The position numbers and the translations under genes are program-made. The notes beneath the pieces were generated by a model, which was given only the letters and a program-made list of their open reading frames with translations, made no database searches and was not told the DNA's origin. From contig OZ004581.1 of assembly GCA_963924555.1 (NCBI GenBank), positions 6,983,338 to 7,047,337 of the forward strand: 64,000 nt of DNA, read 5' to 3'. Positions within the stretch are counted from its first letter, which is position 1. The number at the start of each line of letters is the position of its first letter. Below are positions 1 to 64,000 of this stretch, piece after piece. This stretch comes from Crambe crambe. Lineage: Eukaryota; Porifera; Demospongiae; Poecilosclerida; Crambeidae.

Positions 1-102
1 ACATAACTTTCAAGTTTGGTGTGCATGTAATAAATACACTATGGCTATATAAATTTGGGTGGGTGGCCTCATCATGGATCCTGTTAGTAACAGCTAGCTG
101 TG

Positions 103-110
103 TATATAAA
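103..110 (+). promoter_or_regulatory. TATA box of the class C GPCR gene
   Basis: A TATATAAA octamer lies about 80 bases before the ATG at 191. The same arrangement, a clean TATA box 55-90 bases before the start codon, recurs at the other intronless genes of this window, which supports it as a real core promoter. Confidence 0.5.
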
Positions 111-190
111 GCAAAGCTAGCAGCCATAAGAGTGGACTCTTCAGCTCTTCATTCTTTGATCCAGTTTTGATTATCAAGTTAACATAAAAA

Positions 191-2298
191 ATGTTCTGGT
201 TTATAGTGATAACATTAATTGTTATCCTCTCATCAAAGGCCGAGCCAAGGTGTCTCCTAGTTTCCCTCCCTTTGCAAAGAGAAACTTTTGAATTGCAGAA
301 ATTCATTCTTAATGTCGATATTCTAGAAGGAGAAAATGTCTCTTACTGTGAGGGTCAGTTAGCTACTGAAGTTAACGATACTTTTGAGGTGGTATTGATT
401 AACAGTAAACTCGAATACTCAACATTGCTTCAGTTTATATCATGCTCATTCAACAACAAGGAAAAATGTCATGAAATTCTCTCATGCAGCAATAATATTA
501 TCACTGGAGTGATAGGTGATCTTGACTTCAATACTGCTACTATAATTGATTCCCTTTCTACTAAAATCGATCAAAACATCGTGCAAGTGGCTGCATTTCC
601 CCCACTGAACTCTTTGCCTGTGATGTATTCTTTTAGTCCTAGTGTTGTTGACATGGATCCTCTTTCCCATCATACTGAATGTTTATTAAACCTCGTAAAA
701 GAATTAAAGTGGAATCGCTTAGCACTGATGGTGGAGAATGCCAACTATTACAAATACGAAGCAGATTTGTTGCAAAAGAAATTACTGACAACTCCAGAAA
801 TTATCATTACTCCTTACATGATCATAAGTGAAACAGATAACACCAAATATGCACTGCAACGTATCAAAAAATCTGGAACTAACATCATAATAGTCTTAGC
901 CAGTGAAAGGACTGCCAGCATTATTTAAAAGAGGCCTTGGAATTGAATTTCATATGGCCTTTGTATGCATGGATTCTGCATATCACTCCACACACAGAGA
1001 GTATTTTGAAGATGGAAGGAGCAATCATGCTGAGTCATTATCCCATTCAAGAAAAACCGAGACCTCAAAAAATTTTTGAAGGAATTTGCAATCCCATTAA
1101 TGCTACTGAACAGCAAACAGCTTGTGATACTCTATATGATTCGATATTAGCAGCAGAGTTGGTTGGCAAGCTGAAAAGGTTCAATATCACTTTTCCTGGG
1201 AAGACAGGTACGGTTGAACTTGACGACTGGGGTAAGCGATTGATAAACAGCACTCTAATACAAATCAAGAATAACTCTAAAGTGAAGATAGGTTACTACA
1301 ATCCTAAATCACTGGAATTTTTTCTTTACAACGAATTCTTTACATCAGGAAACATTCCAAAAGGTATGACAGTAATCACTGATGGAAAACCTTCAACAGC
1401 CCATAGAACAATGATTCTACTTGCCTTTACTTCTTGTTTTATCTTTCTCTTCATTGTTATGATTTTATTTATCTATTTCCATAAAGCTCCTGAAGTGAAG
1501 GCCACTAGCATAACTCTCAGCATGTGCATGTTCTTAGGCTCCTTCAGTTTGCTCTTGTTTGTCCTTATCTTACTTCTCCTTGAAGAACAACAAGTTGATT
1601 TAGCTCCATACCTAGCTCAGGGCACAACACTCTCTGAAGATTTCGTTCCTGTGCCAACTAAGTCTAATGTATGCATATACATAATTTGGTTCAGTGGGAT
1701 TGGTCTTCCTATCCCCATTATTTTAACCACCATCTTTCTGAAGATGCTTCGAATATATGTAATATTCAGCCGTCCTCATTCATACAAAAGACATCTATTA
1801 AAATTTTCTGATGGAGCTCTTTTTTTATACCTCCTGATAATATTGACTCCAAATATCTTGCTTCTTATCTTATGGTCTGCTCTTGATCCTTTGGTTACCC
1901 GTATAATGGAGACGAGACATGAAAACTTCATAGAAAGGCACAAAACATGCTTGAGTAATCACATCTTTATCTGGTTTGGCATCCTGTCAATTTATTTCGT
2001 CATTTTGATCATAGCAGTAGTCATTATCACTTTTAAAACGTCCAAAATACCATTAAAAGACTTCAGGGATTCAAAGGCTACCTATGCATTCAGTTTCATC
2101 ACGATCTTTGTCATCCTTCTGTCACTGTTTTACTGGTCCTTCTTTCGTTCCTTGAAACCATCGACTACAGAGATCACTGCTGCTTCACGTTACACATTGT
2201 ACATCGGACATTTCATTGTTACTATTTCCTGTCCTTGTTTACTGTTTATCCCGAAAATATACCCTTCAATTTCAAGATGTTTATCCAGAAAGAAGTAA
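191..2298 (+). CDS. Class C GPCR, GABA-B-receptor-like, interrupted by a one-base frameshift
   Basis: Two adjoining open frames make one receptor. The first (191-928, 245 aa) opens with a hydrophobic signal peptide and looks like the first part of a Venus-flytrap ligand-binding ectodomain. The second (open through 2298) carries the rest of the ectodomain and seven membrane segments from about base 1410 to 2270. There is no Cys-rich domain between ectodomain and membrane part, which fits GABA-B-like rather than mGlu-like receptors; the short linker before TM1 has the GGKxxxxRT-like GABA-B flavour (DGKPSTAHRT), and TM7 ends in FIPKIY. Frame is lost at a T/A run at 921-930: reading through needs one base more than is present. 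Either the allele is a recent pseudogene or the homopolymer was miscalled. Apart from this break the frame is open, so decay is young. Expected role is a plasma-membrane receptor for an amino-acid-like ligand; the ligand cannot be read from sequence. Confidence 0.8.
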
Positions 2299-2409
2299 CT
2301 ATTTGAGAAGTCATTACCACACATGTGATTAATTAGCTAAGAGTTTTGGATTTGTTAGCTATCAACATAGCTACATGTACATAGTACTCAAGAAAAGTGG
2401 TTTATTATA

Positions 2410-2734
2410 AGGCCACTATTTATAGAATCCTAGTTTCCTGTCCAAGAAAACATCCACAAGTGCTGCGGGCGGGCGGTTATTATAATTATTCTATTACTGC
2501 TTCGTTGTTTGTCTCAAGGGTCCTGTCTTCATCATTCACTAGTCTCGCAGCCGCGAGACTAGTCATTCACCACGGGCTTTCCCAAAAAGAGCTGCATGTG
2601 AAGCCAAATGTGCGCGCTCTACTGCGCGCATGAGCAATGGCAGGCGCTAGGCAGTAATGATATTTTTTGATGCGGTGACATTTTCAATACGCGGGCGGTG
2701 GACAGGAAACAATCATTCTATTAATAGTGGCCTA
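2410..2734. mobile_element. MITE with ~33-bp terminal inverted repeats
   Basis: The left end (GGCCACTATTTATAGAATCC, running on to a CCTGTCC) reappears inverted at the right end (GGACAGGAAAC ... AATAGTGGCC). The interior holds a second palindrome at 2538-2563 built on ACTAGTCTCG/CGAGACTAGT. No protein-coding content is convincing. It is a non-autonomous DNA element; the superfamily is not assigned. Confidence 0.65.
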
Positions 2735-2843
2735 ATGAGTTGGAGGTACTTTACTATAGGTGTCAATTGTATGCAATTGAGCATAAGGGAAAGGGCCTGA
2801 GAATGAGGCTAGATTGGAAGTTATGTGTATCCATGGCTATAAA

Positions 2844-3188
2844 TTAGTCTGGCATAGCACTGCCCACCGACTTGGTGAGATACAGAGTTGTGCCGTTTAG
2901 CAGGAAACCTGCTAAATCAATGAATATCATTAAATGACGTTTAATGACATAAAATTACGCAAACACTTGGCGCCTTTTCCTGTAAGTTTACGCGCTAAAA
3001 TTGCACCTGTCAATTAAATTAAGAATAACTATGACAACTGTGATGTCACTGGCTAATTATAAATACCGCTTCTACGACATTTCCTGTTAGTAACGAGCGT
3101 GCGCAGTAGAATCCACCAGCACAACTCGTTGTATTGTATGTCACCAGACCACGTACTCAAGTCGGTGGGCGGTGCTATGCCAGACTAA
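2844..3188. mobile_element. MITE, 345 bp, ~29-bp terminal inverted repeats
   Basis: The left terminus TTAGTCTGGCATAGCACTGC and the reverse complement of the right terminus match over about 29 bases with one visible mismatch (tgccc against cgccc). The interior is non-coding. The flanks do not show an obvious long target-site duplication. Confidence 0.7.
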
Positions 3189-4908
3189 TGTGAAATATGA
3201 ATAGCTATGGCTAATAACCAACCAACTTGCACAGCTAAATAAATATTATTTCTCTGTTTGGAAATAGAGACCTTATATTGAAACTTGAAAGCATCTCAAT
3301 AACACCTTTATAAGCTGCATGCATGGTGATAGCTGCATGTGATGTAACTATTACTCCATCCTTTATGGTTTCATTCATAGTAGTTAAAGTTATGGGAAAT
3401 TTTCATTGAAAAGTGGATATAATTATCATTATAGCTTATAGCTATAATTATAGCTATAATTTTAGCTAATATAAATTTTCAAAACAACAGAATCCAACCC
3501 CACACAAGTAATTATCATAGCTTGAATTATGTGACTAGGCTTGAGTACATTCTGTCAGCAGAATTTTGAACATGATATACTGAAAGAACATTAGTATTAA
3601 TACATAAAAATATGATCACAATCATATGTAAAAATAGTAATAAGTAAAAGCAGAATGTGCTAGAGCCGAGTGCTACTGTAATGATGATGTCTCATGGTTA
3701 GAAATCAAGTTTGTTCAGCTAGATAGGTAGCTAATTTCATTGGATCAGGAGCTGAAGCATACTGACTTGTACTCTCCCAGTTCCATCGGTACACATTCTC
3801 ACCTCAATGTCGTCAGAGGTGGGTACAGGAAGGGTCACATTAAACCATGGAGGATTGTTAAAGCTGCAGCAGTCACTCAAACAGTCCACACCCATAGTTG
3901 CCAACTTCTGGAAATGGAATATAGGGACAGCCTGTGCGCGCGCGAAATTTTTCTAGACCACGCCCACTTTTTAATTAAACACGCCCATTTTGACCTTTAA
4001 ACTTGGGACCGGGAATGATAGACCTAGACCTTAGTCTCGCGTAGTCAACCCTTACCAACCATCTGTTTCTAGAATTTGAAAAGGTTGTCCTGCACTTATA
4101 CTGCAGCTAGTTGGATAATTTTATAGTCTTATCTTCAGATAGGATCAATCTACACACTATGTAATAGTTATTAAGAGGGGGTGGGGGATGGTGTGGCTAA
4201 AATACCTTAAACCATAAAATTTTGATTGCTTCGTACACCTCAGGAACCACTGGTTGGAATCAGCTAATTTTTTGCATGCAGCTTTCATAAGTTAAGGTGA
4301 TCAACGTAACAGTTAGTTTTTTTTCTATATCTAGCTTGGACTTCTCAAATCACAAGGTCGGGCATGAAAAAATAAGCATAAACTAAACATTAATATTGAA
4401 ATTCAGAAAAACTCAATGTTATGTTGTAGAATACAGATAGAAGGTGTCTGAGAGAAAAAATTATCCAAGTAAGTCCAACAGTTCCTGAGAATTACAGGCA
4501 TTAGCAAAGTCGTTCATAGCACCCATGAAAATTAGGCAATATTTAAAATTTTTGGTGTGTGTGGTATAGTGACATGGTACTGTATAGCTAGGATATTTTG
4601 CTTATTGCCGCTCTAAACAGCTCTGGAGTTATACTCCCCTAGCAACCATGCGTGGGCGGAGGGTTGCAAGCACCCTTAACACTGAAAAAAACACACCAAC
4701 TTGATTTCTGAGGACCAAATGTTGATATCTTCCTTGCCAACATTTCAGCCTTCTAGACTATCCACTTCATACACATATAGGTTCGTGTTGTGTCATTAAT
4801 TAGCCTTATGTTATCAGGGTTCTATCTATACTGCGATGGGGTAGGTGGGGTGGAAGCTTCTACCCCAAAATTTTCAGTCTAGTTTCTTGCTGAACAATAA
4901 TGCCACAT
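3189..4908. other. Intergenic stretch without a recognisable gene
   Basis: AT-rich, with a run of TATAGCTATAATTATAGC-type self-complementary sequence around 3435-3465. Open frames here are short, have no domain signature and start or stop arbitrarily. I see no gene. Confidence 0.5.
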
Positions 4909-5279
4909 CAGGCCCGTACGCAGACTTTCAAAAAGGGGGGTTCAAAACTTTTGATAAAAATGGATTTTCGGTACAAAACTGGTACAAAACTTTTGATAAA
5001 AATGGATTTTCGGTACAAAACTGGTGAAGGGGGTGGAAAAATTAGTAGCCATAGGGATTCACATCAAGGATTATCGCTTCATCTGTAGCTATGGGTCGGG
5101 TAGGTTATTTATTAATGCTAGCCTACTATGATCGACTGCATAATCTGGGGGTATACTCCCCCAGGAAATAATATTTTGAAAATTTGGCTTCCAGAGGTGC
5201 ATCAAAAGTGGGCAATGCCCTGCCCCCAATCCTACACCTATGAAGATATGTATGACTCAAATGTATTTGTACGGGCCTG
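4909..5279. mobile_element. hAT-like MITE (CAGGCCCGTAC ends) carrying a 42-bp tandem duplication
   Basis: The left end CAGGCCCGTAC and right end GTACGGGCCTG are exact inverted repeats, and the CAG...CTG termini suggest a hAT derivative. Inside, a 42-bp unit (starting CAAAACTTTTGATAAAAATG) is repeated head to tail at 4943-4984 and 4985-5026. I could not fix the target-site duplication. Confidence 0.6.
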
Positions 5280-5739
5280 CACAAGATGATTTGGTGGGGC
5301 AAATGACCTACCATACGCTTTTTGCTGACCACACCCATTTTTCAGTCACTGGGACTACTCCTCTGGAGACAGGCAGCTGTTCCATTCAGGTAGTAGCTAG
5401 CGAACTATAATTTCTTTAAAATGGACAAGTTTGTCATCAGAACATACTAGAGGCAATAGTGGACAACTATAAAAAGGCAAAGAGAAGCCTTTGTGACCTG
5501 ATGACTCATAATTATATGTAGTCTTTTTTTTTTCTTCATAAAGTAGCTATCAGCTCCAAGCTCCACATGGGAGGGAACATGCATTCATTATAATTATGAG
5601 CGCAAAAAATTCCTTCTGAATAAAAAAGGTTAAGTAGGGATGGCCTAAAATCTAGCTGGGCTGTATAATGTACTGCAGCCTCATATGAAAACAATCCCTA
5701 CATTTACATCCACTGCCTATAGCTAGCTATGGGCCGTTG
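5280..5739. other. Intergenic stretch, no gene seen
   Basis: AT-rich sequence with fragments resembling the GTAGGGATTGTT repeats described in the next entry, but no coding region or complete element that I can support. Confidence 0.4.
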
Positions 5740-5925
5740 TAAAAGTAGAGATTGTTTTCGTGTAGCTTCAGATTATAGTGTAGTAATGTACGTATATGTA
5801 GGGATTGTTGGCAGGATATACAGAACAAAGATTGATCCCATTTCCATCCTTCTTGTTTCCTTACTTTTTTGAGCAGTGGTCATCCCTACATCTTTTTTCA
5901 TTTCACGAAATGCTTTTTTCCTTAT
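5740..5925 (+). repeat. Single arm of the palindromic MITE family
   Basis: From about 5763 the sequence matches the right arm at 20447-20605 almost base for base: TTCAGATTATAGTGTAGTAA, then TGTAGGGATTGTTGGC, then a CATCCCTACATC block and TTTCACGAAATGC. The same family is split by the Gypsy element at 44195-44296 and 54691-54790. Confidence 0.7.
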
Positions 5926-5929
5926 TATT

Positions 5930-6160
5930 ATTATAAAGAAAAGTCAATTTTAGACATCATTTTTTTCTTATGTTAGCGAATGAATTTTTGGTCTTTGAAC
6001 ATTCTCCTCTCTTCTTTGTAGATGTAATAATTCACTGTAGCCTTCTGAGAACCTGTAGAGTAAGGGTAGAAGAGAAAGAAGAGTTTTTAGTTTATACAGT
6101 CTTATGACCTTTGACCCGCCATCCCTACTTAGAGAGTGCTAGCGCACTCTCTGATACCTA
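5930..6160 (+). repeat. Dispersed repeat, inverted copy at 39026-39250
   Basis: The block containing TGTAGATGTAATAATTCACT, GGTTCTCAGAAGG in reverse complement and CCCGCCATCCCTACTTAGAG occurs in opposite orientation near 39.1 kb. It ends in a small palindrome (AGAGAGTGCTAGCGCACTCT). No coding capacity. Confidence 0.6.
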
Positions 6161-6749
6161 TTAATTCTAGGTTTCCAAAAGTATGTCACTTTTTGCTTTG
6201 CGCTCCATGCGGGAGGGGGCATAACAGCCACACAATCATCTCAATTGAATCTTGACATAATCTCAGTTATCCACAGTTGAATGAACTATACAAGTGACAG
6301 CTCTCTGCTTTCCTGACCTTCAAAGGGTACCCCAAGTATAAGGGCATGTCGGGCAGTATGAAACCATTATCTAACTTGTGATGTTCGTTCATCCAGTGAT
6401 ATTTATAGAATCAAAAGTATTCATACTGTACAGTACGCTACAGCATACCATAAAATACTGTTCACACCACAAAATATTGTATACCCAATAAAATACTGTA
6501 GCTAAATCGGGAAATTTTCGTTGAACAAAGTGTTGGGTTCACTAGGTTTGCAATTGATTCTTGTTGTCTGTTCTGGCAATAAAATTATACTTAACAAAAA
6601 ATTTGGTATGAGTCTCTTGGAGTTGCTTTTCCCATGACAATGCAGATTGTAGATACCCCATTCATATAAACACTTATGGAGACCTGATAGCTAGCTAATT
6701 GCTGCTACTGAAAGATAAACTACTTACTGGCTTACAGATATTTGTCTTT

Positions 6750-7265
6750 CATAGATTGGCACATGAGCATGCACATGAGAATATCATTCACTAAACGCTT
6801 ACGAGTATATCTGAAAAAAGTTTTCTATATTCGTCTTTGTAGATTGGCACATGAGCATGCACATGAGAATATCATTCACTAAACTACTACTGGCTTACGA
6901 GCATATCTGAAAAAGTTTTCTATATTCGTCTTTGTAGATTGGCACATGAGCATGCACATGAGAATATCATTCACTAAATGAGCATGCACATGAGAATATC
7001 ATTCACTAAACTACTTAATGGCTTACGAGTATATCTGAAAAAGTTTTCTATATTCGTCTTTGTAGATTGGCACATGAGCATGCACATGAGAATATCATTC
7101 ACTAGACTACTTAATGGCTTACGAGAATATCTGAAAAATTTTCTATATTCGTCTTTCATAGATCAGCACATGAGCATGCACATGAGAATATCATTACTTA
7201 ATGGCTTACGAGTATATCTGAAAAAAAAAAGGTTTTCTATATTTATCTTTCATGGATTGGCACAC
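6750..7265 (+). repeat. Tandem array of ~85-95-bp units upstream of the beta-helix gene
   Basis: The unit begins with ATTGGCACATGAGCATGCAC and contains GAGAATATCATTCACTAAA, GGCTTACGAGTATATCTGAA and a TTTTCTATATTCGTCTTT tail. About five to six copies are present, one with a partial internal duplication near 6978. The partner locus (27840-28040) has only two or three degenerate units, so the array changed size after the gene duplicated. Confidence 0.85.
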
Positions 7266-7407
7266 TGTAAAAACTACACACCAGTGATTTTTGTCCCAAT
7301 ATGCACACCGTTTTTTTAATGTGTGTATTGGGACAATTTAGTGTGCATTGCATATCACATACTGAGAGAGATTTATTCACTGGCTTAATTGTTTACTATA
7401 CAGTGTG

Positions 7408-7415
7408 TATAAATA
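7408..7415 (+). promoter_or_regulatory. TATA box of the first beta-helix membrane gene
   Basis: TATAAATA ends 61 bases before the ATG at 7477. The identical octamer sits at the same distance before the paralogue at 28155, and the intervening leader (ATTGCTAGCA..CATCAAGTGATCG) is conserved. Confidence 0.6.
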
Positions 7416-7476
7416 GGGAAATAGTGAGCTTCAGGCATTATTGCTAGCAAACATCAAGTGATCGATTCAAAAGAAT

Positions 7477-10400
7477 ATGCAGTCCATTACTTTTATTCTG
7501 CTTATTCTATTAATAGTGCCAAACGTTTTAACACAGCAGCTCTACTATGTCAAGCCAAATAACTCGTCATCTGGAAGCTGTCCTCATCAGCCATGTCTCA
7601 CTTTAGACCAGTATGTAAAGCAAGCAGCAACATATTTCACTACAAGATCTACCTTTATATTTTTAGCTGGCAATCATAGCCTGCAAACAACAGTTAGACT
7701 GAAAAACATATCTGGAATAACTCTTAAAGGAGCAGACAATGACTCTAATATTATTATTATATGCAAGAATGGAGTTACCATTTCATTGAGTTCGGTCAGA
7801 AGCTTAAATATCGACAGACTGACATTTGTACTCCATAGCAGTAAAACTGAACAGGCTTCATCAGCTCTGAGTATGCTCAACAGCAGGGAAATCCACATCT
7901 CCAATTCTACATTTCAAGGAAGTGCAGATCTAAACCAGAACTTGGCCAGGGCAATATACTGCAACAATTCTGATATCACGATCACTAGCTGTCGCTTTGA
8001 AGGAAACACAGGAGACACAGGTGGGGCTATATATGCTTCTGGCAGAAATGCTAGTATTGTATTCCACAATTCCTATTTTGGTAATAACAAAGCACAGATG
8101 AATGGTGGAGCTGTTTATATGTCAAGGGGAAGTGTTACTGTCATGGATGTGAAGTTTTCAAACAACAAAGCATTAGGATCCGGTGGAGCAATACATTTGT
8201 CAGATTCAAATCTATCACTCAGTGGAACAGAAAATAACTTCCAAGGCAACCAGGCGAAGAAGGGTGGAGGAATATATGTGATTACTACACGTAATCCTAA
8301 TCGCATTTACTCAAATTTGACCTCAAGTACTCTTTATCTGAACTTCCAGGGCAATGAAGCACAAGAGTTGGGTGGGGCGATTTATGCAAAGTTCAGCTCC
8401 TTAACTTTAGGAGAAACTCTGAGACATGTTCATAGTTTCTCGAACAATTCTGGAGAAGATGGAGGTGCGATATATTTCCTATCTGACAGGTTCAAGTTAA
8501 ACCTCATTAGGATCAATGGCAATAGTTCTTTTCATGACAACAAGGCATTTTCATTCAAACCAGTGTCTTCATTCAAATCAGCAGGAGGAGCTTTATATAT
8601 CAAGTTTTGCAGGTTTTTTGTCTCTGGTACTGTTCTACTCTCTAATAATGAAGCATATTATGGTGGAGGGCTGTACCTATTTGGCTCCGACACCTTGCTA
8701 GCTGCGATCATTAATTTTGAAAACAATTCAGCAGAGGATGGTGGGGGGATATTCTGTGTGACTGCTTCAGTACTAAGCAGTCACTCTGCACAATTGAATT
8801 TTGTTAGCAACACTGCAAGGAGCAGAGGTGGTGCTTATCGTATCAGCAACTTTGATCCCAACAATAACATGGTGATATCTGGAAGCTACATCAACAACCA
8901 GGCAAACATATGCGGTGGAGCTGTTTATATCGAAACTGGTGAAAAAATTACATTTTTGAATATCAATGTGTCCGGAAATTCAGGAAGTGCTCTGTGTCTA
9001 TCCACGGGAATAAACATAACTTTCTTTGGAACTACAACAATTACGAATAACACTGGAAGGTTTGGTGGAGGAATCAATACCAGGAGATCCTTCCTGTACT
9101 TCAGAGACCAGACTACATTTGGTAACAACAAGGCTAGCATTGGTGGTGGCATCTACTCATTACATGGGACTTTAATATTCAGTGGAACCACTCTATTCAC
9201 ACACAACACTGTGGATAGAGACGGCGGAGCTATTTATGCACTTGGCACTAACATCACCTTCAAAAATCAAGATTTGGAAACTTGTACTAATTATTGTTAC
9301 AAAGAAGCGACTTTCGAATTCAATTCCGCCCAAAATGGAGCTGCTGTGTATTTCAAAAATGCAGCAACTTTGAACTTCCAAATATTTGTAAACCTCAGCA
9401 CAGCTCACAACCATGCCACACAATATGGAGGTGCAATTTACTATGAAGATATCACAGCACCTGTTCAATGTGAGTTGGAAACAAACTTTCATCAAGACTA
9501 TTCAGAAATAACTGATCTTCCATACTGCTTTATCCAAATGAGCACCATAATATCACGGGGAAATGGTTTATGGTATCCCATTTCTATCAAGATGAATTCC
9601 TACAATGATTCAGCAGGAATAAATGGCAGTTTTCTATTTGGAGGGTTATTGGACAGGTGTCAGCTGCAAATACACAATACCTCAGATGACTTACAGAAGA
9701 GCATTATACCATACAGAGTTATGAAAGAGAGAATCATAAAAATTCAAGAAAACGGAACAAATGGGATCACCTCTCTGCCCTATCAGCTGTGTTTTTGTGA
9801 GAATGATCAGGAATATGCTTGCTCCAGAGCAAAACACATAGACACACAGAGAGGTCAAAAGTTCACAGTATCACTTCAAGCATTAGACCAGTTAAGAAGT
9901 GTAACTAACACAACAGTGACCGCAAAGATCAGCAGAACTGCAAGTTTATTACTGAACCAAAACTCACAAACGCTTCCAAATGTTTGCAAAAATGTCACAT
10001 ACAATCTTTTCTCCACTGAAGTACACGAACAAATGATATTGTATCCTGATGGCCCTTGCCGTGATACTGGAATAGCCAGTGCTGTTATCAATGCAACACT
10101 TTTGCCTTGCCCTGATGCATTTATTCAATTTGGTCAAAGGTGTATTTGTGAGGCAAGATTACAAGAATATGATGTTGACTGTATAATAAATGAGGACATT
10201 CATTTTACCAAAAAAGCTGGTTCAAAATTCTGGATGAATGCTACTTACAACAAGAACGATTCTTATGAAGGTCTAATTCTCTACAAAACTTGCCCTGTTG
10301 ACTACTGTAAAAATGGCACAGTTAACCTCACATTAGACAACCCAGACATCCAGTGTGATCTGAACCATGGTGGATTACTCTGTGGAGGATGTGCTGCTAA

Positions 10401-11643
10401 CAATAGTCTCATGCTTGGTAGTTCCCAATGTCAAGTCTGCTCCAATGCCTACATGGCCCTACTCCTTCCTTTCGCTGCTGCTGGAATAGCTCTAGTTGCT
10501 TTTCTGTCCATCTTGAGGCTGACAGTTGCATCTGGAATGATAAACAGTGTCATACTCTATGCCAACATAGTAAACAGCTGCAGGCCAATTTTTTTTGTTA
10601 CTAGTACCAGGAACGTATTGACTGTATTTATAGCCTGGATGAACCTCGACCTTGGCATCAAGACCTGTTTCTATGATGGAATGGATGCATATGCACAAAC
10701 ATGGCTTCAGTTTGCTTTTCCCATTTATGTCTGGATCCTGATAATCTTGATTATATTCACTAGTAGATATTCTATAATCATCACCAAACTGATAGGACAT
10801 AACCCCATAGCTGTCCTGGCGACCCTCCTACTCATGTCCTATGCTAAGATCTTAAAAATAGTCATTGAAGTTTACTCCTCTGTGAACTTGGATTATCCTC
10901 GAAACAGGACAGTTGCCGTGTGGCTAAAAGATGCCAATGTGCCTTACTTGCAGTCTAAGCACCTCCTTCTAACAGTGGTGATTTCACTGGTCCTTATCAT
11001 CTTCTTCCTCCCTTATACCCTCCTTCTCTTGGTAGGCTACAAACTCTTTCGCTTCTCAGGAAGGAAATACTTCCACTGGTTGAATATGTTCAAGCCACTG
11101 CTGGACTCCTACTATGCTCCATACAACAAACACACTCGCTACTGGACTGGGTTCCTGTTGCTGGTTCGCTGTGCCCTCTACATAGTATTCTCATACAATT
11201 CACTTGGAGCCACAAGTAAGAGCCTTCTAGCCATCATCATCACATTCACTGCTATAGTGGTAATAGCATGGCTTTCTGTAAAAATATACAAAAGATTTTT
11301 TGTAAACGTCATTGAAGCTACAGTGTACTTAAACCTCATCACACTCTCAGCTGTTACCTTAGCTGGTGCTAATTCAGCAGCACTGGTGTATTCTCTGGTC
11401 GGAATAGTGTTTGTCACTATGATAGGAATCATGGTGTATCACTTCCACATCCTTTACATTGTCAAGTCAGCAATATGGCTGAAAATAAGAGAAAAGCTAT
11501 CCTCTACCTTCAAGAAGACCTCGCGTCCTCCATTAAATACTGAAACTGCACCATGTGCTCCAAATAATGCTACTTCACATGATCCACATAAAATTGTTTC
11601 TAAAACTGTTATAGACTTGCGTGAACCTTTATTGGAAAATTGA
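7477..11643 (+). CDS. Beta-helix repeat, Cys-rich neck, polytopic membrane protein (copy A)
   Basis: A single 1388-residue intronless frame. Residues 1-20 are a signal peptide (LLILLIVPNVLT). Residues about 25-660 form a right-handed parallel beta-helix of roughly 16 coils, each marked by GG[AG][IVL][YH]; the GGA-I/L pattern resembles chlamydial Pmp and pectin-lyase-fold proteins, though common origin is not shown. Many N-glycosylation sequons (NxS/T) mark it as extracellular. After a Cys-containing linker, residues about 935-990 form a neck with paired cysteines ending CGGC...CQVC. Residues about 990-1330 contain eight to ten hydrophobic helices with conserved charged connections (LDSYYAPY, RYWTGFLLLVRC). 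The C-terminal tail ends REPLLEN, shared by all three paralogues. The likely site is the cell surface; the activity (receptor, channel or adhesion) cannot be decided from sequence. I do not recognise a named family; the membrane part recalls polytopic domains of protist surface proteins and fungal TRP-like proteins. Confidence 0.85.
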   Translation: MQSITFILLILLIVPNVLTQQLYYVKPNNSSSGSCPHQPCLTLDQYVKQAATYFTTRSTFIFLAGNHSLQTTVRLKNISGITLKGADNDSNIIIICKNGVTISLSSVRSLNIDRLTFVLHSSKTEQASSALSMLNSREIHISNSTFQGSADLNQNLARAIYCNNSDITITSCRFEGNTGDTGGAIYASGRNASIVFHNSYFGNNKAQMNGGAVYMSRGSVTVMDVKFSNNKALGSGGAIHLSDSNLSLSGTENNFQGNQAKKGGGIYVITTRNPNRIYSNLTSSTLYLNFQGNEAQELGGAIYAKFSSLTLGETLRHVHSFSNNSGEDGGAIYFLSDRFKLNLIRINGNSSFHDNKAFSFKPVSSFKSAGGALYIKFCRFFVSGTVLLSNNEAYYGGGLYLFGSDTLLAAIINFENNSAEDGGGIFCVTASVLSSHSAQLNFVSNTARSRGGAYRISNFDPNNNMVISGSYINNQANICGGAVYIETGEKITFLNINVSGNSGSALCLSTGINITFFGTTTITNNTGRFGGGINTRRSFLYFRDQTTFGNNKASIGGGIYSLHGTLIFSGTTLFTHNTVDRDGGAIYALGTNITFKNQDLETCTNYCYKEATFEFNSAQNGAAVYFKNAATLNFQIFVNLSTAHNHATQYGGAIYYEDITAPVQCELETNFHQDYSEITDLPYCFIQMSTIISRGNGLWYPISIKMNSYNDSAGINGSFLFGGLLDRCQLQIHNTSDDLQKSIIPYRVMKERIIKIQENGTNGITSLPYQLCFCENDQEYACSRAKHIDTQRGQKFTVSLQALDQLRSVTNTTVTAKISRTASLLLNQNSQTLPNVCKNVTYNLFSTEVHEQMILYPDGPCRDTGIASAVINATLLPCPDAFIQFGQRCICEARLQEYDVDCIINEDIHFTKKAGSKFWMNATYNKNDSYEGLILYKTCPVDYCKNGTVNLTLDNPDIQCDLNHGGLLCGGCAANNSLMLGSSQCQVCSNAYMALLLPFAAAGIALVAFLSILRLTVASGMINSVILYANIVNSCRPIFFVTSTRNVLTVFIAWMNLDLGIKTCFYDGMDAYAQTWLQFAFPIYVWILIILIIFTSRYSIIITKLIGHNPIAVLATLLLMSYAKILKIVIEVYSSVNLDYPRNRTVAVWLKDANVPYLQSKHLLLTVVISLVLIIFFLPYTLLLLVGYKLFRFSGRKYFHWLNMFKPLLDSYYAPYNKHTRYWTGFLLLVRCALYIVFSYNSLGATSKSLLAIIITFTAIVVIAWLSVKIYKRFFVNVIEATVYLNLITLSAVTLAGANSAALVYSLVGIVFVTMIGIMVYHFHILYIVKSAIWLKIREKLSSTFKKTSRPPLNTETAPCAPNNATSHDPHKIVSKTVIDLREPLLEN

Positions 11644-11971
11644 ATGCTTTCCCACAAAACCCTACATACGTAGCTTATTGGCAAGCTAAAGTGTGTCATT
11701 CCACATTTAATTTTTTATACCACGTGTTGTAGCTAATAACATTGTTTTGTGTGTGTGTGTTTATTTTAATGTACTGTCCATACAAACATGTATGCTACCT
11801 TACCATGTTTGCTACTTTACTTCTTTTGACTATTGATATGTATGTACATATAGTTGTCATAGCATTTTTTTTCATGTGCTTTTTTCATGCAAAATATTAT
11901 CGATGCAATTATAGGCAAAGAACTCACTAATGCACTGGTCCACAGACACTCCTTTTTTTTCCTCCCTGTCC

Positions 11972-12010
11972 TCCCCCCCCCCCTCCCCCCCCCCCCCCCC
12001 CCCCCCCCCC
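11972..12010 (+). repeat. Poly-C tract
   Basis: An almost pure cytosine run interrupted by a T, followed by a short ACC array. The partner duplication has only a short C-rich stretch at the same place (32540), so the run expanded in this copy. G-quadruplex formation on the minus strand is possible. Confidence 0.9.
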
Positions 12011-12158
12011 ACCACCACCACCCATATGAGAATTAATGCTTAAACTCTCACATGCTAACATTGTTAAGTACATTAAGAAGCCATGTATGGCCAAAGCTTA
12101 AGGGAAGCAGTAGTTATACAAAATATACCCCATGTAGATTCGGCTAGAGTAGTAACAA

Positions 12159-13172
12159 ACCTCAAGATGTACTCCCAGAACATGTGAAGAAGTATGTCAA
12201 CAGGGAGAAGAGTATCATAATGCATCAACAAAGAGTGCTACAGCAGCCATTGCACAAAGGAATGGGGGGACATATTCAGAGCTGATGAGGCTGCCTTATT
12301 TTGACATTGTCCGGTCATCCACAACTGATCCTACATATGCACACATTTTTACTTGGAATGGAGAGGCAAGAAACAGAACTCAATCTTGATCCAACCCATC
12401 AGAAAGAGTTTGTGAGAAGAGTACGTAGCTATAAAGAGTGTAAGGGTTCCTTATGATGTAGAAAGGCTACCAAGCAACCATACGTATTTGACGCAGGTGA
12501 GGAGCCAAGTGGGGTCACTGCAGCACAGTGAAAATTATACATCATCACTTATGCCAGAATATGCATGCATGCATGTTACTGTATAAGCTCTTTTCAGACC
12601 ATGGTTAAAAGTGCTATCAGAAATCGTTACACTATTGATATCTCTGAAGTATTAGGCAATTACTCAGTAGATTAATTAAGATATACGTAATGATAGAGAA
12701 AGCACACACAGCATATTATGGTATCTACGTAACCCAAGTCCCCTGATACAACATGACATATCATGACATCACATTAGTTACTAATAGCTAACTACATGAT
12801 TAGATATTACCACATAAGTACAACAGTACATAGTACAAAAGGTCTCACTATAATCTCCTACGTATGTATTTTGAGTTATGATCAAGTTGATTTACTCCAC
12901 AAATTGCTACATGATCATCAATTACTTTTTTTACAAATGTATGGAGTTACCGTGAATTACCATACATACATCGAGTCTCCATCCACATGATGCAGAATAT
13001 CATTCTTGATCTTGGTCCTCTCAACTCCTTTTGGTACTTTCAATATGAACACTTGAATGTACCGAACAGCAACAGGAATGTTGAAATGGAGGTAGCAAAG
13101 AGATTTGTGCCAGAAATGTCACTGGATCTTTCCAGTATGGGCATTCAAATTTGCAAAGACATCAGAGTCTGA
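12159..13172 (+). pseudogene. Relic of a CACTA/EnSpm (tnp2-type) transposase
   Basis: No long frame remains. Two blocks recall tnp2 transposases: around 12285-12340 the translation LPYFDIVRSSTTDPT matches the family's LPYFDxxRxxTxDPMHN region, and around 13000-13110 ILDLGPLNSFWYFQYE matches the DYGPxxSFWxFxFER block near the C-terminal part. Stops and frame changes separate them. The relic begins exactly where the segmental duplication ends. The remaining sequence between the blocks is unassigned. Confidence 0.45.
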
Positions 13173-13391
13173 GCGGGTGATGCCATTTTTGCACTTCCTC
13201 CTGCTTTTCCCTACATCTCAATGCCCTACCTTTCTGCTTCTGTACACATTCACTAAACAATCATTGACTCTGACTTTTTCTGTTTTCTTCTGTTTCTATG
13301 AGGGTTTAACTGTCTTATAAATATTGTCATGGCAATTGTGATGTCATCCTTGAGACAGCTCAGTATTTGTGACTCAATATGATCTCTCTCT

Positions 13392-13474
13392 CTTCTTCTT
13401 CTTCTTCTTCTTCTTCTTGAAGAAGAAGAAGAAGAAGAAGAAGAAGAAGAAGAAGAAGAAGAAGAAGAAGAAGA
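13392..13474. repeat. Self-complementary (CTT)n/(GAA)n microsatellite
   Basis: About nine CTT units switch directly to about eighteen GAA units with no spacer, giving a perfect hairpin-forming inverted microsatellite. Confidence 0.95.
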
Positions 13475-13867
13475 GCTGCAACTGCTTATGTATTTAATAT
13501 GTATAGCTAGCTACTATACCTTATCTTACTCTGGCTATTTATATACGTAGGTTAATTTCATAAGTCTTTGTGTAGCTAGCTACTTTCAAATCATTATAAA
13601 TCTAGAATTATGCACTAACAGTGCTTGATAAAGCTATAGGTGGTTAGCTAGACTTACAAAGTGTATAGCTACGCCAGCTACTCAATTGGTACCATAATTA
13701 ATTTACCTTTAAAATATTTTAATATCATCTGAAGTGGACAGAAATATTTACAAATAAAAATTGATGCATAGTGTTAAATACAAGTCAGCTAGCTACAATA
13801 GCTAGATACAAAACACAAACATTTAGTGCGTGTTAAAGTATGAGTGAAATGAGTATATAGACTTATC
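13475..13867. other. 3' flank of the minus-strand beta-helix gene, nothing else seen
   Basis: AT-rich with scattered TAGCTAGC motifs. It probably holds the 3' UTR and polyadenylation region of the gene ending at 13868; I cannot fix the cleavage site. Confidence 0.4.
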
Positions 13868-16800
13868 TCAATTCTCTAGTAAAGGCTCACGAATATCTAT
13901 GACAGTTTTAGTAATGACTTTATGTGTATCTTGCGGAGGTTTGACAGCCAGACCATCCATCAAAATTTCAGCCTCTTTTTTATTAGTTAAAGCTGATATT
14001 TTTATTCTTATTTTGAGCCATATTGCTGACTTAGCTATGTAACAGATATGGAAGTGGTATGCAATGATACCAAGCATAAGGACAAACACCATTCCAATTA
14101 GCGAATAAACCAATGCTGCTGAATTAGCATCAGCTAGAGCAAGAGCAGAGAGAGCAACGAGATTTAAGTATACCGAAGCCTCTATAATGTTGTTGAGAGT
14201 TTTCTTGTATATTCTAGCAGAGAGCCAAGCTATCACCACAATGCCAGTGAATGTTATGTTGATTGCAAGTAGACTCTTCTTCGTTCCACCAAGCGAGTTG
14301 AATGAGAATACTATGTAGAGAACACAGCGAACAAGTAGTAGGAATCCAGTCCAGTAGCGTGTGTGAGCCTTGTATGGGGCATAATAGGAATCCAATAGTG
14401 GTTTGAGCTTGCGAGAAAGTTTACCCAAGTATCTGTAAAATTTGAAGCCCAGTAGGAGAAGGAGTGTGTAAGGAAGAAAGAAAAAGACAAGGATAAGTGA
14501 AGTTACCACAGTAAGAGCAAGATGTCTTGACTGTAAGTAGGGAATGTTTGCATCTTTTAACCAAACAGTGACTGTCTTGTTGGGGTAGTCCAAATGCACA
14601 GATGAATACACATCAATGATAACCTTCAAGATCTTTGTGTAAGACATAAGCAAGAGAGTGGCTAAGACTGCTATAGGGTTATGTCCTATGAGTTTTGTCA
14701 TTGTTATGGAATATCTGCTGGTGACAATAATCACACTTATCAGGAACCAGATGTAGAGAGGGAAAGCAAACTGAAGCCAAGTTTGTATGTATGCATCCAT
14801 TTCATCGTAAAAACAGACTTCAAAACCTAAATCAAGGTTCAACCAGGCTATGAACACAGTCAAAACGTTTGGTGTGCTAGTTGGAAAGAATATCATCTTG
14901 TTAACTTGGACTGTGTTGGCATAGAGTATCAAACTATTGATCATTCCAGTAGCAACTGTCAGTTTTAAGACAGAGAGAAATATGACAAGGATGATACCAG
15001 CAGCAGCAAAAGCAAAGAGTAGACCCAAGTAAGTATTTGGGCACACTTGACACTTGAAACCACCCAATAAGAGACTATGGTTAGCCTTGCAACTTCCACA
15101 AAGAAGACCACCACGATTTGCATTGCACTGAGCATCCAAGTTATCTAATGTAATATTGACAGCATCACTTTTACAGTAATCGGTTGGACATGTCTTGTAG
15201 AGTATTAGCCCAGCATAAGATCCATTACTATTTAAAGTACCCATCCAAAATTTTGAGCTAGATTTTTTTCTTATGTAAACGCTGTCATCTATTATGCACT
15301 CCGCTTCATAGAATTGTAATCGTTCTTCGCAGATACACTCTTGACCAGATAGAGCAAAGGCACTGGGACATTGTAGTAGTGCCACACTGATTACTGCTCG
15401 TGCCCGTCCTGTATCTCGGCAGGGACCATCAGGATAGAGTATTATTGTTTCATGTTCTTGAGTGGAATATAAACTGTATGAAAGATTAGAGCATTGACCA
15501 TCAAGAAATTGTGAATTCTGCTGTAATTTTAATGCTGCTGTTTCACTAACTTTGGCTGTAACTACAGTTGAGGTGCTGCTTCTCATTTGATCCAAAGCTA
15601 AGAGAGAGATGTTAAATCTTTGGCCTCTGTTAACAACAAGATTTCTTGCTTCAGAGCAAATGTAAGTCTTGCTATTTACACAGAAACATAACTGGTATGG
15701 TCGTGATGTTATTGCTTTTGTTGCATTATCTTGAATTTCAACATGCAGCAGGTATCTGCTTTGGAATACCTTGTAGGGAAGCATACTGTTTTCTCTCCGA
15801 GCATCTGAGGATTTAATGATTTGCAATTGACACCTGTCTAATAGTCCTCCATAGAGAAAACTTCCATCTCTAAGAGCAGAATCGTTATATGAATTCATTT
15901 TAGTAGTGATGTAATACTTGCTCTGTGTGGATACAATTCCTTCCAACTTTAGAAAACAGTATGGCAATTCGATCAGATTAGTGTTGTTTTCTAATATATC
16001 CAAATTGCATTGAATGGGAACTGTCGTGTCTTCGTAGTAAAGGACTCCGCCATATTGAAAGGCATGGTTGCATAGTGTGGTAAAATTCACACGCTGTTCT
16101 ATCTTTAAAATTGCTGTGCTTCTCAAGTAAATTGCACCTCCATTTTGTGCTGAGTTGAAGTCGAATGTTGCTATAGTGTTGAACATAAAATTGATGTCAG
16201 TGCCAACAGCATAAAGTGCTCCACCATCTGTATCTGCTGAGTTGTGGGTGAATCTAGCTGTTCCATTGAATGTCAGCTTAGTTCCAAATAAGGAAAAAAT
16301 GGCCCCTCCAATTAAACCACTATTATTTCTAAATAAAGTGTGACCTGTGAAGAATAGAGAGGAACTTCTGGAGTAAATTCCTCCACCACTTATTCCCGTA
16401 TTATCTATGATTCGTGTAACTCCAACAAATGCCATGCTGCCATCCAATACACAAAGAGCACTTGCAGAATTTTGTTCAATATTGATTCCTTCAAAGTACA
16501 TTACATTTCTTCCTGTGTTTTCGATATATATTGCACCACCACACTGCTTTGCTGTGTTATTAACAAAGTTTGCCGAAATTATCACATTGTTATTTTCAAC
16601 CTGGTTACTAATATAAAGTCCACCACCTTGATTCCATGCGATGTTGTCAAAGAAGTTCAATTGCCCTTGACTATATATATCAGTGACTAGTCTCACTCTA
16701 GAGGATTCAACGTACATCCCTCCCCCAAGCTCTGCAATATTCCCAGTAAAGATAAGAACACCATTTATTTCTGCATTGCTGCCAGCCAGGTAGAGTCCTC

Positions 16801-18079
16801 CACCATAGTTAGCTCTGTTCTTAACAAATTGAACGTTGCCGGAGAGAATAAAGTGTGAAAAGTAGACATGAATGGCTCCTCCTGCAGCATTTTTAAAACT
16901 TTTCACAGTGTTATTGATGAAATAGCTATAGCCTATTAAAGTAAGTGTCCTTGGAGGATGAGATGATATGAAGTGTATGGCTGCACCTTTAGTTGCTATA
17001 TTGCTGGAGAAATGGTGATTAGAGGAATTATTAGTGTTCCTTTTGCCCAGAGTCAGGTAGCCGTTTTCACAGTGAATTGCCCCACCCCATGCAACTGCAG
17101 TGTTGCTGGTGAAATTCAAGTATCTGGTGTTAGAAAATACACTCGAGTAAATAATAAACATTCCTCCTCCAATTTGTGCTGTGTTAAATCTGAATTCAAT
17201 AACACTTAATCCATCGAAAATTGCTGTGGAATTACGTAATAATAAACCTGCACCCCTCTTAGCAAAGTTGAAGGAAAATGTGGTACCAATTTCATGAGCT
17301 CCAGTTATATTGATGGCACTGGAGATGCAATAAATAGCACCTCCTTCCCATGTGGCAAAATTTCGGCTGAATAGATTTGACCAAGTTCCTCCAATCACTA
17401 ATGCACTCTTTGATGCATAAACAGCACCACCACGAAATTTCGCTAAATTTTGTAGAAATAGATTATCAGTGAGGTTTAAAAAGCTGCTATCTGCATATAT
17501 AGCTCCTCCATACTTTCCCGTACTTCCTTGAAAGACACACTGCATAATAATTATAGCAGACCTTGTAGAATATATTGCTCTCACAAATGGCTTATTAAGA
17601 TCAATGCTGCCCTGAAATAAAGAGTTGGAAATTAGAATGTCTCTGCTGTCAGTTAATTTCAAGACTGATGAACTTTGGTTAAATTTCAGCTGGTTGGGGT
17701 AGAATACAAATTTTAGTCCTTCTATTTTGAAATTTCTCACATTCTTGCACGAAATTGTGATTCCTTTTCTGCATGCAATGATTATGTTTGTATCATTTCC
17801 TTCATTCCTGAAAGTTATATTGGAAACATTGATCAAGTTGACTTCAATTTGTAGAGTATAGTTCCCAGCGAAGAATAAAAATACAGATCCCGTAGTGAGG
17901 TATACATCTTTGTTCTTTATGTAATGGTCTAAAGTCAAGCAGGTCTCATTTCCATCTGGGCAGGTGATATTAGAAGAATCATTAGGCAAAACATAACGAA
18001 TGGAAGGTTTTAAACCACTCCTTACTGATACCAATACTAAATTCAGTATGAATAAGGATGCTAGGCAATGTATCTTCAT
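13868..18079 (-). CDS. Beta-helix repeat, Cys-rich neck, polytopic membrane protein (copy B, diverged)
   Basis: A 1403-residue intronless frame with the same plan as the proteins at 7477 and 28155: signal peptide (LFILNLVLVSVRS), an extracellular Gly-Gly beta-helix of about sixteen coils with many NxS/T sequons, a Cys-rich neck (LLCGSCK, FKCQVC) and eight to ten membrane helices, ending REPLLEN. The ectodomain has diverged clearly from the other two, while the membrane domain is better kept; LDSYYAPY, TRYWTGFLLLVRC and KLIGHNPIAVLATLLLMSY are unchanged. Conservation concentrated in the membrane part suggests a shared transport or signalling mechanism with different outside ligands. The gene is on the opposite strand, between the two near-identical copies, and is not part of their segmental duplication. 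Confidence 0.85.
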   Translation of the reverse strand: MKIHCLASLFILNLVLVSVRSGLKPSIRYVLPNDSSNITCPDGNETCLTLDHYIKNKDVYLTTGSVFLFFAGNYTLQIEVNLINVSNITFRNEGNDTNIIIACRKGITISCKNVRNFKIEGLKFVFYPNQLKFNQSSSVLKLTDSRDILISNSLFQGSIDLNKPFVRAIYSTRSAIIIMQCVFQGSTGKYGGAIYADSSFLNLTDNLFLQNLAKFRGGAVYASKSALVIGGTWSNLFSRNFATWEGGAIYCISSAINITGAHEIGTTFSFNFAKRGAGLLLRNSTAIFDGLSVIEFRFNTAQIGGGMFIIYSSVFSNTRYLNFTSNTAVAWGGAIHCENGYLTLGKRNTNNSSNHHFSSNIATKGAAIHFISSHPPRTLTLIGYSYFINNTVKSFKNAAGGAIHVYFSHFILSGNVQFVKNRANYGGGLYLAGSNAEINGVLIFTGNIAELGGGMYVESSRVRLVTDIYSQGQLNFFDNIAWNQGGGLYISNQVENNNVIISANFVNNTAKQCGGAIYIENTGRNVMYFEGINIEQNSASALCVLDGSMAFVGVTRIIDNTGISGGGIYSRSSSLFFTGHTLFRNNSGLIGGAIFSLFGTKLTFNGTARFTHNSADTDGGALYAVGTDINFMFNTIATFDFNSAQNGGAIYLRSTAILKIEQRVNFTTLCNHAFQYGGVLYYEDTTVPIQCNLDILENNTNLIELPYCFLKLEGIVSTQSKYYITTKMNSYNDSALRDGSFLYGGLLDRCQLQIIKSSDARRENSMLPYKVFQSRYLLHVEIQDNATKAITSRPYQLCFCVNSKTYICSEARNLVVNRGQRFNISLLALDQMRSSTSTVVTAKVSETAALKLQQNSQFLDGQCSNLSYSLYSTQEHETIILYPDGPCRDTGRARAVISVALLQCPSAFALSGQECICEERLQFYEAECIIDDSVYIRKKSSSKFWMGTLNSNGSYAGLILYKTCPTDYCKSDAVNITLDNLDAQCNANRGGLLCGSCKANHSLLLGGFKCQVCPNTYLGLLFAFAAAGIILVIFLSVLKLTVATGMINSLILYANTVQVNKMIFFPTSTPNVLTVFIAWLNLDLGFEVCFYDEMDAYIQTWLQFAFPLYIWFLISVIIVTSRYSITMTKLIGHNPIAVLATLLLMSYTKILKVIIDVYSSVHLDYPNKTVTVWLKDANIPYLQSRHLALTVVTSLILVFFFLPYTLLLLLGFKFYRYLGKLSRKLKPLLDSYYAPYKAHTRYWTGFLLLVRCVLYIVFSFNSLGGTKKSLLAINITFTGIVVIAWLSARIYKKTLNNIIEASVYLNLVALSALALADANSAALVYSLIGMVFVLMLGIIAYHFHICYIAKSAIWLKIRIKISALTNKKEAEILMDGLAVKPPQDTHKVITKTVIDIREPLLEN

Positions 18080-18149
18080 CCTCGTTAGTACAGTTTGACT
18101 GCTGATCTGATAGCTATAAGTATGTAAGTCTATATGATGAAAATGAGTT

Positions 18150-18159
18150 CTTTTATAGT
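18150..18159 (-). promoter_or_regulatory. TATA box of the minus-strand beta-helix gene
   Basis: On the minus strand CTATAAAAGA lies about 75 bases before the ATG at 18079, matching the spacing at the paralogues. Confidence 0.5.
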
Positions 18160-18382
18160 CATGGCATAGCTACCGTGTATACAAAATTGACTATGCATGT
18201 AGCTATGTATACTTCAAAATTTTCCCAAAGACTCTCTTTACGGCCCAATTGGCAACCCAGATTATTATTTACAATAACCAGCAATTCACAGTTTCCCAGT
18301 AACTAGCTACTGTTATGAAAAAGAAAAAATGATCTTATGAGAAACATATCTAGTCTGATATGTATATAATTATCTCATCCTG

Positions 18383-18727
18383 TAGCCTCGTCCCCAGGCT
18401 CTATTGAAAATAGAGCCTGGTATTAATCATTTGCGCATGCGTGTAGTATACAGGCAATAACCTGAAAGTTTACGGAGTGAGATTCCTTTCTCCTTTTCTT
18501 TATTATTTTTATCCTGTTTTTCTGTATCATTCACTACTGCAGTACTTATGGTCCAAAAAAGACAGTCTTTAGGCTGGTTTTATTGTTTCGGTGTTTCAAT
18601 GAATAAACATCCATTTACAGAGAGTGTATGAATAATATACGGAAGCCTCAGAATTCTGAGGCTAATGCAAACAACTGATACCAGGCTCTCTTTTAGACAG
18701 GTCGCAAGAGTGCCTGAGCCGAGGCTA
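18383..18727. mobile_element. MITE, 345 bp, TAGCCTCG termini
   Basis: The left end TAGCCTCGTCCCCAGGC and the reverse complement of the right end TAGCCTCGGCTCAGGC pair. A second inner repeat, CAGGCTCT..., occurs as an adjacent inverted pair (GCTCTATTGAAAATAGAGC) and again near 18684. Non-coding, probably hAT-derived from its ends. Confidence 0.6.
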
Positions 18728-19262
18728 CTCATGCCTGTAGCTAGCTAAGTTTGGAACATCTACGTAATAGCTAGTACAGCAATCACTTTGCCACAGAGCA
18801 TTGCCTCATCATAGCTGTATGCCTATTGGCTATTACATTATAATAATTATATCTAGTTTTTCAATCTGACAAAATTGTGATTAAAATTTCCTTATAGCTA
18901 TAAACACAAATGGAAAGTAATGAGTACCCAATCCTGGCACTTCTACTCATGACCACTAGCTACATGTTATCTAGCTAAGTGAACTGTGTACAAGAAACCT
19001 AACCACTTCTTGTTCCGGGGAAAACCCCTAAAGTTGCTAGGCAACTAATGTGAAAAATGCATTATTGGTCCACCTCTCCATGCAATAGCCCCTTTGGTAA
19101 ACATGCAGTTGGACCTCCTCTCTGCACCATGCAATACTGCACACCTATTGACCAATCAGATTGCTGCTTAGTTAGGTGAGATAGACACTATTAAAGAAAC
19201 TCTCCTGGTCTCGTTCCCTTTCTGCCAAAATTAATGAGATCACAAATTGTCCCTTATGATGT
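18728..19262. other. Intergenic, no gene seen
   Basis: AT-rich with no domain signature. The last part (about 19195-19262) shows weak similarity to spacer sequence next to the TRIM-NHL copies, in line with the RING fragment that follows. Confidence 0.35.
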
Positions 19263-19394
19263 GGAATGCTGACTGGAGGCCTGCTACTCCATTGGCATAT
19301 GGCCTGATAACGGGAGGGGCAAGTCGGGGAGAGTTGCCCCTGCTGGTCTTGGATTGAGCTGGTCTTTTAGTTTCTTGATGACTTCTTCAGCCAT
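19263..19394 (-). pseudogene. TRIM-NHL gene fragment: N-terminus with a deleted RING
   Basis: On the minus strand the start MAEEVIKKLKDQLN matches the first 14 residues of the intact TRIM-NHL protein (55963-58068). The sequence then jumps to the part encoding the end of the RING, so the zinc-binding core is deleted. It lies downstream of the NHL relic at 20940-21875 in the minus-strand sense, so it belongs to a separate decayed copy rather than being that relic's 5' end. Confidence 0.75.
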
Positions 19395-20310
19395 ACCTAT
19401 AGCTACCTGTTCTCTTTCTTGCCTCAAGCTGCTGCTGGAGGTTGCATCTTCTCTCTCATGCGGTTGTGAGATACAATCTTGCAACTCACCATGCACTTGA
19501 TGGTTCCATTAACAGGAGGTGGTTGCTCCATCTCAGCCAAAGACAGGAAGAGACCACATCCAGTATCACAAGTGAAGTCCAATGGCAGAGAGAACAAGAC
19601 AGTAGCTTTTTAGTATCTGGTCTATAGCCACATTTAGCTACTTCATAGCACTAGCCATTTAATAGTGCCTGAGCTTAAATATTATGATCATTATCACTGA
19701 TATATAGCTATGAGTTACATCACATTAACAGTACAGATGTAGCAGGCTATCTGGACGTGTTAAAGTATATTATAATTATTACCAGTGGTATAATTTGAAC
19801 TGCGAATTTTGCAGTAATTAACAGCCAATGGTACATGGTCGGGCATAAAATTTTAGCAAAAGGTCAAGATGACAAGTTGTTGTACAGTATTAAGCCCTGC
19901 AGGATAAAGATTACAGTCTGTGGGGGGGGGAGCTGGAGGATTTATTAAGCTCTGTCAGTTGCCACCACGTAAAAGGGTTGCTGCCACCAAGATTCTGTCT
20001 ATGGCCCCAGCCAGTTTTACCCAGCGAATAGATAACTATTAAATTATTATTCACTTGAGTAAGACAAAATCAACAGAAAAAATGAGGTGGATACTTTTAT
20101 ACCCTTCACCTCGTCAAACTAAACATAGTAACACACACAGCCATGGAAGGTTCTGGAACCTGAGTTCGTCAACACATACAACATATTCACACACACATAA
20201 GACATTGATGACAGGTGACACATAATAATGATTAGAACATGCGGGAACAAGGATTAACACATACACAAGATGACACATACACACGAACACAAATTAGCAC
20301 AAGTAAGGAA

Positions 20311-20611
20311 AAAAGCATTTCGTGAAATGAAAAAAGATGTAGGGATGACCACTGCTCAAAAAAGTAAGGAAATAAGAAGGATGGAAATGGGATCAATCTT
20401 TGTTCTGTACATCCAGCCAACAATCCCTACATATACATTGGGTAGCTTCAGATTATAGTGTAGTAATGTACGTATATGTAGGGATTGTTGGCTGGATATA
20501 CAGAACAAAGATTGATCCCATTTCCATCCTTCTTGTTTCCTTATTTTTTTGAGCAGTGGTCATCCCTACATCTTTTTTCATTTCACGAAATGCTTTTTCC
20601 CTTACTTGTTC
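20311..20611. mobile_element. Palindromic MITE with ~130-bp arms (full-length copy)
   Basis: The left arm (GCATTTCGTGAAATGAAAAA, GATGTAGGGATGACC, CAGCCAACAATCCCTACATA) is repeated in reverse complement from about 20470 to 20605, with a loop of roughly 30 bases holding TTCAGATTATAGTGTAGTAA. Part copies lie at 5740-5925 and on both sides of the Gypsy insertion. Transcription through it would give a long hairpin RNA. Confidence 0.85.
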
Positions 20612-20939
20612 CTGGTCTTTTTTCCTCTCTTTTATGGTTTTAGCTATGTATAGAGTTCACTCTTCTATGTGTATGCAGGGACAGATGAAAGAAGAATAGT
20701 TCTCCAATAGTTCTCCAGCATACCAGCCCAATCATTATCAACGAGTCAAGGTTGCGCTATACTTGGAGGTCGAAGGAAGGTGCTGAAATAGAGTCTAGAA
20801 TTATATATATGTACATACATGCATACATTCATTACACGTGGTGATACAAAATTATACACATACACATGTACATTAGAATTCCCCTACATGGCGCTGCCAT
20901 GGGTCACCTCACATGGAGGCCGTCCCTCCACACAGTCAC

Positions 20940-21875
20940 TAAAAGATTTGAATTCTATCATTTCCAGTATCACATATATACACCACTCCACAGTTATCCA
21001 CTGCTAGTCCATTAAATTCTCCTGGTCCCTTTCCCTTTCCTCCAAATGAGGTCACAAACTGTCCCTCGGAGGTGAACACAGAGATACGATGATTGTAAGT
21101 ATCACTGACCTATACAATACCATTCCTGTCAACAGCAACACCATCAAGGGAATTGAGTTCTCCTCTACCCTCACCATGCCTCCCAAACATCTTCAAGAAT
21201 TGCCCCTTGGCTGTGAAGACTTGAATGCAATGATTACCACTATCAGCAACATACGCGTTCCCAGTGCTGTCACAGGAAATAGCACAAGGATAATCAAACT
21301 GTCCCTTGCCGTTGCCTTCCCTCCCAAAGGTGCTGGAGGAGGTGAGGTCAGAGTTTAAAACTTGAACATGATGGTTAAAAGTATTCAGCACATAATGCAA
21401 TTCCGAAGGGATTGTAGAACTGGAGAGGTCCATTATCTCTTAGTTTATTGCCCACTGCTGTGAGGAACTGGCCATCTGCAGTGAACTTTTGAATGCGATT
21501 ATTGCTTCTATCTGCTACTAGAATATTCCCATCATTATCTACTGTCACTCCACGAGGGTCTTCAAACTGTCCCTGACCAGAGCCATGTGTTCCAAATGAT
21601 CGGAGCTTCTCACCACTGGGAGTAAAGATAGAAACACAATGTCCTTCTCTTTCAGTGACAATTACCTCCCCTCTCTTGTTGACTGCTACTCCGAAAGGTT
21701 CCAAAATTCCACCAATAGTTAGAATTGAAGCTCCAAGTTTTTCAGCTGACGACTTCGAACTCACAGCCACAGAAAAAGGACTTCCTTTGATGTGTTGTTT
21801 ATTGACCTTGATGTGTAGCTGGTGTCTCCCCTTCAATGTAGGCTGATAACTGATTTCATACAGGTTAAATCCCTT
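20940..21875 (-). pseudogene. TRIM-NHL relic: filamin-like end plus NHL repeats
   Basis: Two overlapping minus-strand frames (21887-21375 and 21433-21110) carry NHL repeats with the same wording as the intact gene (GVTVDNDGNILVADRSNNRI, GNAYVADSGNHCIQVF). A frameshift and a deletion near 21380-21430 break the frame, and the last repeat (about 20940-21110) continues with a stop. The RING, B-box and coiled coil are missing; a foldback element abuts the truncated 5' end at about 21876. Confidence 0.85.
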
Positions 21876-21893
21876 ACCCATCACCAAGTATGA

Positions 21894-21933
21894 GATACTA
21901 TTCCTACTTCACTAGTGAAGTAGGAATAGTATC
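21894..21933. repeat. Perfect 40-bp palindrome
   Basis: GATACTATTCCTACTTCACT is followed immediately by its exact reverse complement. The half-site ACTATTCCTACTTCACT also occurs in both arms of the foldback at 25066-25463, and the preceding CCCTTACCCATCACCAA occurs there and at 22149, so these belong to one MITE family. Confidence 0.9.
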
Positions 21934-22267
21934 TTGTACTTGATTATAGAATATCTACTAGTGAATGAATGCAAAAAATTTCTTAGAAATAAAATGTGAA
22001 GTAGGCCCCAAATTTAGCACATAGCTATTACAACTGCAGCTTCATTATGAAACCATGCACTGCAGCATCAAAGCAGTAGCTATGGCCCCAAAATCTAGCT
22101 GGAATATGTACTATAACTGCATGCAAGAGAGTGAACTTAGTGAAGTAATCCCTTACCCATCACCAAGTACGAGATACGTACTATTCAACAGTTAGAAGCA
22201 CTATAATAGCAGATATCTGCTAATTAAGGTTTCATTATTGGCACTGAGAGTTTGTTGTGAAGTTTAC

Positions 22268-22468
<201 letters not shown>

Positions 22469-22570
22469 AATAACAGGTTTTAATGAAGTTGTTCTCCAGG
22501 AATTGAATTCTCTGAAGGCATATATCACTGCTACAACTTGTTCTGAATTTTGTCGGTCCGGTGGATAGCT

Positions 22571-22744
22571 ATGCATGGAGATGGCAATATTATTGGAACA
22601 GCACCATTTTGTGGTGGCAAATGTGGAAGGGATTGCAAGACTCACTGCACATATGGCAACAGTGACTGGGAAGAATATGGTGCTGGATGCTGGACTGGAA
22701 ACAAGATTTGCTGCTGTGCTAAATATAAAAAGAGCTCCAACTGA
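22571..22744 (+). CDS. Possible exon of a small Cys-rich secreted peptide
   Basis: An open stretch encodes about 57 residues with eight cysteines and the landmarks GTAPFCGGKC, CTYG and CWTGNKICCC, ending in a stop. GTAPFC...CWTGxK is a pattern I associate with small Cys-rich extracellular domains of invertebrates, but I cannot name the family. No signal peptide lies directly upstream; an acceptor-like GGATAG at about 22562-22567 suggests that it is a terminal exon whose first exon was not found, or that the (CT)n tract fell in its intron. The in-frame ATG at 22571 may be internal. Function unknown. Confidence 0.4.
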   Translation: MHGDGNIIGTAPFCGGKCGRDCKTHCTYGNSDWEEYGAGCWTGNKICCCAKYKKSSN

Positions 22745-23046
22745 ATTTCAGTTCTAGCTATCTGACAGTGTATTTTTTTCTCTAGCTAACTGATTTTAGT
22801 TGAGAGAATTTTTGGAACTATAATATAACTAGCTATACATGTAATTTAGCTACCACAAGAACATTATTATTGTTGCAGTTGTTACAATATGGGTCTATGT
22901 GGGGTGCATTGTGCAATTATGCCTGTTGGCATTTTGGCCCAACCATACTTACATGCCTTAGCGAAAAACCAAGCTATAGCAAGCTAATTTTTAGGGGGGA
23001 GGGGGGACATTATTCACCATTAATAAGCTAGCATTCTAATACATAC

Positions 23047-23243
23047 CAGTAGTGTAGGAGCAGGGGGGCTGGGGGGGGGGGCCTAGAGCCCCCCCCCCCA
23101 CTTTTGTGATATCCATGTATTGCATGATTGTACTAACTGCATGGCCTTGTATCTATTAATGCTGAATGCAATCGATTTTTTGGTTCCTTTGTTTAGCTAT
23201 TGTTCCCAGCCCCCCCACTTTTTTGAAGCTTCCTACACCACTG
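23047..23243. mobile_element. Short hAT-like MITE (CAGTAGTGTAGGA ends)
   Basis: CAGTAGTGTAGGAGC at the left and TTCCTACACCACTG at the right are inverted repeats, each followed inside by G- or C-rich runs. CATAC occurs on both flanks and may be part of a target-site duplication. Confidence 0.55.
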
Positions 23244-23751
23244 CATACACACTTCTGTGACACTGAAACTCCACCCACCATTCATAAGTAGGAATAAGAC
23301 TTTGTGAGACTGAAAAAAATATCATAAACCCTGAAACAGGGGGTGTGAGTTGGAGTTGGCAAAGTTAGTACTCTGTGTGTGTTGTTGATAGCTACCTCCA
23401 CAATTTTAATAGTGTCAATAATTAAGCCTTTTTTACATAAGCTTTTGGGGGGCAGCCAGAGATCAGTGTGACAGTATTATCAGAGCATTGTCTCATTGAT
23501 AAGCTACAGGCTGCACCGTGTACTTTATAATTTTGTGGCAGCCATGCAGTGTTTTCTTACACAAGACCCCTTAGAGTGGGTGTGGTCAATGATGTCATAG
23601 GCCATAATGTATGTTGGCAGGAAGAGCGATATGTACAGCTAGTTACTACATCTTGTTTCTACAAGTGTAAACACACTCAGTGTTGTAAGTATGTAGATGC
23701 AGTATAAACTTGTTGCAAAAACTGTGGCTATTGCAAGTCATACATAGCTAG

Positions 23752-24059
23752 CTACCAACCATCCAGATTTCCTTATCCAGGGATTGGGTATCAAATCCAG
23801 ACATCCAGGAAACAACAGAAAAATCCAGGGAACATTTTAAAGATATGCCTAGGTGCTTTTTAATAGGTTAGGCAATGGCTACATTACCAGATTCTGCCTT
23901 GCAGCCTATGTTTGCCTGTATCTGAGATGCATCAACATATTAAACATTTATTTATATTAAATCCAGGGAAATAAATTCAAATCCAGGGAAAAAATATCCC
24001 AGATCCAGATCCAGGGAAGTATATCTTTGGGGGGGGGGGGGGGGGGGGGGGGGTTGGTA
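23752..24059. repeat. Element with TACCAACC ends, TCCAGGGAA repeats and a G25 run
   Basis: TACCAACC on the left pairs with GGTTGGTA on the right. The interior repeats ATCCAGGGAA at least four times, and a pure G run of about 25 bases sits at 24029-24053. Probably a non-autonomous element; weakly supported. Confidence 0.4.
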
Positions 24060-25065
24060 AGTACTTGTGAATACCAACTAATGCAATTTCGTCCTTAGAG
24101 TGGTCGCAGGTGGGTGGGTGGAGTTTCAGCAGTGGACAGTTTTCAGTATTTCCCAGTCAAGATATGACATACATAATCATGATGTAATTCACTGTAAGAG
24201 GTCTATTGACTATCAGCCAAGATCATTGGATGGCATAATTATAGAGCATTTGTCATGAATGATGACGTCTGGTGCACAATTAGCTACTCCAGCTGCATTT
24301 TTGCGGTATGTCTAACCACACGCCATGCTCAGAAACTTTTCCACTGTCATATACATAAAATCACATGCAAATTTTCATCAAAAAAAAATGGTGTCTACTC
24401 ACAACACTAGCTCCACTGGAAAATAATTTCTTAGACTAAAGTAAGTGTGATAGTAGTTGTATTGATTCCTAAAATTTGTAGAGAAGCAGAAATATTACTG
24501 TTTTGTTGCATTCAGGGCTCTCATCCTTGTCATCCTCACCAGTACTCTCAGACTTCAAGCTCCACTCCATTATGACCAAAAGCCCATGATCCTTCTCTTA
24601 AAAGGCGTAGCTACATAAACAACTTTGCAAGAATTCAACCAGTACATGAAGTCTACTTATATATCTCTTCATCAACACATAGCTAGCTACAGCCTAACTA
24701 GTTTAGTTTACTTACTGGAACAAGGCAGTGTTTTCTGATTATTATAGAATGTTGGAAGAGTTGACTGGAAGGCTTGTGTGTGACTGCAGAAAGCCGTCGA
24801 ATAATTGACCAGATCCGTCAGATAATTCCACCTGTATTGTGGCTTGTCTCAGGGAGACCTGTATTGCTGAGAAACTTGGAATTGTGTATGAAAAGCTGAC
24901 GCCTAGCGTTAACACTGACATGTCCATTCCATCAACAAAGATATATACTCCCATCTGTAGCTGCCATGTGACTTCCGTACGCTAATTATATTATCTGTGG
25001 CGTGCATGTGACTGGAATTTTGCAATCAAGGCTGATTGTAGTATGCATGTCGGATCTCCTCTGAC
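24060..25065. other. Intergenic, no gene recognised
   Basis: A 70-residue minus-strand frame at 24742-24954 has no start context or domain I recognise. Otherwise AT-rich sequence. Confidence 0.4.
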
Positions 25066-25463
25066 TCCTAGCCCTCCTAATTTCAATAACCACGCCTATA
25101 TATATCACCCAACTTAAATCCCTATTCTTCACTCCCCCTTCAGCAATAAGTGAGTCAAGTAACCCCTTACCCGTACCCATCACCAAACCCAAGAACCACA
25201 GCAATAATATTATTACAAAACTACTATTCCTACTTCACTCCTAGGCCCCCTAAATGGTGTGGTTATTGAAATTAGGAGGCCTAGGAGTGAAGTAGGAATA
25301 GTAGTTTTGTATATATTGCTGTGGTTCTTGAGTTGGTGATGGGTATGGGTAGCTAAGGGGTTACTTGACTCAATTGTTGCTGAAGGGGGAGTGAAGGGTA
25401 GGGATTCAAGTTGGGTGATATAGCTAGGCATGGTTATTGAAATTAGGAGGGCTAAGAGTGATA
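25066..25463. mobile_element. Foldback element with ~185-bp arms
   Basis: The left arm (from CTAGCCCTCCTAATTTCAAT to ACTTCACTCCTAGGCC) returns inverted on the right (GGCCTAGGAGTGAAGTAGGA to ATTAGGAGGGCTAAGAGTG), with small indels. The GGTTATTGAAATTAGGAGG motif occurs both at the centre and at the outer end. No coding content. Confidence 0.85.
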
Positions 25464-25691
25464 GGAATACACTTTTTATTTAGAAGAAATTTTTTTGCGC
25501 TCACTTGTAAAGATTAATAATAGAGCTTAAAATTATTAACAAACTTTAAACTCTGCATGCATCTTATAAGCTTATCGTGCTACCTATGAAACAAACTTTA
25601 AACTCTGTTTACAATGATGGCTATATCACTGAAAGTCAATCAAATTACAATATCAACTTACAGTCAGTGTACATATAAATAGCCCTAACAA

Positions 25692-26913
25692 ATGGGCAAG
25701 CCTACTTGCACACAGCAAGAAAGTCAATGGCTTATCCCTGCTTTTCAAAATAAGATTCCTTATTTGCAGGTTAAAGATATAGACTTTTCCTCCCCAAACA
25801 GTAAGATTGACAATTCTATTGCAACTGGCAGTTTATCAGCATCCTCATCCATTTCACCCCTCCCCCTCCATTCTCTCTATGAATCAAAATATCTTGCTCT
25901 TACCTACTCAGAATTATTATTGATTTATGATTCTGTTACTATCGATATTACTAATGACATGACTAAAGCTGTCAGAGAAGAAACAGTAAAGCAAACTGAA
26001 TCTAAACTGTGATTTAAATTCAGAGCAGGGAGAATTACTGCATTTCATCATATGAAGCAATTAAGCCTGCCATACTGATCCAGCTATGCTATCACAGTCA
26101 TTGGTCATGCAAGGCCTTCTGTTATCCAGAGGTATACCGCATCCAAGCCACACAGTGGGGTTGTCAGCATGAGACTTTTGCACTGGAGCAGTATACTAGC
26201 AGTCAGTCAAGTAAGCATTCAGTGGCCTGTTTCTCAATCCCAAATGGCCACACCTTGGTGCCTCCCCAGATAGCATCGTTGCATAATTTATGATTGTTGT
26301 GGAAATGGTGCAGTTGAGATCAAGTGTCCACTTAATTGCAACAAAGATGAAGATATTGAAGAACTGTTTTGAATTGCAAGTCATGTTTAATAGTTGTGGA
26401 TGGTTCAATTCATAAAAGCATGCCTACTATTACAAAGTGCAAACACAGATCTGTGTTTGCGAAGTAGCATACTGCAATTTTTGTGTCCACACATTTCCTG
26501 AAAGTGGTCTTAGCTACCATGCATATTGAGACGATTTAACCTGATCCTGAATTTTGGCATGTCTGTGTCAGCAAAGCAGAACATTTCAAGGTCTGGATTT
26601 TACCAGAACTTGTTGGAAAGTGGTACACAAGACCAATCCAAAATGCCACTCCAAGAACTTGCATATCTGCAGCTAGTATATTTCAGCTTCAGTCAGTGAA
26701 AATACAGAACCCACAAAACATCTTTACTGCTACTGTAGAGAGCCAGAACCAACAGATATGGCTCCGCCTTATCAGAATTGATTGGATGTGACAATCAATT
26801 TAACTAAATGTTTGAAGCTAAAGTCAGTTCCAAAAGGTAGATGCTACTGCTCTGATTGCAGATTACTTACTGAATATTCAAGAAAGAGGAGAAAGAGGGA
26901 AGAGTAGTAACAG
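25692..26913 (+). pseudogene. Relic of a YqaJ-nuclease-domain plus PHD-finger gene (mobile-element type)
   Basis: A 106-residue frame ends at a TGA at 26010-26012. The next codons read FKFRAGRITA, which matches the W(F/Q)xxRAGRITAS opening of YqaJ-like recombinase/exonuclease domains with the Trp codon turned into TGA. Further fragments follow in shifting frames: ICY/PE, TQWGC.HE, then FWHVCVSKAEHFKVWILPEL and GKW. A PHD-finger remnant lies at about 26733-26910 (YCYCREPEPTDM, then LKLKSVPKGRCYCSDC). This YqaJ-then-PHD order is common in repeat-associated genes of sponges and cnidarians. Several stops and shifts show it is dead. Confidence 0.6.
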
Positions 26914-27033
26914 ATTCATCATTATGTAATCATGTTTTAATGTAGCTAAAGACATAATAATGATGAGGATTTATGATCTCTAGTCAATTAAATGGCACAA
27001 CTGAGTCACAAATATTGCTGAGGGCACAACAAA

Positions 27034-27156
27034 CTACCATCCTATCAACTCCTCTTCATTCTTTCCAGTTCTAATGGTGGGAAGTCTGAAAAAAGCTACA
27101 TCCTTATCTCTGTCTGAATACTTGAAGCACCCAGGAACAATACAAATAACCATTTC
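27034..27156 (-). pseudogene. THAP-type zinc-finger exon fragment
   Basis: The minus strand encodes MVICIVPGCFKYSDRDKDVA followed by FFRLP, matching the C-x-V-x-x-C...FFxFP start of THAP DNA-binding domains. The frame stops just after IGW, before the remaining Cys/His pair; GGATGGTAGTTTG there could be a splice donor. It points away from the YqaJ relic. THAP domains are frequent partners of transposase-derived genes. Confidence 0.45.
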
Positions 27157-28085
27157 AACTAGCTGGAGTACTGTACAGGAAACTAAAAACCACAATGCAG
27201 CTGCAGCTGCGCACATTGTGCACCAAAATGGCCACGTGGTTGAGGGGCGTGGCCTGTGACATCATGTGCAAACGCTCTATACCCTGATACTTCATTCATA
27301 CCTTGTTAACATTAACCACACCTTAATATTTGTTCCCGTATCAATGCCCTGTCCCTGTTGGATGAGGAATTCATATCAGGTGCTCCAGACTTTTTTGGTA
27401 CGTATATATGTTATCCACAGTTGAATGAACTGCATGTGACAGCTCTCTGCTTTCCAGTGACCTTCAAAGGGTACCCCGGGTAGATATATAAGGGCATGTC
27501 GGGCAGTATTATCTAACTTGTTCATCCAGTGATATTTTATAGTATACTGTACACGTTACAGCATACCATAAAATACTCTACACACCACAAAATATTGTAC
27601 ACCCATAAAATACTGTACACACTACAGCATACCATAAATTTGATGAATAAATAATGATTGTGTTGTTCACTAGATTTGTAATAGGCTGCAATTGATTCTT
27701 GTTGTCTGTTCTGGCAATGAAATTATTTAATGAAAAATTTGGTATGAGTCTCTGGAGTTGCTTTTCCCATGATAATGCAGATTGTTCCCAAGTTAAAAAA
27801 AAAACACTTACGGAGACCTATTACTTCTGATGGCTACTTGCTGAGCATGCACGTCATGAGAATATCATTCACTATTACTGAAAGATAAACTACTCCGGCT
27901 TACAAGTAAATCTGAAAAAGTTTTCTTTATTAGATTGGCACATGAGCATGTACATGAAAATATCATTCACTAAAACTACTTACTGGCTTACGAGTATAAT
28001 TTATTCAAAAAAGTTTTCTTTCATTGGCACGTACTGAAAGTTTACTGGCTTAATTGTTTACACAAGTTTGCCCACTATAATTAGT

Positions 28086-28093
28086 TATAAATA
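28086..28093 (+). promoter_or_regulatory. TATA box of beta-helix gene copy C
   Basis: TATAAATA ends 61 bases before the ATG at 28155, exactly as in the duplicated gene at 7477. Confidence 0.6.
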
Positions 28094-28154
28094 GGGAAGC
28101 AGTGAGCTTCAGGCATTATTGCTAGCAGACATCAAGTGATCGATTCAAAAGAAC

Positions 28155-31100
28155 ATGCAGTCCATTACTTTTCTTCTGCTTATTCTATTAATAGTGCCAA
28201 ACGTTTTAACACAGCAGCTCTACTATGTCAAGCCAAATAACTTGTCAATTGGAAGCTGTCCTCATCGGCCATGTCTCACTTTAGACCAGTATGTAAAGCA
28301 AACAGCAACGTATTTCACTACAAGATCTACCTTTATATTTTTAGCTGGTAGTCACAGTCTGCAAACAACAGTTAGACTGAAAAATATATTTGGAATAACT
28401 CTTAAAGGAGCAGACAATGACTCTAACATTATTATCATATGCAAGAATGGAGTTACCATTTCATTGAGTTCGGTCAGAAGCTTAGATATCAACGGACTGA
28501 CATTTGTACTCCATACCAGTAAAACTGAACAAGCTTCATCAGCTCTGAGTATGCTCAACAGTAGAGAAATCTACATCTCCAATTCTACATTTCAAGGAAG
28601 TGCAGATCTAAACCAGAACTTGGCCAGGGCAATTTACTGCAACAATTCTGATATCACGATCACTAGCTGTCGCTTTGAAGGAAACACAGGAGACACAGGT
28701 GGGGCTATATATGCTTCTGGCAGAAATGCTAGTATTGTATTCCACAATTCCTATTTTTGTGATAACAAGGCACAAATGAATGGCGGAGCTGTTTACTTGT
28801 CAGGGGGAAGTGTTACTGTCATGGATGTAAAGTTTTCAAACAACAAAGCGTTAGAATCTGGTGGAGCAATGCATTTGTCAAATTCAAAACTATCACTCAG
28901 TGGAATAGAAAATACCTTCCAAGGCAACCAGGCAAAGAAGGGTGGAGGAATATATGTGATTACTACACGTAACAGTCTTGTTTACTCAAATGTAACCTCA
29001 AATACTCTTCATCTGAACTTCCAGGGCAATGAAGCACAAGAGTTGGGTGGGGCGATTTATGCAAAGTTCAGCTCCTTAACTTTAGGAGAAACTCTGAGAC
29101 ATGTTCATAGTTTCTTAAACAATTCTGGAGAAGATGGAGGTGCGATATATTTCCTATCTGACAGGTCCAAGTTAAACCTCATTAGGATCAATGGCAATAG
29201 TTCTTTTCACGATAACAAGGCATTTTCATTCAAACCAGTGTCTTCATTCAAATCAGCAGGAGGAGCATTGTATATCAAGTTTTGCATATTTTTTGTCTCT
29301 GGTACTGTTCTACTCTCTAATAATGAAGCATATTATGGTGGAGGGCTGTACCTATTTGGCTCCGACACCTCACTAGCTGCGATCATTACTTTTAAAAACA
29401 ATTCAGCAGAGGATGGTGGGGGGATATTCTGTGTGACTGCTTCAGTACTAAACAGTCACTCTGCACAATTGAATTTCGTTAGCAACACTGCAAGGAGCAG
29501 AGGTGGTGCTTATCGTATTAGCAACTTTGACCCCAATAATAACATGGTGATATCTGGAAGTTACATCAACAACCAGGCAAACATATGTGGTGGAGCTGTT
29601 TATATCGAAACTGGTGAAAAAATCACATTTTTAAATATTAATGTGTCCGGAAATTCAGGAAGTGCTCTGTGTCTATCCACGGGAATAAACATAACTTTCT
29701 TTGGAACTACAACAATTACGAATAACACTGGAAGGTTTGGTGGAGGAATCAATACCAGGAGATCCTTCCTGTACTTCAGAGACCACACTACATTTGATAA
29801 CAACAAGGCTAGCATTGGTGGTGGCATCTACTCATTACATGGGACTTTAGTATTCAGTGGAAGCACTCTATTCACACACAACACTGTGGATAGAGACGGC
29901 GGAGCTATTTATGCACTTGGCACTAACATCACCTTCAAAAATCAAGATTTGGAAACTTGTACTAATTATTGTTACAAAGAAGCGACTTTCGAATTCAATT
30001 CCGCCCAAAATGGAGCCGCTGTGTATTTCAAAAATGCAGCAACTTTGGACTTCCATATATATATAAACTTCAACACAGCTCACAACCATGCCACACAATA
30101 TGGAGGTGCAATTTACTATGAAGATATCACAGCACCTGTTCAATGTGAGTTGGAAACAAACTTTCATCAAGACTATTCAGAATTAACTGACCTACCATAC
30201 TGCTTTATCCAAATGAGTTCCTTAACATCAGTGAGAAGTTTATGGTCTTCCATTCTTATCAAGATGAATTCCTACAATGATTCAGCAGGAATAAATGGCA
30301 GTTTTCTATTTGGAGGGTTATTGGACAGGTGTCAGCTGCAAATACGCAATACCTCAGATGACTTACAGAAGAGCATTATACCATACAGAGTTATGAAAGA
30401 GAGAATCATAAAAATTCAAGAAAACGGAACAAATGGGATCACCTCTCTGCCCTATCAGCTGTGTTTTTGTGAGAATGATCAGGAATATGCTTGCTCCAGA
30501 GTAAAACACATAGACACACAGAGAGGTCAAAAGTTCACAGTATCACTTCGAGCATTAGACCAGTTAAGAAGTGTAACTAACACAACAGTGACCGCAAAGA
30601 TCAGCAGAACTGCAAGTTTATTACTGAACCAAAACTCACAAATGCTTCCAAATGTTTGCAAAAATGTCACATACAATCTTTTCTCCACTGAAGTACACGA
30701 ACAAATGATATTATATCCTGATGGCCCTTGCCGTGATACTGGAATAGCCAGTGCTGTCATCGATGCAACACTTCTGCCTTGCCCTGATGCATTCGTTCAA
30801 TCTGGTCAAAGGTGCATTTGCGAGGCAAGATTACAAGAATATGATGTTGACTGTATAATTAATGAGGACATTCATATTACCAAAAACGCTGGTTCAAAAT
30901 TCTGGATGAATGCTACTTACAAGAACAACTCTTATGAAGGTCTAATTCTCTACAAAACTTGCCCTGTTGACTACTGTAAAAATGGCACAGTTAACCTCAC
31001 GTTAGACAACCCAGACATCCAGTGTGATCTGAACCACGGTGGATTACTCTGTGGAGGATGTGCTGCTAACTATAGTCTCATGCTTGGTAGTTTCCAATGT

Positions 31101-32312
31101 CAAGTCTGCTCTACTGCCTACATAACCCTACTCCTTCCTTTCGCTGCTGCTGGAATAGCTCTAGTTGCTTTTCTGTCCATCTTGAGGCTGACAGTTGCAT
31201 CTGGAATGATAAACAGTGTCATACTCTATGCCAACATAGTAAACAGCTGCAGGCCAATTTTTTTTGTTACTAGTAACAGGAACATATTGACTGTATTTAT
31301 AGCCTGGATGAACCTCGACCTTGGCATCAAGACCTGTTTCTATGATGGAATGGATGCATATGCACAAACATGGCTTCAGTTTGCTTTTCCCATTTATGTC
31401 TGGATCCTGATAATCTTGATTATATTCACTAGTAGATATTCTATAATCATCACTAAATTGATAGGACATAACCCTATAGCTGTCCTGGCTACCCTCCTAC
31501 TCATGTCCTATGCTAAGATCTTAAAAATAGTCATTGAAGTTTACTCCTCTGTGAACTTGGATTATCCTCGAAACAGGACGGTTGCTGTGTGGCTAAAAGA
31601 TGCCAATGTGCCTTACTTGCAGTCTAAGCACCTCCTTCTAACAGTGGTGATTTCACTGGTCCTTATCATCTTCTTCCTCCCTTATACCCTCCTTCTCTTG
31701 GTAGGCTACAAACTCTTTCGCTTCTCAGGAAGGAAATACTTCCACTGGTTGAATATGTTCAAGCCACTGCTGGACTCCTACTATGCCCCATACAACAAAC
31801 ACACTCGCTACTGGACTGGGTTCCTGTTGCTGGTTCGCTGTGCCCTCTACATAGTATTCTCATACAATTCACTTGGAGCCACAAGTAAGAGCCTTCTAGC
31901 CATCATCATCACATTCACTGCAATAGTGGTAATAGCATGGCTTTCTGTAAAAATATACAAAAGATTTTTCGTAAACGTCATTGAAGCTACAGTGTACTTA
32001 AACCTCATCACACTCTCAGCTGTTACCTTAGCTGGTGCTAATTCAGCAGCATTGGTGTATTCTCTGGTCGGAATAGTGTTTGTCACTATGATAGGAATCA
32101 TGGTGTATCACTTCCACATCCTTTACGTTGTCAAGTCAGCAATATGGCTGAAAATAAAAGAAAGGCTATCCTCTACCTTCAAGAAGACCTCGCGTCCTCC
32201 ATTAAATACTGAAACTGTACCATGTGCTCCAAATAATGCTACTTCACATGATCCACGTAAAATTGTTTCTAAAACTGTTATAGAATTGCGTGAACCTTTA
32301 TTGGAAAATTGA
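28155..32312 (+). CDS. Beta-helix repeat, Cys-rich neck, polytopic membrane protein (copy C)
   Basis: A 1385-residue intronless frame nearly identical to the protein at 7477 along its whole length: signal peptide, extracellular Gly-Gly beta-helix (about residues 25-660), Cys-rich neck and eight to ten membrane segments, with the tail ending REPLLEN. The length difference of three residues comes from in-frame codon changes near 28970 and 30925, and no stop has entered either copy. This implies that both are kept under selection or that the duplication is recent. Substitutions are scattered over both ectodomain and neck (for example NNSLM to NYSLM). Promoter and leader were duplicated with the gene, so expression may overlap. 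Confidence 0.85.
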   Translation: MQSITFLLLILLIVPNVLTQQLYYVKPNNLSIGSCPHRPCLTLDQYVKQTATYFTTRSTFIFLAGSHSLQTTVRLKNIFGITLKGADNDSNIIIICKNGVTISLSSVRSLDINGLTFVLHTSKTEQASSALSMLNSREIYISNSTFQGSADLNQNLARAIYCNNSDITITSCRFEGNTGDTGGAIYASGRNASIVFHNSYFCDNKAQMNGGAVYLSGGSVTVMDVKFSNNKALESGGAMHLSNSKLSLSGIENTFQGNQAKKGGGIYVITTRNSLVYSNVTSNTLHLNFQGNEAQELGGAIYAKFSSLTLGETLRHVHSFLNNSGEDGGAIYFLSDRSKLNLIRINGNSSFHDNKAFSFKPVSSFKSAGGALYIKFCIFFVSGTVLLSNNEAYYGGGLYLFGSDTSLAAIITFKNNSAEDGGGIFCVTASVLNSHSAQLNFVSNTARSRGGAYRISNFDPNNNMVISGSYINNQANICGGAVYIETGEKITFLNINVSGNSGSALCLSTGINITFFGTTTITNNTGRFGGGINTRRSFLYFRDHTTFDNNKASIGGGIYSLHGTLVFSGSTLFTHNTVDRDGGAIYALGTNITFKNQDLETCTNYCYKEATFEFNSAQNGAAVYFKNAATLDFHIYINFNTAHNHATQYGGAIYYEDITAPVQCELETNFHQDYSELTDLPYCFIQMSSLTSVRSLWSSILIKMNSYNDSAGINGSFLFGGLLDRCQLQIRNTSDDLQKSIIPYRVMKERIIKIQENGTNGITSLPYQLCFCENDQEYACSRVKHIDTQRGQKFTVSLRALDQLRSVTNTTVTAKISRTASLLLNQNSQMLPNVCKNVTYNLFSTEVHEQMILYPDGPCRDTGIASAVIDATLLPCPDAFVQSGQRCICEARLQEYDVDCIINEDIHITKNAGSKFWMNATYKNNSYEGLILYKTCPVDYCKNGTVNLTLDNPDIQCDLNHGGLLCGGCAANYSLMLGSFQCQVCSTAYITLLLPFAAAGIALVAFLSILRLTVASGMINSVILYANIVNSCRPIFFVTSNRNILTVFIAWMNLDLGIKTCFYDGMDAYAQTWLQFAFPIYVWILIILIIFTSRYSIIITKLIGHNPIAVLATLLLMSYAKILKIVIEVYSSVNLDYPRNRTVAVWLKDANVPYLQSKHLLLTVVISLVLIIFFLPYTLLLLVGYKLFRFSGRKYFHWLNMFKPLLDSYYAPYNKHTRYWTGFLLLVRCALYIVFSYNSLGATSKSLLAIIITFTAIVVIAWLSVKIYKRFFVNVIEATVYLNLITLSAVTLAGANSAALVYSLVGIVFVTMIGIMVYHFHILYVVKSAIWLKIKERLSSTFKKTSRPPLNTETVPCAPNNATSHDPRKIVSKTVIELREPLLEN

Positions 32313-32692
32313 ATGCTTTCCCACAAAACCCTACGTAACTTATTGGCAAGCTAAAGTGTGTCATTCCACATTTAATTTTTTATGCCATGTAGCTAGCTAG
32401 TAGCATGTGTGTTGCGTGTTTATTTTAATTAAGGACACATACTATCCATGTCTGCTATTTTACTTCCGAGTGTCATAGCATGTTTGCATGTGCTTTTCAT
32501 CTCACCAATGTACAGACACTCCTTTTTTTCCCCTTCCCTGTCCCCCCCACCCACCCATATGAGAATTAATGTTTAAATTTTCACATGCTAAGTACATTAA
32601 GAAGCCATGTATGGCCAAAGCTAAAGGGAAGCAGTAATTATAGTTATGCAAAATATACCCCATGTAGATTTGGCTAAAGTAGCTAGTAACGA

Positions 32693-33192
32693 AACCTGGT
32701 TGACTTCCCTCCCCATAGATGAATTTGGATTCACCCTTCACAAGGGTGCATTTTATGATGCTTTGGCTCTTCGCTATGATTGGTCCCCATCCAGCATCCC
32801 TAAAAGCTGCCCTTGTGGTACTTCGTTCTCCATAGAGCATGCTTTATCTTGCCCCAAAGGAGGCTTTCCGATACTACGTCATAATGAAATCCGAGACTTG
32901 ACTGCCAATCTGTTAACTGAGGTATGTCATGAAGTGTGTCAATCGAACCTGACTTACAGCCTCTAACTGGTGAGTTAATGAGAGGCGCCTCATCGATTGT
33001 TGAAGATGGGGCAAGACTAGATATAGCCATGAATGGATTCTGGGGGAGCAAACATGAAAGATCATTATGTGACGTACGTATCTTTAATCCCTTTGCACCC
33101 TCAAACAGGAACACCAACAGGACATCCTGCTATCGGAAACATGAAAGAATAAAAAAGAATGCCTACGAGCAGAGAGTGAGGGAGATGCATTA
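32693..33192 (+). pseudogene. LINE-type retrotransposon fragment (region C-terminal to the reverse transcriptase)
   Basis: Two frames joined by a shift near 32935 encode a Cys/His-containing segment (SCPCGTSFSIEHALSCPKGG, then FPILRHNEIRDLTANLL) and DGARLDIAMNGFWG...VRIFNPFAPSN. I know this wording from the region following the reverse transcriptase in invertebrate non-LTR elements. Only the 3' part is present, as expected for a 5'-truncated copy. It starts where the segmental duplication stops. Confidence 0.6.
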
Positions 33193-35700
33193 GAGGTGCA
33201 CGCTCACACAGAGGTCATGACATCAAGTCTGCACCAGTTGACCTCACACACACTGAATCTGGTTTTCACCTTGTGGAATAGACTTATCACCTTACATGTT
33301 TTTTGTTGTTGTTGCTTTTGTTTTTCTTTACATGTCTTTTTTTCTTTACATGTCTACATCACATTTTATTTATAGATTTTGGCCTAAAAAAAAAAATTCT
33401 TACAGATCATGAAAAAAAACAACAAAAAACAAAAAAAAAACGCAGCTCTGTCGGCAGCATCTTTCAGTGTTGTTCCAGAGCATGTGGATTGCGAGCGCCT
33501 TTAAATGATGTCATCCAGTGGCGCGTGACGTCATTTCGCGTCACTAAATGCCAGAATACGTCACATAATGATATTCATTCATTTAGCAGTCCACATTATG
33601 TGTCTCCAGACCCTCGCGCCTTCGGCGCTCAGGGCTGGCTATGCCAGATTACCCAATACCATGAAGACAATCAGGAAGCAGGGTGTAGGACCATAGTAGG
33701 ACAGAGATTTACCAAACCCTGAGGCTGTGCACATCATTCCCTCTTGCAAAGTGAAGTAAGCTTTCAACTTTAGCTTGAATCCTAGAGAAGAGGCTACTTC
33801 ATCCCTAGCCTAACCTGTAGCCTATAGCTAACCAGAAGAGTAGCTAGTGCGCACTGTATGCAGCAGTGCCAGCAATTGCGCAAACATTCTATCGCGCAAA
33901 GTTTTAGTTGTTAATTAGTACTGGAATGTAAACTAACCAGACCGTGGTAAGTGGTAGTAATTACATTCTAGGATCACCAAACGTGTATATACGGGTCACC
34001 AGACCCTCCCGATTTTTTTCGGGGGGTCGCGCGCGCCAGACTAGTATCGACTCTTCAGCTGTTGTACTTGTGTAGATATTTGTGATGGAATTGAACCTCT
34101 TCTCAATAATCTGGGTGGTAAGGACAACTATGGATAAAAAATTGACTTTACCCATAGCCTACTACAGGTATAACTCCAAATAATACTAATATGGTTATGG
34201 GATGCAAGAGGATGCATGAATCTTACATTGGACTAGTCAATAAACTACTGAATATGCTGCCAGAGGAGTATGCATGTGATTGAGAGAGGGGGAAATAGTT
34301 ATAATTTGCTGAACTGCCAGCAATTTTTATAGCAGAGCAGAGCAAACGTTATTCATGCAAAAGTTGTAAATGGGCCAATAAACTTTCTCAAAGTGGTTGA
34401 TTGTTTCAGCACTGAATATATGTCAGACCATATCCAAGCTGTATTACACAATGCAGCAATTCATACAGCCACCTGATGGCTATAATACTAGTGGTTGGCC
34501 ATCGGATTTTGGATTATCTTTCTACTCTGATATGACCAATTACTACACAGCAGTGGGAGGGAGAAAAATCTACTCACTCTTCTTGATATTGTTCTTTTTT
34601 TCCTACAATTCATCAATTCACATGCCTGAAAATAAAGTACTGTAAGTGCTGCAGCTCAGCTACCATGTATAAAAGCTATCACTGACAGTATGAGTCCCTA
34701 CACCCGTAGCCAGAGAGGGGCTCAGGGGCCCTTTGAGCTGCACTGGTGTAGGAGCGATATGGGGCTCCCCAGTGAAATAGGGCCCACGCACATGTGCTGG
34801 CAATCAGCTGGGAATAGCTATGTCAGTATTCCTACACAGCCATCAAAGAGTACTTGACAGGTGGAGTGTATCCTGATGGCTATGACAAGCAGGAGGAGGA
34901 AGATCCACGAAACTGCAGCATATAAAAATTGCTATAGGCGCTAGGCTGATGTGCTGATTTGGTGGGCAGAGCTTCTTGGAGTTAGCCCCTAGAGACACTA
35001 GGTTCATGTGTGCCTGCCCTGTTCATCTAGGCATGCATAGCTAGCTGCCATGAGTTTCAGGGGGGTGCCCCATCACTGACTGGTCCCTATAGCCCTAGGA
35101 ATATGGGGACTATGGGGTCCCCATAACCAAGCTCAAATAGAGCTAAACTGTAAAAACTACGCTTATTTCATAGCAACAACTTCTATAGCTAAAGGTCGAC
35201 TAATGATAATTGGGTGGGGCTGATTAGGACAGTAAGCTTATCAACCACAAGTTATCAACTGCATTAGCTACGTATGTCTCAAGAAAGCACCAACATTCTT
35301 GGTTTAATAGCTAGTCTTGCATCAAGTGGGCCAAAAAGGGTGTGGTTAGGGGAAGTGGGCGGGCCGGGCGGGCATGGCTAGGCAAAAAAATTTCTGCGCG
35401 CAAGCGCGCGGATATTTTCTTTTCTTATCAAGCACCCCTACGATAAAGTGCTGGCTACCCACCTGCCTCCGTTACAATATTATAAGAAAGATTAAAGTTA
35501 CTACTTACTCATGGAACCACTAACTGGCAAAGTTCAACTAGCCTACTGGCATGGTAAAGGGTCAGCTAGACCATGAGCTAGATGGGTGTATTTGTACTGT
35601 GGGGGTGAAAGGTTAAACCTGGACTTGTACTTAATTATCATCCAAAAAAAAAAATTTGCGCGCCCCGGAAATTTTGCCACAATCATCTACGCATGTGCAA
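33193..35700. other. Intergenic with small repeats, no gene supported
   Basis: An A-rich and T-rich tract (33300-33445) follows the LINE relic. Around 33480-33660 there are CGTCA/TGACG-rich palindromic bits. A frame at 34397-34645 (PPDGYNTSGWPSDFG) and a short stretch near 34830-34915 (AIKEYLTGGVYPDGY) look like fragments of coding sequence, the second resembling linkers of integrase-type proteins, but neither can be developed into a gene. MITE-like GC-rich patches lie at 35340-35420. Confidence 0.4.
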
Positions 35701-35717
35701 TTGGCAGTTGAACATCC

Positions 35718-35725
35718 TATAAAAG
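35718..35725 (+). promoter_or_regulatory. TATA box of the HMGL-like/EF-hand gene
   Basis: TATAAAAG lies about 55 bases before the ATG at 35779. Confidence 0.55.
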
Positions 35726-35778
35726 GTTGGTCCTAACTTAGAGTTCAGTTATCTAGCAAATAGATATACATCTTGAAA

Positions 35779-37515
35779 ATGTTTTCTTGCTTTAGAGCTA
35801 CAAGGTCTTCGAAAAAGCATGAGCACTTGGTTAAATTAATCGACAAAGAGCTGTCAAAGAATGCTCAGAAGTGGGAGAGACTCCGTAACTTGGACCTGTT
35901 TGTGCTGGACAACTCATTGCGAGAAAGCACAGTAGGACAACTCCGTGGCCACACTTTGGACAATAAATGGCTCATTCTTGATGAAGTGAAGAAGTGTGGA
36001 TACAAGCATGTCATAGTCTCTGCCTTCTCGCACATGCCTAGAGTAGATGATGCTTTCTGTAACTTGCTCTCACAGAGGGAGTCCGATATGAGCTGCTTTC
36101 ATGCTTTCTCTGAGGTTGGTGAGGGAGAGGACCGAAAAGATAAGCCTGTTGGCCTTAAGAAGATGATAAAATACAAAATACCTAACCCCATATTCGAGAT
36201 TGATATGATCAATTGTGATAATGATGACCAGACTGCACGAATGTGTGATCTTTTGCGAATGAGATTTGAAGAAACATATGAGAAGCTTTCTTCCGATTCG
36301 AAAATTTTGGTAAATTTTCGAGATTTCGCTCCGTCAATGGAGAAACATCCTTCACGCATTTTTGATATTGTAAGTTTTTTGGGTACAATGAATAGACGGC
36401 CTTTTGGTGTTATCTTTGAAGACCCATCAGGAAAATACCTGCCTGAGCAGCTAGCAATCTGGACGAAAAGTGTGCGTCAACTCATGGACGAATGCAACTG
36501 GAAATCTGGGAATCTTTTTATTCACATCCACAAAAGATTCGAATATGCAGAGGTGGCTCAGTTGGAGTGTCTTGCTGCTGGAGCCAATGGAGTGTGGGCA
36601 AGTGTGTGCGAAGAAGGAGCTGCCGTGGGACATGCCTGTTCCCTCGTCACCATCATCAACCTCATCCGCTTTGGGAATAAGAAAGTCTTGCAAAAGTACA
36701 ATTGTCATTATTTACGCGAAGCTGCTATCAATGTTACCAAGATCACCACTGGACAACCACCCCATCCAAAACAGACCATTTATGGAGAACGTGCATTGGA
36801 TGTAGTTCTTGATATGCATTCTGCAAAGGGAATTGAAGACGTAGACAGCCCTGATGACAACAGCAACAGTAGAAGGACTGCTGTGCATGAGTTGAATTTG
36901 GCTGAATTTTTTGGCACTGAGCCTGTAATGCGTATGACTACCTTAGCTTCTGATAACATGATCAAACAGAGGCTTGTCAAGCTCTTTGGGGAAAATGAGC
37001 AGTTCACTGAAGATATGGCAAGTAAAATGAAAGCAGTGATGATTGAAGATCTCGATAACGATTCCAAACAAGAGTACATGAGCTCTGCAGGATTGGTCAT
37101 ACTTTTCGAACGTGCTGGAGGAAAGCTAACAGAAGCAATGGCTGATACTGCAGCTGCTGCAAAGAACAATTCTCATGTTTATGAAGAATTTATCAAAGAA
37201 GTACGCGAAATCTGGGACCACTGGGACATTAGTGATGATAGCTGCAAGAAGAAAGACAGCCTTTCTTTCCACTCTTTCTACAATGGATTCATGTCTCCGT
37301 ATTTTGGCTGCTATGAGTGTGAAGAATCCAAGAAAGCTCTCGAGGTTATTGACTTGCATTGTGATGGTGTAGTAGAATGGGATGAATTTTGTCTTTATTT
37401 GAAGTGGGCTCTGAACGAGTATCCAGATATTTCCACCTCACATGAGTTAGTTTCTGTCGCATTCAGGAAAGGAATAATACCGATCATGCAAAATGCGTTA
37501 CACAAGAAGAAGTGA
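35779..37515 (+). CDS. DRE-TIM (HMGL-like) barrel protein with C-terminal EF-hand
   Basis: A 578-residue intronless frame; I start at the first real ATG (MFSCFRATRSS). Residues about 38-300 fit the HMG-CoA lyase/isopropylmalate-synthase type barrel: strand one D44-N-S-L-R48-E49 (families normally have DTTLRDG), the H249-I-H251 metal motif in a strand-helix context (FIHIHKRFEYAEVAQLECLA), then AGANGVWAS and a Gly-rich EEGAAVGH. Those enzymes cleave or join acyl groups using a divalent metal; here the Asp of the RDG motif is Glu, so activity is uncertain. The middle is helical without a domain I know. Residues 525-536 form an EF-hand loop (D1, H3, D5, G6, E9, E12) followed by a helix, suggesting Ca2+ binding. 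No signal peptide or membrane segment, so probably cytosolic. Product name is inferred from fold signatures only. Confidence 0.7.
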   Translation: MFSCFRATRSSKKHEHLVKLIDKELSKNAQKWERLRNLDLFVLDNSLRESTVGQLRGHTLDNKWLILDEVKKCGYKHVIVSAFSHMPRVDDAFCNLLSQRESDMSCFHAFSEVGEGEDRKDKPVGLKKMIKYKIPNPIFEIDMINCDNDDQTARMCDLLRMRFEETYEKLSSDSKILVNFRDFAPSMEKHPSRIFDIVSFLGTMNRRPFGVIFEDPSGKYLPEQLAIWTKSVRQLMDECNWKSGNLFIHIHKRFEYAEVAQLECLAAGANGVWASVCEEGAAVGHACSLVTIINLIRFGNKKVLQKYNCHYLREAAINVTKITTGQPPHPKQTIYGERALDVVLDMHSAKGIEDVDSPDDNSNSRRTAVHELNLAEFFGTEPVMRMTTLASDNMIKQRLVKLFGENEQFTEDMASKMKAVMIEDLDNDSKQEYMSSAGLVILFERAGGKLTEAMADTAAAAKNNSHVYEEFIKEVREIWDHWDISDDSCKKKDSLSFHSFYNGFMSPYFGCYECEESKKALEVIDLHCDGVVEWDEFCLYLKWALNEYPDISTSHELVSVAFRKGIIPIMQNALHKKK

Positions 37516-38467
37516 CTGTTGTTGTACTTTATATACGTACTTTGTGTAATAGTAACTTATGTAACTATGACTTTTATTTAGCTATATTAAGCTAGCTACG
37601 TATGTAACTATATAACTATTTAATTTTATTGAAAAAAAAAATGCTTGTATAATTTCATGCTCAAGAAATGTGTAATTTTATCTATCAATCTGTGTGTGTG
37701 GTTACAATTTCAAAGAATGCTTAGTCTATGATCAGGTTACTGCAAGAAAGATCTTTGGGATGCAAGACTATTTCTTGCAAGAATACTCTTGCAATCGCAC
37801 TAAACCTGTTTCTTGCAAGATGACTTTTGCTGGGGAGTTTTCCCAATTTCTTTCATGCTGTAATTTCTACCATAAAAGGGGGTTCTGCCCACACTGGTCA
37901 ACAATAGCCATTTTGGCCACCACTTGGCTATTTTTGGCCACCACTCATCATACTTAGCTGTAGTATCTTTAGGCTTGTACTACACAGTGATGGTTTTGAG
38001 CGATCCTAGATGAGTATAGCTAGTCTTATGGCATTTGGGCAGAACTCTGCTAATAATTGGGTGGTTATCTGTAGCAACCGTCATGTTATCACATGCAGGG
38101 AATGAAGCTACATGCTGGGTGATGATTACAACCACATTGTGACGGCAGGATGGTGTACAATGTAATTTGACTGGTCAGCATTCTGTCTGACTATTTATCA
38201 TGGGAGTCTTATGGCCATCCATGCCTTAGTTAAATATCCTATACGTCAGGCAAATAATAGACTATACAGCAGACACTCCCTGAAGTGAGACCATGTGAAA
38301 GATGTGTTGGCTTGTATTGATTAGACAAATGCCTGACCTGCCTGACCCAGTGCTACACATAGCTATGGCTATATACATGCAGGCTAAATAGGCTATACAC
38401 TATAGGTAGCTATGCAGTGTACGTACCTCCAACAATAATCAGAAGCATTACACTAAAGTGCCCCTCT
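37516..38467. other. Intergenic, no gene seen
   Basis: 3' flank of the preceding gene with AATTTTATTGAAAAAAAAA. A cluster of TCTTGCAAG palindromic motifs lies at 37740-37825. No coding region that I trust. Confidence 0.4.
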
Positions 38468-38633
38468 GGTTTTTAGTCCTTTCTATCAAGTGTAGCTAAT
38501 TGCAATTAAGAGGAGACCTATAGAATTACTTTTTGGGAGGTCAAATATGTGGTTTTTAGTCCTTTCTATCAAGTGTAGCTAATTGCAATTAAGAGGAGAC
38601 CTATAGAATTACTTTTTGGGAGGTCAAATATGT
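38468..38633 (+). repeat. Perfect 83-bp tandem duplication
   Basis: The unit starting GGTTTTTAGTCCTTTCTATC and ending TCAAATATGT is present twice head to tail with no difference visible, so it is either very recent or an assembly artefact. Confidence 0.95.
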
Positions 38634-39025
38634 GGTCCAGAATCTGGAGATACTTAAAAGATGAGAAAACAATTATGAAGTTGATTACACCAAATCCAGA
38701 GAATGTGTTGATCAGGAGTATCTTTATACATGCATAGGAGTATCAATTATCTGCACATCCCTTTGATTGTTGGTTGGTGCATGGTTGGTGCATGTACATA
38801 TAGCTACCTTAGTCCTATCAGAATTGTGTGGGCTTCTCAGATACTTCTGAGAAACATAACTCTGGATGTGCTGAATATAATTATGCACCTTCCCCATCTA
38901 AAATGTTTCCTCATAACTAACCCTCCTGTTATGTAGCTATCTCCCCAACACCACACTAGGCAGACCTGAAGCACAGGACTGAAATAAAGTAGTGGTCACT
39001 ATAGCAATACCAATAACTTATCGAG

Positions 39026-39250
39026 AGTGCATTAGCATTCTCTAAGTAGGGATGGCAGGTCAAAGGTCATAAGATTGTATAAACTAAAAACTCTTCTTTC
39101 TCTTCTACCCTTACTCTACAGGTTCTCAGAAGGCTACAGTGAATTATTACATCTACAAACTACAAAGAAGAGAGGAGAATATTCAAAAACCAAGAAGTCA
39201 TTCACTAACATAAGAAAAAAAAATAGACTCTTGTTATAAATAATAATAAT
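39026..39250 (-). repeat. Dispersed repeat, inverted copy of 5930-6160
   Basis: Reverse-complement match to the block at 5.9-6.2 kb, sharing TAGGGATGGCAGGTCAAAGG, CTCTACAGGTTCTCAGAAGG and ATTATTACATCTACAAA. Confidence 0.6.
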
Positions 39251-39317
39251 AAGGATAACAGAGGTGTTGGAAGCAAGATTCGATTGGTCAGGCCTGAAAT
39301 TGAAATGTAATCCCACA

Positions 39318-39563
39318 CAGTGGTGGATCTAGGAGTGGGCATTTCAGGCACATGCCCCCCCTTTTTTTTTTTTTTTTTTGGTGTGGCCACTTATAAGAAT
39401 TACAGTGGTGCATGATGACAGTTTGCAAGTTAGCTGCAGACTGGCTAATAATCAAGTGGGCGCAGTTTCCCTAAAAAGGGGGGAAAATTTTTTTCGCGCA
39501 CAAGCACGTAGATATTTTGCATCTATGTGCTCCCCCTTTCTGAAAATCCTGGATCCACCACTG
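39318..39563. mobile_element. hAT-like MITE (CAGTGGTGGATC ends)
   Basis: CAGTGGTGGATCTAGGA and TCCTGGATCCACCACTG are inverted termini. CCACA directly flanks both ends, a possible remnant of a target-site duplication. The interior contains a T-run and TTTCGCGCACAAGC, also found in other repeats of the window. Confidence 0.65.
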
Positions 39564-39649
39564 CCACAGACCACTGAAACTCTACAATTTGCTATAATTT
39601 GAGCATCTTTCTTCTGTTTTGTTAGCTACTTACATTATTTGCCATAGCA

Positions 39650-40150
39650 GTACCTTACTGTGTAGCTAGCTTCAAGCTTTATAAGGGATGTTATAATTAT
39701 GAATATCCTTGAGCTGTAGTCATGTGAGGTCTGGTGAATGTATAGTTATGGGCAGATGTGGTTACACACCACTAGCTACATACACAAAATTGTGTAGTTG
39801 CAGTGCAGTGCATAGCTATATAGGAAAATAATTATTGTGTACAATGGGATAGTGGACACACTTGGGACCCAGCCATTTATCAGGTTGTCTTGAGGTTATT
39901 TTGTATGTTTTATATACAAAGGTATGTACTTTTTTAGATTATGAGATGTTTGCCTTCTTTCAGAATCACTGTGTCCAGAGGTTCCAGTACTCTTTGCTGA
40001 AAGAATTAAGTGTTAGCTGTAACCTTTTAGAGTTTTCACAGATTGATAAGTTTAACAAAACAAAATAAAGCAAAACATGTGCTCCATAAAAATTTCTTGA
40101 CCCTTGACCTCTTATCTTTCTGAGTAAGCAGCTTGAGCAGCTTTAGGTAG
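39650..40150. repeat. TRIM-NHL upstream spacer, decayed third copy of the tandem unit
   Basis: TAGTCATGTGAGGTCTG, ACACACCACTA, GGACCCAGCCATTTAT and GTCTTGAGGTTATTTT appear in the same order as just upstream of the intact TRIM-NHL gene (58100-58400). The gene body that should lie to the left is absent. With 43960-44190 and 54866-54950 it marks a third array unit expanded by transposons. Confidence 0.7.
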
Positions 40151-40674
40151 CTAGATTCATGACTATTTATTATTGTCAAGAGAAGTATATTACATCGTCA
40201 TTGAGGGATCACATAGCTAAGACTATAGCTAATAAGAGTCATGTCAGACACTATTATTATTATACACATCTTATATACGTAACAATTTTTAACAGACAGA
40301 AAAACATGGCTATATATAAATTTACCCCTCTGCATGCTCGTTAAGCTACATACATTAGTGCTCCTTCAGTTGATAATCCATTCCACCATTGAAGGATCTG
40401 CTCCCACCTCCACCACCTACCTATTTCAACTTCTCCATAACTAGCTACTGCCATTTTCAGGGCTGAATATAAAATCAAATTTACAAGAGAAAGTTTCTCC
40501 ATACTAGCTATCCCTACAGTAAAATTTCAACCCCCAAGATTGCAAAACTGTATTTATACATATCATCCCATGCACATTATCAGTCCTGCATATTTTACAT
40601 GGCTCCACAGCAAGGGGCAGGATTCACGATAGATAGCTATATATAGGGCCAAATTTTTTGAAAACTTGCACTTA

Positions 40675-43600
40675 GCGTAAGCAATCTACTATCGACTGGG
40701 TACTACTATCGACCATTTCCAGATCTATTATCGACCAACAAAGTATCCGAATATCAGTTGAAGTGTACGGGAGAATTAACGGAATGTTGGACATGTGATA
40801 ATTTGTAGTTGTTACTGCTGTCTTTGTTCTGCTCTTTTTTTGTGCAATCAGTGCTTATTCAAGGTAGTTGTAGTTGCATTTAGCTATATTAAAGATTCAT
40901 TTTGTAGATTTTAGTATTTGATGTTATTTTTTTGTCATTACAGGCGCATGCCACGATACTCCAAAAAGAAGAAGAAAGGCGGCTTTAAGCCAACAAACCT
41001 ACCTAGTTCAAGGCCAGAAGAGTCATCTAGTCTAAGTCGAAGGCCAGCAAAGCGTATGCAATGGACGAGAATGCAGATGGAAGCTGCTGTCAGAGCTGTT
41101 GAATCGGGTGTTTCCGTCTCCATAAATAGGGCAGCTAGAGACCATGGAGTACCTCCATCTACTCTAAAAGATAGGTTATCTGGACGAGTAGTGGATGGTA
41201 ATAAGCCTGGCCGTTCTTCCTATCTCACTGAAGATGAAGAGATGGAGCTAGAATCATATCTTATTAAGTCAAGCCAACTTGGTTATGGGAAGACCAGAAG
41301 CCAAGTTAAATCCATGGTCGAGAAAGTTGCTGTTGATAAAGGGCTCCTGCGTAAGTCTCGAATCAGTGATGGTTGGTTTAAAAAATTTCGTTTACGTCAC
41401 CCCAAGCTCTCTCTTCGCTCTGGAGATGCAACTGGACATGTTCGAATGAGGGCCACAAGTCAAGAAAATTTGACACACTATTTTAATCTTCTGAAAGAAA
41501 TCTTTGAGGAATTTGACTTTAAAGATAGTCCTGAAAGGATATACAATATGGACGAAAGCGGTATACCATTGGATCCAAAGCCACCAAAAGTTCTGGCAGC
41601 AAAAGGACAAAAGAAGGTTCGCTATAGGTGTGCTGGGATCAAGGGACAAATTACTGTCCTTGGCTGCTGCAGTGGGACAGGACAGGCGCTTCCACCATTT
41701 ATTATCTTTGATGCCAAGCAGCTGAACTATGAGTGGACTCGTGGTGAAGTACCTGGCAGTCGGTATGGCTTGAGCGACACAGGATGGACAAACAAAGGCC
41801 TGTTTCATGGATGGCTTGTTGAACATTTTCTCTTGCACGCTGTTCCAGGACGTCCATTGCTACTCTTAGTTGATGGTCATAGTTCTCACTATGATCCTGA
41901 GACCATCAAGTTTGCGAAAGACCACGAAATCATTATTTTCTGCCTCCCGCCTCATACTACACATGAGGCGCAGCCCCTTGATGTAAGTTTCTTTGGGCCT
42001 CTGAAGATCAACTGGGGTCATGTATGTCATGAATATTACCAGGCTGCTCCAGGTCGAATTGTTACCAAATACAACTTTTGTGAGTTGTTCGCAAAGGCCT
42101 GGATGAAGACCTGTACACCTGAAACAATTTGTGCTGGGTTTCGTCGTGCAGGCATCATTCCATTTGATCCTGGGAGTGTCAAGAAACGGTTTCCTCATTG
42201 TGATGATGCTGAGGGTATGGACATACGGTGTGACGAGAACAACTGCACAAATTCAAAGGTGAATTCCACCACCGAACCTGGTGCTGGCAGCAAGGACTCT
42301 GCCAGTGAAAGTCCAAAGGTCACTCCAGTTTTTTCCAATGAAGAAGAAACTTTGTTTTCTCGACGTTTTGAAGAAGGATATGATCTCTATGACGATCACT
42401 ATGAGCAGTGGCTATCTATTATGCATCCTGAAGCACTAACTGTTGCTGATCCACTTTGCTCCATCGAATCTACTCCAACTGGACTAGCAGAGTCTCACCT
42501 TGGTGGCTCTTCCTCTGAAACTCCACCCCAAAGCTCCTCCTCTTCCTCATCACAAACCTCAAGTAGTTCAACTTCTGATGCCAGTTCCAATTCAACTTCT
42601 AGTACCTCAAGTTCATCACCATTGGCTGAAGATACTCCACCTGAATTTGAGTCACCACCTCTATTCTCATCACCTGAAACTAGTGTGCCAGAAACTCCAC
42701 CTATGAATTCAGCCGATTTAGTTAGTCCATCAAATTCACAGGGACGTTCACCATTGGCACCCATTTCCCCAAATGTGTCTGCATTGCATCTTGGGTCTCC
42801 TTTAAGCAAATATCTTATTCCCATTCCAAAAGACTCCAAGAGTACTAGAAAGACAGGGCGTGCCACAGTTCTTACTAGCAAAGAATGTTTGGACATGTTA
42901 GAAGAGAAGAAAAGGAAGAAAGAGAAAGAAGCAGAAGAGAAAGAAGAGCGTATGAGGGTACGCAAGAGACGTAAACTGGAGAGGGAGGAGCTACAGAAGA
43001 AGAAAAAGGAGGAACGTCTTGAGCGCCAGCAGAAGGCGATAGCTAACAAGAAAAGGCAGCCCCAAAGAAGAGGTCGTTCCAAGAGCAAAGGGAATAATTC
43101 TGGTGATCCTGCTAATAATAGTGCCAGTACCTCTAGTTGTGGTAACCCTGGTGACCCTGGTCATGACAATGTTACCACCATTGACCTCCCAGTACAAGGA
43201 ACTGCTTCTGAGCCTTGCCTTGAAACACCCGACAGTGACCAAGAGGAGGCTTATGAATGTGTATTTTGCTATGGGAGCTTCTGTGCTGATGGTGAAGAGT
43301 GGGTGATGTGCGCATGTGATCGTTGGGTGCACGAGAGGTGTATGGAGGATGTTTCTATCGATGAAAATGGTGCAGAGCGATTTTGTCCTTTTTGTTTGAA
43401 CTGAACTATTTTATTATAAAGCTATATTATTAATTAAAATTAATGGCGAGGGTTGGTGCAGGTTATCATCCCAACAGATGTATATAGCTAGGTGGATCTC
43501 ATTCCACCAGATGTAGTGGATATAATGGAACTCGATCATTCCAGCAGATGTAGTGGATATATTAATTCTTTAATTTTGACTATTTTTTTGGCTGTATGTG

Positions 43601-43937
43601 TGTTAGATAATATAAAATGAAATAGTATTGTCCAGTTTTCTGTAGTGGTACACATCCAGAGATATGATCGATTTCTGTTAAAGTGGTCGATAATTTATCA
43701 TACAAATTTGTATGGTCGGACGATAGTAGGTATCGGTCGTCGATAATAAAATTTTGAGTATAGCATGCAATATTGCCTATACAAAGTTCATTCTATTTAA
43801 ACGAATGTCAAATTTGCTATATCTGTAAAGACGAGGTCATGACCTTTCTGACAGTGCAAGTTGCAGTCCTCTGCGACCTTCAGGGACAAAGATATGATAA
43901 GTCAAATATGTAGTGGTCGATAGTAGGCAGCTTACGC
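40675..43937 (+). mobile_element. Pogo-type (Tc1/mariner) DNA transposon, 3.26 kb, apparently complete
   Basis: The ends GCGTAAGCAATCTACTATCG and, inverted, GCGTAAGCTGCCTACTATCG pair over 22 bases with three mismatches, and TA flanks both sides (40673-40674, 43938-43939), the expected target-site duplication. Further TATCGAC/GTCGATA motifs cluster inside both ends (40690-40745 and 43660-43925), as transposase-binding sites might. The single long gene inside is open. It lies in spacer of the TRIM-NHL array. Confidence 0.85.
40948..43404 (+). CDS. Pogo-family transposase with C-terminal PHD-like zinc finger
   Basis: A frame of 818 residues from MPRYSKKKKK; the start follows an acceptor-like TCATTACAG, suggesting an intron in the leader. 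Order: basic N-terminus (nuclear localisation); psq-type helix-turn-helix at about 38-80 (AARDHGVPPSTLKDRL); CENP-B-like second HTH at about 90-155; DDE_1 catalytic domain with D202 (YNMDESG), D309 (LLVDGHSSH) and D345 (AQPLDVSFF), giving the DD35D spacing of pogo; a Ser/Thr/Pro-rich stretch; a Lys/Glu-rich coiled coil; and at 770-815 a C-x2-C...C-x-C...W-x-H-x2-C...C-x2-C zinc finger of PHD/RING type, as in some jerky/tigger proteins. All catalytic residues are kept and no stop interrupts it, so it may be active. It acts in the nucleus, cutting and joining at the element's TIRs. Confidence 0.85.
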   Translation: MPRYSKKKKKGGFKPTNLPSSRPEESSSLSRRPAKRMQWTRMQMEAAVRAVESGVSVSINRAARDHGVPPSTLKDRLSGRVVDGNKPGRSSYLTEDEEMELESYLIKSSQLGYGKTRSQVKSMVEKVAVDKGLLRKSRISDGWFKKFRLRHPKLSLRSGDATGHVRMRATSQENLTHYFNLLKEIFEEFDFKDSPERIYNMDESGIPLDPKPPKVLAAKGQKKVRYRCAGIKGQITVLGCCSGTGQALPPFIIFDAKQLNYEWTRGEVPGSRYGLSDTGWTNKGLFHGWLVEHFLLHAVPGRPLLLLVDGHSSHYDPETIKFAKDHEIIIFCLPPHTTHEAQPLDVSFFGPLKINWGHVCHEYYQAAPGRIVTKYNFCELFAKAWMKTCTPETICAGFRRAGIIPFDPGSVKKRFPHCDDAEGMDIRCDENNCTNSKVNSTTEPGAGSKDSASESPKVTPVFSNEEETLFSRRFEEGYDLYDDHYEQWLSIMHPEALTVADPLCSIESTPTGLAESHLGGSSSETPPQSSSSSSSQTSSSSTSDASSNSTSSTSSSSPLAEDTPPEFESPPLFSSPETSVPETPPMNSADLVSPSNSQGRSPLAPISPNVSALHLGSPLSKYLIPIPKDSKSTRKTGRATVLTSKECLDMLEEKKRKKEKEAEEKEERMRVRKRRKLEREELQKKKKEERLERQQKAIANKKRQPQRRGRSKSKGNNSGDPANNSASTSSCGNPGDPGHDNVTTIDLPVQGTASEPCLETPDSDQEEAYECVFCYGSFCADGEEWVMCACDRWVHERCMEDVSIDENGAERFCPFCLN

Positions 43938-44194
43938 TATTTGATACATTTTGCTTACTTTCTTGATGGTGATAGCATGAAGAATGCTCTCTTGGTGGCT
44001 TGAATGCCTGTTTTTCTTGCTGGCTCCACTTCCGAGGCTATCGGATTGCACATCTTGTGGTGAGCTCAAATAGGGTGTAGATATACCATCATACAATAAT
44101 AGTTTGGGATAAAGGATACAGCACATCATGGCTGGATAATAAGCTATTTGATTGCATTGTATGATTTGTACCACAGCACTAGCTACATGTAACA
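43938..44194. repeat. Spacer of the TRIM array, continuing after the pogo element
   Basis: TTGTGGTGAGCTCAAATAGG, GATATACCATCA, AAAGGATACAGCACATCATG and GATTTGTACCACAGCACTA match 62685-62815 in the same orientation, in the spacer right of the TRIM pseudogene. Confidence 0.7.
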
Positions 44195-44296
44195 TTTCTG
44201 TGAAATGAAAAAAAGATGTAGGGATGACCATTGCTCAAAAAAGTAAGGGAATCAGTCTTTGTTCTGTATATCCAGCCAACAATCCCTACATATTAT
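44195..44296. mobile_element. Palindromic MITE, left part, split by the Gypsy insertion
   Basis: TGAAATGAAAAAAAGATGTA, GGGATGACC, CAGCCAACAATCCCTACATA match the left arm of the full copy at 20311. The sequence stops at ATTAT, the Gypsy target site, and resumes after the right LTR. Confidence 0.85.
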
Positions 44297-44512
44297 TGTA
44301 ATATCTGAGAACTGACTGTACTGTTTTCTTATGTTATTTGATTATTTACGTAGCTACACTGTGTCATTGTAATCACATAGGCCTTATGTCATCTTATGTA
44401 ATGTTATGTCATGTTTCAGTTAATTTGTGGGCGCCCGCCGCCATCATCCTTATTCCTTTTTTTTGTTCTGTATGCTTTTGTGCACAATAAAGAAATTTGA
44501 GTAGATACGATA
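44297..44512 (+). repeat. Gypsy left LTR
   Basis: Starts TGTAATATCTGAGAACTGAC and ends GATACGATA, so it is TG...TA rather than TG...CA. It contains the AATAAA signal (44486-44491). Matches 54475-54690 with no difference seen. Confidence 0.95.
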
Positions 44513-44514
44513 AC

Positions 44515-44527
44515 TGGCGACGAGGAT
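44515..44527 (+). other. Gypsy primer-binding site, tRNA-Ser(GCU)-like
   Basis: TGGCGACGAGGAT begins two bases after the LTR. From memory, animal tRNA-Ser(GCU) ends ATCCTCGTCG plus CCA, which is fully complementary over these 13 bases. The tRNA assignment needs checking against sponge tRNAs. Confidence 0.65.
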
Positions 44528-44544
44528 AAAGAAGTAGCTGGGCT

Positions 44545-46569
44545 ATGGCAGTACACGGACATGTTTCAGAATTCGATCCAAAAAAGGAAGAATGGAAGTC
44601 CTACGCAGAGAGACTTTCGTACTATTTCATAGCAAACGATATCACGACTGATGCGAAGAAGCAAGCAGTACTCCTAAGTGCGAGTGGATCAGACACATTT
44701 GAACTTATTCAGAACCTGTTGGCACCAGTTGACCCAAAAGACAAAAGTTTTGACGAATTGGTAACTCTACTAGAGAATCATTACAAACCAAAACCTTCAG
44801 AAATAGTCCAGCGTTATCACTTCAACTGCCGAGATCAAAAGGAAGGAGAGAACATATCGACGTACGTCTCCGAACTCAGAAAGCTGTCCCAACACTGCAA
44901 CTATGGCACAAGTCTGAATGATTTACTACGTGACCGCCTTGTTTGTGGGATAAGAAATGGCCCTCTTCAACGGAAGCTGTTAGCAGAGAAGGAACTTACG
45001 TTCAAAACAGCTTTAGAGATGGCCCAGGCTTGGGAAGCTGCAGAAGCAAGTTCCAAGGACTTGCAAAAGCCACAAAATTCATCAGTGCACTCTCTCCGTG
45101 AGAGGGACCCCTCACGCCAACAGAAACATCAACAAAGCCCAGCAGTAACCTGTTATCGATGTGGAGGCCAACACAAGGCTCCTGATTGTCGATTCAAGAA
45201 CACTAAGTGCCACACCTGTCAGAAGGTGGGGCACCTTGCAAGGGTGTGTAGGAGTAAAACACACCCACATCAACAGAAGCGGCGAAAACCGACTTCACAC
45301 AAGACACATCACGTGGGAGAGAGTAAGGAAGCTGCCGAAAGCGAGGAGTACTCACTATTTACAGTCGTTGGGAAAAATAACAAACCAATCACAGCCGTTG
45401 TCACTGTGAATGATATGGAACTGACATTGGAAGTGGATACTGGAGCATCCCGTTCCCTGATAAGCGAGTATACTTACCTTAATCTCAGGCGAGAAGGTCA
45501 AGTTCCGGAGTTACAATCCACTTCGGCCCAACTTCAGACTTACACTGGTGAGCGACTGGAGACCCTGGGTTATATTTCAGCACAGGTCAAGTACCAGGAC
45601 CAGACAGATCAACTGGACTTGATCGTAGTACAAGGAAATGGACCTAGCTTGTTGGGGAGGGATTGGCTAGGAAAATTTCAGTTTGACTGGCGGAGTCTCC
45701 ACAGAATACAGGATAAAGCAACATTGGAAGCAGTCCTTAAGAAGCATGGTGAGGTGTTTCGAGAGGAATTGGGTGAAGTTTCTGGGTTCACCGCCAAGAT
45801 CCACGTCGATGAAGACAAACCTCCACGATATTACCGACCACGATTGGTACCGTTCGCACTTCGAGAGAAGGTGGAGAAGGAACTTACACGATTGGTGGAC
45901 CTGAATGTTATCAAACCTATTCAGTTCTCTGAGTGGGCAACCCCTATTGTCCCTGTGGTTAAGCCAGATGGTTCCATCCGCATCTGTGGTGACTACAAGC
46001 TCACTGTGAATCAGGTGGCCAAGCTGGATACTTACCCCCTCCCTCGTATAGAGGACTTGTTTGCATCACTGTCTGGAGGCCAAACCTTCAGCAAATTGGA
46101 TCTGGCACATGCTTACCTCCAGGTGAAACTGGATGAAGAGTCCCAAAAGTACGTTGCAGTTAACACCCAGAAAGGACTGTATACGTATACCAGACTACCA
46201 TTTGGAGTGGCTTCAGCCCCGTCCATCTTTCAAAGAATGATGGAGAGTATTCTACAAGGTCTCCCTCATGTGTCAATTTACCTTGACGACATCTTAGTTA
46301 CTGGGAAAAGTGAAGAAGATCATCTCCGAAACTTAGATGAGGTCCTTGGCAGATTGAAGGCAGCGGGACTTAGGCTGAAACAAGCAAAGTGTGCCTTCAT
46401 GCTGCCATCGGTGGAGTATCTTGGACACAGAATTAGTGCGGCTGGTCTACAACCAAGTGAGGAGAAAATCCGTGCCATTACAAAGGCTCCTGCACCAACA
46501 GACATCTCACAGCTGAGGTCATTCTTGGGAGTTGTAAATTATTATTGTAAGTTCCTCCCTAATTTGTCA
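44545..46569 (+). pseudogene. Gypsy gag-pol, 5' portion (gag, protease, reverse transcriptase)
   Basis: The frame opens at MAVHGHVSEFDP and is continuous from gag into pol. A gag capsid-like region is followed by two zinc knuckles (CYRCGGQH...C and CHTCQKVGH...C), an aspartic protease (VDTGASRSLI) and a reverse transcriptase with the YLDD box. Without the insertion the frame would continue into 52559-54463; at present it is cut after the reverse transcriptase by the IS3EU-type element, so this copy cannot make a full polyprotein. It resembles the K02A2.6-like Gypsy proteins common in invertebrate genomes. Confidence 0.95.
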
Positions 46570-46677
46570 TATGGGGTGCCGTTTGTGTCAAAACTAGGAT
46601 TCTAACGATCTTTAGTTTTGAGGTCGATGTTTAGACAATGATCGATGTTTATTAGGCCAAGCTGCGATGTTTCAGTA
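46570..46677 (+). repeat. IS3EU-type left TIR (first 108 bp) and subterminal repeat
   Basis: Pairs with 52451-52558 with one mismatch seen (aggtcgatg against aggttgatg). The motif GTTTTGAGGTCGATGTTTAG plus ACAATGATCGATGTTTA at about 46612-46651 recurs at about 46714-46757, and likewise twice at the right end, a likely transposase-binding array. Confidence 0.95.
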
Positions 46678-46912
46678 GTAGGCACGATTTATTGTCGATA
46701 TTTCTGGAAATTAGAATTCTAGTTTTGAGGTCGATGTTTAGACAATGATCGATGTTTACGTTTCAGAGTTTACTGTCGATATTTAGCTCGCTTGAATTTA
46801 TCTTGCACATGCGCAAGTACGTAAGTACCGCGCGCGGCGATACTACTGTGCACGTGACCAACAATACAGCTGCTTCATTCTCGACGGAGCTGAGCTAGTT
46901 AGCTAAAGAGAA

Positions 46913-49900
46913 ATGGCGAAGGAATTAGACCTTGGTGAAATAGGGAAGGCAGTGACAGATGCATTGACTTCAGTATTTTCTAAAATGCAACCCAAGCGAA
47001 CGTGAGTCAGAGTAGAAAGCAATTTAGGAAATTTAAATATTAAATAATAATTATAGCATTAATGTTGTTGGAGCTGATGACGATGATGACTTCATCCAGC
47101 CTAGTAAAAAAGGAAAAAGGTAAAGCTGTAAGCTAGCTGACTAGAACATCATTCTAACACTACATTAGGAGTGATGAAAAGCCACAAACATCAGTATCAC
47201 GTTTGCCATCATCATTTCTTTCAAAGTCAAGAAAATATAAGAAAAAATCGGTTGCAAAATTATTCACTTACGATCGAGATATTATATGTCTACCCTCATC
47301 ATTTTCCAAATCATCTTCGGTGTCCATAAAAATCCCTAGGAAACCGCAAGACCGGGAATATCTTGCGAAAAATCATTTGATTGGGAAAATTCGTCTTAAT
47401 TCTTCAATGAATGAAGATCAAATCTTTCAAGAAATACGTTCAGTTTTTGCAATTCCAATGAAGAAAGATTCATTATTCCAGTTTAAAGTATTACAAACCG
47501 CAGGTGGCTCGAGTAAATGTTTGATCTTGCCTTCCTTATCAGATTCTTATGAATGGACTGCTAGTGCGATATGTGGAAAAAATTCCAAAGTTCCAATTTA
47601 TATAATGGCTGTGGATGACTTATTGGTATGTAGCAACATATTCAATCCAATGACAATAGTCTGTGCATGCAATGTTGTATCCATGATTGCTATCACTTAC
47701 AGGTTACTAATCCTGGAGATACAGATGATGAAGATGATGACCTGCCAACAGTACATGTTAAGTTACACCAGCCACTCTTTCACTTTTACTGATAGTCATG
47801 ATCTTTCTTTACAGGTTACTAATCCTGGAGATACAGATGATGACCTGCCAACAGTACATGTTAAGGTACACCAGCCACTCTTGATTAGGCATACTTACAT
47901 TGAAGTGTTGAATGTTTTTTGCTAACTGTGTTGGAAAGTTTTTTTGTTGTTGTTGTTGAAACTGTTTGGTGACCACACTGGTCAAGGGGGTTGGTTTAAT
48001 GGGAGTTATACATAATGGGCTAGATTTGGGTTACAATGAACCAACAGCTTATAATAATATTATAATAGAAACCACCAATTGTCATTGTAACAAGTAGTGA
48101 TGATGAATCAGAACGGAAGAAGGTCAGTTTATTTATAATGTCTAATAGATTCAATCATATTTTTTGTAAAATAAAGGCAAGAGAGGAGTACATAGTTGAG
48201 TCAAGAAAAGTTATGGAAGAACAGGATGCTGCTTATGCTGAGTCGCTGAGGATAGATCAAGAGAAGGATGCCAAGAAAGCTGACAAAATGGCAAGAGAGA
48301 AGGTCAGGTTTTTTTTTTTGTTTGTTTTTTTTTGTTTTTTTTTGTTTTTTGTTTTTTTTTTGGCCTTTCCCACTTTCCAATGTTGATGAAAAGTTTTCTT
48401 ACCTTTTATTTTAGCTGCAGCTTAAACTTAGAAATAAATGGAGTTCTGAGAGGTTGGAAACCATTGGTGGTAGTAGATTTATTATTCGTTTTGGGGACAG
48501 TGAGAGAGTGGAGTGCAGTATTTCAAGAGATATTACTGCAAAGGTAATGCTGGTCACGTATGCATACGTATCTACTGTTCCCTGAAAGTAGTTTATTATT
48601 ACTATTGCATATCATAGGTTCTTTATGAAATAGCATATGCCTTTGGACGCATCCTGACACCTTTTTCAATTTTCTCTACAATGCCTCGTAAACGGATATG
48701 TGAGAATACTCTCGTCTCTAATTTGGATGCTGTATCGAAAGTTTTGTTTGTGGAAGAAGACAAGGAAGCACCTGATCCCCTCAAGTTTTTGGAAGAATGT
48801 ATAATATTGGAGGCAGAGTCTGAGGTAAGAAATAGTCAGATGCCAACACATAGGACATGGGTCTATAGAAGGCCCTCCATGGGTTTGTAGGACCCATTGT
48901 TCAAAAATCTGGACTTGTAATACTAAATTCTTTATTTGCTTGTTTGTTTTGTTTTCCTTTTATAGTACATGTATGTTGATCATGAAGAATCTGTTAATAA
49001 TTACCAATCTGAGGTGACTGAAATTGTTCATGAAGGTAAGTTCTCCTCCATGTTAGTCTTGTCCCCAGACCCCGCCCTCCAAGGAGGGAAAAGGGGTCTG
49101 GCACTCTTTGAACAATTTTTGGGGCTTGCTGACTTAGCAGTTTCCGATTTCTGTTCCACCAATCAGAAGCACTGCATGTGAAAATTCCTGTGACGGTCAG
49201 ATAGCTAGTCATATGACACTGATGTTATAATGGCGGAGGTAATAAATAAGTATTAAAGTTTTTACTACGTAAAAACTTAAAAAATTAGTAAGTGGAAACT
49301 TAAGTTGGGCGGTCAAGAAGAAAGACGGCTTGACTGGATTCGGCTAGTCTCGCGTAAAAGGAAAGAATTGGGTCTGGCTAGGCGAAACTATTCTTTGGTG
49401 GTGTGCAGAGTCTGGTAACTCAGCCAGACAGACACAGCAAGACTCCATTTCGTGGTGGCCTCCTCTCTGATGATCGTGTTTGGTTGTTATGGCAACTTTC
49501 AAGTCATGTGGTAGTGTCACCTGATCTAAATTCACCCAAGCCCCCAAATTGCTTGAAGAGTACCAGACCCCTTTTCCCTCCTTGGAGGGTGAGGTCTGGG
49601 GACGAGACTACTCCATGTTGGCATTATGATACTCTAAATAATGCCCATTCTAATGTTAATTATTCAAATTGAAGCACACCTCAATGTTAGATGTATCTTG
49701 CTATGTAAGATAATTTGTGAGTATGGTAGCTAACTCACAATGAGATATTATTATTATAATTTTGTGCAGTGGAATGTATGCGTCAGAAATTTATCACTGA
49801 TGAACTCGACACTCATAAAGCAATACCTAGACTTATCAGCCGAAAAAATGTTTACTCAGATGTAATGGCCATTTATTATGATAATGCAGTTGAAATTCTG

Positions 49901-50848
49901 AAAGAATTCCCCTTTAGAGTTCAATTTGAGAGTGAACGTGCTGTGGATACAGGTGGAGTTTCTAGGGACATGTTTTCCTCATTTTGGGAGGAAGCCTACA
50001 GAAAAAATTTTGATGGGGAGAGTTTACTAGTTCCTGCTGTGCATCCCAACAGTGAAATATCCACATTCAGCGTTCTTGGTACTATTCTGGCACATGGGTT
50101 CATAGTGTGTGGCTTCCTCCCAGTTCGCATAGCCTTTCCAGTTCTTGCTGCAATTTTTCATGGTCCTAATGTAGAAGTCCCTGATACTATACTATTGGAA
50201 TCATTTGTGGATTACCTTAGCTGTCATGAAAGTTCACTTATTCATGAAGCAATCAAACTTGGTGAGAAAGGTACTTCATTTTCGTCGCATATGCAGGCTG
50301 ACCTCATTAATACTCTAAGTCGATTGGGATGTACTGAAATACCATCTTTTTCTAATATCAAGAGACTGGTAATTACCATATCTAAGCATCTGCTTGTAAA
50401 TAAGCCACTAGGAACGCTGTATACCCTCAGATCAGGGGTTCCAATTCCGTATCACAATTTCCTTAAGCAGTTTTCTATTCAAAAATTATTTGAGTTGTAT
50501 AAAGCGCTCAATGCTACATCAGCTTCTGTGTTGAGATTGATTGAATCACCTGAAGATATGAATTTTGCTGAGGATCGAGTGTTTAGGTATCTCCTCACTT
50601 TCGTTGGTAGTGCTAAGACAGATCAGCTTCGATTTTTTTTGAGATTTGTTACTGGAAGTTCGGTCCTCATCGATGAGCGTATTACCATTTCCTTCAATAA
50701 CCTTACTGGCCTAGCAAGGCGACCCATCAGCCATACATGTGACTGTGGGTTAGAATTACCCATATCTTATGCCACTTATCCTGAATTCGAATTTGAATTT
50801 TCAAAAATTCTATCCCATGAGATGTCATGGGTAATGGACGCAATTTAA
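46913..50848 (+). CDS. Transposon-encoded UBX-HECT ubiquitin ligase, multi-exon
   Basis: Exons proposed from GT-AG borders that keep one frame: 46913-47001, 47057-47119, 47169-47625, 47815-47865 (alternative or extra 47703-47756), 48069-48122, 48177-48302, 48415-48543, 48618-48824, 48966-49035, 49770-50848. They total 2325 bases, i.e. 774 residues. The N-terminal third has no domain I can name. A charged helix (EEQDAAYAESLRIDQEKDA) like that of FAF/UBXD8 proteins precedes a UBX domain (about 298-370: FIIRFGDSERVECS ... STMPRK ... VLFVEE). The last exon (about 416-774) is a HECT domain: DTGGVSRDMFSSFWEEAY in the N-lobe and RPISHTC in the C-lobe, with the catalytic Cys at about 739, 35 residues from the end. 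UBX domains normally bind p97/VCP and HECT ligases form a thioester with ubiquitin, so the product could ubiquitylate p97-linked targets. A hAT-like MITE sits in the last intron. Confidence 0.75.
47703..47865 (+). repeat. Tandemly duplicated exon in the UBX-HECT gene
   Basis: 47703-47756 and 47815-47865 encode nearly the same acidic peptide (VTNPGDTDD...DLPTVHV). In the first copy the donor AAG|GTACAC has become AAG|TTACAC, leaving only CAT|GTTAAG as a possible donor. The first copy also has an extra DED segment. Confidence 0.8.
49054..49610. mobile_element. hAT-like MITE, 557 bp, in the last UBX-HECT intron
   Basis: Termini TAGTCTTGTCCCCAGACC and, inverted, TAGTCTCGTCCCCAGACC. The 8-bp target duplication CTCCATGT is perfect (49046-49053 and 49611-49618). 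It sits wholly inside the intron 49036-49769, so splicing can remove it. Confidence 0.9.
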
Positions 50849-50955
50849 CACTATAAATATATACTTAGCTACAGAACTATTGACTTAATCACTTATAATA
50901 ATTTCTTGGTATTTACTTGATGTGTACATGTATATTACTGAAAGATTATTAAAAT

Positions 50956-52266
50956 TTATTCAGAAGAACATTCAGTACATCCTTGTGATAAATGTCTACC
51001 AACAATATCTGTCACTGAAGAATAGAAATCATGACTTTGACTTACAGATAACACGAAACTTGATGAGTTTGCCATTAACTCTTCCAACAAAGCGGTACAA
51101 GGTTCAAAAACTATTCTTGGAACAGTAACGGCTTCGTGTGCCTCAGGTGTTTGACTATTACCGATAATTGATGCATGCGGTGTAATGGTAGGAGGGTCAT
51201 TTCTTTGCATATAGCCTTGTATAAACAGTTGATTGGGTGTGAGATTATTCTCAGTTGATATCTTATGATTATTCCAACTACTTGTAAATTCCTCGAGAGC
51301 ATGGTTAATTAGAGGTATATATGTGAAATGTAAACAGAATAAATCAATTTCATTTAGAGGATCAAGCTTTCCTTCTTCCTCTAATGCTCTGAAACTGTCA
51401 TAGAACAAGGAGATCACACAACGGAATACATCCCTCCATAAACGCTCTATCCTTTCATTATGAGTGGATGATCCTGTAATAATCACAGATTCAGACATAT
51501 GCTGTTCTATCATATACTGCCATATTCCAACATTTTCACCACCTAAATCTGATCGCACCTTAGATGGTAGTCCATGATTCGTAGTTGCTTCAATAAATGC
51601 AGATAGAACACTGGATGAATTGTTGTTGTCAGAGCATTTTAAGTAAACAATTGTTCTGGAATAACCATCTATGCCTCCATGGGTTACCAAACGCCAACGT
51701 ATTAGCTTGTGATGGCCATCCACATGCCACACCGCATTGGGACCCTCAGCATGGTAAACTCTCCTTCTCACAGTCACACGCTTTCGAATGGCTGTATTCT
51801 CTGGATCCACACGATGAATCGAAGCACGCAGCCTAGATCTAGGAATGATAATTTTACGTACAAGCAAATGTCCATTCAGCAATCTTTCTCCATCATTGGG
51901 GTGAGTTTGTTTGATGTCTATTAATTGTTGATCTAGATGATGGTCACTAATGGATGTGTAGTAAACATCTTGAGATATTCCATTGTCTTGCAACCTTCTA
52001 TATAATGTCGACCGACTTATATTCAAAATTTCTGCAATTTTGGACCAAGTGAATCCCATGCTTCGTAGGAATTCAATGTCTTCAATATTGACATCAACTG
52101 AAGGTCTACCAATACTGGAACTAGAAATAACTATTAATAAATCCGCACCCGCTAACTAGTTAGTGCAAACCTACCTATTTTCTTCAGTGGAAGAAACATT
52201 AAATCCAATTCTTCTCAAGGAAGATATCAGGGCAGACTCCAGTTCTGTTTGTAGTGATTCGGCCAT
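50956..52266 (-). CDS. IS3EU-type transposase (integrase-like DDE), two exons
   Basis: Exon 1 is 52266-52175 and exon 2 is 52120-50956, joined by a 54-base intron (GTAGGT...TTCTAG), giving 418 residues in one frame. An N-terminal helix-turn-helix (WSKIAEILNISRSTLYRRLQ, about 55-75) is followed by a retroviral-integrase-like core with D165 (NAVWHVDGHHKLIRW), D222 (VRSDLGGENV) and E256 (NERIERLWRD), spacing D33E. The first-Asp motif is typical of an integrase-core family abundant in sponge, cnidarian and fish genomes. All three catalytic residues are kept. It ends 107 bases after the converging UBX-HECT stop. Acts in the nucleus on the TIRs. Confidence 0.85.
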
Positions 52267-52450
52267 CTAGCATTCATTATGCATTATTATGTGATCGTCA
52301 ATCGCGCGCGCGTATCTCGACTGCTCACGTGCGCGCACGCGCGGTACGTAAACTACAGCTAGCTAGCTTGCGTAATAAACATCGATCATTGTCTAAACAT
52401 CGACCTCAAAACTAGAATCCTTAAATATCGACAGTAAACCGTACCTATTA

Positions 52451-52558
52451 TACTGAAACATCGCAGCTTGGCCTAATAAACATCGATCATTGTCTAAACA
52501 TCAACCTCAAAACTAAAGATCGTTAGAATCCTAGTTTTGACACAAACGGCACCCCATA
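52451..52558 (-). repeat. IS3EU-type right TIR
   Basis: Inverted match of 46570-46677 over 108 bases; see the left TIR. The second copy of the subterminal motif lies at about 52375-52417. Confidence 0.95.
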
Positions 52559-54463
52559 TTGTCAAGCTTGTTAGCACCTCTTCATCAGTTATTACAGCAT
52601 GGGGTTAAGTGGAAGTGGGGCAAACCACAACAGAATGCCTTTCAGGAAGCCAAGCAGCAGCTAACTTCCAAGTGTTTACTAGTCCACTTTGACCCTGGGA
52701 AACCACTGTTGTTATCCTGTGATGCATCTCCCTATGGAGTGGGAGCAGTCCTGTCCCACCTGGTAGATGGGGAGGAGAAGCCTATAGCGTTCGCATCAAG
52801 GACGCTGGCCCCTGCTGAAAAGAGGTACTCCCAAATAGATAAGGAGGGATTAGCAATCATTTTTGGAGTCAAGAAATTTAACCAATATCTCTTGGGCCGG
52901 AAGTTTACCATTTACTCAGACCATAAGCCCCTGAAGCACTTGTTTAAGGAAGGCCGAGCAGTACCCCCATTGGCTTCCTCTCGTATACAACGATGGGCTT
53001 TAACACTGGGTGCATACAACTATACCATGATGTATAGGCCAGGGAAAGAACATTCCAATGCCGATGTTCTAAGTCGGTTACCACTCTCTGAATCCCCCAG
53101 TACAGTACCACCGCCAGGTGACGTGATTCTGCTGATTGAGACCTTACGTAATTCACCCGTCACAGACACCCACATCAGAGAATGGACCAACCGGGATCCA
53201 AAAATGTCAAGAGTTAGAGACATGGTAAAAAAGGGATGGTCTCATACGAATGATCCTGAATTACGCCCATATCAACGTCGGAGCCAAGAACTATCAGTAC
53301 AAGATGGCTGTATTTTGATTGGAAGCCGAGTGGTGATACCACCAGCTGGTCGAGAGAGAGTGCTTGAGCTCTTACATGAGGGCCACATTGGTATCTGCCG
53401 AATGAAGAGCCTGGCAAGAGGAATTGTGTGGTGGCCAAACCTGGATGAAGATTTACAAGCGAAAGTGAAAGATTGCTACCAGTGCCAACTTCATCAAAAG
53501 TCCCCACCCCTGGCACCTTTACATCCGTGGGAGTGGCCTGGACGTCCTTGGAGCCGCCTACATATTGACTATGCAGGTCCAGTGCGTGGGAAGATGCTCC
53601 TTGTTGTAATTGATTCACACTCAAAGTGGTTAGAGGTGGTCATTGTACCCTCTGCAAATTCATTCCACACCATCGAGAAACTCCGTTCCATGTTTTCAGT
53701 CCATGGCCTTCCAGAGGTGATTGTCTCGGATAATGGTTCACCTTTCACAAGTTTGGAATTTCACGAGTTCACCCAGAAGAATGGAATCCGCCACGTCAGA
53801 ACCTCACCATACCATCCAGCTTCTAATGGACAGGCCGAAAGGGCTGTGCAGGTTTTGAAGGAAGCCTTAAAGAAGTCTTCTTCAAATTCCATGGAAGTTC
53901 AACTCGCTCGTTTCCTTTTCAAGTATCGCATCACTCCCCATACCACTACTGGAGTTAGTCCTTCAGAGATGCTGATGGGTCGACAGTTGCGATCCCACCT
54001 TGATTTACTCAAACCAGATGTTTCTGCACGAGTTCGACGTCACCAGGGGACACAGAAAGTCCTGCATGACAACCGAGGAACTCGGGAACGTATCTTTCAA
54101 TGTGGAGATAAGGTTTTTGTACGAGGCTCACCAAGCGATCCCAAATGGTTACCTGGAGAAATTTCGGAGGTATGTGGTCCTGTTTCTTACAGAGTCCGGT
54201 TAGCAGATGACAGAATATTCCGACGACATGTTGACCAGATTCGGGCCCGCAGTGCTGAGACCAAGACTGTTGACCAAGGTGACCAAGACAATGAACTGGA
54301 CATTCTGCCAAAACAACCTGGTACCTCAAGTCATCCTACTGTTGACAATCCAGCCAACCCTCCACCTGTTGCACCGGTTTCACCCCCTGCTGGAGAACCG
54401 CTTCGTCGGTCTTCCCGATTAAGGAATCCACCTGATCGCTATGGTGCGTATGTTAACACTTAA
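52559..54463 (+). pseudogene. Gypsy pol, 3' portion (RNase H and integrase)
   Basis: The open part starts at the target duplication and has no own start codon. Domains in order: RNase H (LLSCDASPYGVGAVL ... YSDHKPL), the HHCC zinc-binding domain (HEGHIG ... CYQC) and an rve integrase core (HIDYAGP, VIVSDNGSPF, ASNGQAERA). No chromodomain follows; the tail is Pro-rich. It is the separated second half of the frame begun at 44545. Confidence 0.9.
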
Positions 54464-54474
54464 GGGTGGAGGAA
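54462..54474 (+). other. Gypsy polypurine tract
   Basis: AAGGGTGGAGGAA ends directly at the first base of the right LTR and overlaps the pol stop codon. Confidence 0.85.
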
Positions 54475-54690
54475 TGTAATATCTGAGAACTGACTGTACT
54501 GTTTTCTTATGTTATTTGATTATTTACGTAGCTACACTGTGTCATTGTAATCACATAGGCCTTATGTCATCTTATGTAATGTTATGTCATGTTTCAGTTA
54601 ATTTGTGGGCGCCCGCCGCCATCATCCTTATTCCTTTTTTTTGTTCTGTATGCTTTTGTGCACAATAAAGAAATTTGAGTAGATACGATA
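54475..54690 (+). repeat. Gypsy right LTR
   Basis: Same 216 bases as the left LTR; followed by the ATTAT target duplication. Confidence 0.95.
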
Positions 54691-54790
54691 ATTATGTTGA
54701 GTAGTTTCAGATTATAGTGCAATAATGGACATAGCTGGGGATTGTGCTGGACAAAGATTGATCCCATTTCCATCCTTCATTTGTTTCCTA
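54691..54790. mobile_element. Palindromic MITE, right part, after the Gypsy insertion
   Basis: TTTCAGATTATAGTGCAATA, TGGGGATTGTGCTGGA and ACAAAGATTGATCCCATTTC continue the element interrupted at 44296. Confidence 0.8.
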
Positions 54791-54865
54791 CCATTTTGCA
54801 TGTACACTGTACATTCCCTAATAGATTTTACCTCATTGAATTTAATGCTATAGGGTAGTATGTAT

Positions 54866-54945
54866 TCACCTCTTCAGGATTAGCCAATGTCTTCAAGTGC
54901 TTGAGGATCTGATCAATGAATGTGTTGAAAAATTGAGCCACTTTG
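54866..54945 (-). pseudogene. Isolated exon copy of the unknown host gene of the array
   Basis: Minus strand: CAG acceptor at 54946-54948, exon 54945-54870 reading KVAQFFNTFIDQILKHLKTL plus ANPEE, then a GTGAAT donor. Its end is the same as the exon entering the window at 64000-63966. The following exons are not found to the left, where the Gypsy and other elements lie. Confidence 0.55.
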
Positions 54946-54979
54946 CTGACAAACTTGGGTCACCAGCATACAGACAGTC

Positions 54980-55962
54980 ATTAGAACCAACTAGAAAGTC
55001 AATGCAATTTTATTTAGCTGCAGAGAGCGAATTAATTCATGCCTCTCATAGATGTAACAGCAGTACTTACGTAGCTGTAATCAACGTCCCTTTTGAGGCA
55101 CCTAGAGTTACTTTATTGTGCCATAGTACCCTTTCGGGGCCTGTTTTCAACTATAAACTCCAATTCCCCCCACTCAGATAGCCAGAAAGATAGGAAGTGA
55201 ATACGAAATATCTCTACTGCATGTATTACTGGACATATTCTGAAAGCTTTTGAGCCAGACCAAATACCCCACATAGTAGTACATGGAGTAAGTGCCCCTA
55301 TACACTGTACTGTAGGGAAGTAGCTACCCTGTAAAGTGTGTAGTGTGTGGTCAGTATATGAAGTATAACACATCAACAATTTCTTTTTGAGCTGTACTTC
55401 CATGGTACAGTGATCATGTAACCACAAAAAAAGGGTTCATGAAAGGATGCATCAATCAACCAAGTCATAATGTGCATAGTGGCACAATAAATATAAATTA
55501 AGCTCTTACACTTGATGATTGACACATTAATAATCATAAATCATGATCTTCAAACTAGAAGGGAACTGTACATATGGCTCTTCCTTCCACTGAGGGGCCT
55601 AAGGCTTTCCAATCCATCGATAAACCAATCATGTTCAAAATGGTTCGTGGAAACTAATACTTCATGCACTAAAAACAAAGCAGAGCTAGTAGCTATTATC
55701 CATTGATGCCCCACATGTGTACAAAAGTTCTTCCCTGCTGTGCAGTTTTCAGCACCTTTCTACTTTCTATAAAGGTGCTTCTGAGATTCTTTCCGATCAC
55801 AGACCAGCAAGATCATCCTGTCCGAGCAGTTATACTTAGTCTTATTGTTCAGATAATAATTATGAGGTAACAATAGAGGTGATAAAGATAACAAGTATTG
55901 CACTATACATGTAAACATCAACAGTGAAAAAGAGAGAATAAATAAGGCATGAAGAGAAGTCA
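54980..55962. other. Intergenic, no gene seen
   Basis: AT-rich, 3' flank of the intact TRIM-NHL gene. Short open frames here carry no recognisable domain. Confidence 0.4.
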
Positions 55963-58068
55963 CTAAAACATTTGAATTCTATTGTTATGACCATCACATA
56001 CATACACCACTCCACTGTCATCCACTGCTAGTCCATAAGGACAATTAACCTCTCCTGGTCCCTTTCCTTTACCACCAAATGAGGTCATAAACTGACCCTC
56101 AGAGGTAAACACAGAGATACGATGATTGTAAGTGTCACTGACATACACAACATCATTCTCGTCTACAGCGATGCCATCAGGGGTATTGAGTTCCCCTCTA
56201 CCCTCACCGTGCTTCCCGAAAGTCCTCAAAAACTGACCCTCAGCTGTGAAGACTTGGATGCGATGATTATTCCTATCAGCAACATACACGTTCCCAATGC
56301 TGTCACAGGAAATAGCCACTGGATGATGAAACTGTCCCTTGCCACTGCCTTGCCTACCAAAGGTGCTGGAGAAGGTTAGGTCAGAGCTTAGCACTTGAAT
56401 GCGATCATTGAAAGTGTCCAGCACATACACTTTATTGTTGGAAGCATTTAATGCAATTCCATAGGGATTGTAGAACTGGAGAGGTCCATCACCTCTAGTT
56501 CCCACTGCAGTGAGGAACTGGCCATCTGCAGTGAACTTCTGAATGCGATTATTGTTACTGTCCACCACTAGAATGTTTCCATTGCCATCTACTGCAATTC
56601 CACTAGGGCATTTGAACTGTCCCTGATCAGAACCATGTGTTCCAAATGATTGAAGCTCCTCACCACTGGGACTAAAGAGAGAAACACACTGTCCATCACT
56701 TTCAGTGACCACCACCTCCCCTCTCTGGTTCACTGTCACTCCAAAAGGTCTAACTCCATCGATTGTTTGGATTGGAGCTCCAAGCTTCATAACTGGCAAC
56801 TTCACTGCCACAGAAAAAGGACTTCCTCTGATGTGCTGTTCATCAACTTTGATGTGTAGCTGGTGTCTCCCTTTCGTGGTGGGTTGGTAGCTGATCTCGT
56901 ACAGGTTCAGTTCTTTTCTCTCCACACTGCCTCTCACTGTGGCACCTGTTATCTCAGACACTAGCTCACTCTGCAGTGTTTTGAGAGGCTTCGTACATGG
57001 TCCTCCCTCGTGGTTGACAGCAAACACGATAGCAGTAGATTTTTCCCCCACCACTGCATCTTCCAATCCCTTACCTTTGGCGTGACATCTAGATGGGGAT
57101 GGTTGACCTTGAGTATAGACTTGGCCATAGTTCTGACACATCACAGTGGCATCTGGAGAGGCTGAGAATATCATGTCTGCTTCTGTATCAGGCTTCAATA
57201 CATCTGGTTGAAATGCTGTGGTCAGTTCCTTCACTTGCTTCACCAGGTTTGTCTTCATCTTCAGCACTTCTCCCTGATGACCTTTCTTCCCTCTCTCCTT
57301 CGCAAACTCTAGACAGCTGCTCAGCTGGATCTGGATGCTCTCCAACTGATCTCTCTGGACTGCAAGGCCTTTCAGCTTCTCCTGAGTCATTCGATGTAAC
57401 TCACAAATCAGCTGGGTCTTCCTGACCTCGAGGGTTTCTATGAGTTGTCTGATGGAGTCATGCATGTTTTCTTTGATAGCTTCTCGCTGGTCGGATATCT
57501 CCCCACAATGCTTGTCTAACTCTACTAGTGCTTTGTTGACTGATGCTAGTTTTTCCTCCATTGGTTCTAGTGAACATGTAAGTTCCTTCTCACACTTTTC
57601 AAATGCTTTATGTATTGGTTCATAGTCATGGTCATGATGCTTACCTCCTTTAATAGAACATTTGCAGCATATTAAAACACCACATGTTTCACAAAAGAGC
57701 TTCAGTTCTTCAGCATGCTCTGGACAGTTAGAATAGCCCTTTCTTGGAGGGATGGGGTATGTCGTGTCACCTTCTGTCTTTTCTACTGGGTCTTTGGCTT
57801 CCTTGAAGGTGTCTCGGATTTCCAACATGCGGTTGATGTAGAATGCTGACTGGAGTCCTGCCACTCCATTGGCTGGATTGAGTGTGGCCTGACGACAAAT
57901 AGGACAAGTCAGGGAGAGTTGTCCCTGCTGGTCTCGTACCTCCAGTTTCACAACACATTGCCTGCAGAACACATGGAAGCACTGGAGTTCCTTGGGATCA
58001 ATATAGGTCTCAAGACAAATGGCACAGTTGAGCTGGTCTTCTAGTTTCTTGATGACTTCTTCAGCCAT
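55963..58068 (-). CDS. TRIM-NHL protein (RING, B-box, coiled coil, filamin-like, six NHL repeats)
   Basis: A 701-residue intronless frame. RING finger C15, C18, C30, H32, C35, C38, C55, C58 (C3HC4); B-box at about 115-150 (CPEHAEELKLFCETC...CCKC...HHDHD); coiled coil at about 155-270; a filamin/Ig-like domain at about 310-430 ending HIRGSPFSVAV; six NHL repeats from about 435 to the end (for example GNVYVADRNNHRIQVF), closing a propeller. This is the class VII TRIM plan of TRIM2/3/71 and LIN-41, which combine ubiquitin-ligase activity with RNA or protein binding by NHL; the specific target here is unknown. Only intact member of four copies in the window. Likely cytoplasmic. Confidence 0.9.
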   Translation of the reverse strand: MAEEVIKKLEDQLNCAICLETYIDPKELQCFHVFCRQCVVKLEVRDQQGQLSLTCPICRQATLNPANGVAGLQSAFYINRMLEIRDTFKEAKDPVEKTEGDTTYPIPPRKGYSNCPEHAEELKLFCETCGVLICCKCSIKGGKHHDHDYEPIHKAFEKCEKELTCSLEPMEEKLASVNKALVELDKHCGEISDQREAIKENMHDSIRQLIETLEVRKTQLICELHRMTQEKLKGLAVQRDQLESIQIQLSSCLEFAKERGKKGHQGEVLKMKTNLVKQVKELTTAFQPDVLKPDTEADMIFSASPDATVMCQNYGQVYTQGQPSPSRCHAKGKGLEDAVVGEKSTAIVFAVNHEGGPCTKPLKTLQSELVSEITGATVRGSVERKELNLYEISYQPTTKGRHQLHIKVDEQHIRGSPFSVAVKLPVMKLGAPIQTIDGVRPFGVTVNQRGEVVVTESDGQCVSLFSPSGEELQSFGTHGSDQGQFKCPSGIAVDGNGNILVVDSNNNRIQKFTADGQFLTAVGTRGDGPLQFYNPYGIALNASNNKVYVLDTFNDRIQVLSSDLTFSSTFGRQGSGKGQFHHPVAISCDSIGNVYVADRNNHRIQVFTAEGQFLRTFGKHGEGRGELNTPDGIAVDENDVVYVSDTYNHRISVFTSEGQFMTSFGGKGKGPGEVNCPYGLAVDDSGVVYVCDGHNNRIQMF

Positions 58069-58420
58069 AGGTGTTCCTTATACGTAGCTACTGTGTAGCT
58101 AGCTTCAAACTTTGTTACAAGCTAAGTGGAGCTTGAGGTGTAGTCATGTGAGGTCTGATGAATGTAGTTATGAGCAGATGTGATAATATTATTCATGCTC
58201 AGCTACATAGCTGGTTGGCTACACACCACTACATACATTTAGTTGCAGTGCATAGGTGGGATGATGGACACACTTAGCTAGGACCCAGCCATTTATTAGG
58301 TTGTCTTGAGGTTATTTTACATGCTTAATATACAAAGATACTTTTAGATAATCGGATTGTCCTTTGTTGAGATGTTTGCCTTCTTTCAGAGTCAATGTGT
58401 CCTTAATAGCTACATAATGT

Positions 58421-59170
58421 TATAGCAAGTTTATCTGCAAGCAACTTGTACTCTGACCCAGCTCTGCTCTTCACTGATACCTACATGAACCCTTAAGAAA
58501 GTAATAACTCTAATTGCATTGCATTGACAATAAACTGGGCATGCTACATGCACCATTGTAATAGTTATTATGTAAATTACAGACCATAATAGTCTCAAAT
58601 AGCTATTCATAATAGATATTCATAGCTATAGCTATTACTCATTCATATTCTTCATATTCATAATAGCTATGTAAGTAGCTAATAGCTAATAGACTTTAGT
58701 AGTATGATACTTCTGTAGTTACATCATACGATAATAATAATAGCCTTACTGGTCTACCATGGAGTGCTTCTGTGTCAGGTTCCACAGATTCACAAGCAGA
58801 GGAGAGATGTTAGTTACTTCAGCAAGGTCAGAATGTCCGACCAAACGCACAAAACTGTTTGTAATTCTGAAAGAAGAACATAATTATAATAATTATAAAG
58901 ACATGAGGGTCTGATAAAAGAATGCTGCACATTCATCCTCTCATATAAAGAGTATACTTTAATCCTATCCAGTTTTCATACAGCAGGGGGGGGGGGGGGG
59001 GGGGGGGGGTGGAAGTGGGAGATTCCCCCTGATAAATTTTGACAATCATACTTTAAAATCTCTATAGCACATTCTGAAAAGGAACATCTTACATTTCTGG
59101 TCCCACAGCTGTTAGTGCTTTGTAAATTTTACATAATGTAGTGGGATTTACACGATGTACGACTTAGCTT
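58421..59170 (-). pseudogene. Decayed copy of the unknown host gene 3' end
   Basis: Blocks at about 59095-59170, 58746-58872 and 58430-58500 match, in order, the exons at 63.5, 63.3 and 63.0 kb. The middle block has lost about 26 bases after NYK, breaking its frame, and the final block carries an insertion. A pure G run of about 24 bases lies between them at 58986-59009. Confidence 0.65.
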
Positions 59171-59409
59171 TGAGATTTGAGTGCGCATGACAGGGTGTGG
59201 TAGTGGATGTGGTCATCCAAAATTTTCGGGCACACAAGCACACCCATAGGCATGAAACCCTAATTAAGTCTAGCACTCAGAAACACAATATGGGGTGACG
59301 ATAGAAAAAAAGGTGAAAAATATTTTTATAGAACTACAATGTGTGGCTAATGGTTATAATTATTAAAGATAACAAGTACTACGTAGCTACATGTGTTACA
59401 TGTACACAT

Positions 59410-60050
59410 CTTAGTGCTGGTCACATGACTTGTGACCAATCAGATTCTCTGAAAAGTGTACTTTAAATCTCATAAAGCACACTTTCATGTGCACTAAATA
59501 TTTAGTGCACACTTGAGGAACTGTGCTGAAGGTACATAGGAGCCTAGTGGAAGATCCACTAGGACTATGACCTTCCAGCCTCAGTCCCTAGTGCTTACAG
59601 TAAATCTACTTCTTAATGTCTCCTTTTATAGACTTTAGCATTTCACTTTTTACATTGGGTTTCAAACAGGAAAACCTGAGGAATTTACCTCATTTATTTT
59701 TTTTTTTTGAATATCATTAAATTAGAGCATTCTTACTGAACCAAAGTGTGTCAGAGCTTGCTAGGTACTAAGGCTAGGCTAGGGCTAGGCTAAGGCTAGG
59801 GTTCTGTAAGGACCAACTGGAATTTGATTGGTCATAAGTCATGTGATCAGCACTAAAATGTTTAGATCACTCTTTTCTAGCTCCATGTGTTTTAATGCAT
59901 GGTGCACTCGAATGATGCTATAATGCTCTCGGTAATGTAATGCACTCGCCTTCGGCTCGTGCATTACGTACATTCACCTCGAGCATTATAGCATCATTCT
60001 CGTACAGGTGCATTAAAACACTTAGAGCTAGAAAAGAGTGAACTAAATAT
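59410..60050. mobile_element. Nested foldback repeat between the TRIM copies
   Basis: 59868-60044 is a palindrome with ~80-base arms (CACTCTTTTCTAGCTC ... CATTATAGCATCATTC ... GAGCTAGAAAAGAGTG) and a short CCTTCGG loop. GTGCTGGTCACATGACTTGT at 59413 returns inverted at about 59830-59853, suggesting an outer element. The GGCTAGG repeat at 59770-59800 lies inside. Confidence 0.65.
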
Positions 60051-60134
60051 TACATATACCACTCCACCTATTAACAGAACAGTGAAACTGTCATAAGAAC
60101 AAGAGAGCATGGATATTATAAAGGTGATAAGTGA

Positions 60135-62236
60135 CTAAAAAATTAGAATTCTATTATTATAAGTATCACATACATACACCACTCCACTGTTATCCACTGC
60201 TAGTCCATAAGGATCATCAAACTCTCCTGGTCCCTTTCCCTTTCCACCAAATGAGGTCATAAACTGACCCTCAGAGGTGAACACAGAGATACGACGATTG
60301 TTTCTGTCACTGACATACACAACACCATTCCTGTCGACAGCAACACCATAAGGGATATTGAGTTCTCCCCTACCCTCACCATACTTCCCGAAAGTCCTCA
60401 AAAACCGACCCTCAGCTGTGAAGACTTGGACGCAATGGTTATTACTATCAGCAACATACACATTCCCAGTTCTGTCACAGGATATAGCCACTGGATAATG
60501 AAACTGTCCCTTGGCACTGCCTCCCCTACCAAAGGTGCTGGAGAAGGCGAGGTTAGAGCTCAGCACTTGAACACAATTATTGCAAGCATCCAGCACGTAC
60601 ACCTTATTGTTGGAAGCATTTAATGCGATTCCATAGGGATATTTGAACTGGAGAGGTCCATTACCCACTGCAGTGAGGAACTGGCCATCAGCAGTGAACT
60701 TCTGAATGCGATTATTGTTACTGTCCACCACTAGAATGTTTCCATCACCATCTACTGCTATTCCACGAGGGTATTCGAACTGTCCCTGACCAGAGCCATG
60801 TGTTCCAAATGATCGAAGTTTCTCACCACTGGGACTAAAGATAGAAACACAATGTCCTTCCACTTCAGTGACCATCACCTCCCCTCTCTGGTTCACGGTC
60901 ACTCCAAAAGGTGTAACCACTCCTCCAATTGTTATAATTGGAGCGCCAAGCATTTCTACTGGTGATTTCACTGCCAAAATAAAAGGACTTCCTCTGATGT
61001 GCTGTTCATCGACTTTGATGTGTAGCTGATGCCTCCCATTCAAGATGGGTTGGTAGCTGATCTCGTACATGTTCAGTTCTTTTTTATCCACACTGCCTCT
61101 CACTGTGGCACCTGTTATCTCAGATACTAGTTCACTCTGCAGTGATTTGAGAGGCTCCATACATGGTCCTCCCTTGTGGTTGACAGCGAACACGATAGCA
61201 GTAGATTTCTCCCTCACCGCTGCATCTTCCAACCCCTTACCTTTGACATGACATCTAGATGGGGATGGCGAATCTTGTATATAAACTTATCCATAGTTCT
61301 GACACATCACAGTGGCATCTGGCAAGGCTGAGAATATCATGTCTGCTTCTGTGTCAGGCTTCAATACATCTGGTTGAAATGCTGTGGTCAGTTCCTTCAC
61401 TTGCTTCACCAGGTTTGTCTTCATCTTCAGCACTTCTCCCTGATGACCTGTCTTCACTCTCTCCCACACTAACTCCAGACAGCTGCTCAGCTGGACCTGG
61501 ATAGTCTCCAACTGATCCTTCTGGACTGCAAGGCCTTTCAACTTTCCCCGAGTCATTCGATGTAACTCACCAATCACCTGACTTCAAGGGTTTCTATGAG
61601 TTGTCTGGTGGAATCGTGTATGTTTGCTTCGATAGCTTCTCGCTGGTCAGATATCTCCCCACAATGCTTGTCTAACTCTACTAGTGCTTTGTTGACTGAT
61701 GCTAGTTTTCCCTCCATTGGCTCTAATGAACGTGCAAGTTCTTTCTCACACTTTTCAAATGCTTTACGTATTGGTTCATAGTCATGGTTGTGATGCTTTC
61801 CTCCCCTAATAGCACATTCACAGCATATTAAAACACCACATGTCTCACAGAAGAGCTTCAGTTCTTCTTCAGCATGCTCTGGACAGTTAGAAGAGCTCTT
61901 TCTTGAAGGACTGGGGTGTGTCGTGCCACCCTCTGCTTTTTCTAGACTGACTACTGGGTCTTTGGCTTCCTTGAAGGTATCTCGGATTTCCAACATGCGG
62001 TTGATGTGGAATGCTGACTGGAGACCTGCGACTCCATTGGCTGGAATGGGCGTGGCCTGACGACAGGTGGGGCAAGTCAGGGTGAGTTTTCCCTGCTGGT
62101 CTCGGACCACCAGTTTCACAAGACATTGACTGCAGTACACATGGAAGCACTGAAGTTGCTTGGGGTCAGTATAGGTCTCAAGACAAATGGCACAGTTGAA
62201 CTGGTCTTCTAGTTTCTTGATGACTTCCTTAGCCAT
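60135..62236 (-). pseudogene. TRIM-NHL pseudogene (10-bp deletion and a nonsense codon)
   Basis: Collinear with the intact gene. Piece 1 (62236-61574) has RING, B-box and part of the coiled coil. A deletion of ten bases after CTTGAAGTCAGG, against the intact copy, brings TGA into frame. Piece 2 (to 61287) ends where CAA of the intact gene reads TAA, with no length change. Piece 3 (61232-60135) holds the filamin-like domain and all NHL repeats and is otherwise open. Two independent lesions make it a pseudogene unless re-initiation yields NHL-only protein. Confidence 0.85.
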
Positions 62237-62959
62237 GGCTATTATTTCAGTACCTTAACTTCAAACTTTGGTGTTGTATGTCAGAGTGAATGCCCAAATT
62301 TAGATGAGGTGTAGTCATGTGAGGTCTATTGAATGTGGTGATTGATAATATCCATGGTTACACAATGCTACATCCAATAGCTATAACAATCTTTGTTAGC
62401 TGTAACTTTATGGTATTCTCAGATAACTGTGCTCTGTAAAAATATTCTCAACCCATGATATTCGATCTCTCACAGATAGCTACCAGTGCTCAGTAAGCAG
62501 CTAGGTTATAGCTAATGGTATCTAGACTCGGTTACATTGTAGACATTATCATACCATGGAAATGCAGAGCATTGTGGCAAGCAAAGCTTTAGCCGATGAA
62601 GTCACCTTAATAATATTATTGCATGTTTCTTTCTCTAATAGTAGAACCTTCGCTCCTAAGGATAAACCTCTCAACAGAGGACTTGTGGTGAGCTCAAAAT
62701 AGGGTGTAGATATACCATCACAGAAGATCATGCAATAAAAGCTTGGCATAAAGGATACAGCACATCATGGCTGGAGGGTCTGATTGCATTGTATGATTTG
62801 TACCACAGCACTAATTTTATTTGATAATAACATAAACAGTTCTATAACTAGCAAAACACTATCATAATACAACAGCATATATAGACACACAGACACAATT
62901 AGTTTCACACTGCATGCACACATGCAAGGTAAGCAAAGCACGTGCAGTTAGTTCACTAT
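62237..62959. other. Spacer between host gene 3' end and TRIM pseudogene
   Basis: Contains the GAGCTCAAAATAGGGTGTAG block shared with 44060-44190. No gene seen. Confidence 0.45.
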
Positions 62960-64000
62960 TTAGCTATAAGTAGCAAGTTTATCTGCAAGCAGCTTGTATT
63001 CTGGTCCAGCTCTCTTCACTGATGCATGAACCCTTGCCTACAAAAATAAAAAATAAAGTGATCACTCATAATTTAAAACTATAACTATTATATTATGACA
63101 ATAAACTGGGCATGCCACATGCATTGTGTACTATACAGACCAAAATAGTCACAAATAACTAATAGACTTTAGTATGATACTTCAGTAGCTAGTTACATTG
63201 TACATAGCTAATTAAAGTAATAGCCTTACTATGAGTTTTGGGTCCACCACTAAGTGCTTCTGTGTCAGGTTCCACAGATTCACAAGCAGAGGGGAGATGT
63301 TAGTCTCTTCAGCAAGGTCAGAGTGTCCCACCAAACGCACAAACAAACTGAGAGCCATCATAGCTTGATGCTTGTAATTCTGAAAGAAGAATATATAAGA
63401 CATGTGAGGGTCTGATAACAGAATGCTGCACATTCGTCCTCTCATAATAATAAAGAATATACTTTAACCCGATTCAGGTTCATCTTCCATTTCTGGTCCC
63501 ACAGTTGTTAGAGCCTTGTAAAATTTAAATAATGTACATAAAGTGGGATTTACATGACTTAGCTATGAATTCTGAATGCACATGACAGGGTGTGGTAGTG
63601 GGTGTGGTCATCTAAAATTTTCGGGCACACAAGCACACCCATCCCATCCAAAATTCCTGGATGAATCCCTGACAATTATGTTAAGTCTAATGTTAGCACT
63701 CGATTTAGAAACAAGAGGGGTCGTCGGGTAGCAATTTGTATATGACTACTCTAGCAGATGGAATCTGGTAAGATATATAGGAGCGGCTCCTCTTAAACCT
63801 CTTTCCCATCCCACATCCAACAGAATCTAAAATATGTCCACGGTATTGAATATTGAAATGCTAAAGCTCTGTTAAGCAAAGTGTTTGGATGAATAATAAT
63901 GCAAATTTAATTAAAGTGTACATGAATGACCCACTAGGGTAGTATTGTAGTATGACTGTATTCACCTCTTCAGGATTGGCCAATGTCTTCAAGTGCTCGA
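62960..64000 (-). CDS. 3' end of an unrecognised multi-exon host gene (partial)
   Basis: The gene enters from the right edge. Exons with good borders: 64000-63966 (ends LKTLANPEE, GTGAAT donor), 63379-63230 (50 codons, NYKHQAMMALSLFVRLVGHS ... LLVNLWNLTQ) and 63037-62960 (ARVHASVKRAGPEYKLLADK, stop TAA). The last two join in phase 0. A further likely exon lies at about 63563-63474 (VNPTLCTLFKFYKALTTVGP), but I found no phase-compatible donor, so the intron there is uncertain or this copy is decaying. The peptide is helical and leucine-rich, HEAT-repeat-like; I do not recognise the protein. It heads the repeated unit host-gene-end plus TRIM-NHL. Confidence 0.5.

Follow-up and report, generated by a model that had tools for sequence, protein, structure and literature searches.

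Does a DNA transposon of the sponge Crambe crambe carry its own ubiquitin ligase with a p97-docking module? The earlier note had placed a UBX-HECT gene between the 108-bp terminal inverted repeats (TIRs) of an IS3EU-type element in the window, by which we mean the whole 64,000-nucleotide stretch of contig OZ004581.1 that was analysed. A search for terminal inverted repeats returned 46569-46677 and 52451-52559 (109 nt, 99%), of which 108 bp lie within the TA..TA ends as the note had it, and the element is flanked by a 6-bp target site duplication (TSD), TTGTCA. It was inserted into the interior of a Ty3/gypsy pol gene. The repeated TIR segment at 46720..46758 is a possible second transposase site. 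The element and its first gene are laid out as follows.

46570..52558, no strand: whole IS3EU element, 5,989 bp, TATGG..CCATA ends
46564..46569, no strand: left TSD copy, TTGTCA, read by eye
52559..52564, no strand: right TSD copy, TTGTCA, read by eye
46570..46677, plus strand: left TIR, 108 bp
52451..52558, minus strand: right TIR, 108 bp, 99% complementary to the left TIR
46720..46758, plus strand: 39-bp repeat of TIR segment 46613-46651, from the repeat search
52376..52414, minus strand: right-end counterpart of the 39-bp repeat, from the repeat search
50956..52120, minus strand: transposase exon 2, HTH and rva_4/DDE core; the acceptor may be 6 bp further in (52114)
52175..52266, minus strand: transposase exon 1, gene model

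The terminal motif TAYGG..CCRTA, taken as the IS3EU criterion from the part of PMC12730594 consulted, was present as TATGG..CCATA in the window, C8 and C9 copies, with 6-bp TSDs TTGTCA, CTCTGG and ATCAAT, respectively (read by eye). The transposase matched Pfam rva_4 (E 2.3e-78) and HTH_7 (5.7e-6) and showed a catalytic spacing of D-56-D-33-E, the triad being picked by eye; no zinc-finger family (HHCC) was found among its Pfam matches. Such ends, a 6-bp TSD and an integrase-like DDE transposase without the HHCC finger are the three features that the element shares with the Repbase superfamily IS3EU/GingerRoot. The locus is a two-gene IS3EU DNA transposon, in which gene 1 is the cut-and-paste transposase and gene 2, arranged tail-to-tail with it, is an accessory fusion whose product runs in the order N-domain, acidic linker, FAF1-like coil, UBX, HECT.

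The predicted splicing of gene 2 joins 11 exons, all with GT-AG borders, as one open frame. The GT-AG borders and the single frame described earlier were borne out, but the ten exons and 774 codons were not: the count is 11, since exons 4 and 5 are tandem duplicates, both of which can be spliced in without loss of frame, giving 790 or 792 aa, and the ten-exon version equals the 792-aa version minus exon 4. Support for the splicing came from comparison rather than RNA, as P0001 and P0002 align across the exon 8/9 junction without a gap and the start of P0008 looks, by eye, like exon 1.

46913..47001, plus strand: exon 1 with the start codon, GT-AG model; resembled by the N-terminus of P0008 (by eye)
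47057..47119, plus strand: exon 2, GT-AG
47169..47625, plus strand: exon 3, conserved N-domain; gene model and comparison
47703..47756, plus strand: exon 4, tandem duplicate of exon 5, acidic linker; gene model and repeat search
47815..47865 (47859 if the alternative donor is used), plus strand: exon 5; gene model and repeat search
48069..48122, plus strand: exon 6, linker; gene model
48177..48302, plus strand: exon 7, FAF1-like coil; gene model and profile match
48415..48543, plus strand: exon 8, first half of the predicted UBX; gene model, alignment and profile
48618..48824, plus strand: exon 9, second half of the predicted UBX including the P-R loop; gene model, alignment and profile
48966..49035, plus strand: exon 10, linker; gene model
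49770..50848, plus strand: exon 11, encoding the HECT domain, with the catalytic Cys 35 residues before the end; gene model and Pfam

The last exon proved to be a HECT domain, as had been claimed. Pfam PF00632 passed its cut-off narrowly (E 1.4e-5, 25.4 bits against 23.9), and the Cys of the HTC motif, residue 755 in the 790-aa form, lies 35 residues before the end. Among the own-genome loci examined, near-copies included, the catalytic Cys motif was retained in 21 of 25, replaced by Ser in one and not found in three. The dN/dS of the HECT domain was 0.24-0.31 in seven estimable pairs with the window copy (three independent, five being near-copies), with dS near or beyond saturation in every pair, while recent copies held too few changes for a selection test. 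Compared with the decayed C15 copy, substitutions amounted to 2.2% in the HECT exons and 3.2% in the introns (Fisher p 0.16). An AlphaFold model of P0001 built from 9 alignment rows was of low confidence (mean pLDDT 47.9), and all 51 Foldseek matches to this model had E > 0.001, the best 16 being HECT proteins. A chance ORF was rejected as an explanation.

The UBX assignment of the exons numbered 8 and 9 here held in part. Pfam PF00789 did not match the window copy, either in the whole protein or in the UBX region cut out, but relatives, profiles and the FAF1-like coil supported the reading. Upstream of three related IS3EU HECTs, the Pfam UBX score was above the cut-off for C20 (21.2 with its neighbours) and below it for C10 (19.4 bits) and C12 (18.0 bits). 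A profile of the transposon UBX pieces matched host UBX domains at 96.7% (score 51.5; maximum of 21.9 in 200 shuffled controls), and one made of the window copy, P0001 and P0002 only scored 22.8 against a shuffled maximum of 17.0, with a probability of 26%. The coil before the UBX matched FAF1 chain 11ta_M (E 8.9e-4, three-sequence profile), and the strand-strand-helix-strand order in the UBX region of the low-confidence model fits UBX. In the touch-turn loop F-P-R, the part of UBX that contacts p97, the window copy has M-P-R, Phe being changed to Met; P-R was present in five of the seven transposon UBX sequences and missing in two, and the full F-P-R occurred in C12 only. The UBX of the window copy is too diverged for Pfam, its identity being supported through its relatives. 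Over 1.5 kb of upstream sequence, a motif scan and inspection by eye recognised a coil or UBX at only 15 of the 25 loci of the window HECT type.

The N-domain matched no Pfam family, and its AlphaFold model (3 rows) was of low confidence, with a mean pLDDT of 49.4. A weak link joined it to C12/P0002 (score 25.5, shuffles reaching 20.9 at most, probability 19%); compared with the N-region of the C8 copy it scored 17.8, within the shuffled range, giving no link there. The same N-domain family is joined to a HECT domain in the G2E3-like protein P0009 of Amphimedon queenslandica, annotated as an ordinary gene under the name 'G2/M phase-specific E3 ubiquitin-protein ligase-like', which differs from gene 2 in that no coil or UBX was seen and its HECT belongs to another lineage. 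P0009 is perhaps transposon-derived.

The earlier reading would have been refuted by other copies lacking the gene. Instead, of 86 transposase clusters 57 lay within 10 kb of a HECT match, where shuffles gave 2.7 on average and at most 10, though no HECT match was found within that distance of the other 29; with N-domain matches counted too, the number rose to 64 of 86 (shuffles at most 10). This cluster count took in all 53 P0008-type matches and kept HECT apart from the N-domain. Of 47 clusters of the window HECT, 27 had a transposase in tail-to-tail orientation no more than 8 kb away, where 0.45 pairs in any orientation were expected. Two near-identical copies elsewhere in the genome had complete TIRs and TSDs, and the gene lies between TIRs flanked by TSDs in the copies C8 and C9 as well as in the window; for the C12 copy no TIRs were found in the 7 kb examined. 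An assembly artefact was ruled out because the decayed C15 copy pairs the same HECT with the same transposase. The core reading of an IS3EU element with a UBX-HECT gene is supported.

IS3EU elements in this genome carry at least two HECT types. In type-B elements the HECT is without a detected UBX; p97 docking is therefore not required by all. The window element looks chimeric, as its transposase groups with elements whose HECT is without a detected UBX and its UBX-HECT with another lineage. The mixture suggests an exchange of accessory modules among transposon lineages, which the part of PMC12730594 consulted reports for fungal TET/JBP genes.

What was observed is the gene content, the bounds set by TIRs and TSDs, the domains with the catalytic Cys, the recurrence across copies and the lineage mix. 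That gene 2 is expressed and acts on a target is our inference, and its product looks able to ubiquitylate proteins and to dock on p97, both activities being predicted. FAF1/FAF2 likewise have a coil followed by UBX, and in FAF1 this piece suffices to stimulate p97-UFD1-NPL4 while UBX alone does not (PMC9377798, in the part consulted). Gene 2 has both coil and UBX; it differs from FAF1/FAF2 in that UBA and UAS were not detected, Pfam finding HECT only, and in the ligase behind its UBX. The best explanation, to which we give somewhat less than an even chance, is that the UBX-HECT protein ubiquitylates a DNA-bound target, likeliest the complex of transposase and DNA, which p97 is then recruited to pull away. 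Either the N-domain or the transposase would bring the product to the transposon protein-DNA complex; the HECT would build ubiquitin on the bound protein, likeliest transposase that still sits on the ends once excision or strand transfer is over; coil and UBX would recruit p97-UFD1-NPL4, and the tagged protein would be pulled off the DNA. Host repair could then finish without transposase build-up.

The logic would be an element-encoded counterpart of ClpX, a host AAA+ unfoldase that acts without ubiquitin and strips the DDE transposase MuA of phage Mu from product DNA; here adaptor and ligase would both be encoded by the element. MuA remains on the product until ClpX removes it (PMC5357137, in the part consulted). 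A broader version, which we regard as doubtful, is that a permanent second gene of IS3EU elements in the window lineage encodes a dedicated 'tag and extract' machine, made of a HECT ligase and a FAF1-type p97-docking part, with which these elements take apart the complex of their own transposase with DNA; recombination would in addition exchange entire ligase modules from one IS3EU lineage to another.

The main rival, somewhat unlikely in our view, is counter-silencing, in which UBX-HECT would mark a host repressor, such as a protein of chromatin or of the piRNA pathway, to be extracted by p97 or degraded, and so keep the element expressed. The swap of HECT type in the chimera would fit an arms race, and fungal TET+ IS3EU elements carry a TET/JBP gene thought to aid escape from methylation silencing (PMC12730594, in the part consulted), but the tail-to-tail pairing with the transposase equally fits a transposase-linked job. 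Dosage control appears less likely still: the ligase would degrade free transposase and limit copy number, p97 being needed only for substrate in complexes. The window family has few copies in this genome, an intact one and some decayed relatives having been found, as this would predict, but low copy number has many causes, and another family has recently multiplied with gene 2 kept (six loci, HECT nearly the same, one with a stop). Gene 2 might also be a captured fragment of a host gene, useless to the element: transposons commonly capture host genes, and the role of gene 2 is our proposal; the proximity of HECT to most transposase clusters, the two or more HECT types, the retained Cys motif and dN/dS well below 1, albeit at saturated distances, make this improbable. 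That the HECT is a host gene merely beside transposases is barely credible, although 40 Pfam HECT clusters lie >10 kb from transposases, since the 35 near them all score ≤40.7 bits against up to 204.2 for the far ones, and it is ruled out for the window gene type by the TIR/TSD-bounded C8 and C9 copies.

Ubiquitin-pathway genes in transposons are already known, and UBX-HECT in IS3EU was not found in the papers searched. Ginger1 elements with OTU or Ulp1 domains also tie an integrase-type transposon to the ubiquitin/SUMO pathway, but there the protease domain is on the transposase, whereas in the window element the ligase, with its p97-docking module, has a gene of its own (PMC2836005, in the part consulted, for Ginger1). 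Unlike gene 2, the fungal IS3EU/GingerRoot accessory genes described in the consulted part of PMC12730594 are TET/JBP and an alpha-kinase, the latter opposite the transposase in TET+ elements, and no description of HECT or UBX in IS3EU was found in the literature searched, a scope that left Repbase Reports aside.

These results suggest that, among animal HECT genes annotated 'G2/M phase-specific E3 ubiquitin-protein ligase-like', some may belong to transposons, a point that matters for counting gene families. To our knowledge, the clearance of DDE transposases from product DNA in eukaryotes is mostly an open matter, and an element with its own ligase and p97 adaptor would, if real, make it directly testable. 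If the 'tag and extract' reading is true, this would be, as far as we know, the first eukaryotic cut-and-paste element with its own unfoldase adaptor.

The IS3EU transposon at 46570-52558 (5,989 bp) has 108-bp TIRs (99% identity), ends in TATGG..CCATA and is flanked by a 6-bp target duplication, TTGTCA. It interrupts a Ty3/gypsy retroelement within pol, with RVT_1 on the left and RNase H and integrase on the right. Because the flanks, joined at 60 bases per side, read through the retroelement in frame, the insertion was precise and is younger than the retroelement. The two retroelement halves and the other features in the window are:

188-2298, plus strand: class-C receptor ORFs, GABA-B-like by eye, the second with 7tm_3
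7462-11643 and 28140-32312, plus strand, and 13868-18169, minus strand: long ORFs of ~1,400 aa, mutually alike by eye
22235-22747, minus strand: ORF, half of it an Arg-Glu repeat out of a simple repeat
40915-43404, plus strand: pogo-like transposase, single 829-aa ORF with DDE_1 and Psq helix-turn-helix domains
44530-46605 and 52541-54463: Ty3/gypsy retroelement halves parted by the IS3EU element; joined-flank frame open
55963-58077, minus strand: TRIM-NHL type protein with RING, B-box, filamin and NHL
60135-62254, minus strand: TRIM-NHL type protein resembling the preceding one by eye

The ORF at 7462-11643 has Chlamydia-type PMP repeats and is very similar to that at 28140-32312; the C-terminus of the pogo-like ORF is Cys-rich and PHD-like by eye.

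The two genes of the element are arranged tail-to-tail. The transposase (minus strand; 416 or 418 aa, one intron) contains an rva_4 integrase core (E 2.3e-78) plus a helix-turn-helix in Pfam, with a catalytic spacing of D-56-D-33-E. The second gene (plus strand) has 11 exons, all GT-AG, and encodes 790 or 792 aa; exons 4 and 5 duplicate each other in tandem, and the earlier note's model of ten exons and 774 codons omits exon 4. The HECT domain described there held up, with a Pfam score of 25.4 bits against a cut-off of 23.9 and the catalytic Cys 35 residues before the C-terminal end. P0002, from the sponge Ephydatia muelleri, was the sole named relative found for this gene. By eye, the N-terminal regions of P0002 and of locus L066 (C12:338500-345500) have in common a WS.KW..FV.V stretch that is absent from the window gene. 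Intron 10 contains an 82-nt inverted repeat pair (49054-49135 and 49529-49610) resembling a small nested MITE, a stretch also present in a decayed copy on contig C15.

The UBX domain proposed in the same note had no Pfam match in the window copy; what sustains it are Pfam matches in relatives, a profile comparison and a match to the FAF1 coil. Across the whole genome, 16 matches to the Pfam UBX model had E values of 10 or less. Three (C20:4179803, C10:3560381 and C12:343348) precede IS3EU HECT exons by ~0.85 kb and share their strand; for the 27 paired HECTs, with a limit of 2 kb, chance alone predicts ~0.006 such matches. One of these three is above the curated cut-off, counted with its neighbours, and two are below. 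A fourth match, nearly identical in sequence, lies on C9, with no HECT nearby in the genome HECT searches. A profile of seven transposon UBX pieces, picked by hand, matched four host UBX domains from this genome with 96.7% probability and a score of 51.5, versus 21.9 for the best of 200 column shuffles; limited to the window gene and its relatives P0001 and P0002, the score was 22.8 versus 17.0 shuffled (probability 26%). A three-sequence profile of the stretch preceding the UBX matches the FAF1 coil in PDB (E 8.9e-4). Five of the seven transposon UBX sequences have P-R in the p97-contacting loop, with the preceding Phe in C12 only. Upstream of window-type HECTs, coil or UBX was recognised at 15 of 25 own-genome loci and not seen within 1.5 kb at the other 10 (motif scan and eye, near-copies counted). 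Three tests besides Pfam on the window copy thus support the putative UBX identity.

In the scanned genome (143.1 Mb, 119 contigs), the window HECT had at least 66 matches in at least 47 clusters and the window transposase at least 113 in at least 86. A transposase lay within 8 kb of 31 of the 47 listed HECT clusters, versus 0.45 pairs expected by chance, tail-to-tail in 27 of them; none was found within 8 kb at the other 16. With G2E3-like P0008 (53 matches) and the HECT model of Pfam (132 matches, 75 clusters) added as queries, 57 of the 86 listed transposase clusters had a HECT match within 10 kb (1,000 shuffles: mean 2.7, maximum 10), the nearest being tail-to-tail in 46, head-to-head in 6 and on the same strand in 5. 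Adding N-domain matches raised this to 64 of 86 (shuffles: mean 2.8, maximum 10). Of the Pfam HECT clusters, none of the 35 close to a transposase scored above 40.7 bits. The 40 far ones ranged from 21.8 to 204.2 bits; many look like host genes, and some low-scoring ones may be orphaned transposon copies. Copies of another family on C8 and C9 (99.2% identity over 6.4 kb) have different TSDs (CTCTGG and ATCAAT) and TIRs (303 aligned columns, 93-94%) that enclose both genes. Other IS3EU copies carry a HECT gene too, contrary to what the earlier note said would refute its reading, though 29 of the 86 transposase clusters had no HECT match within 10 kb. In a subfamily on C9, C11, C17 and C21, an N-domain gene and transposase are head-to-head (e.g. 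C9:1575467-1577430).

At least two types of IS3EU second gene exist in this genome. Type A is the HECT lineage of the window, with coil and UBX where recognised; type B joins the N-domain to a G2E3-like HECT, as in P0008 and its named relative P0009 from the sponge Amphimedon queenslandica, and no UBX was seen in these two. The N-domain exon of the window gene, exon 3, had 18 matches elsewhere in the genome, six in clusters also matching the P0008 HECT part; of the remainder, some adjoin transposases without a HECT match and some are far from any transposase. A tree was built from 29 transposase cores, hand-picked from 49 loci with repeats and near-copies omitted. The window transposase grouped there with the six elements with a type-B HECT (99/97), apart from the other twelve type-A rows; forcing it into the main type-A group, named after the tree had been seen, was rejected (p-AU 0.028). 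In the HECT tree (19 rows; bootstrap unsettled, long branches flagged), the window HECT fell within type A, beside P0006 and a C6 copy (97/97). The window element therefore appears to be mixed, a B-type element holding an A-type coil-UBX-HECT segment. An assembly fault at the locus is ruled out as the cause, since the decayed C15 copy aligns from 48275 through HECT (92%) and transposase (89%), and a decayed C3 copy aligns for HECT and a 209-bp transposase piece only.

Of 15 HECT loci tried, the 12 without stops were compared, with synonymous sites near saturation. Among 11 window pairs, seven gave dN/dS of 0.24-0.31, equivalent to three independent estimates, five being near-copies; four were saturated. 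Recent copies differed too little for a selection estimate, and window versus C15 substitutions did not differ significantly between exons and introns (p 0.16). The catalytic Cys motif was found at 21 of 25 loci, replaced by Ser at one and not found at three.

Ubiquitin-pathway domains are already known in transposons, as in Ginger1 with OTU or Ulp1 (PMC2836005), and Kapitonov reported transposons with host-acquired proteins as well as fungal elements with 5-6 proteins derived from IS3EU and En/Spm ancestors (PMC3520738). The papers searched gave no account of HECT or UBX in IS3EU, and the earlier note knew of none for the pairing; an entry may exist in Repbase Reports, outside the literature searched.

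FAF1 coil plus UBX are reported to be enough for p97-UFD1-NPL4 to disassemble the ubiquitylated CMG helicase, for which the UBX by itself is insufficient (PMC9377798), and chromatin-associated degradation involves UBXN-3/FAF1 (PMC4743000). Because a protein of a DDE transposon joins two FAF1 modules to a ligase, its composition suggests that it would tag a DNA-bound protein for extraction. The main alternative for the target is a host silencing factor, by analogy with the TET/JBP gene, and the alpha-kinase gene opposite the transposase, of fungal IS3EU elements (PMC12730594). The simplest target of tagging and extraction would be the element's own transposase complex; in the proposed parallel, MuA stays bound to its product pending removal by ClpX (PMC5357137).
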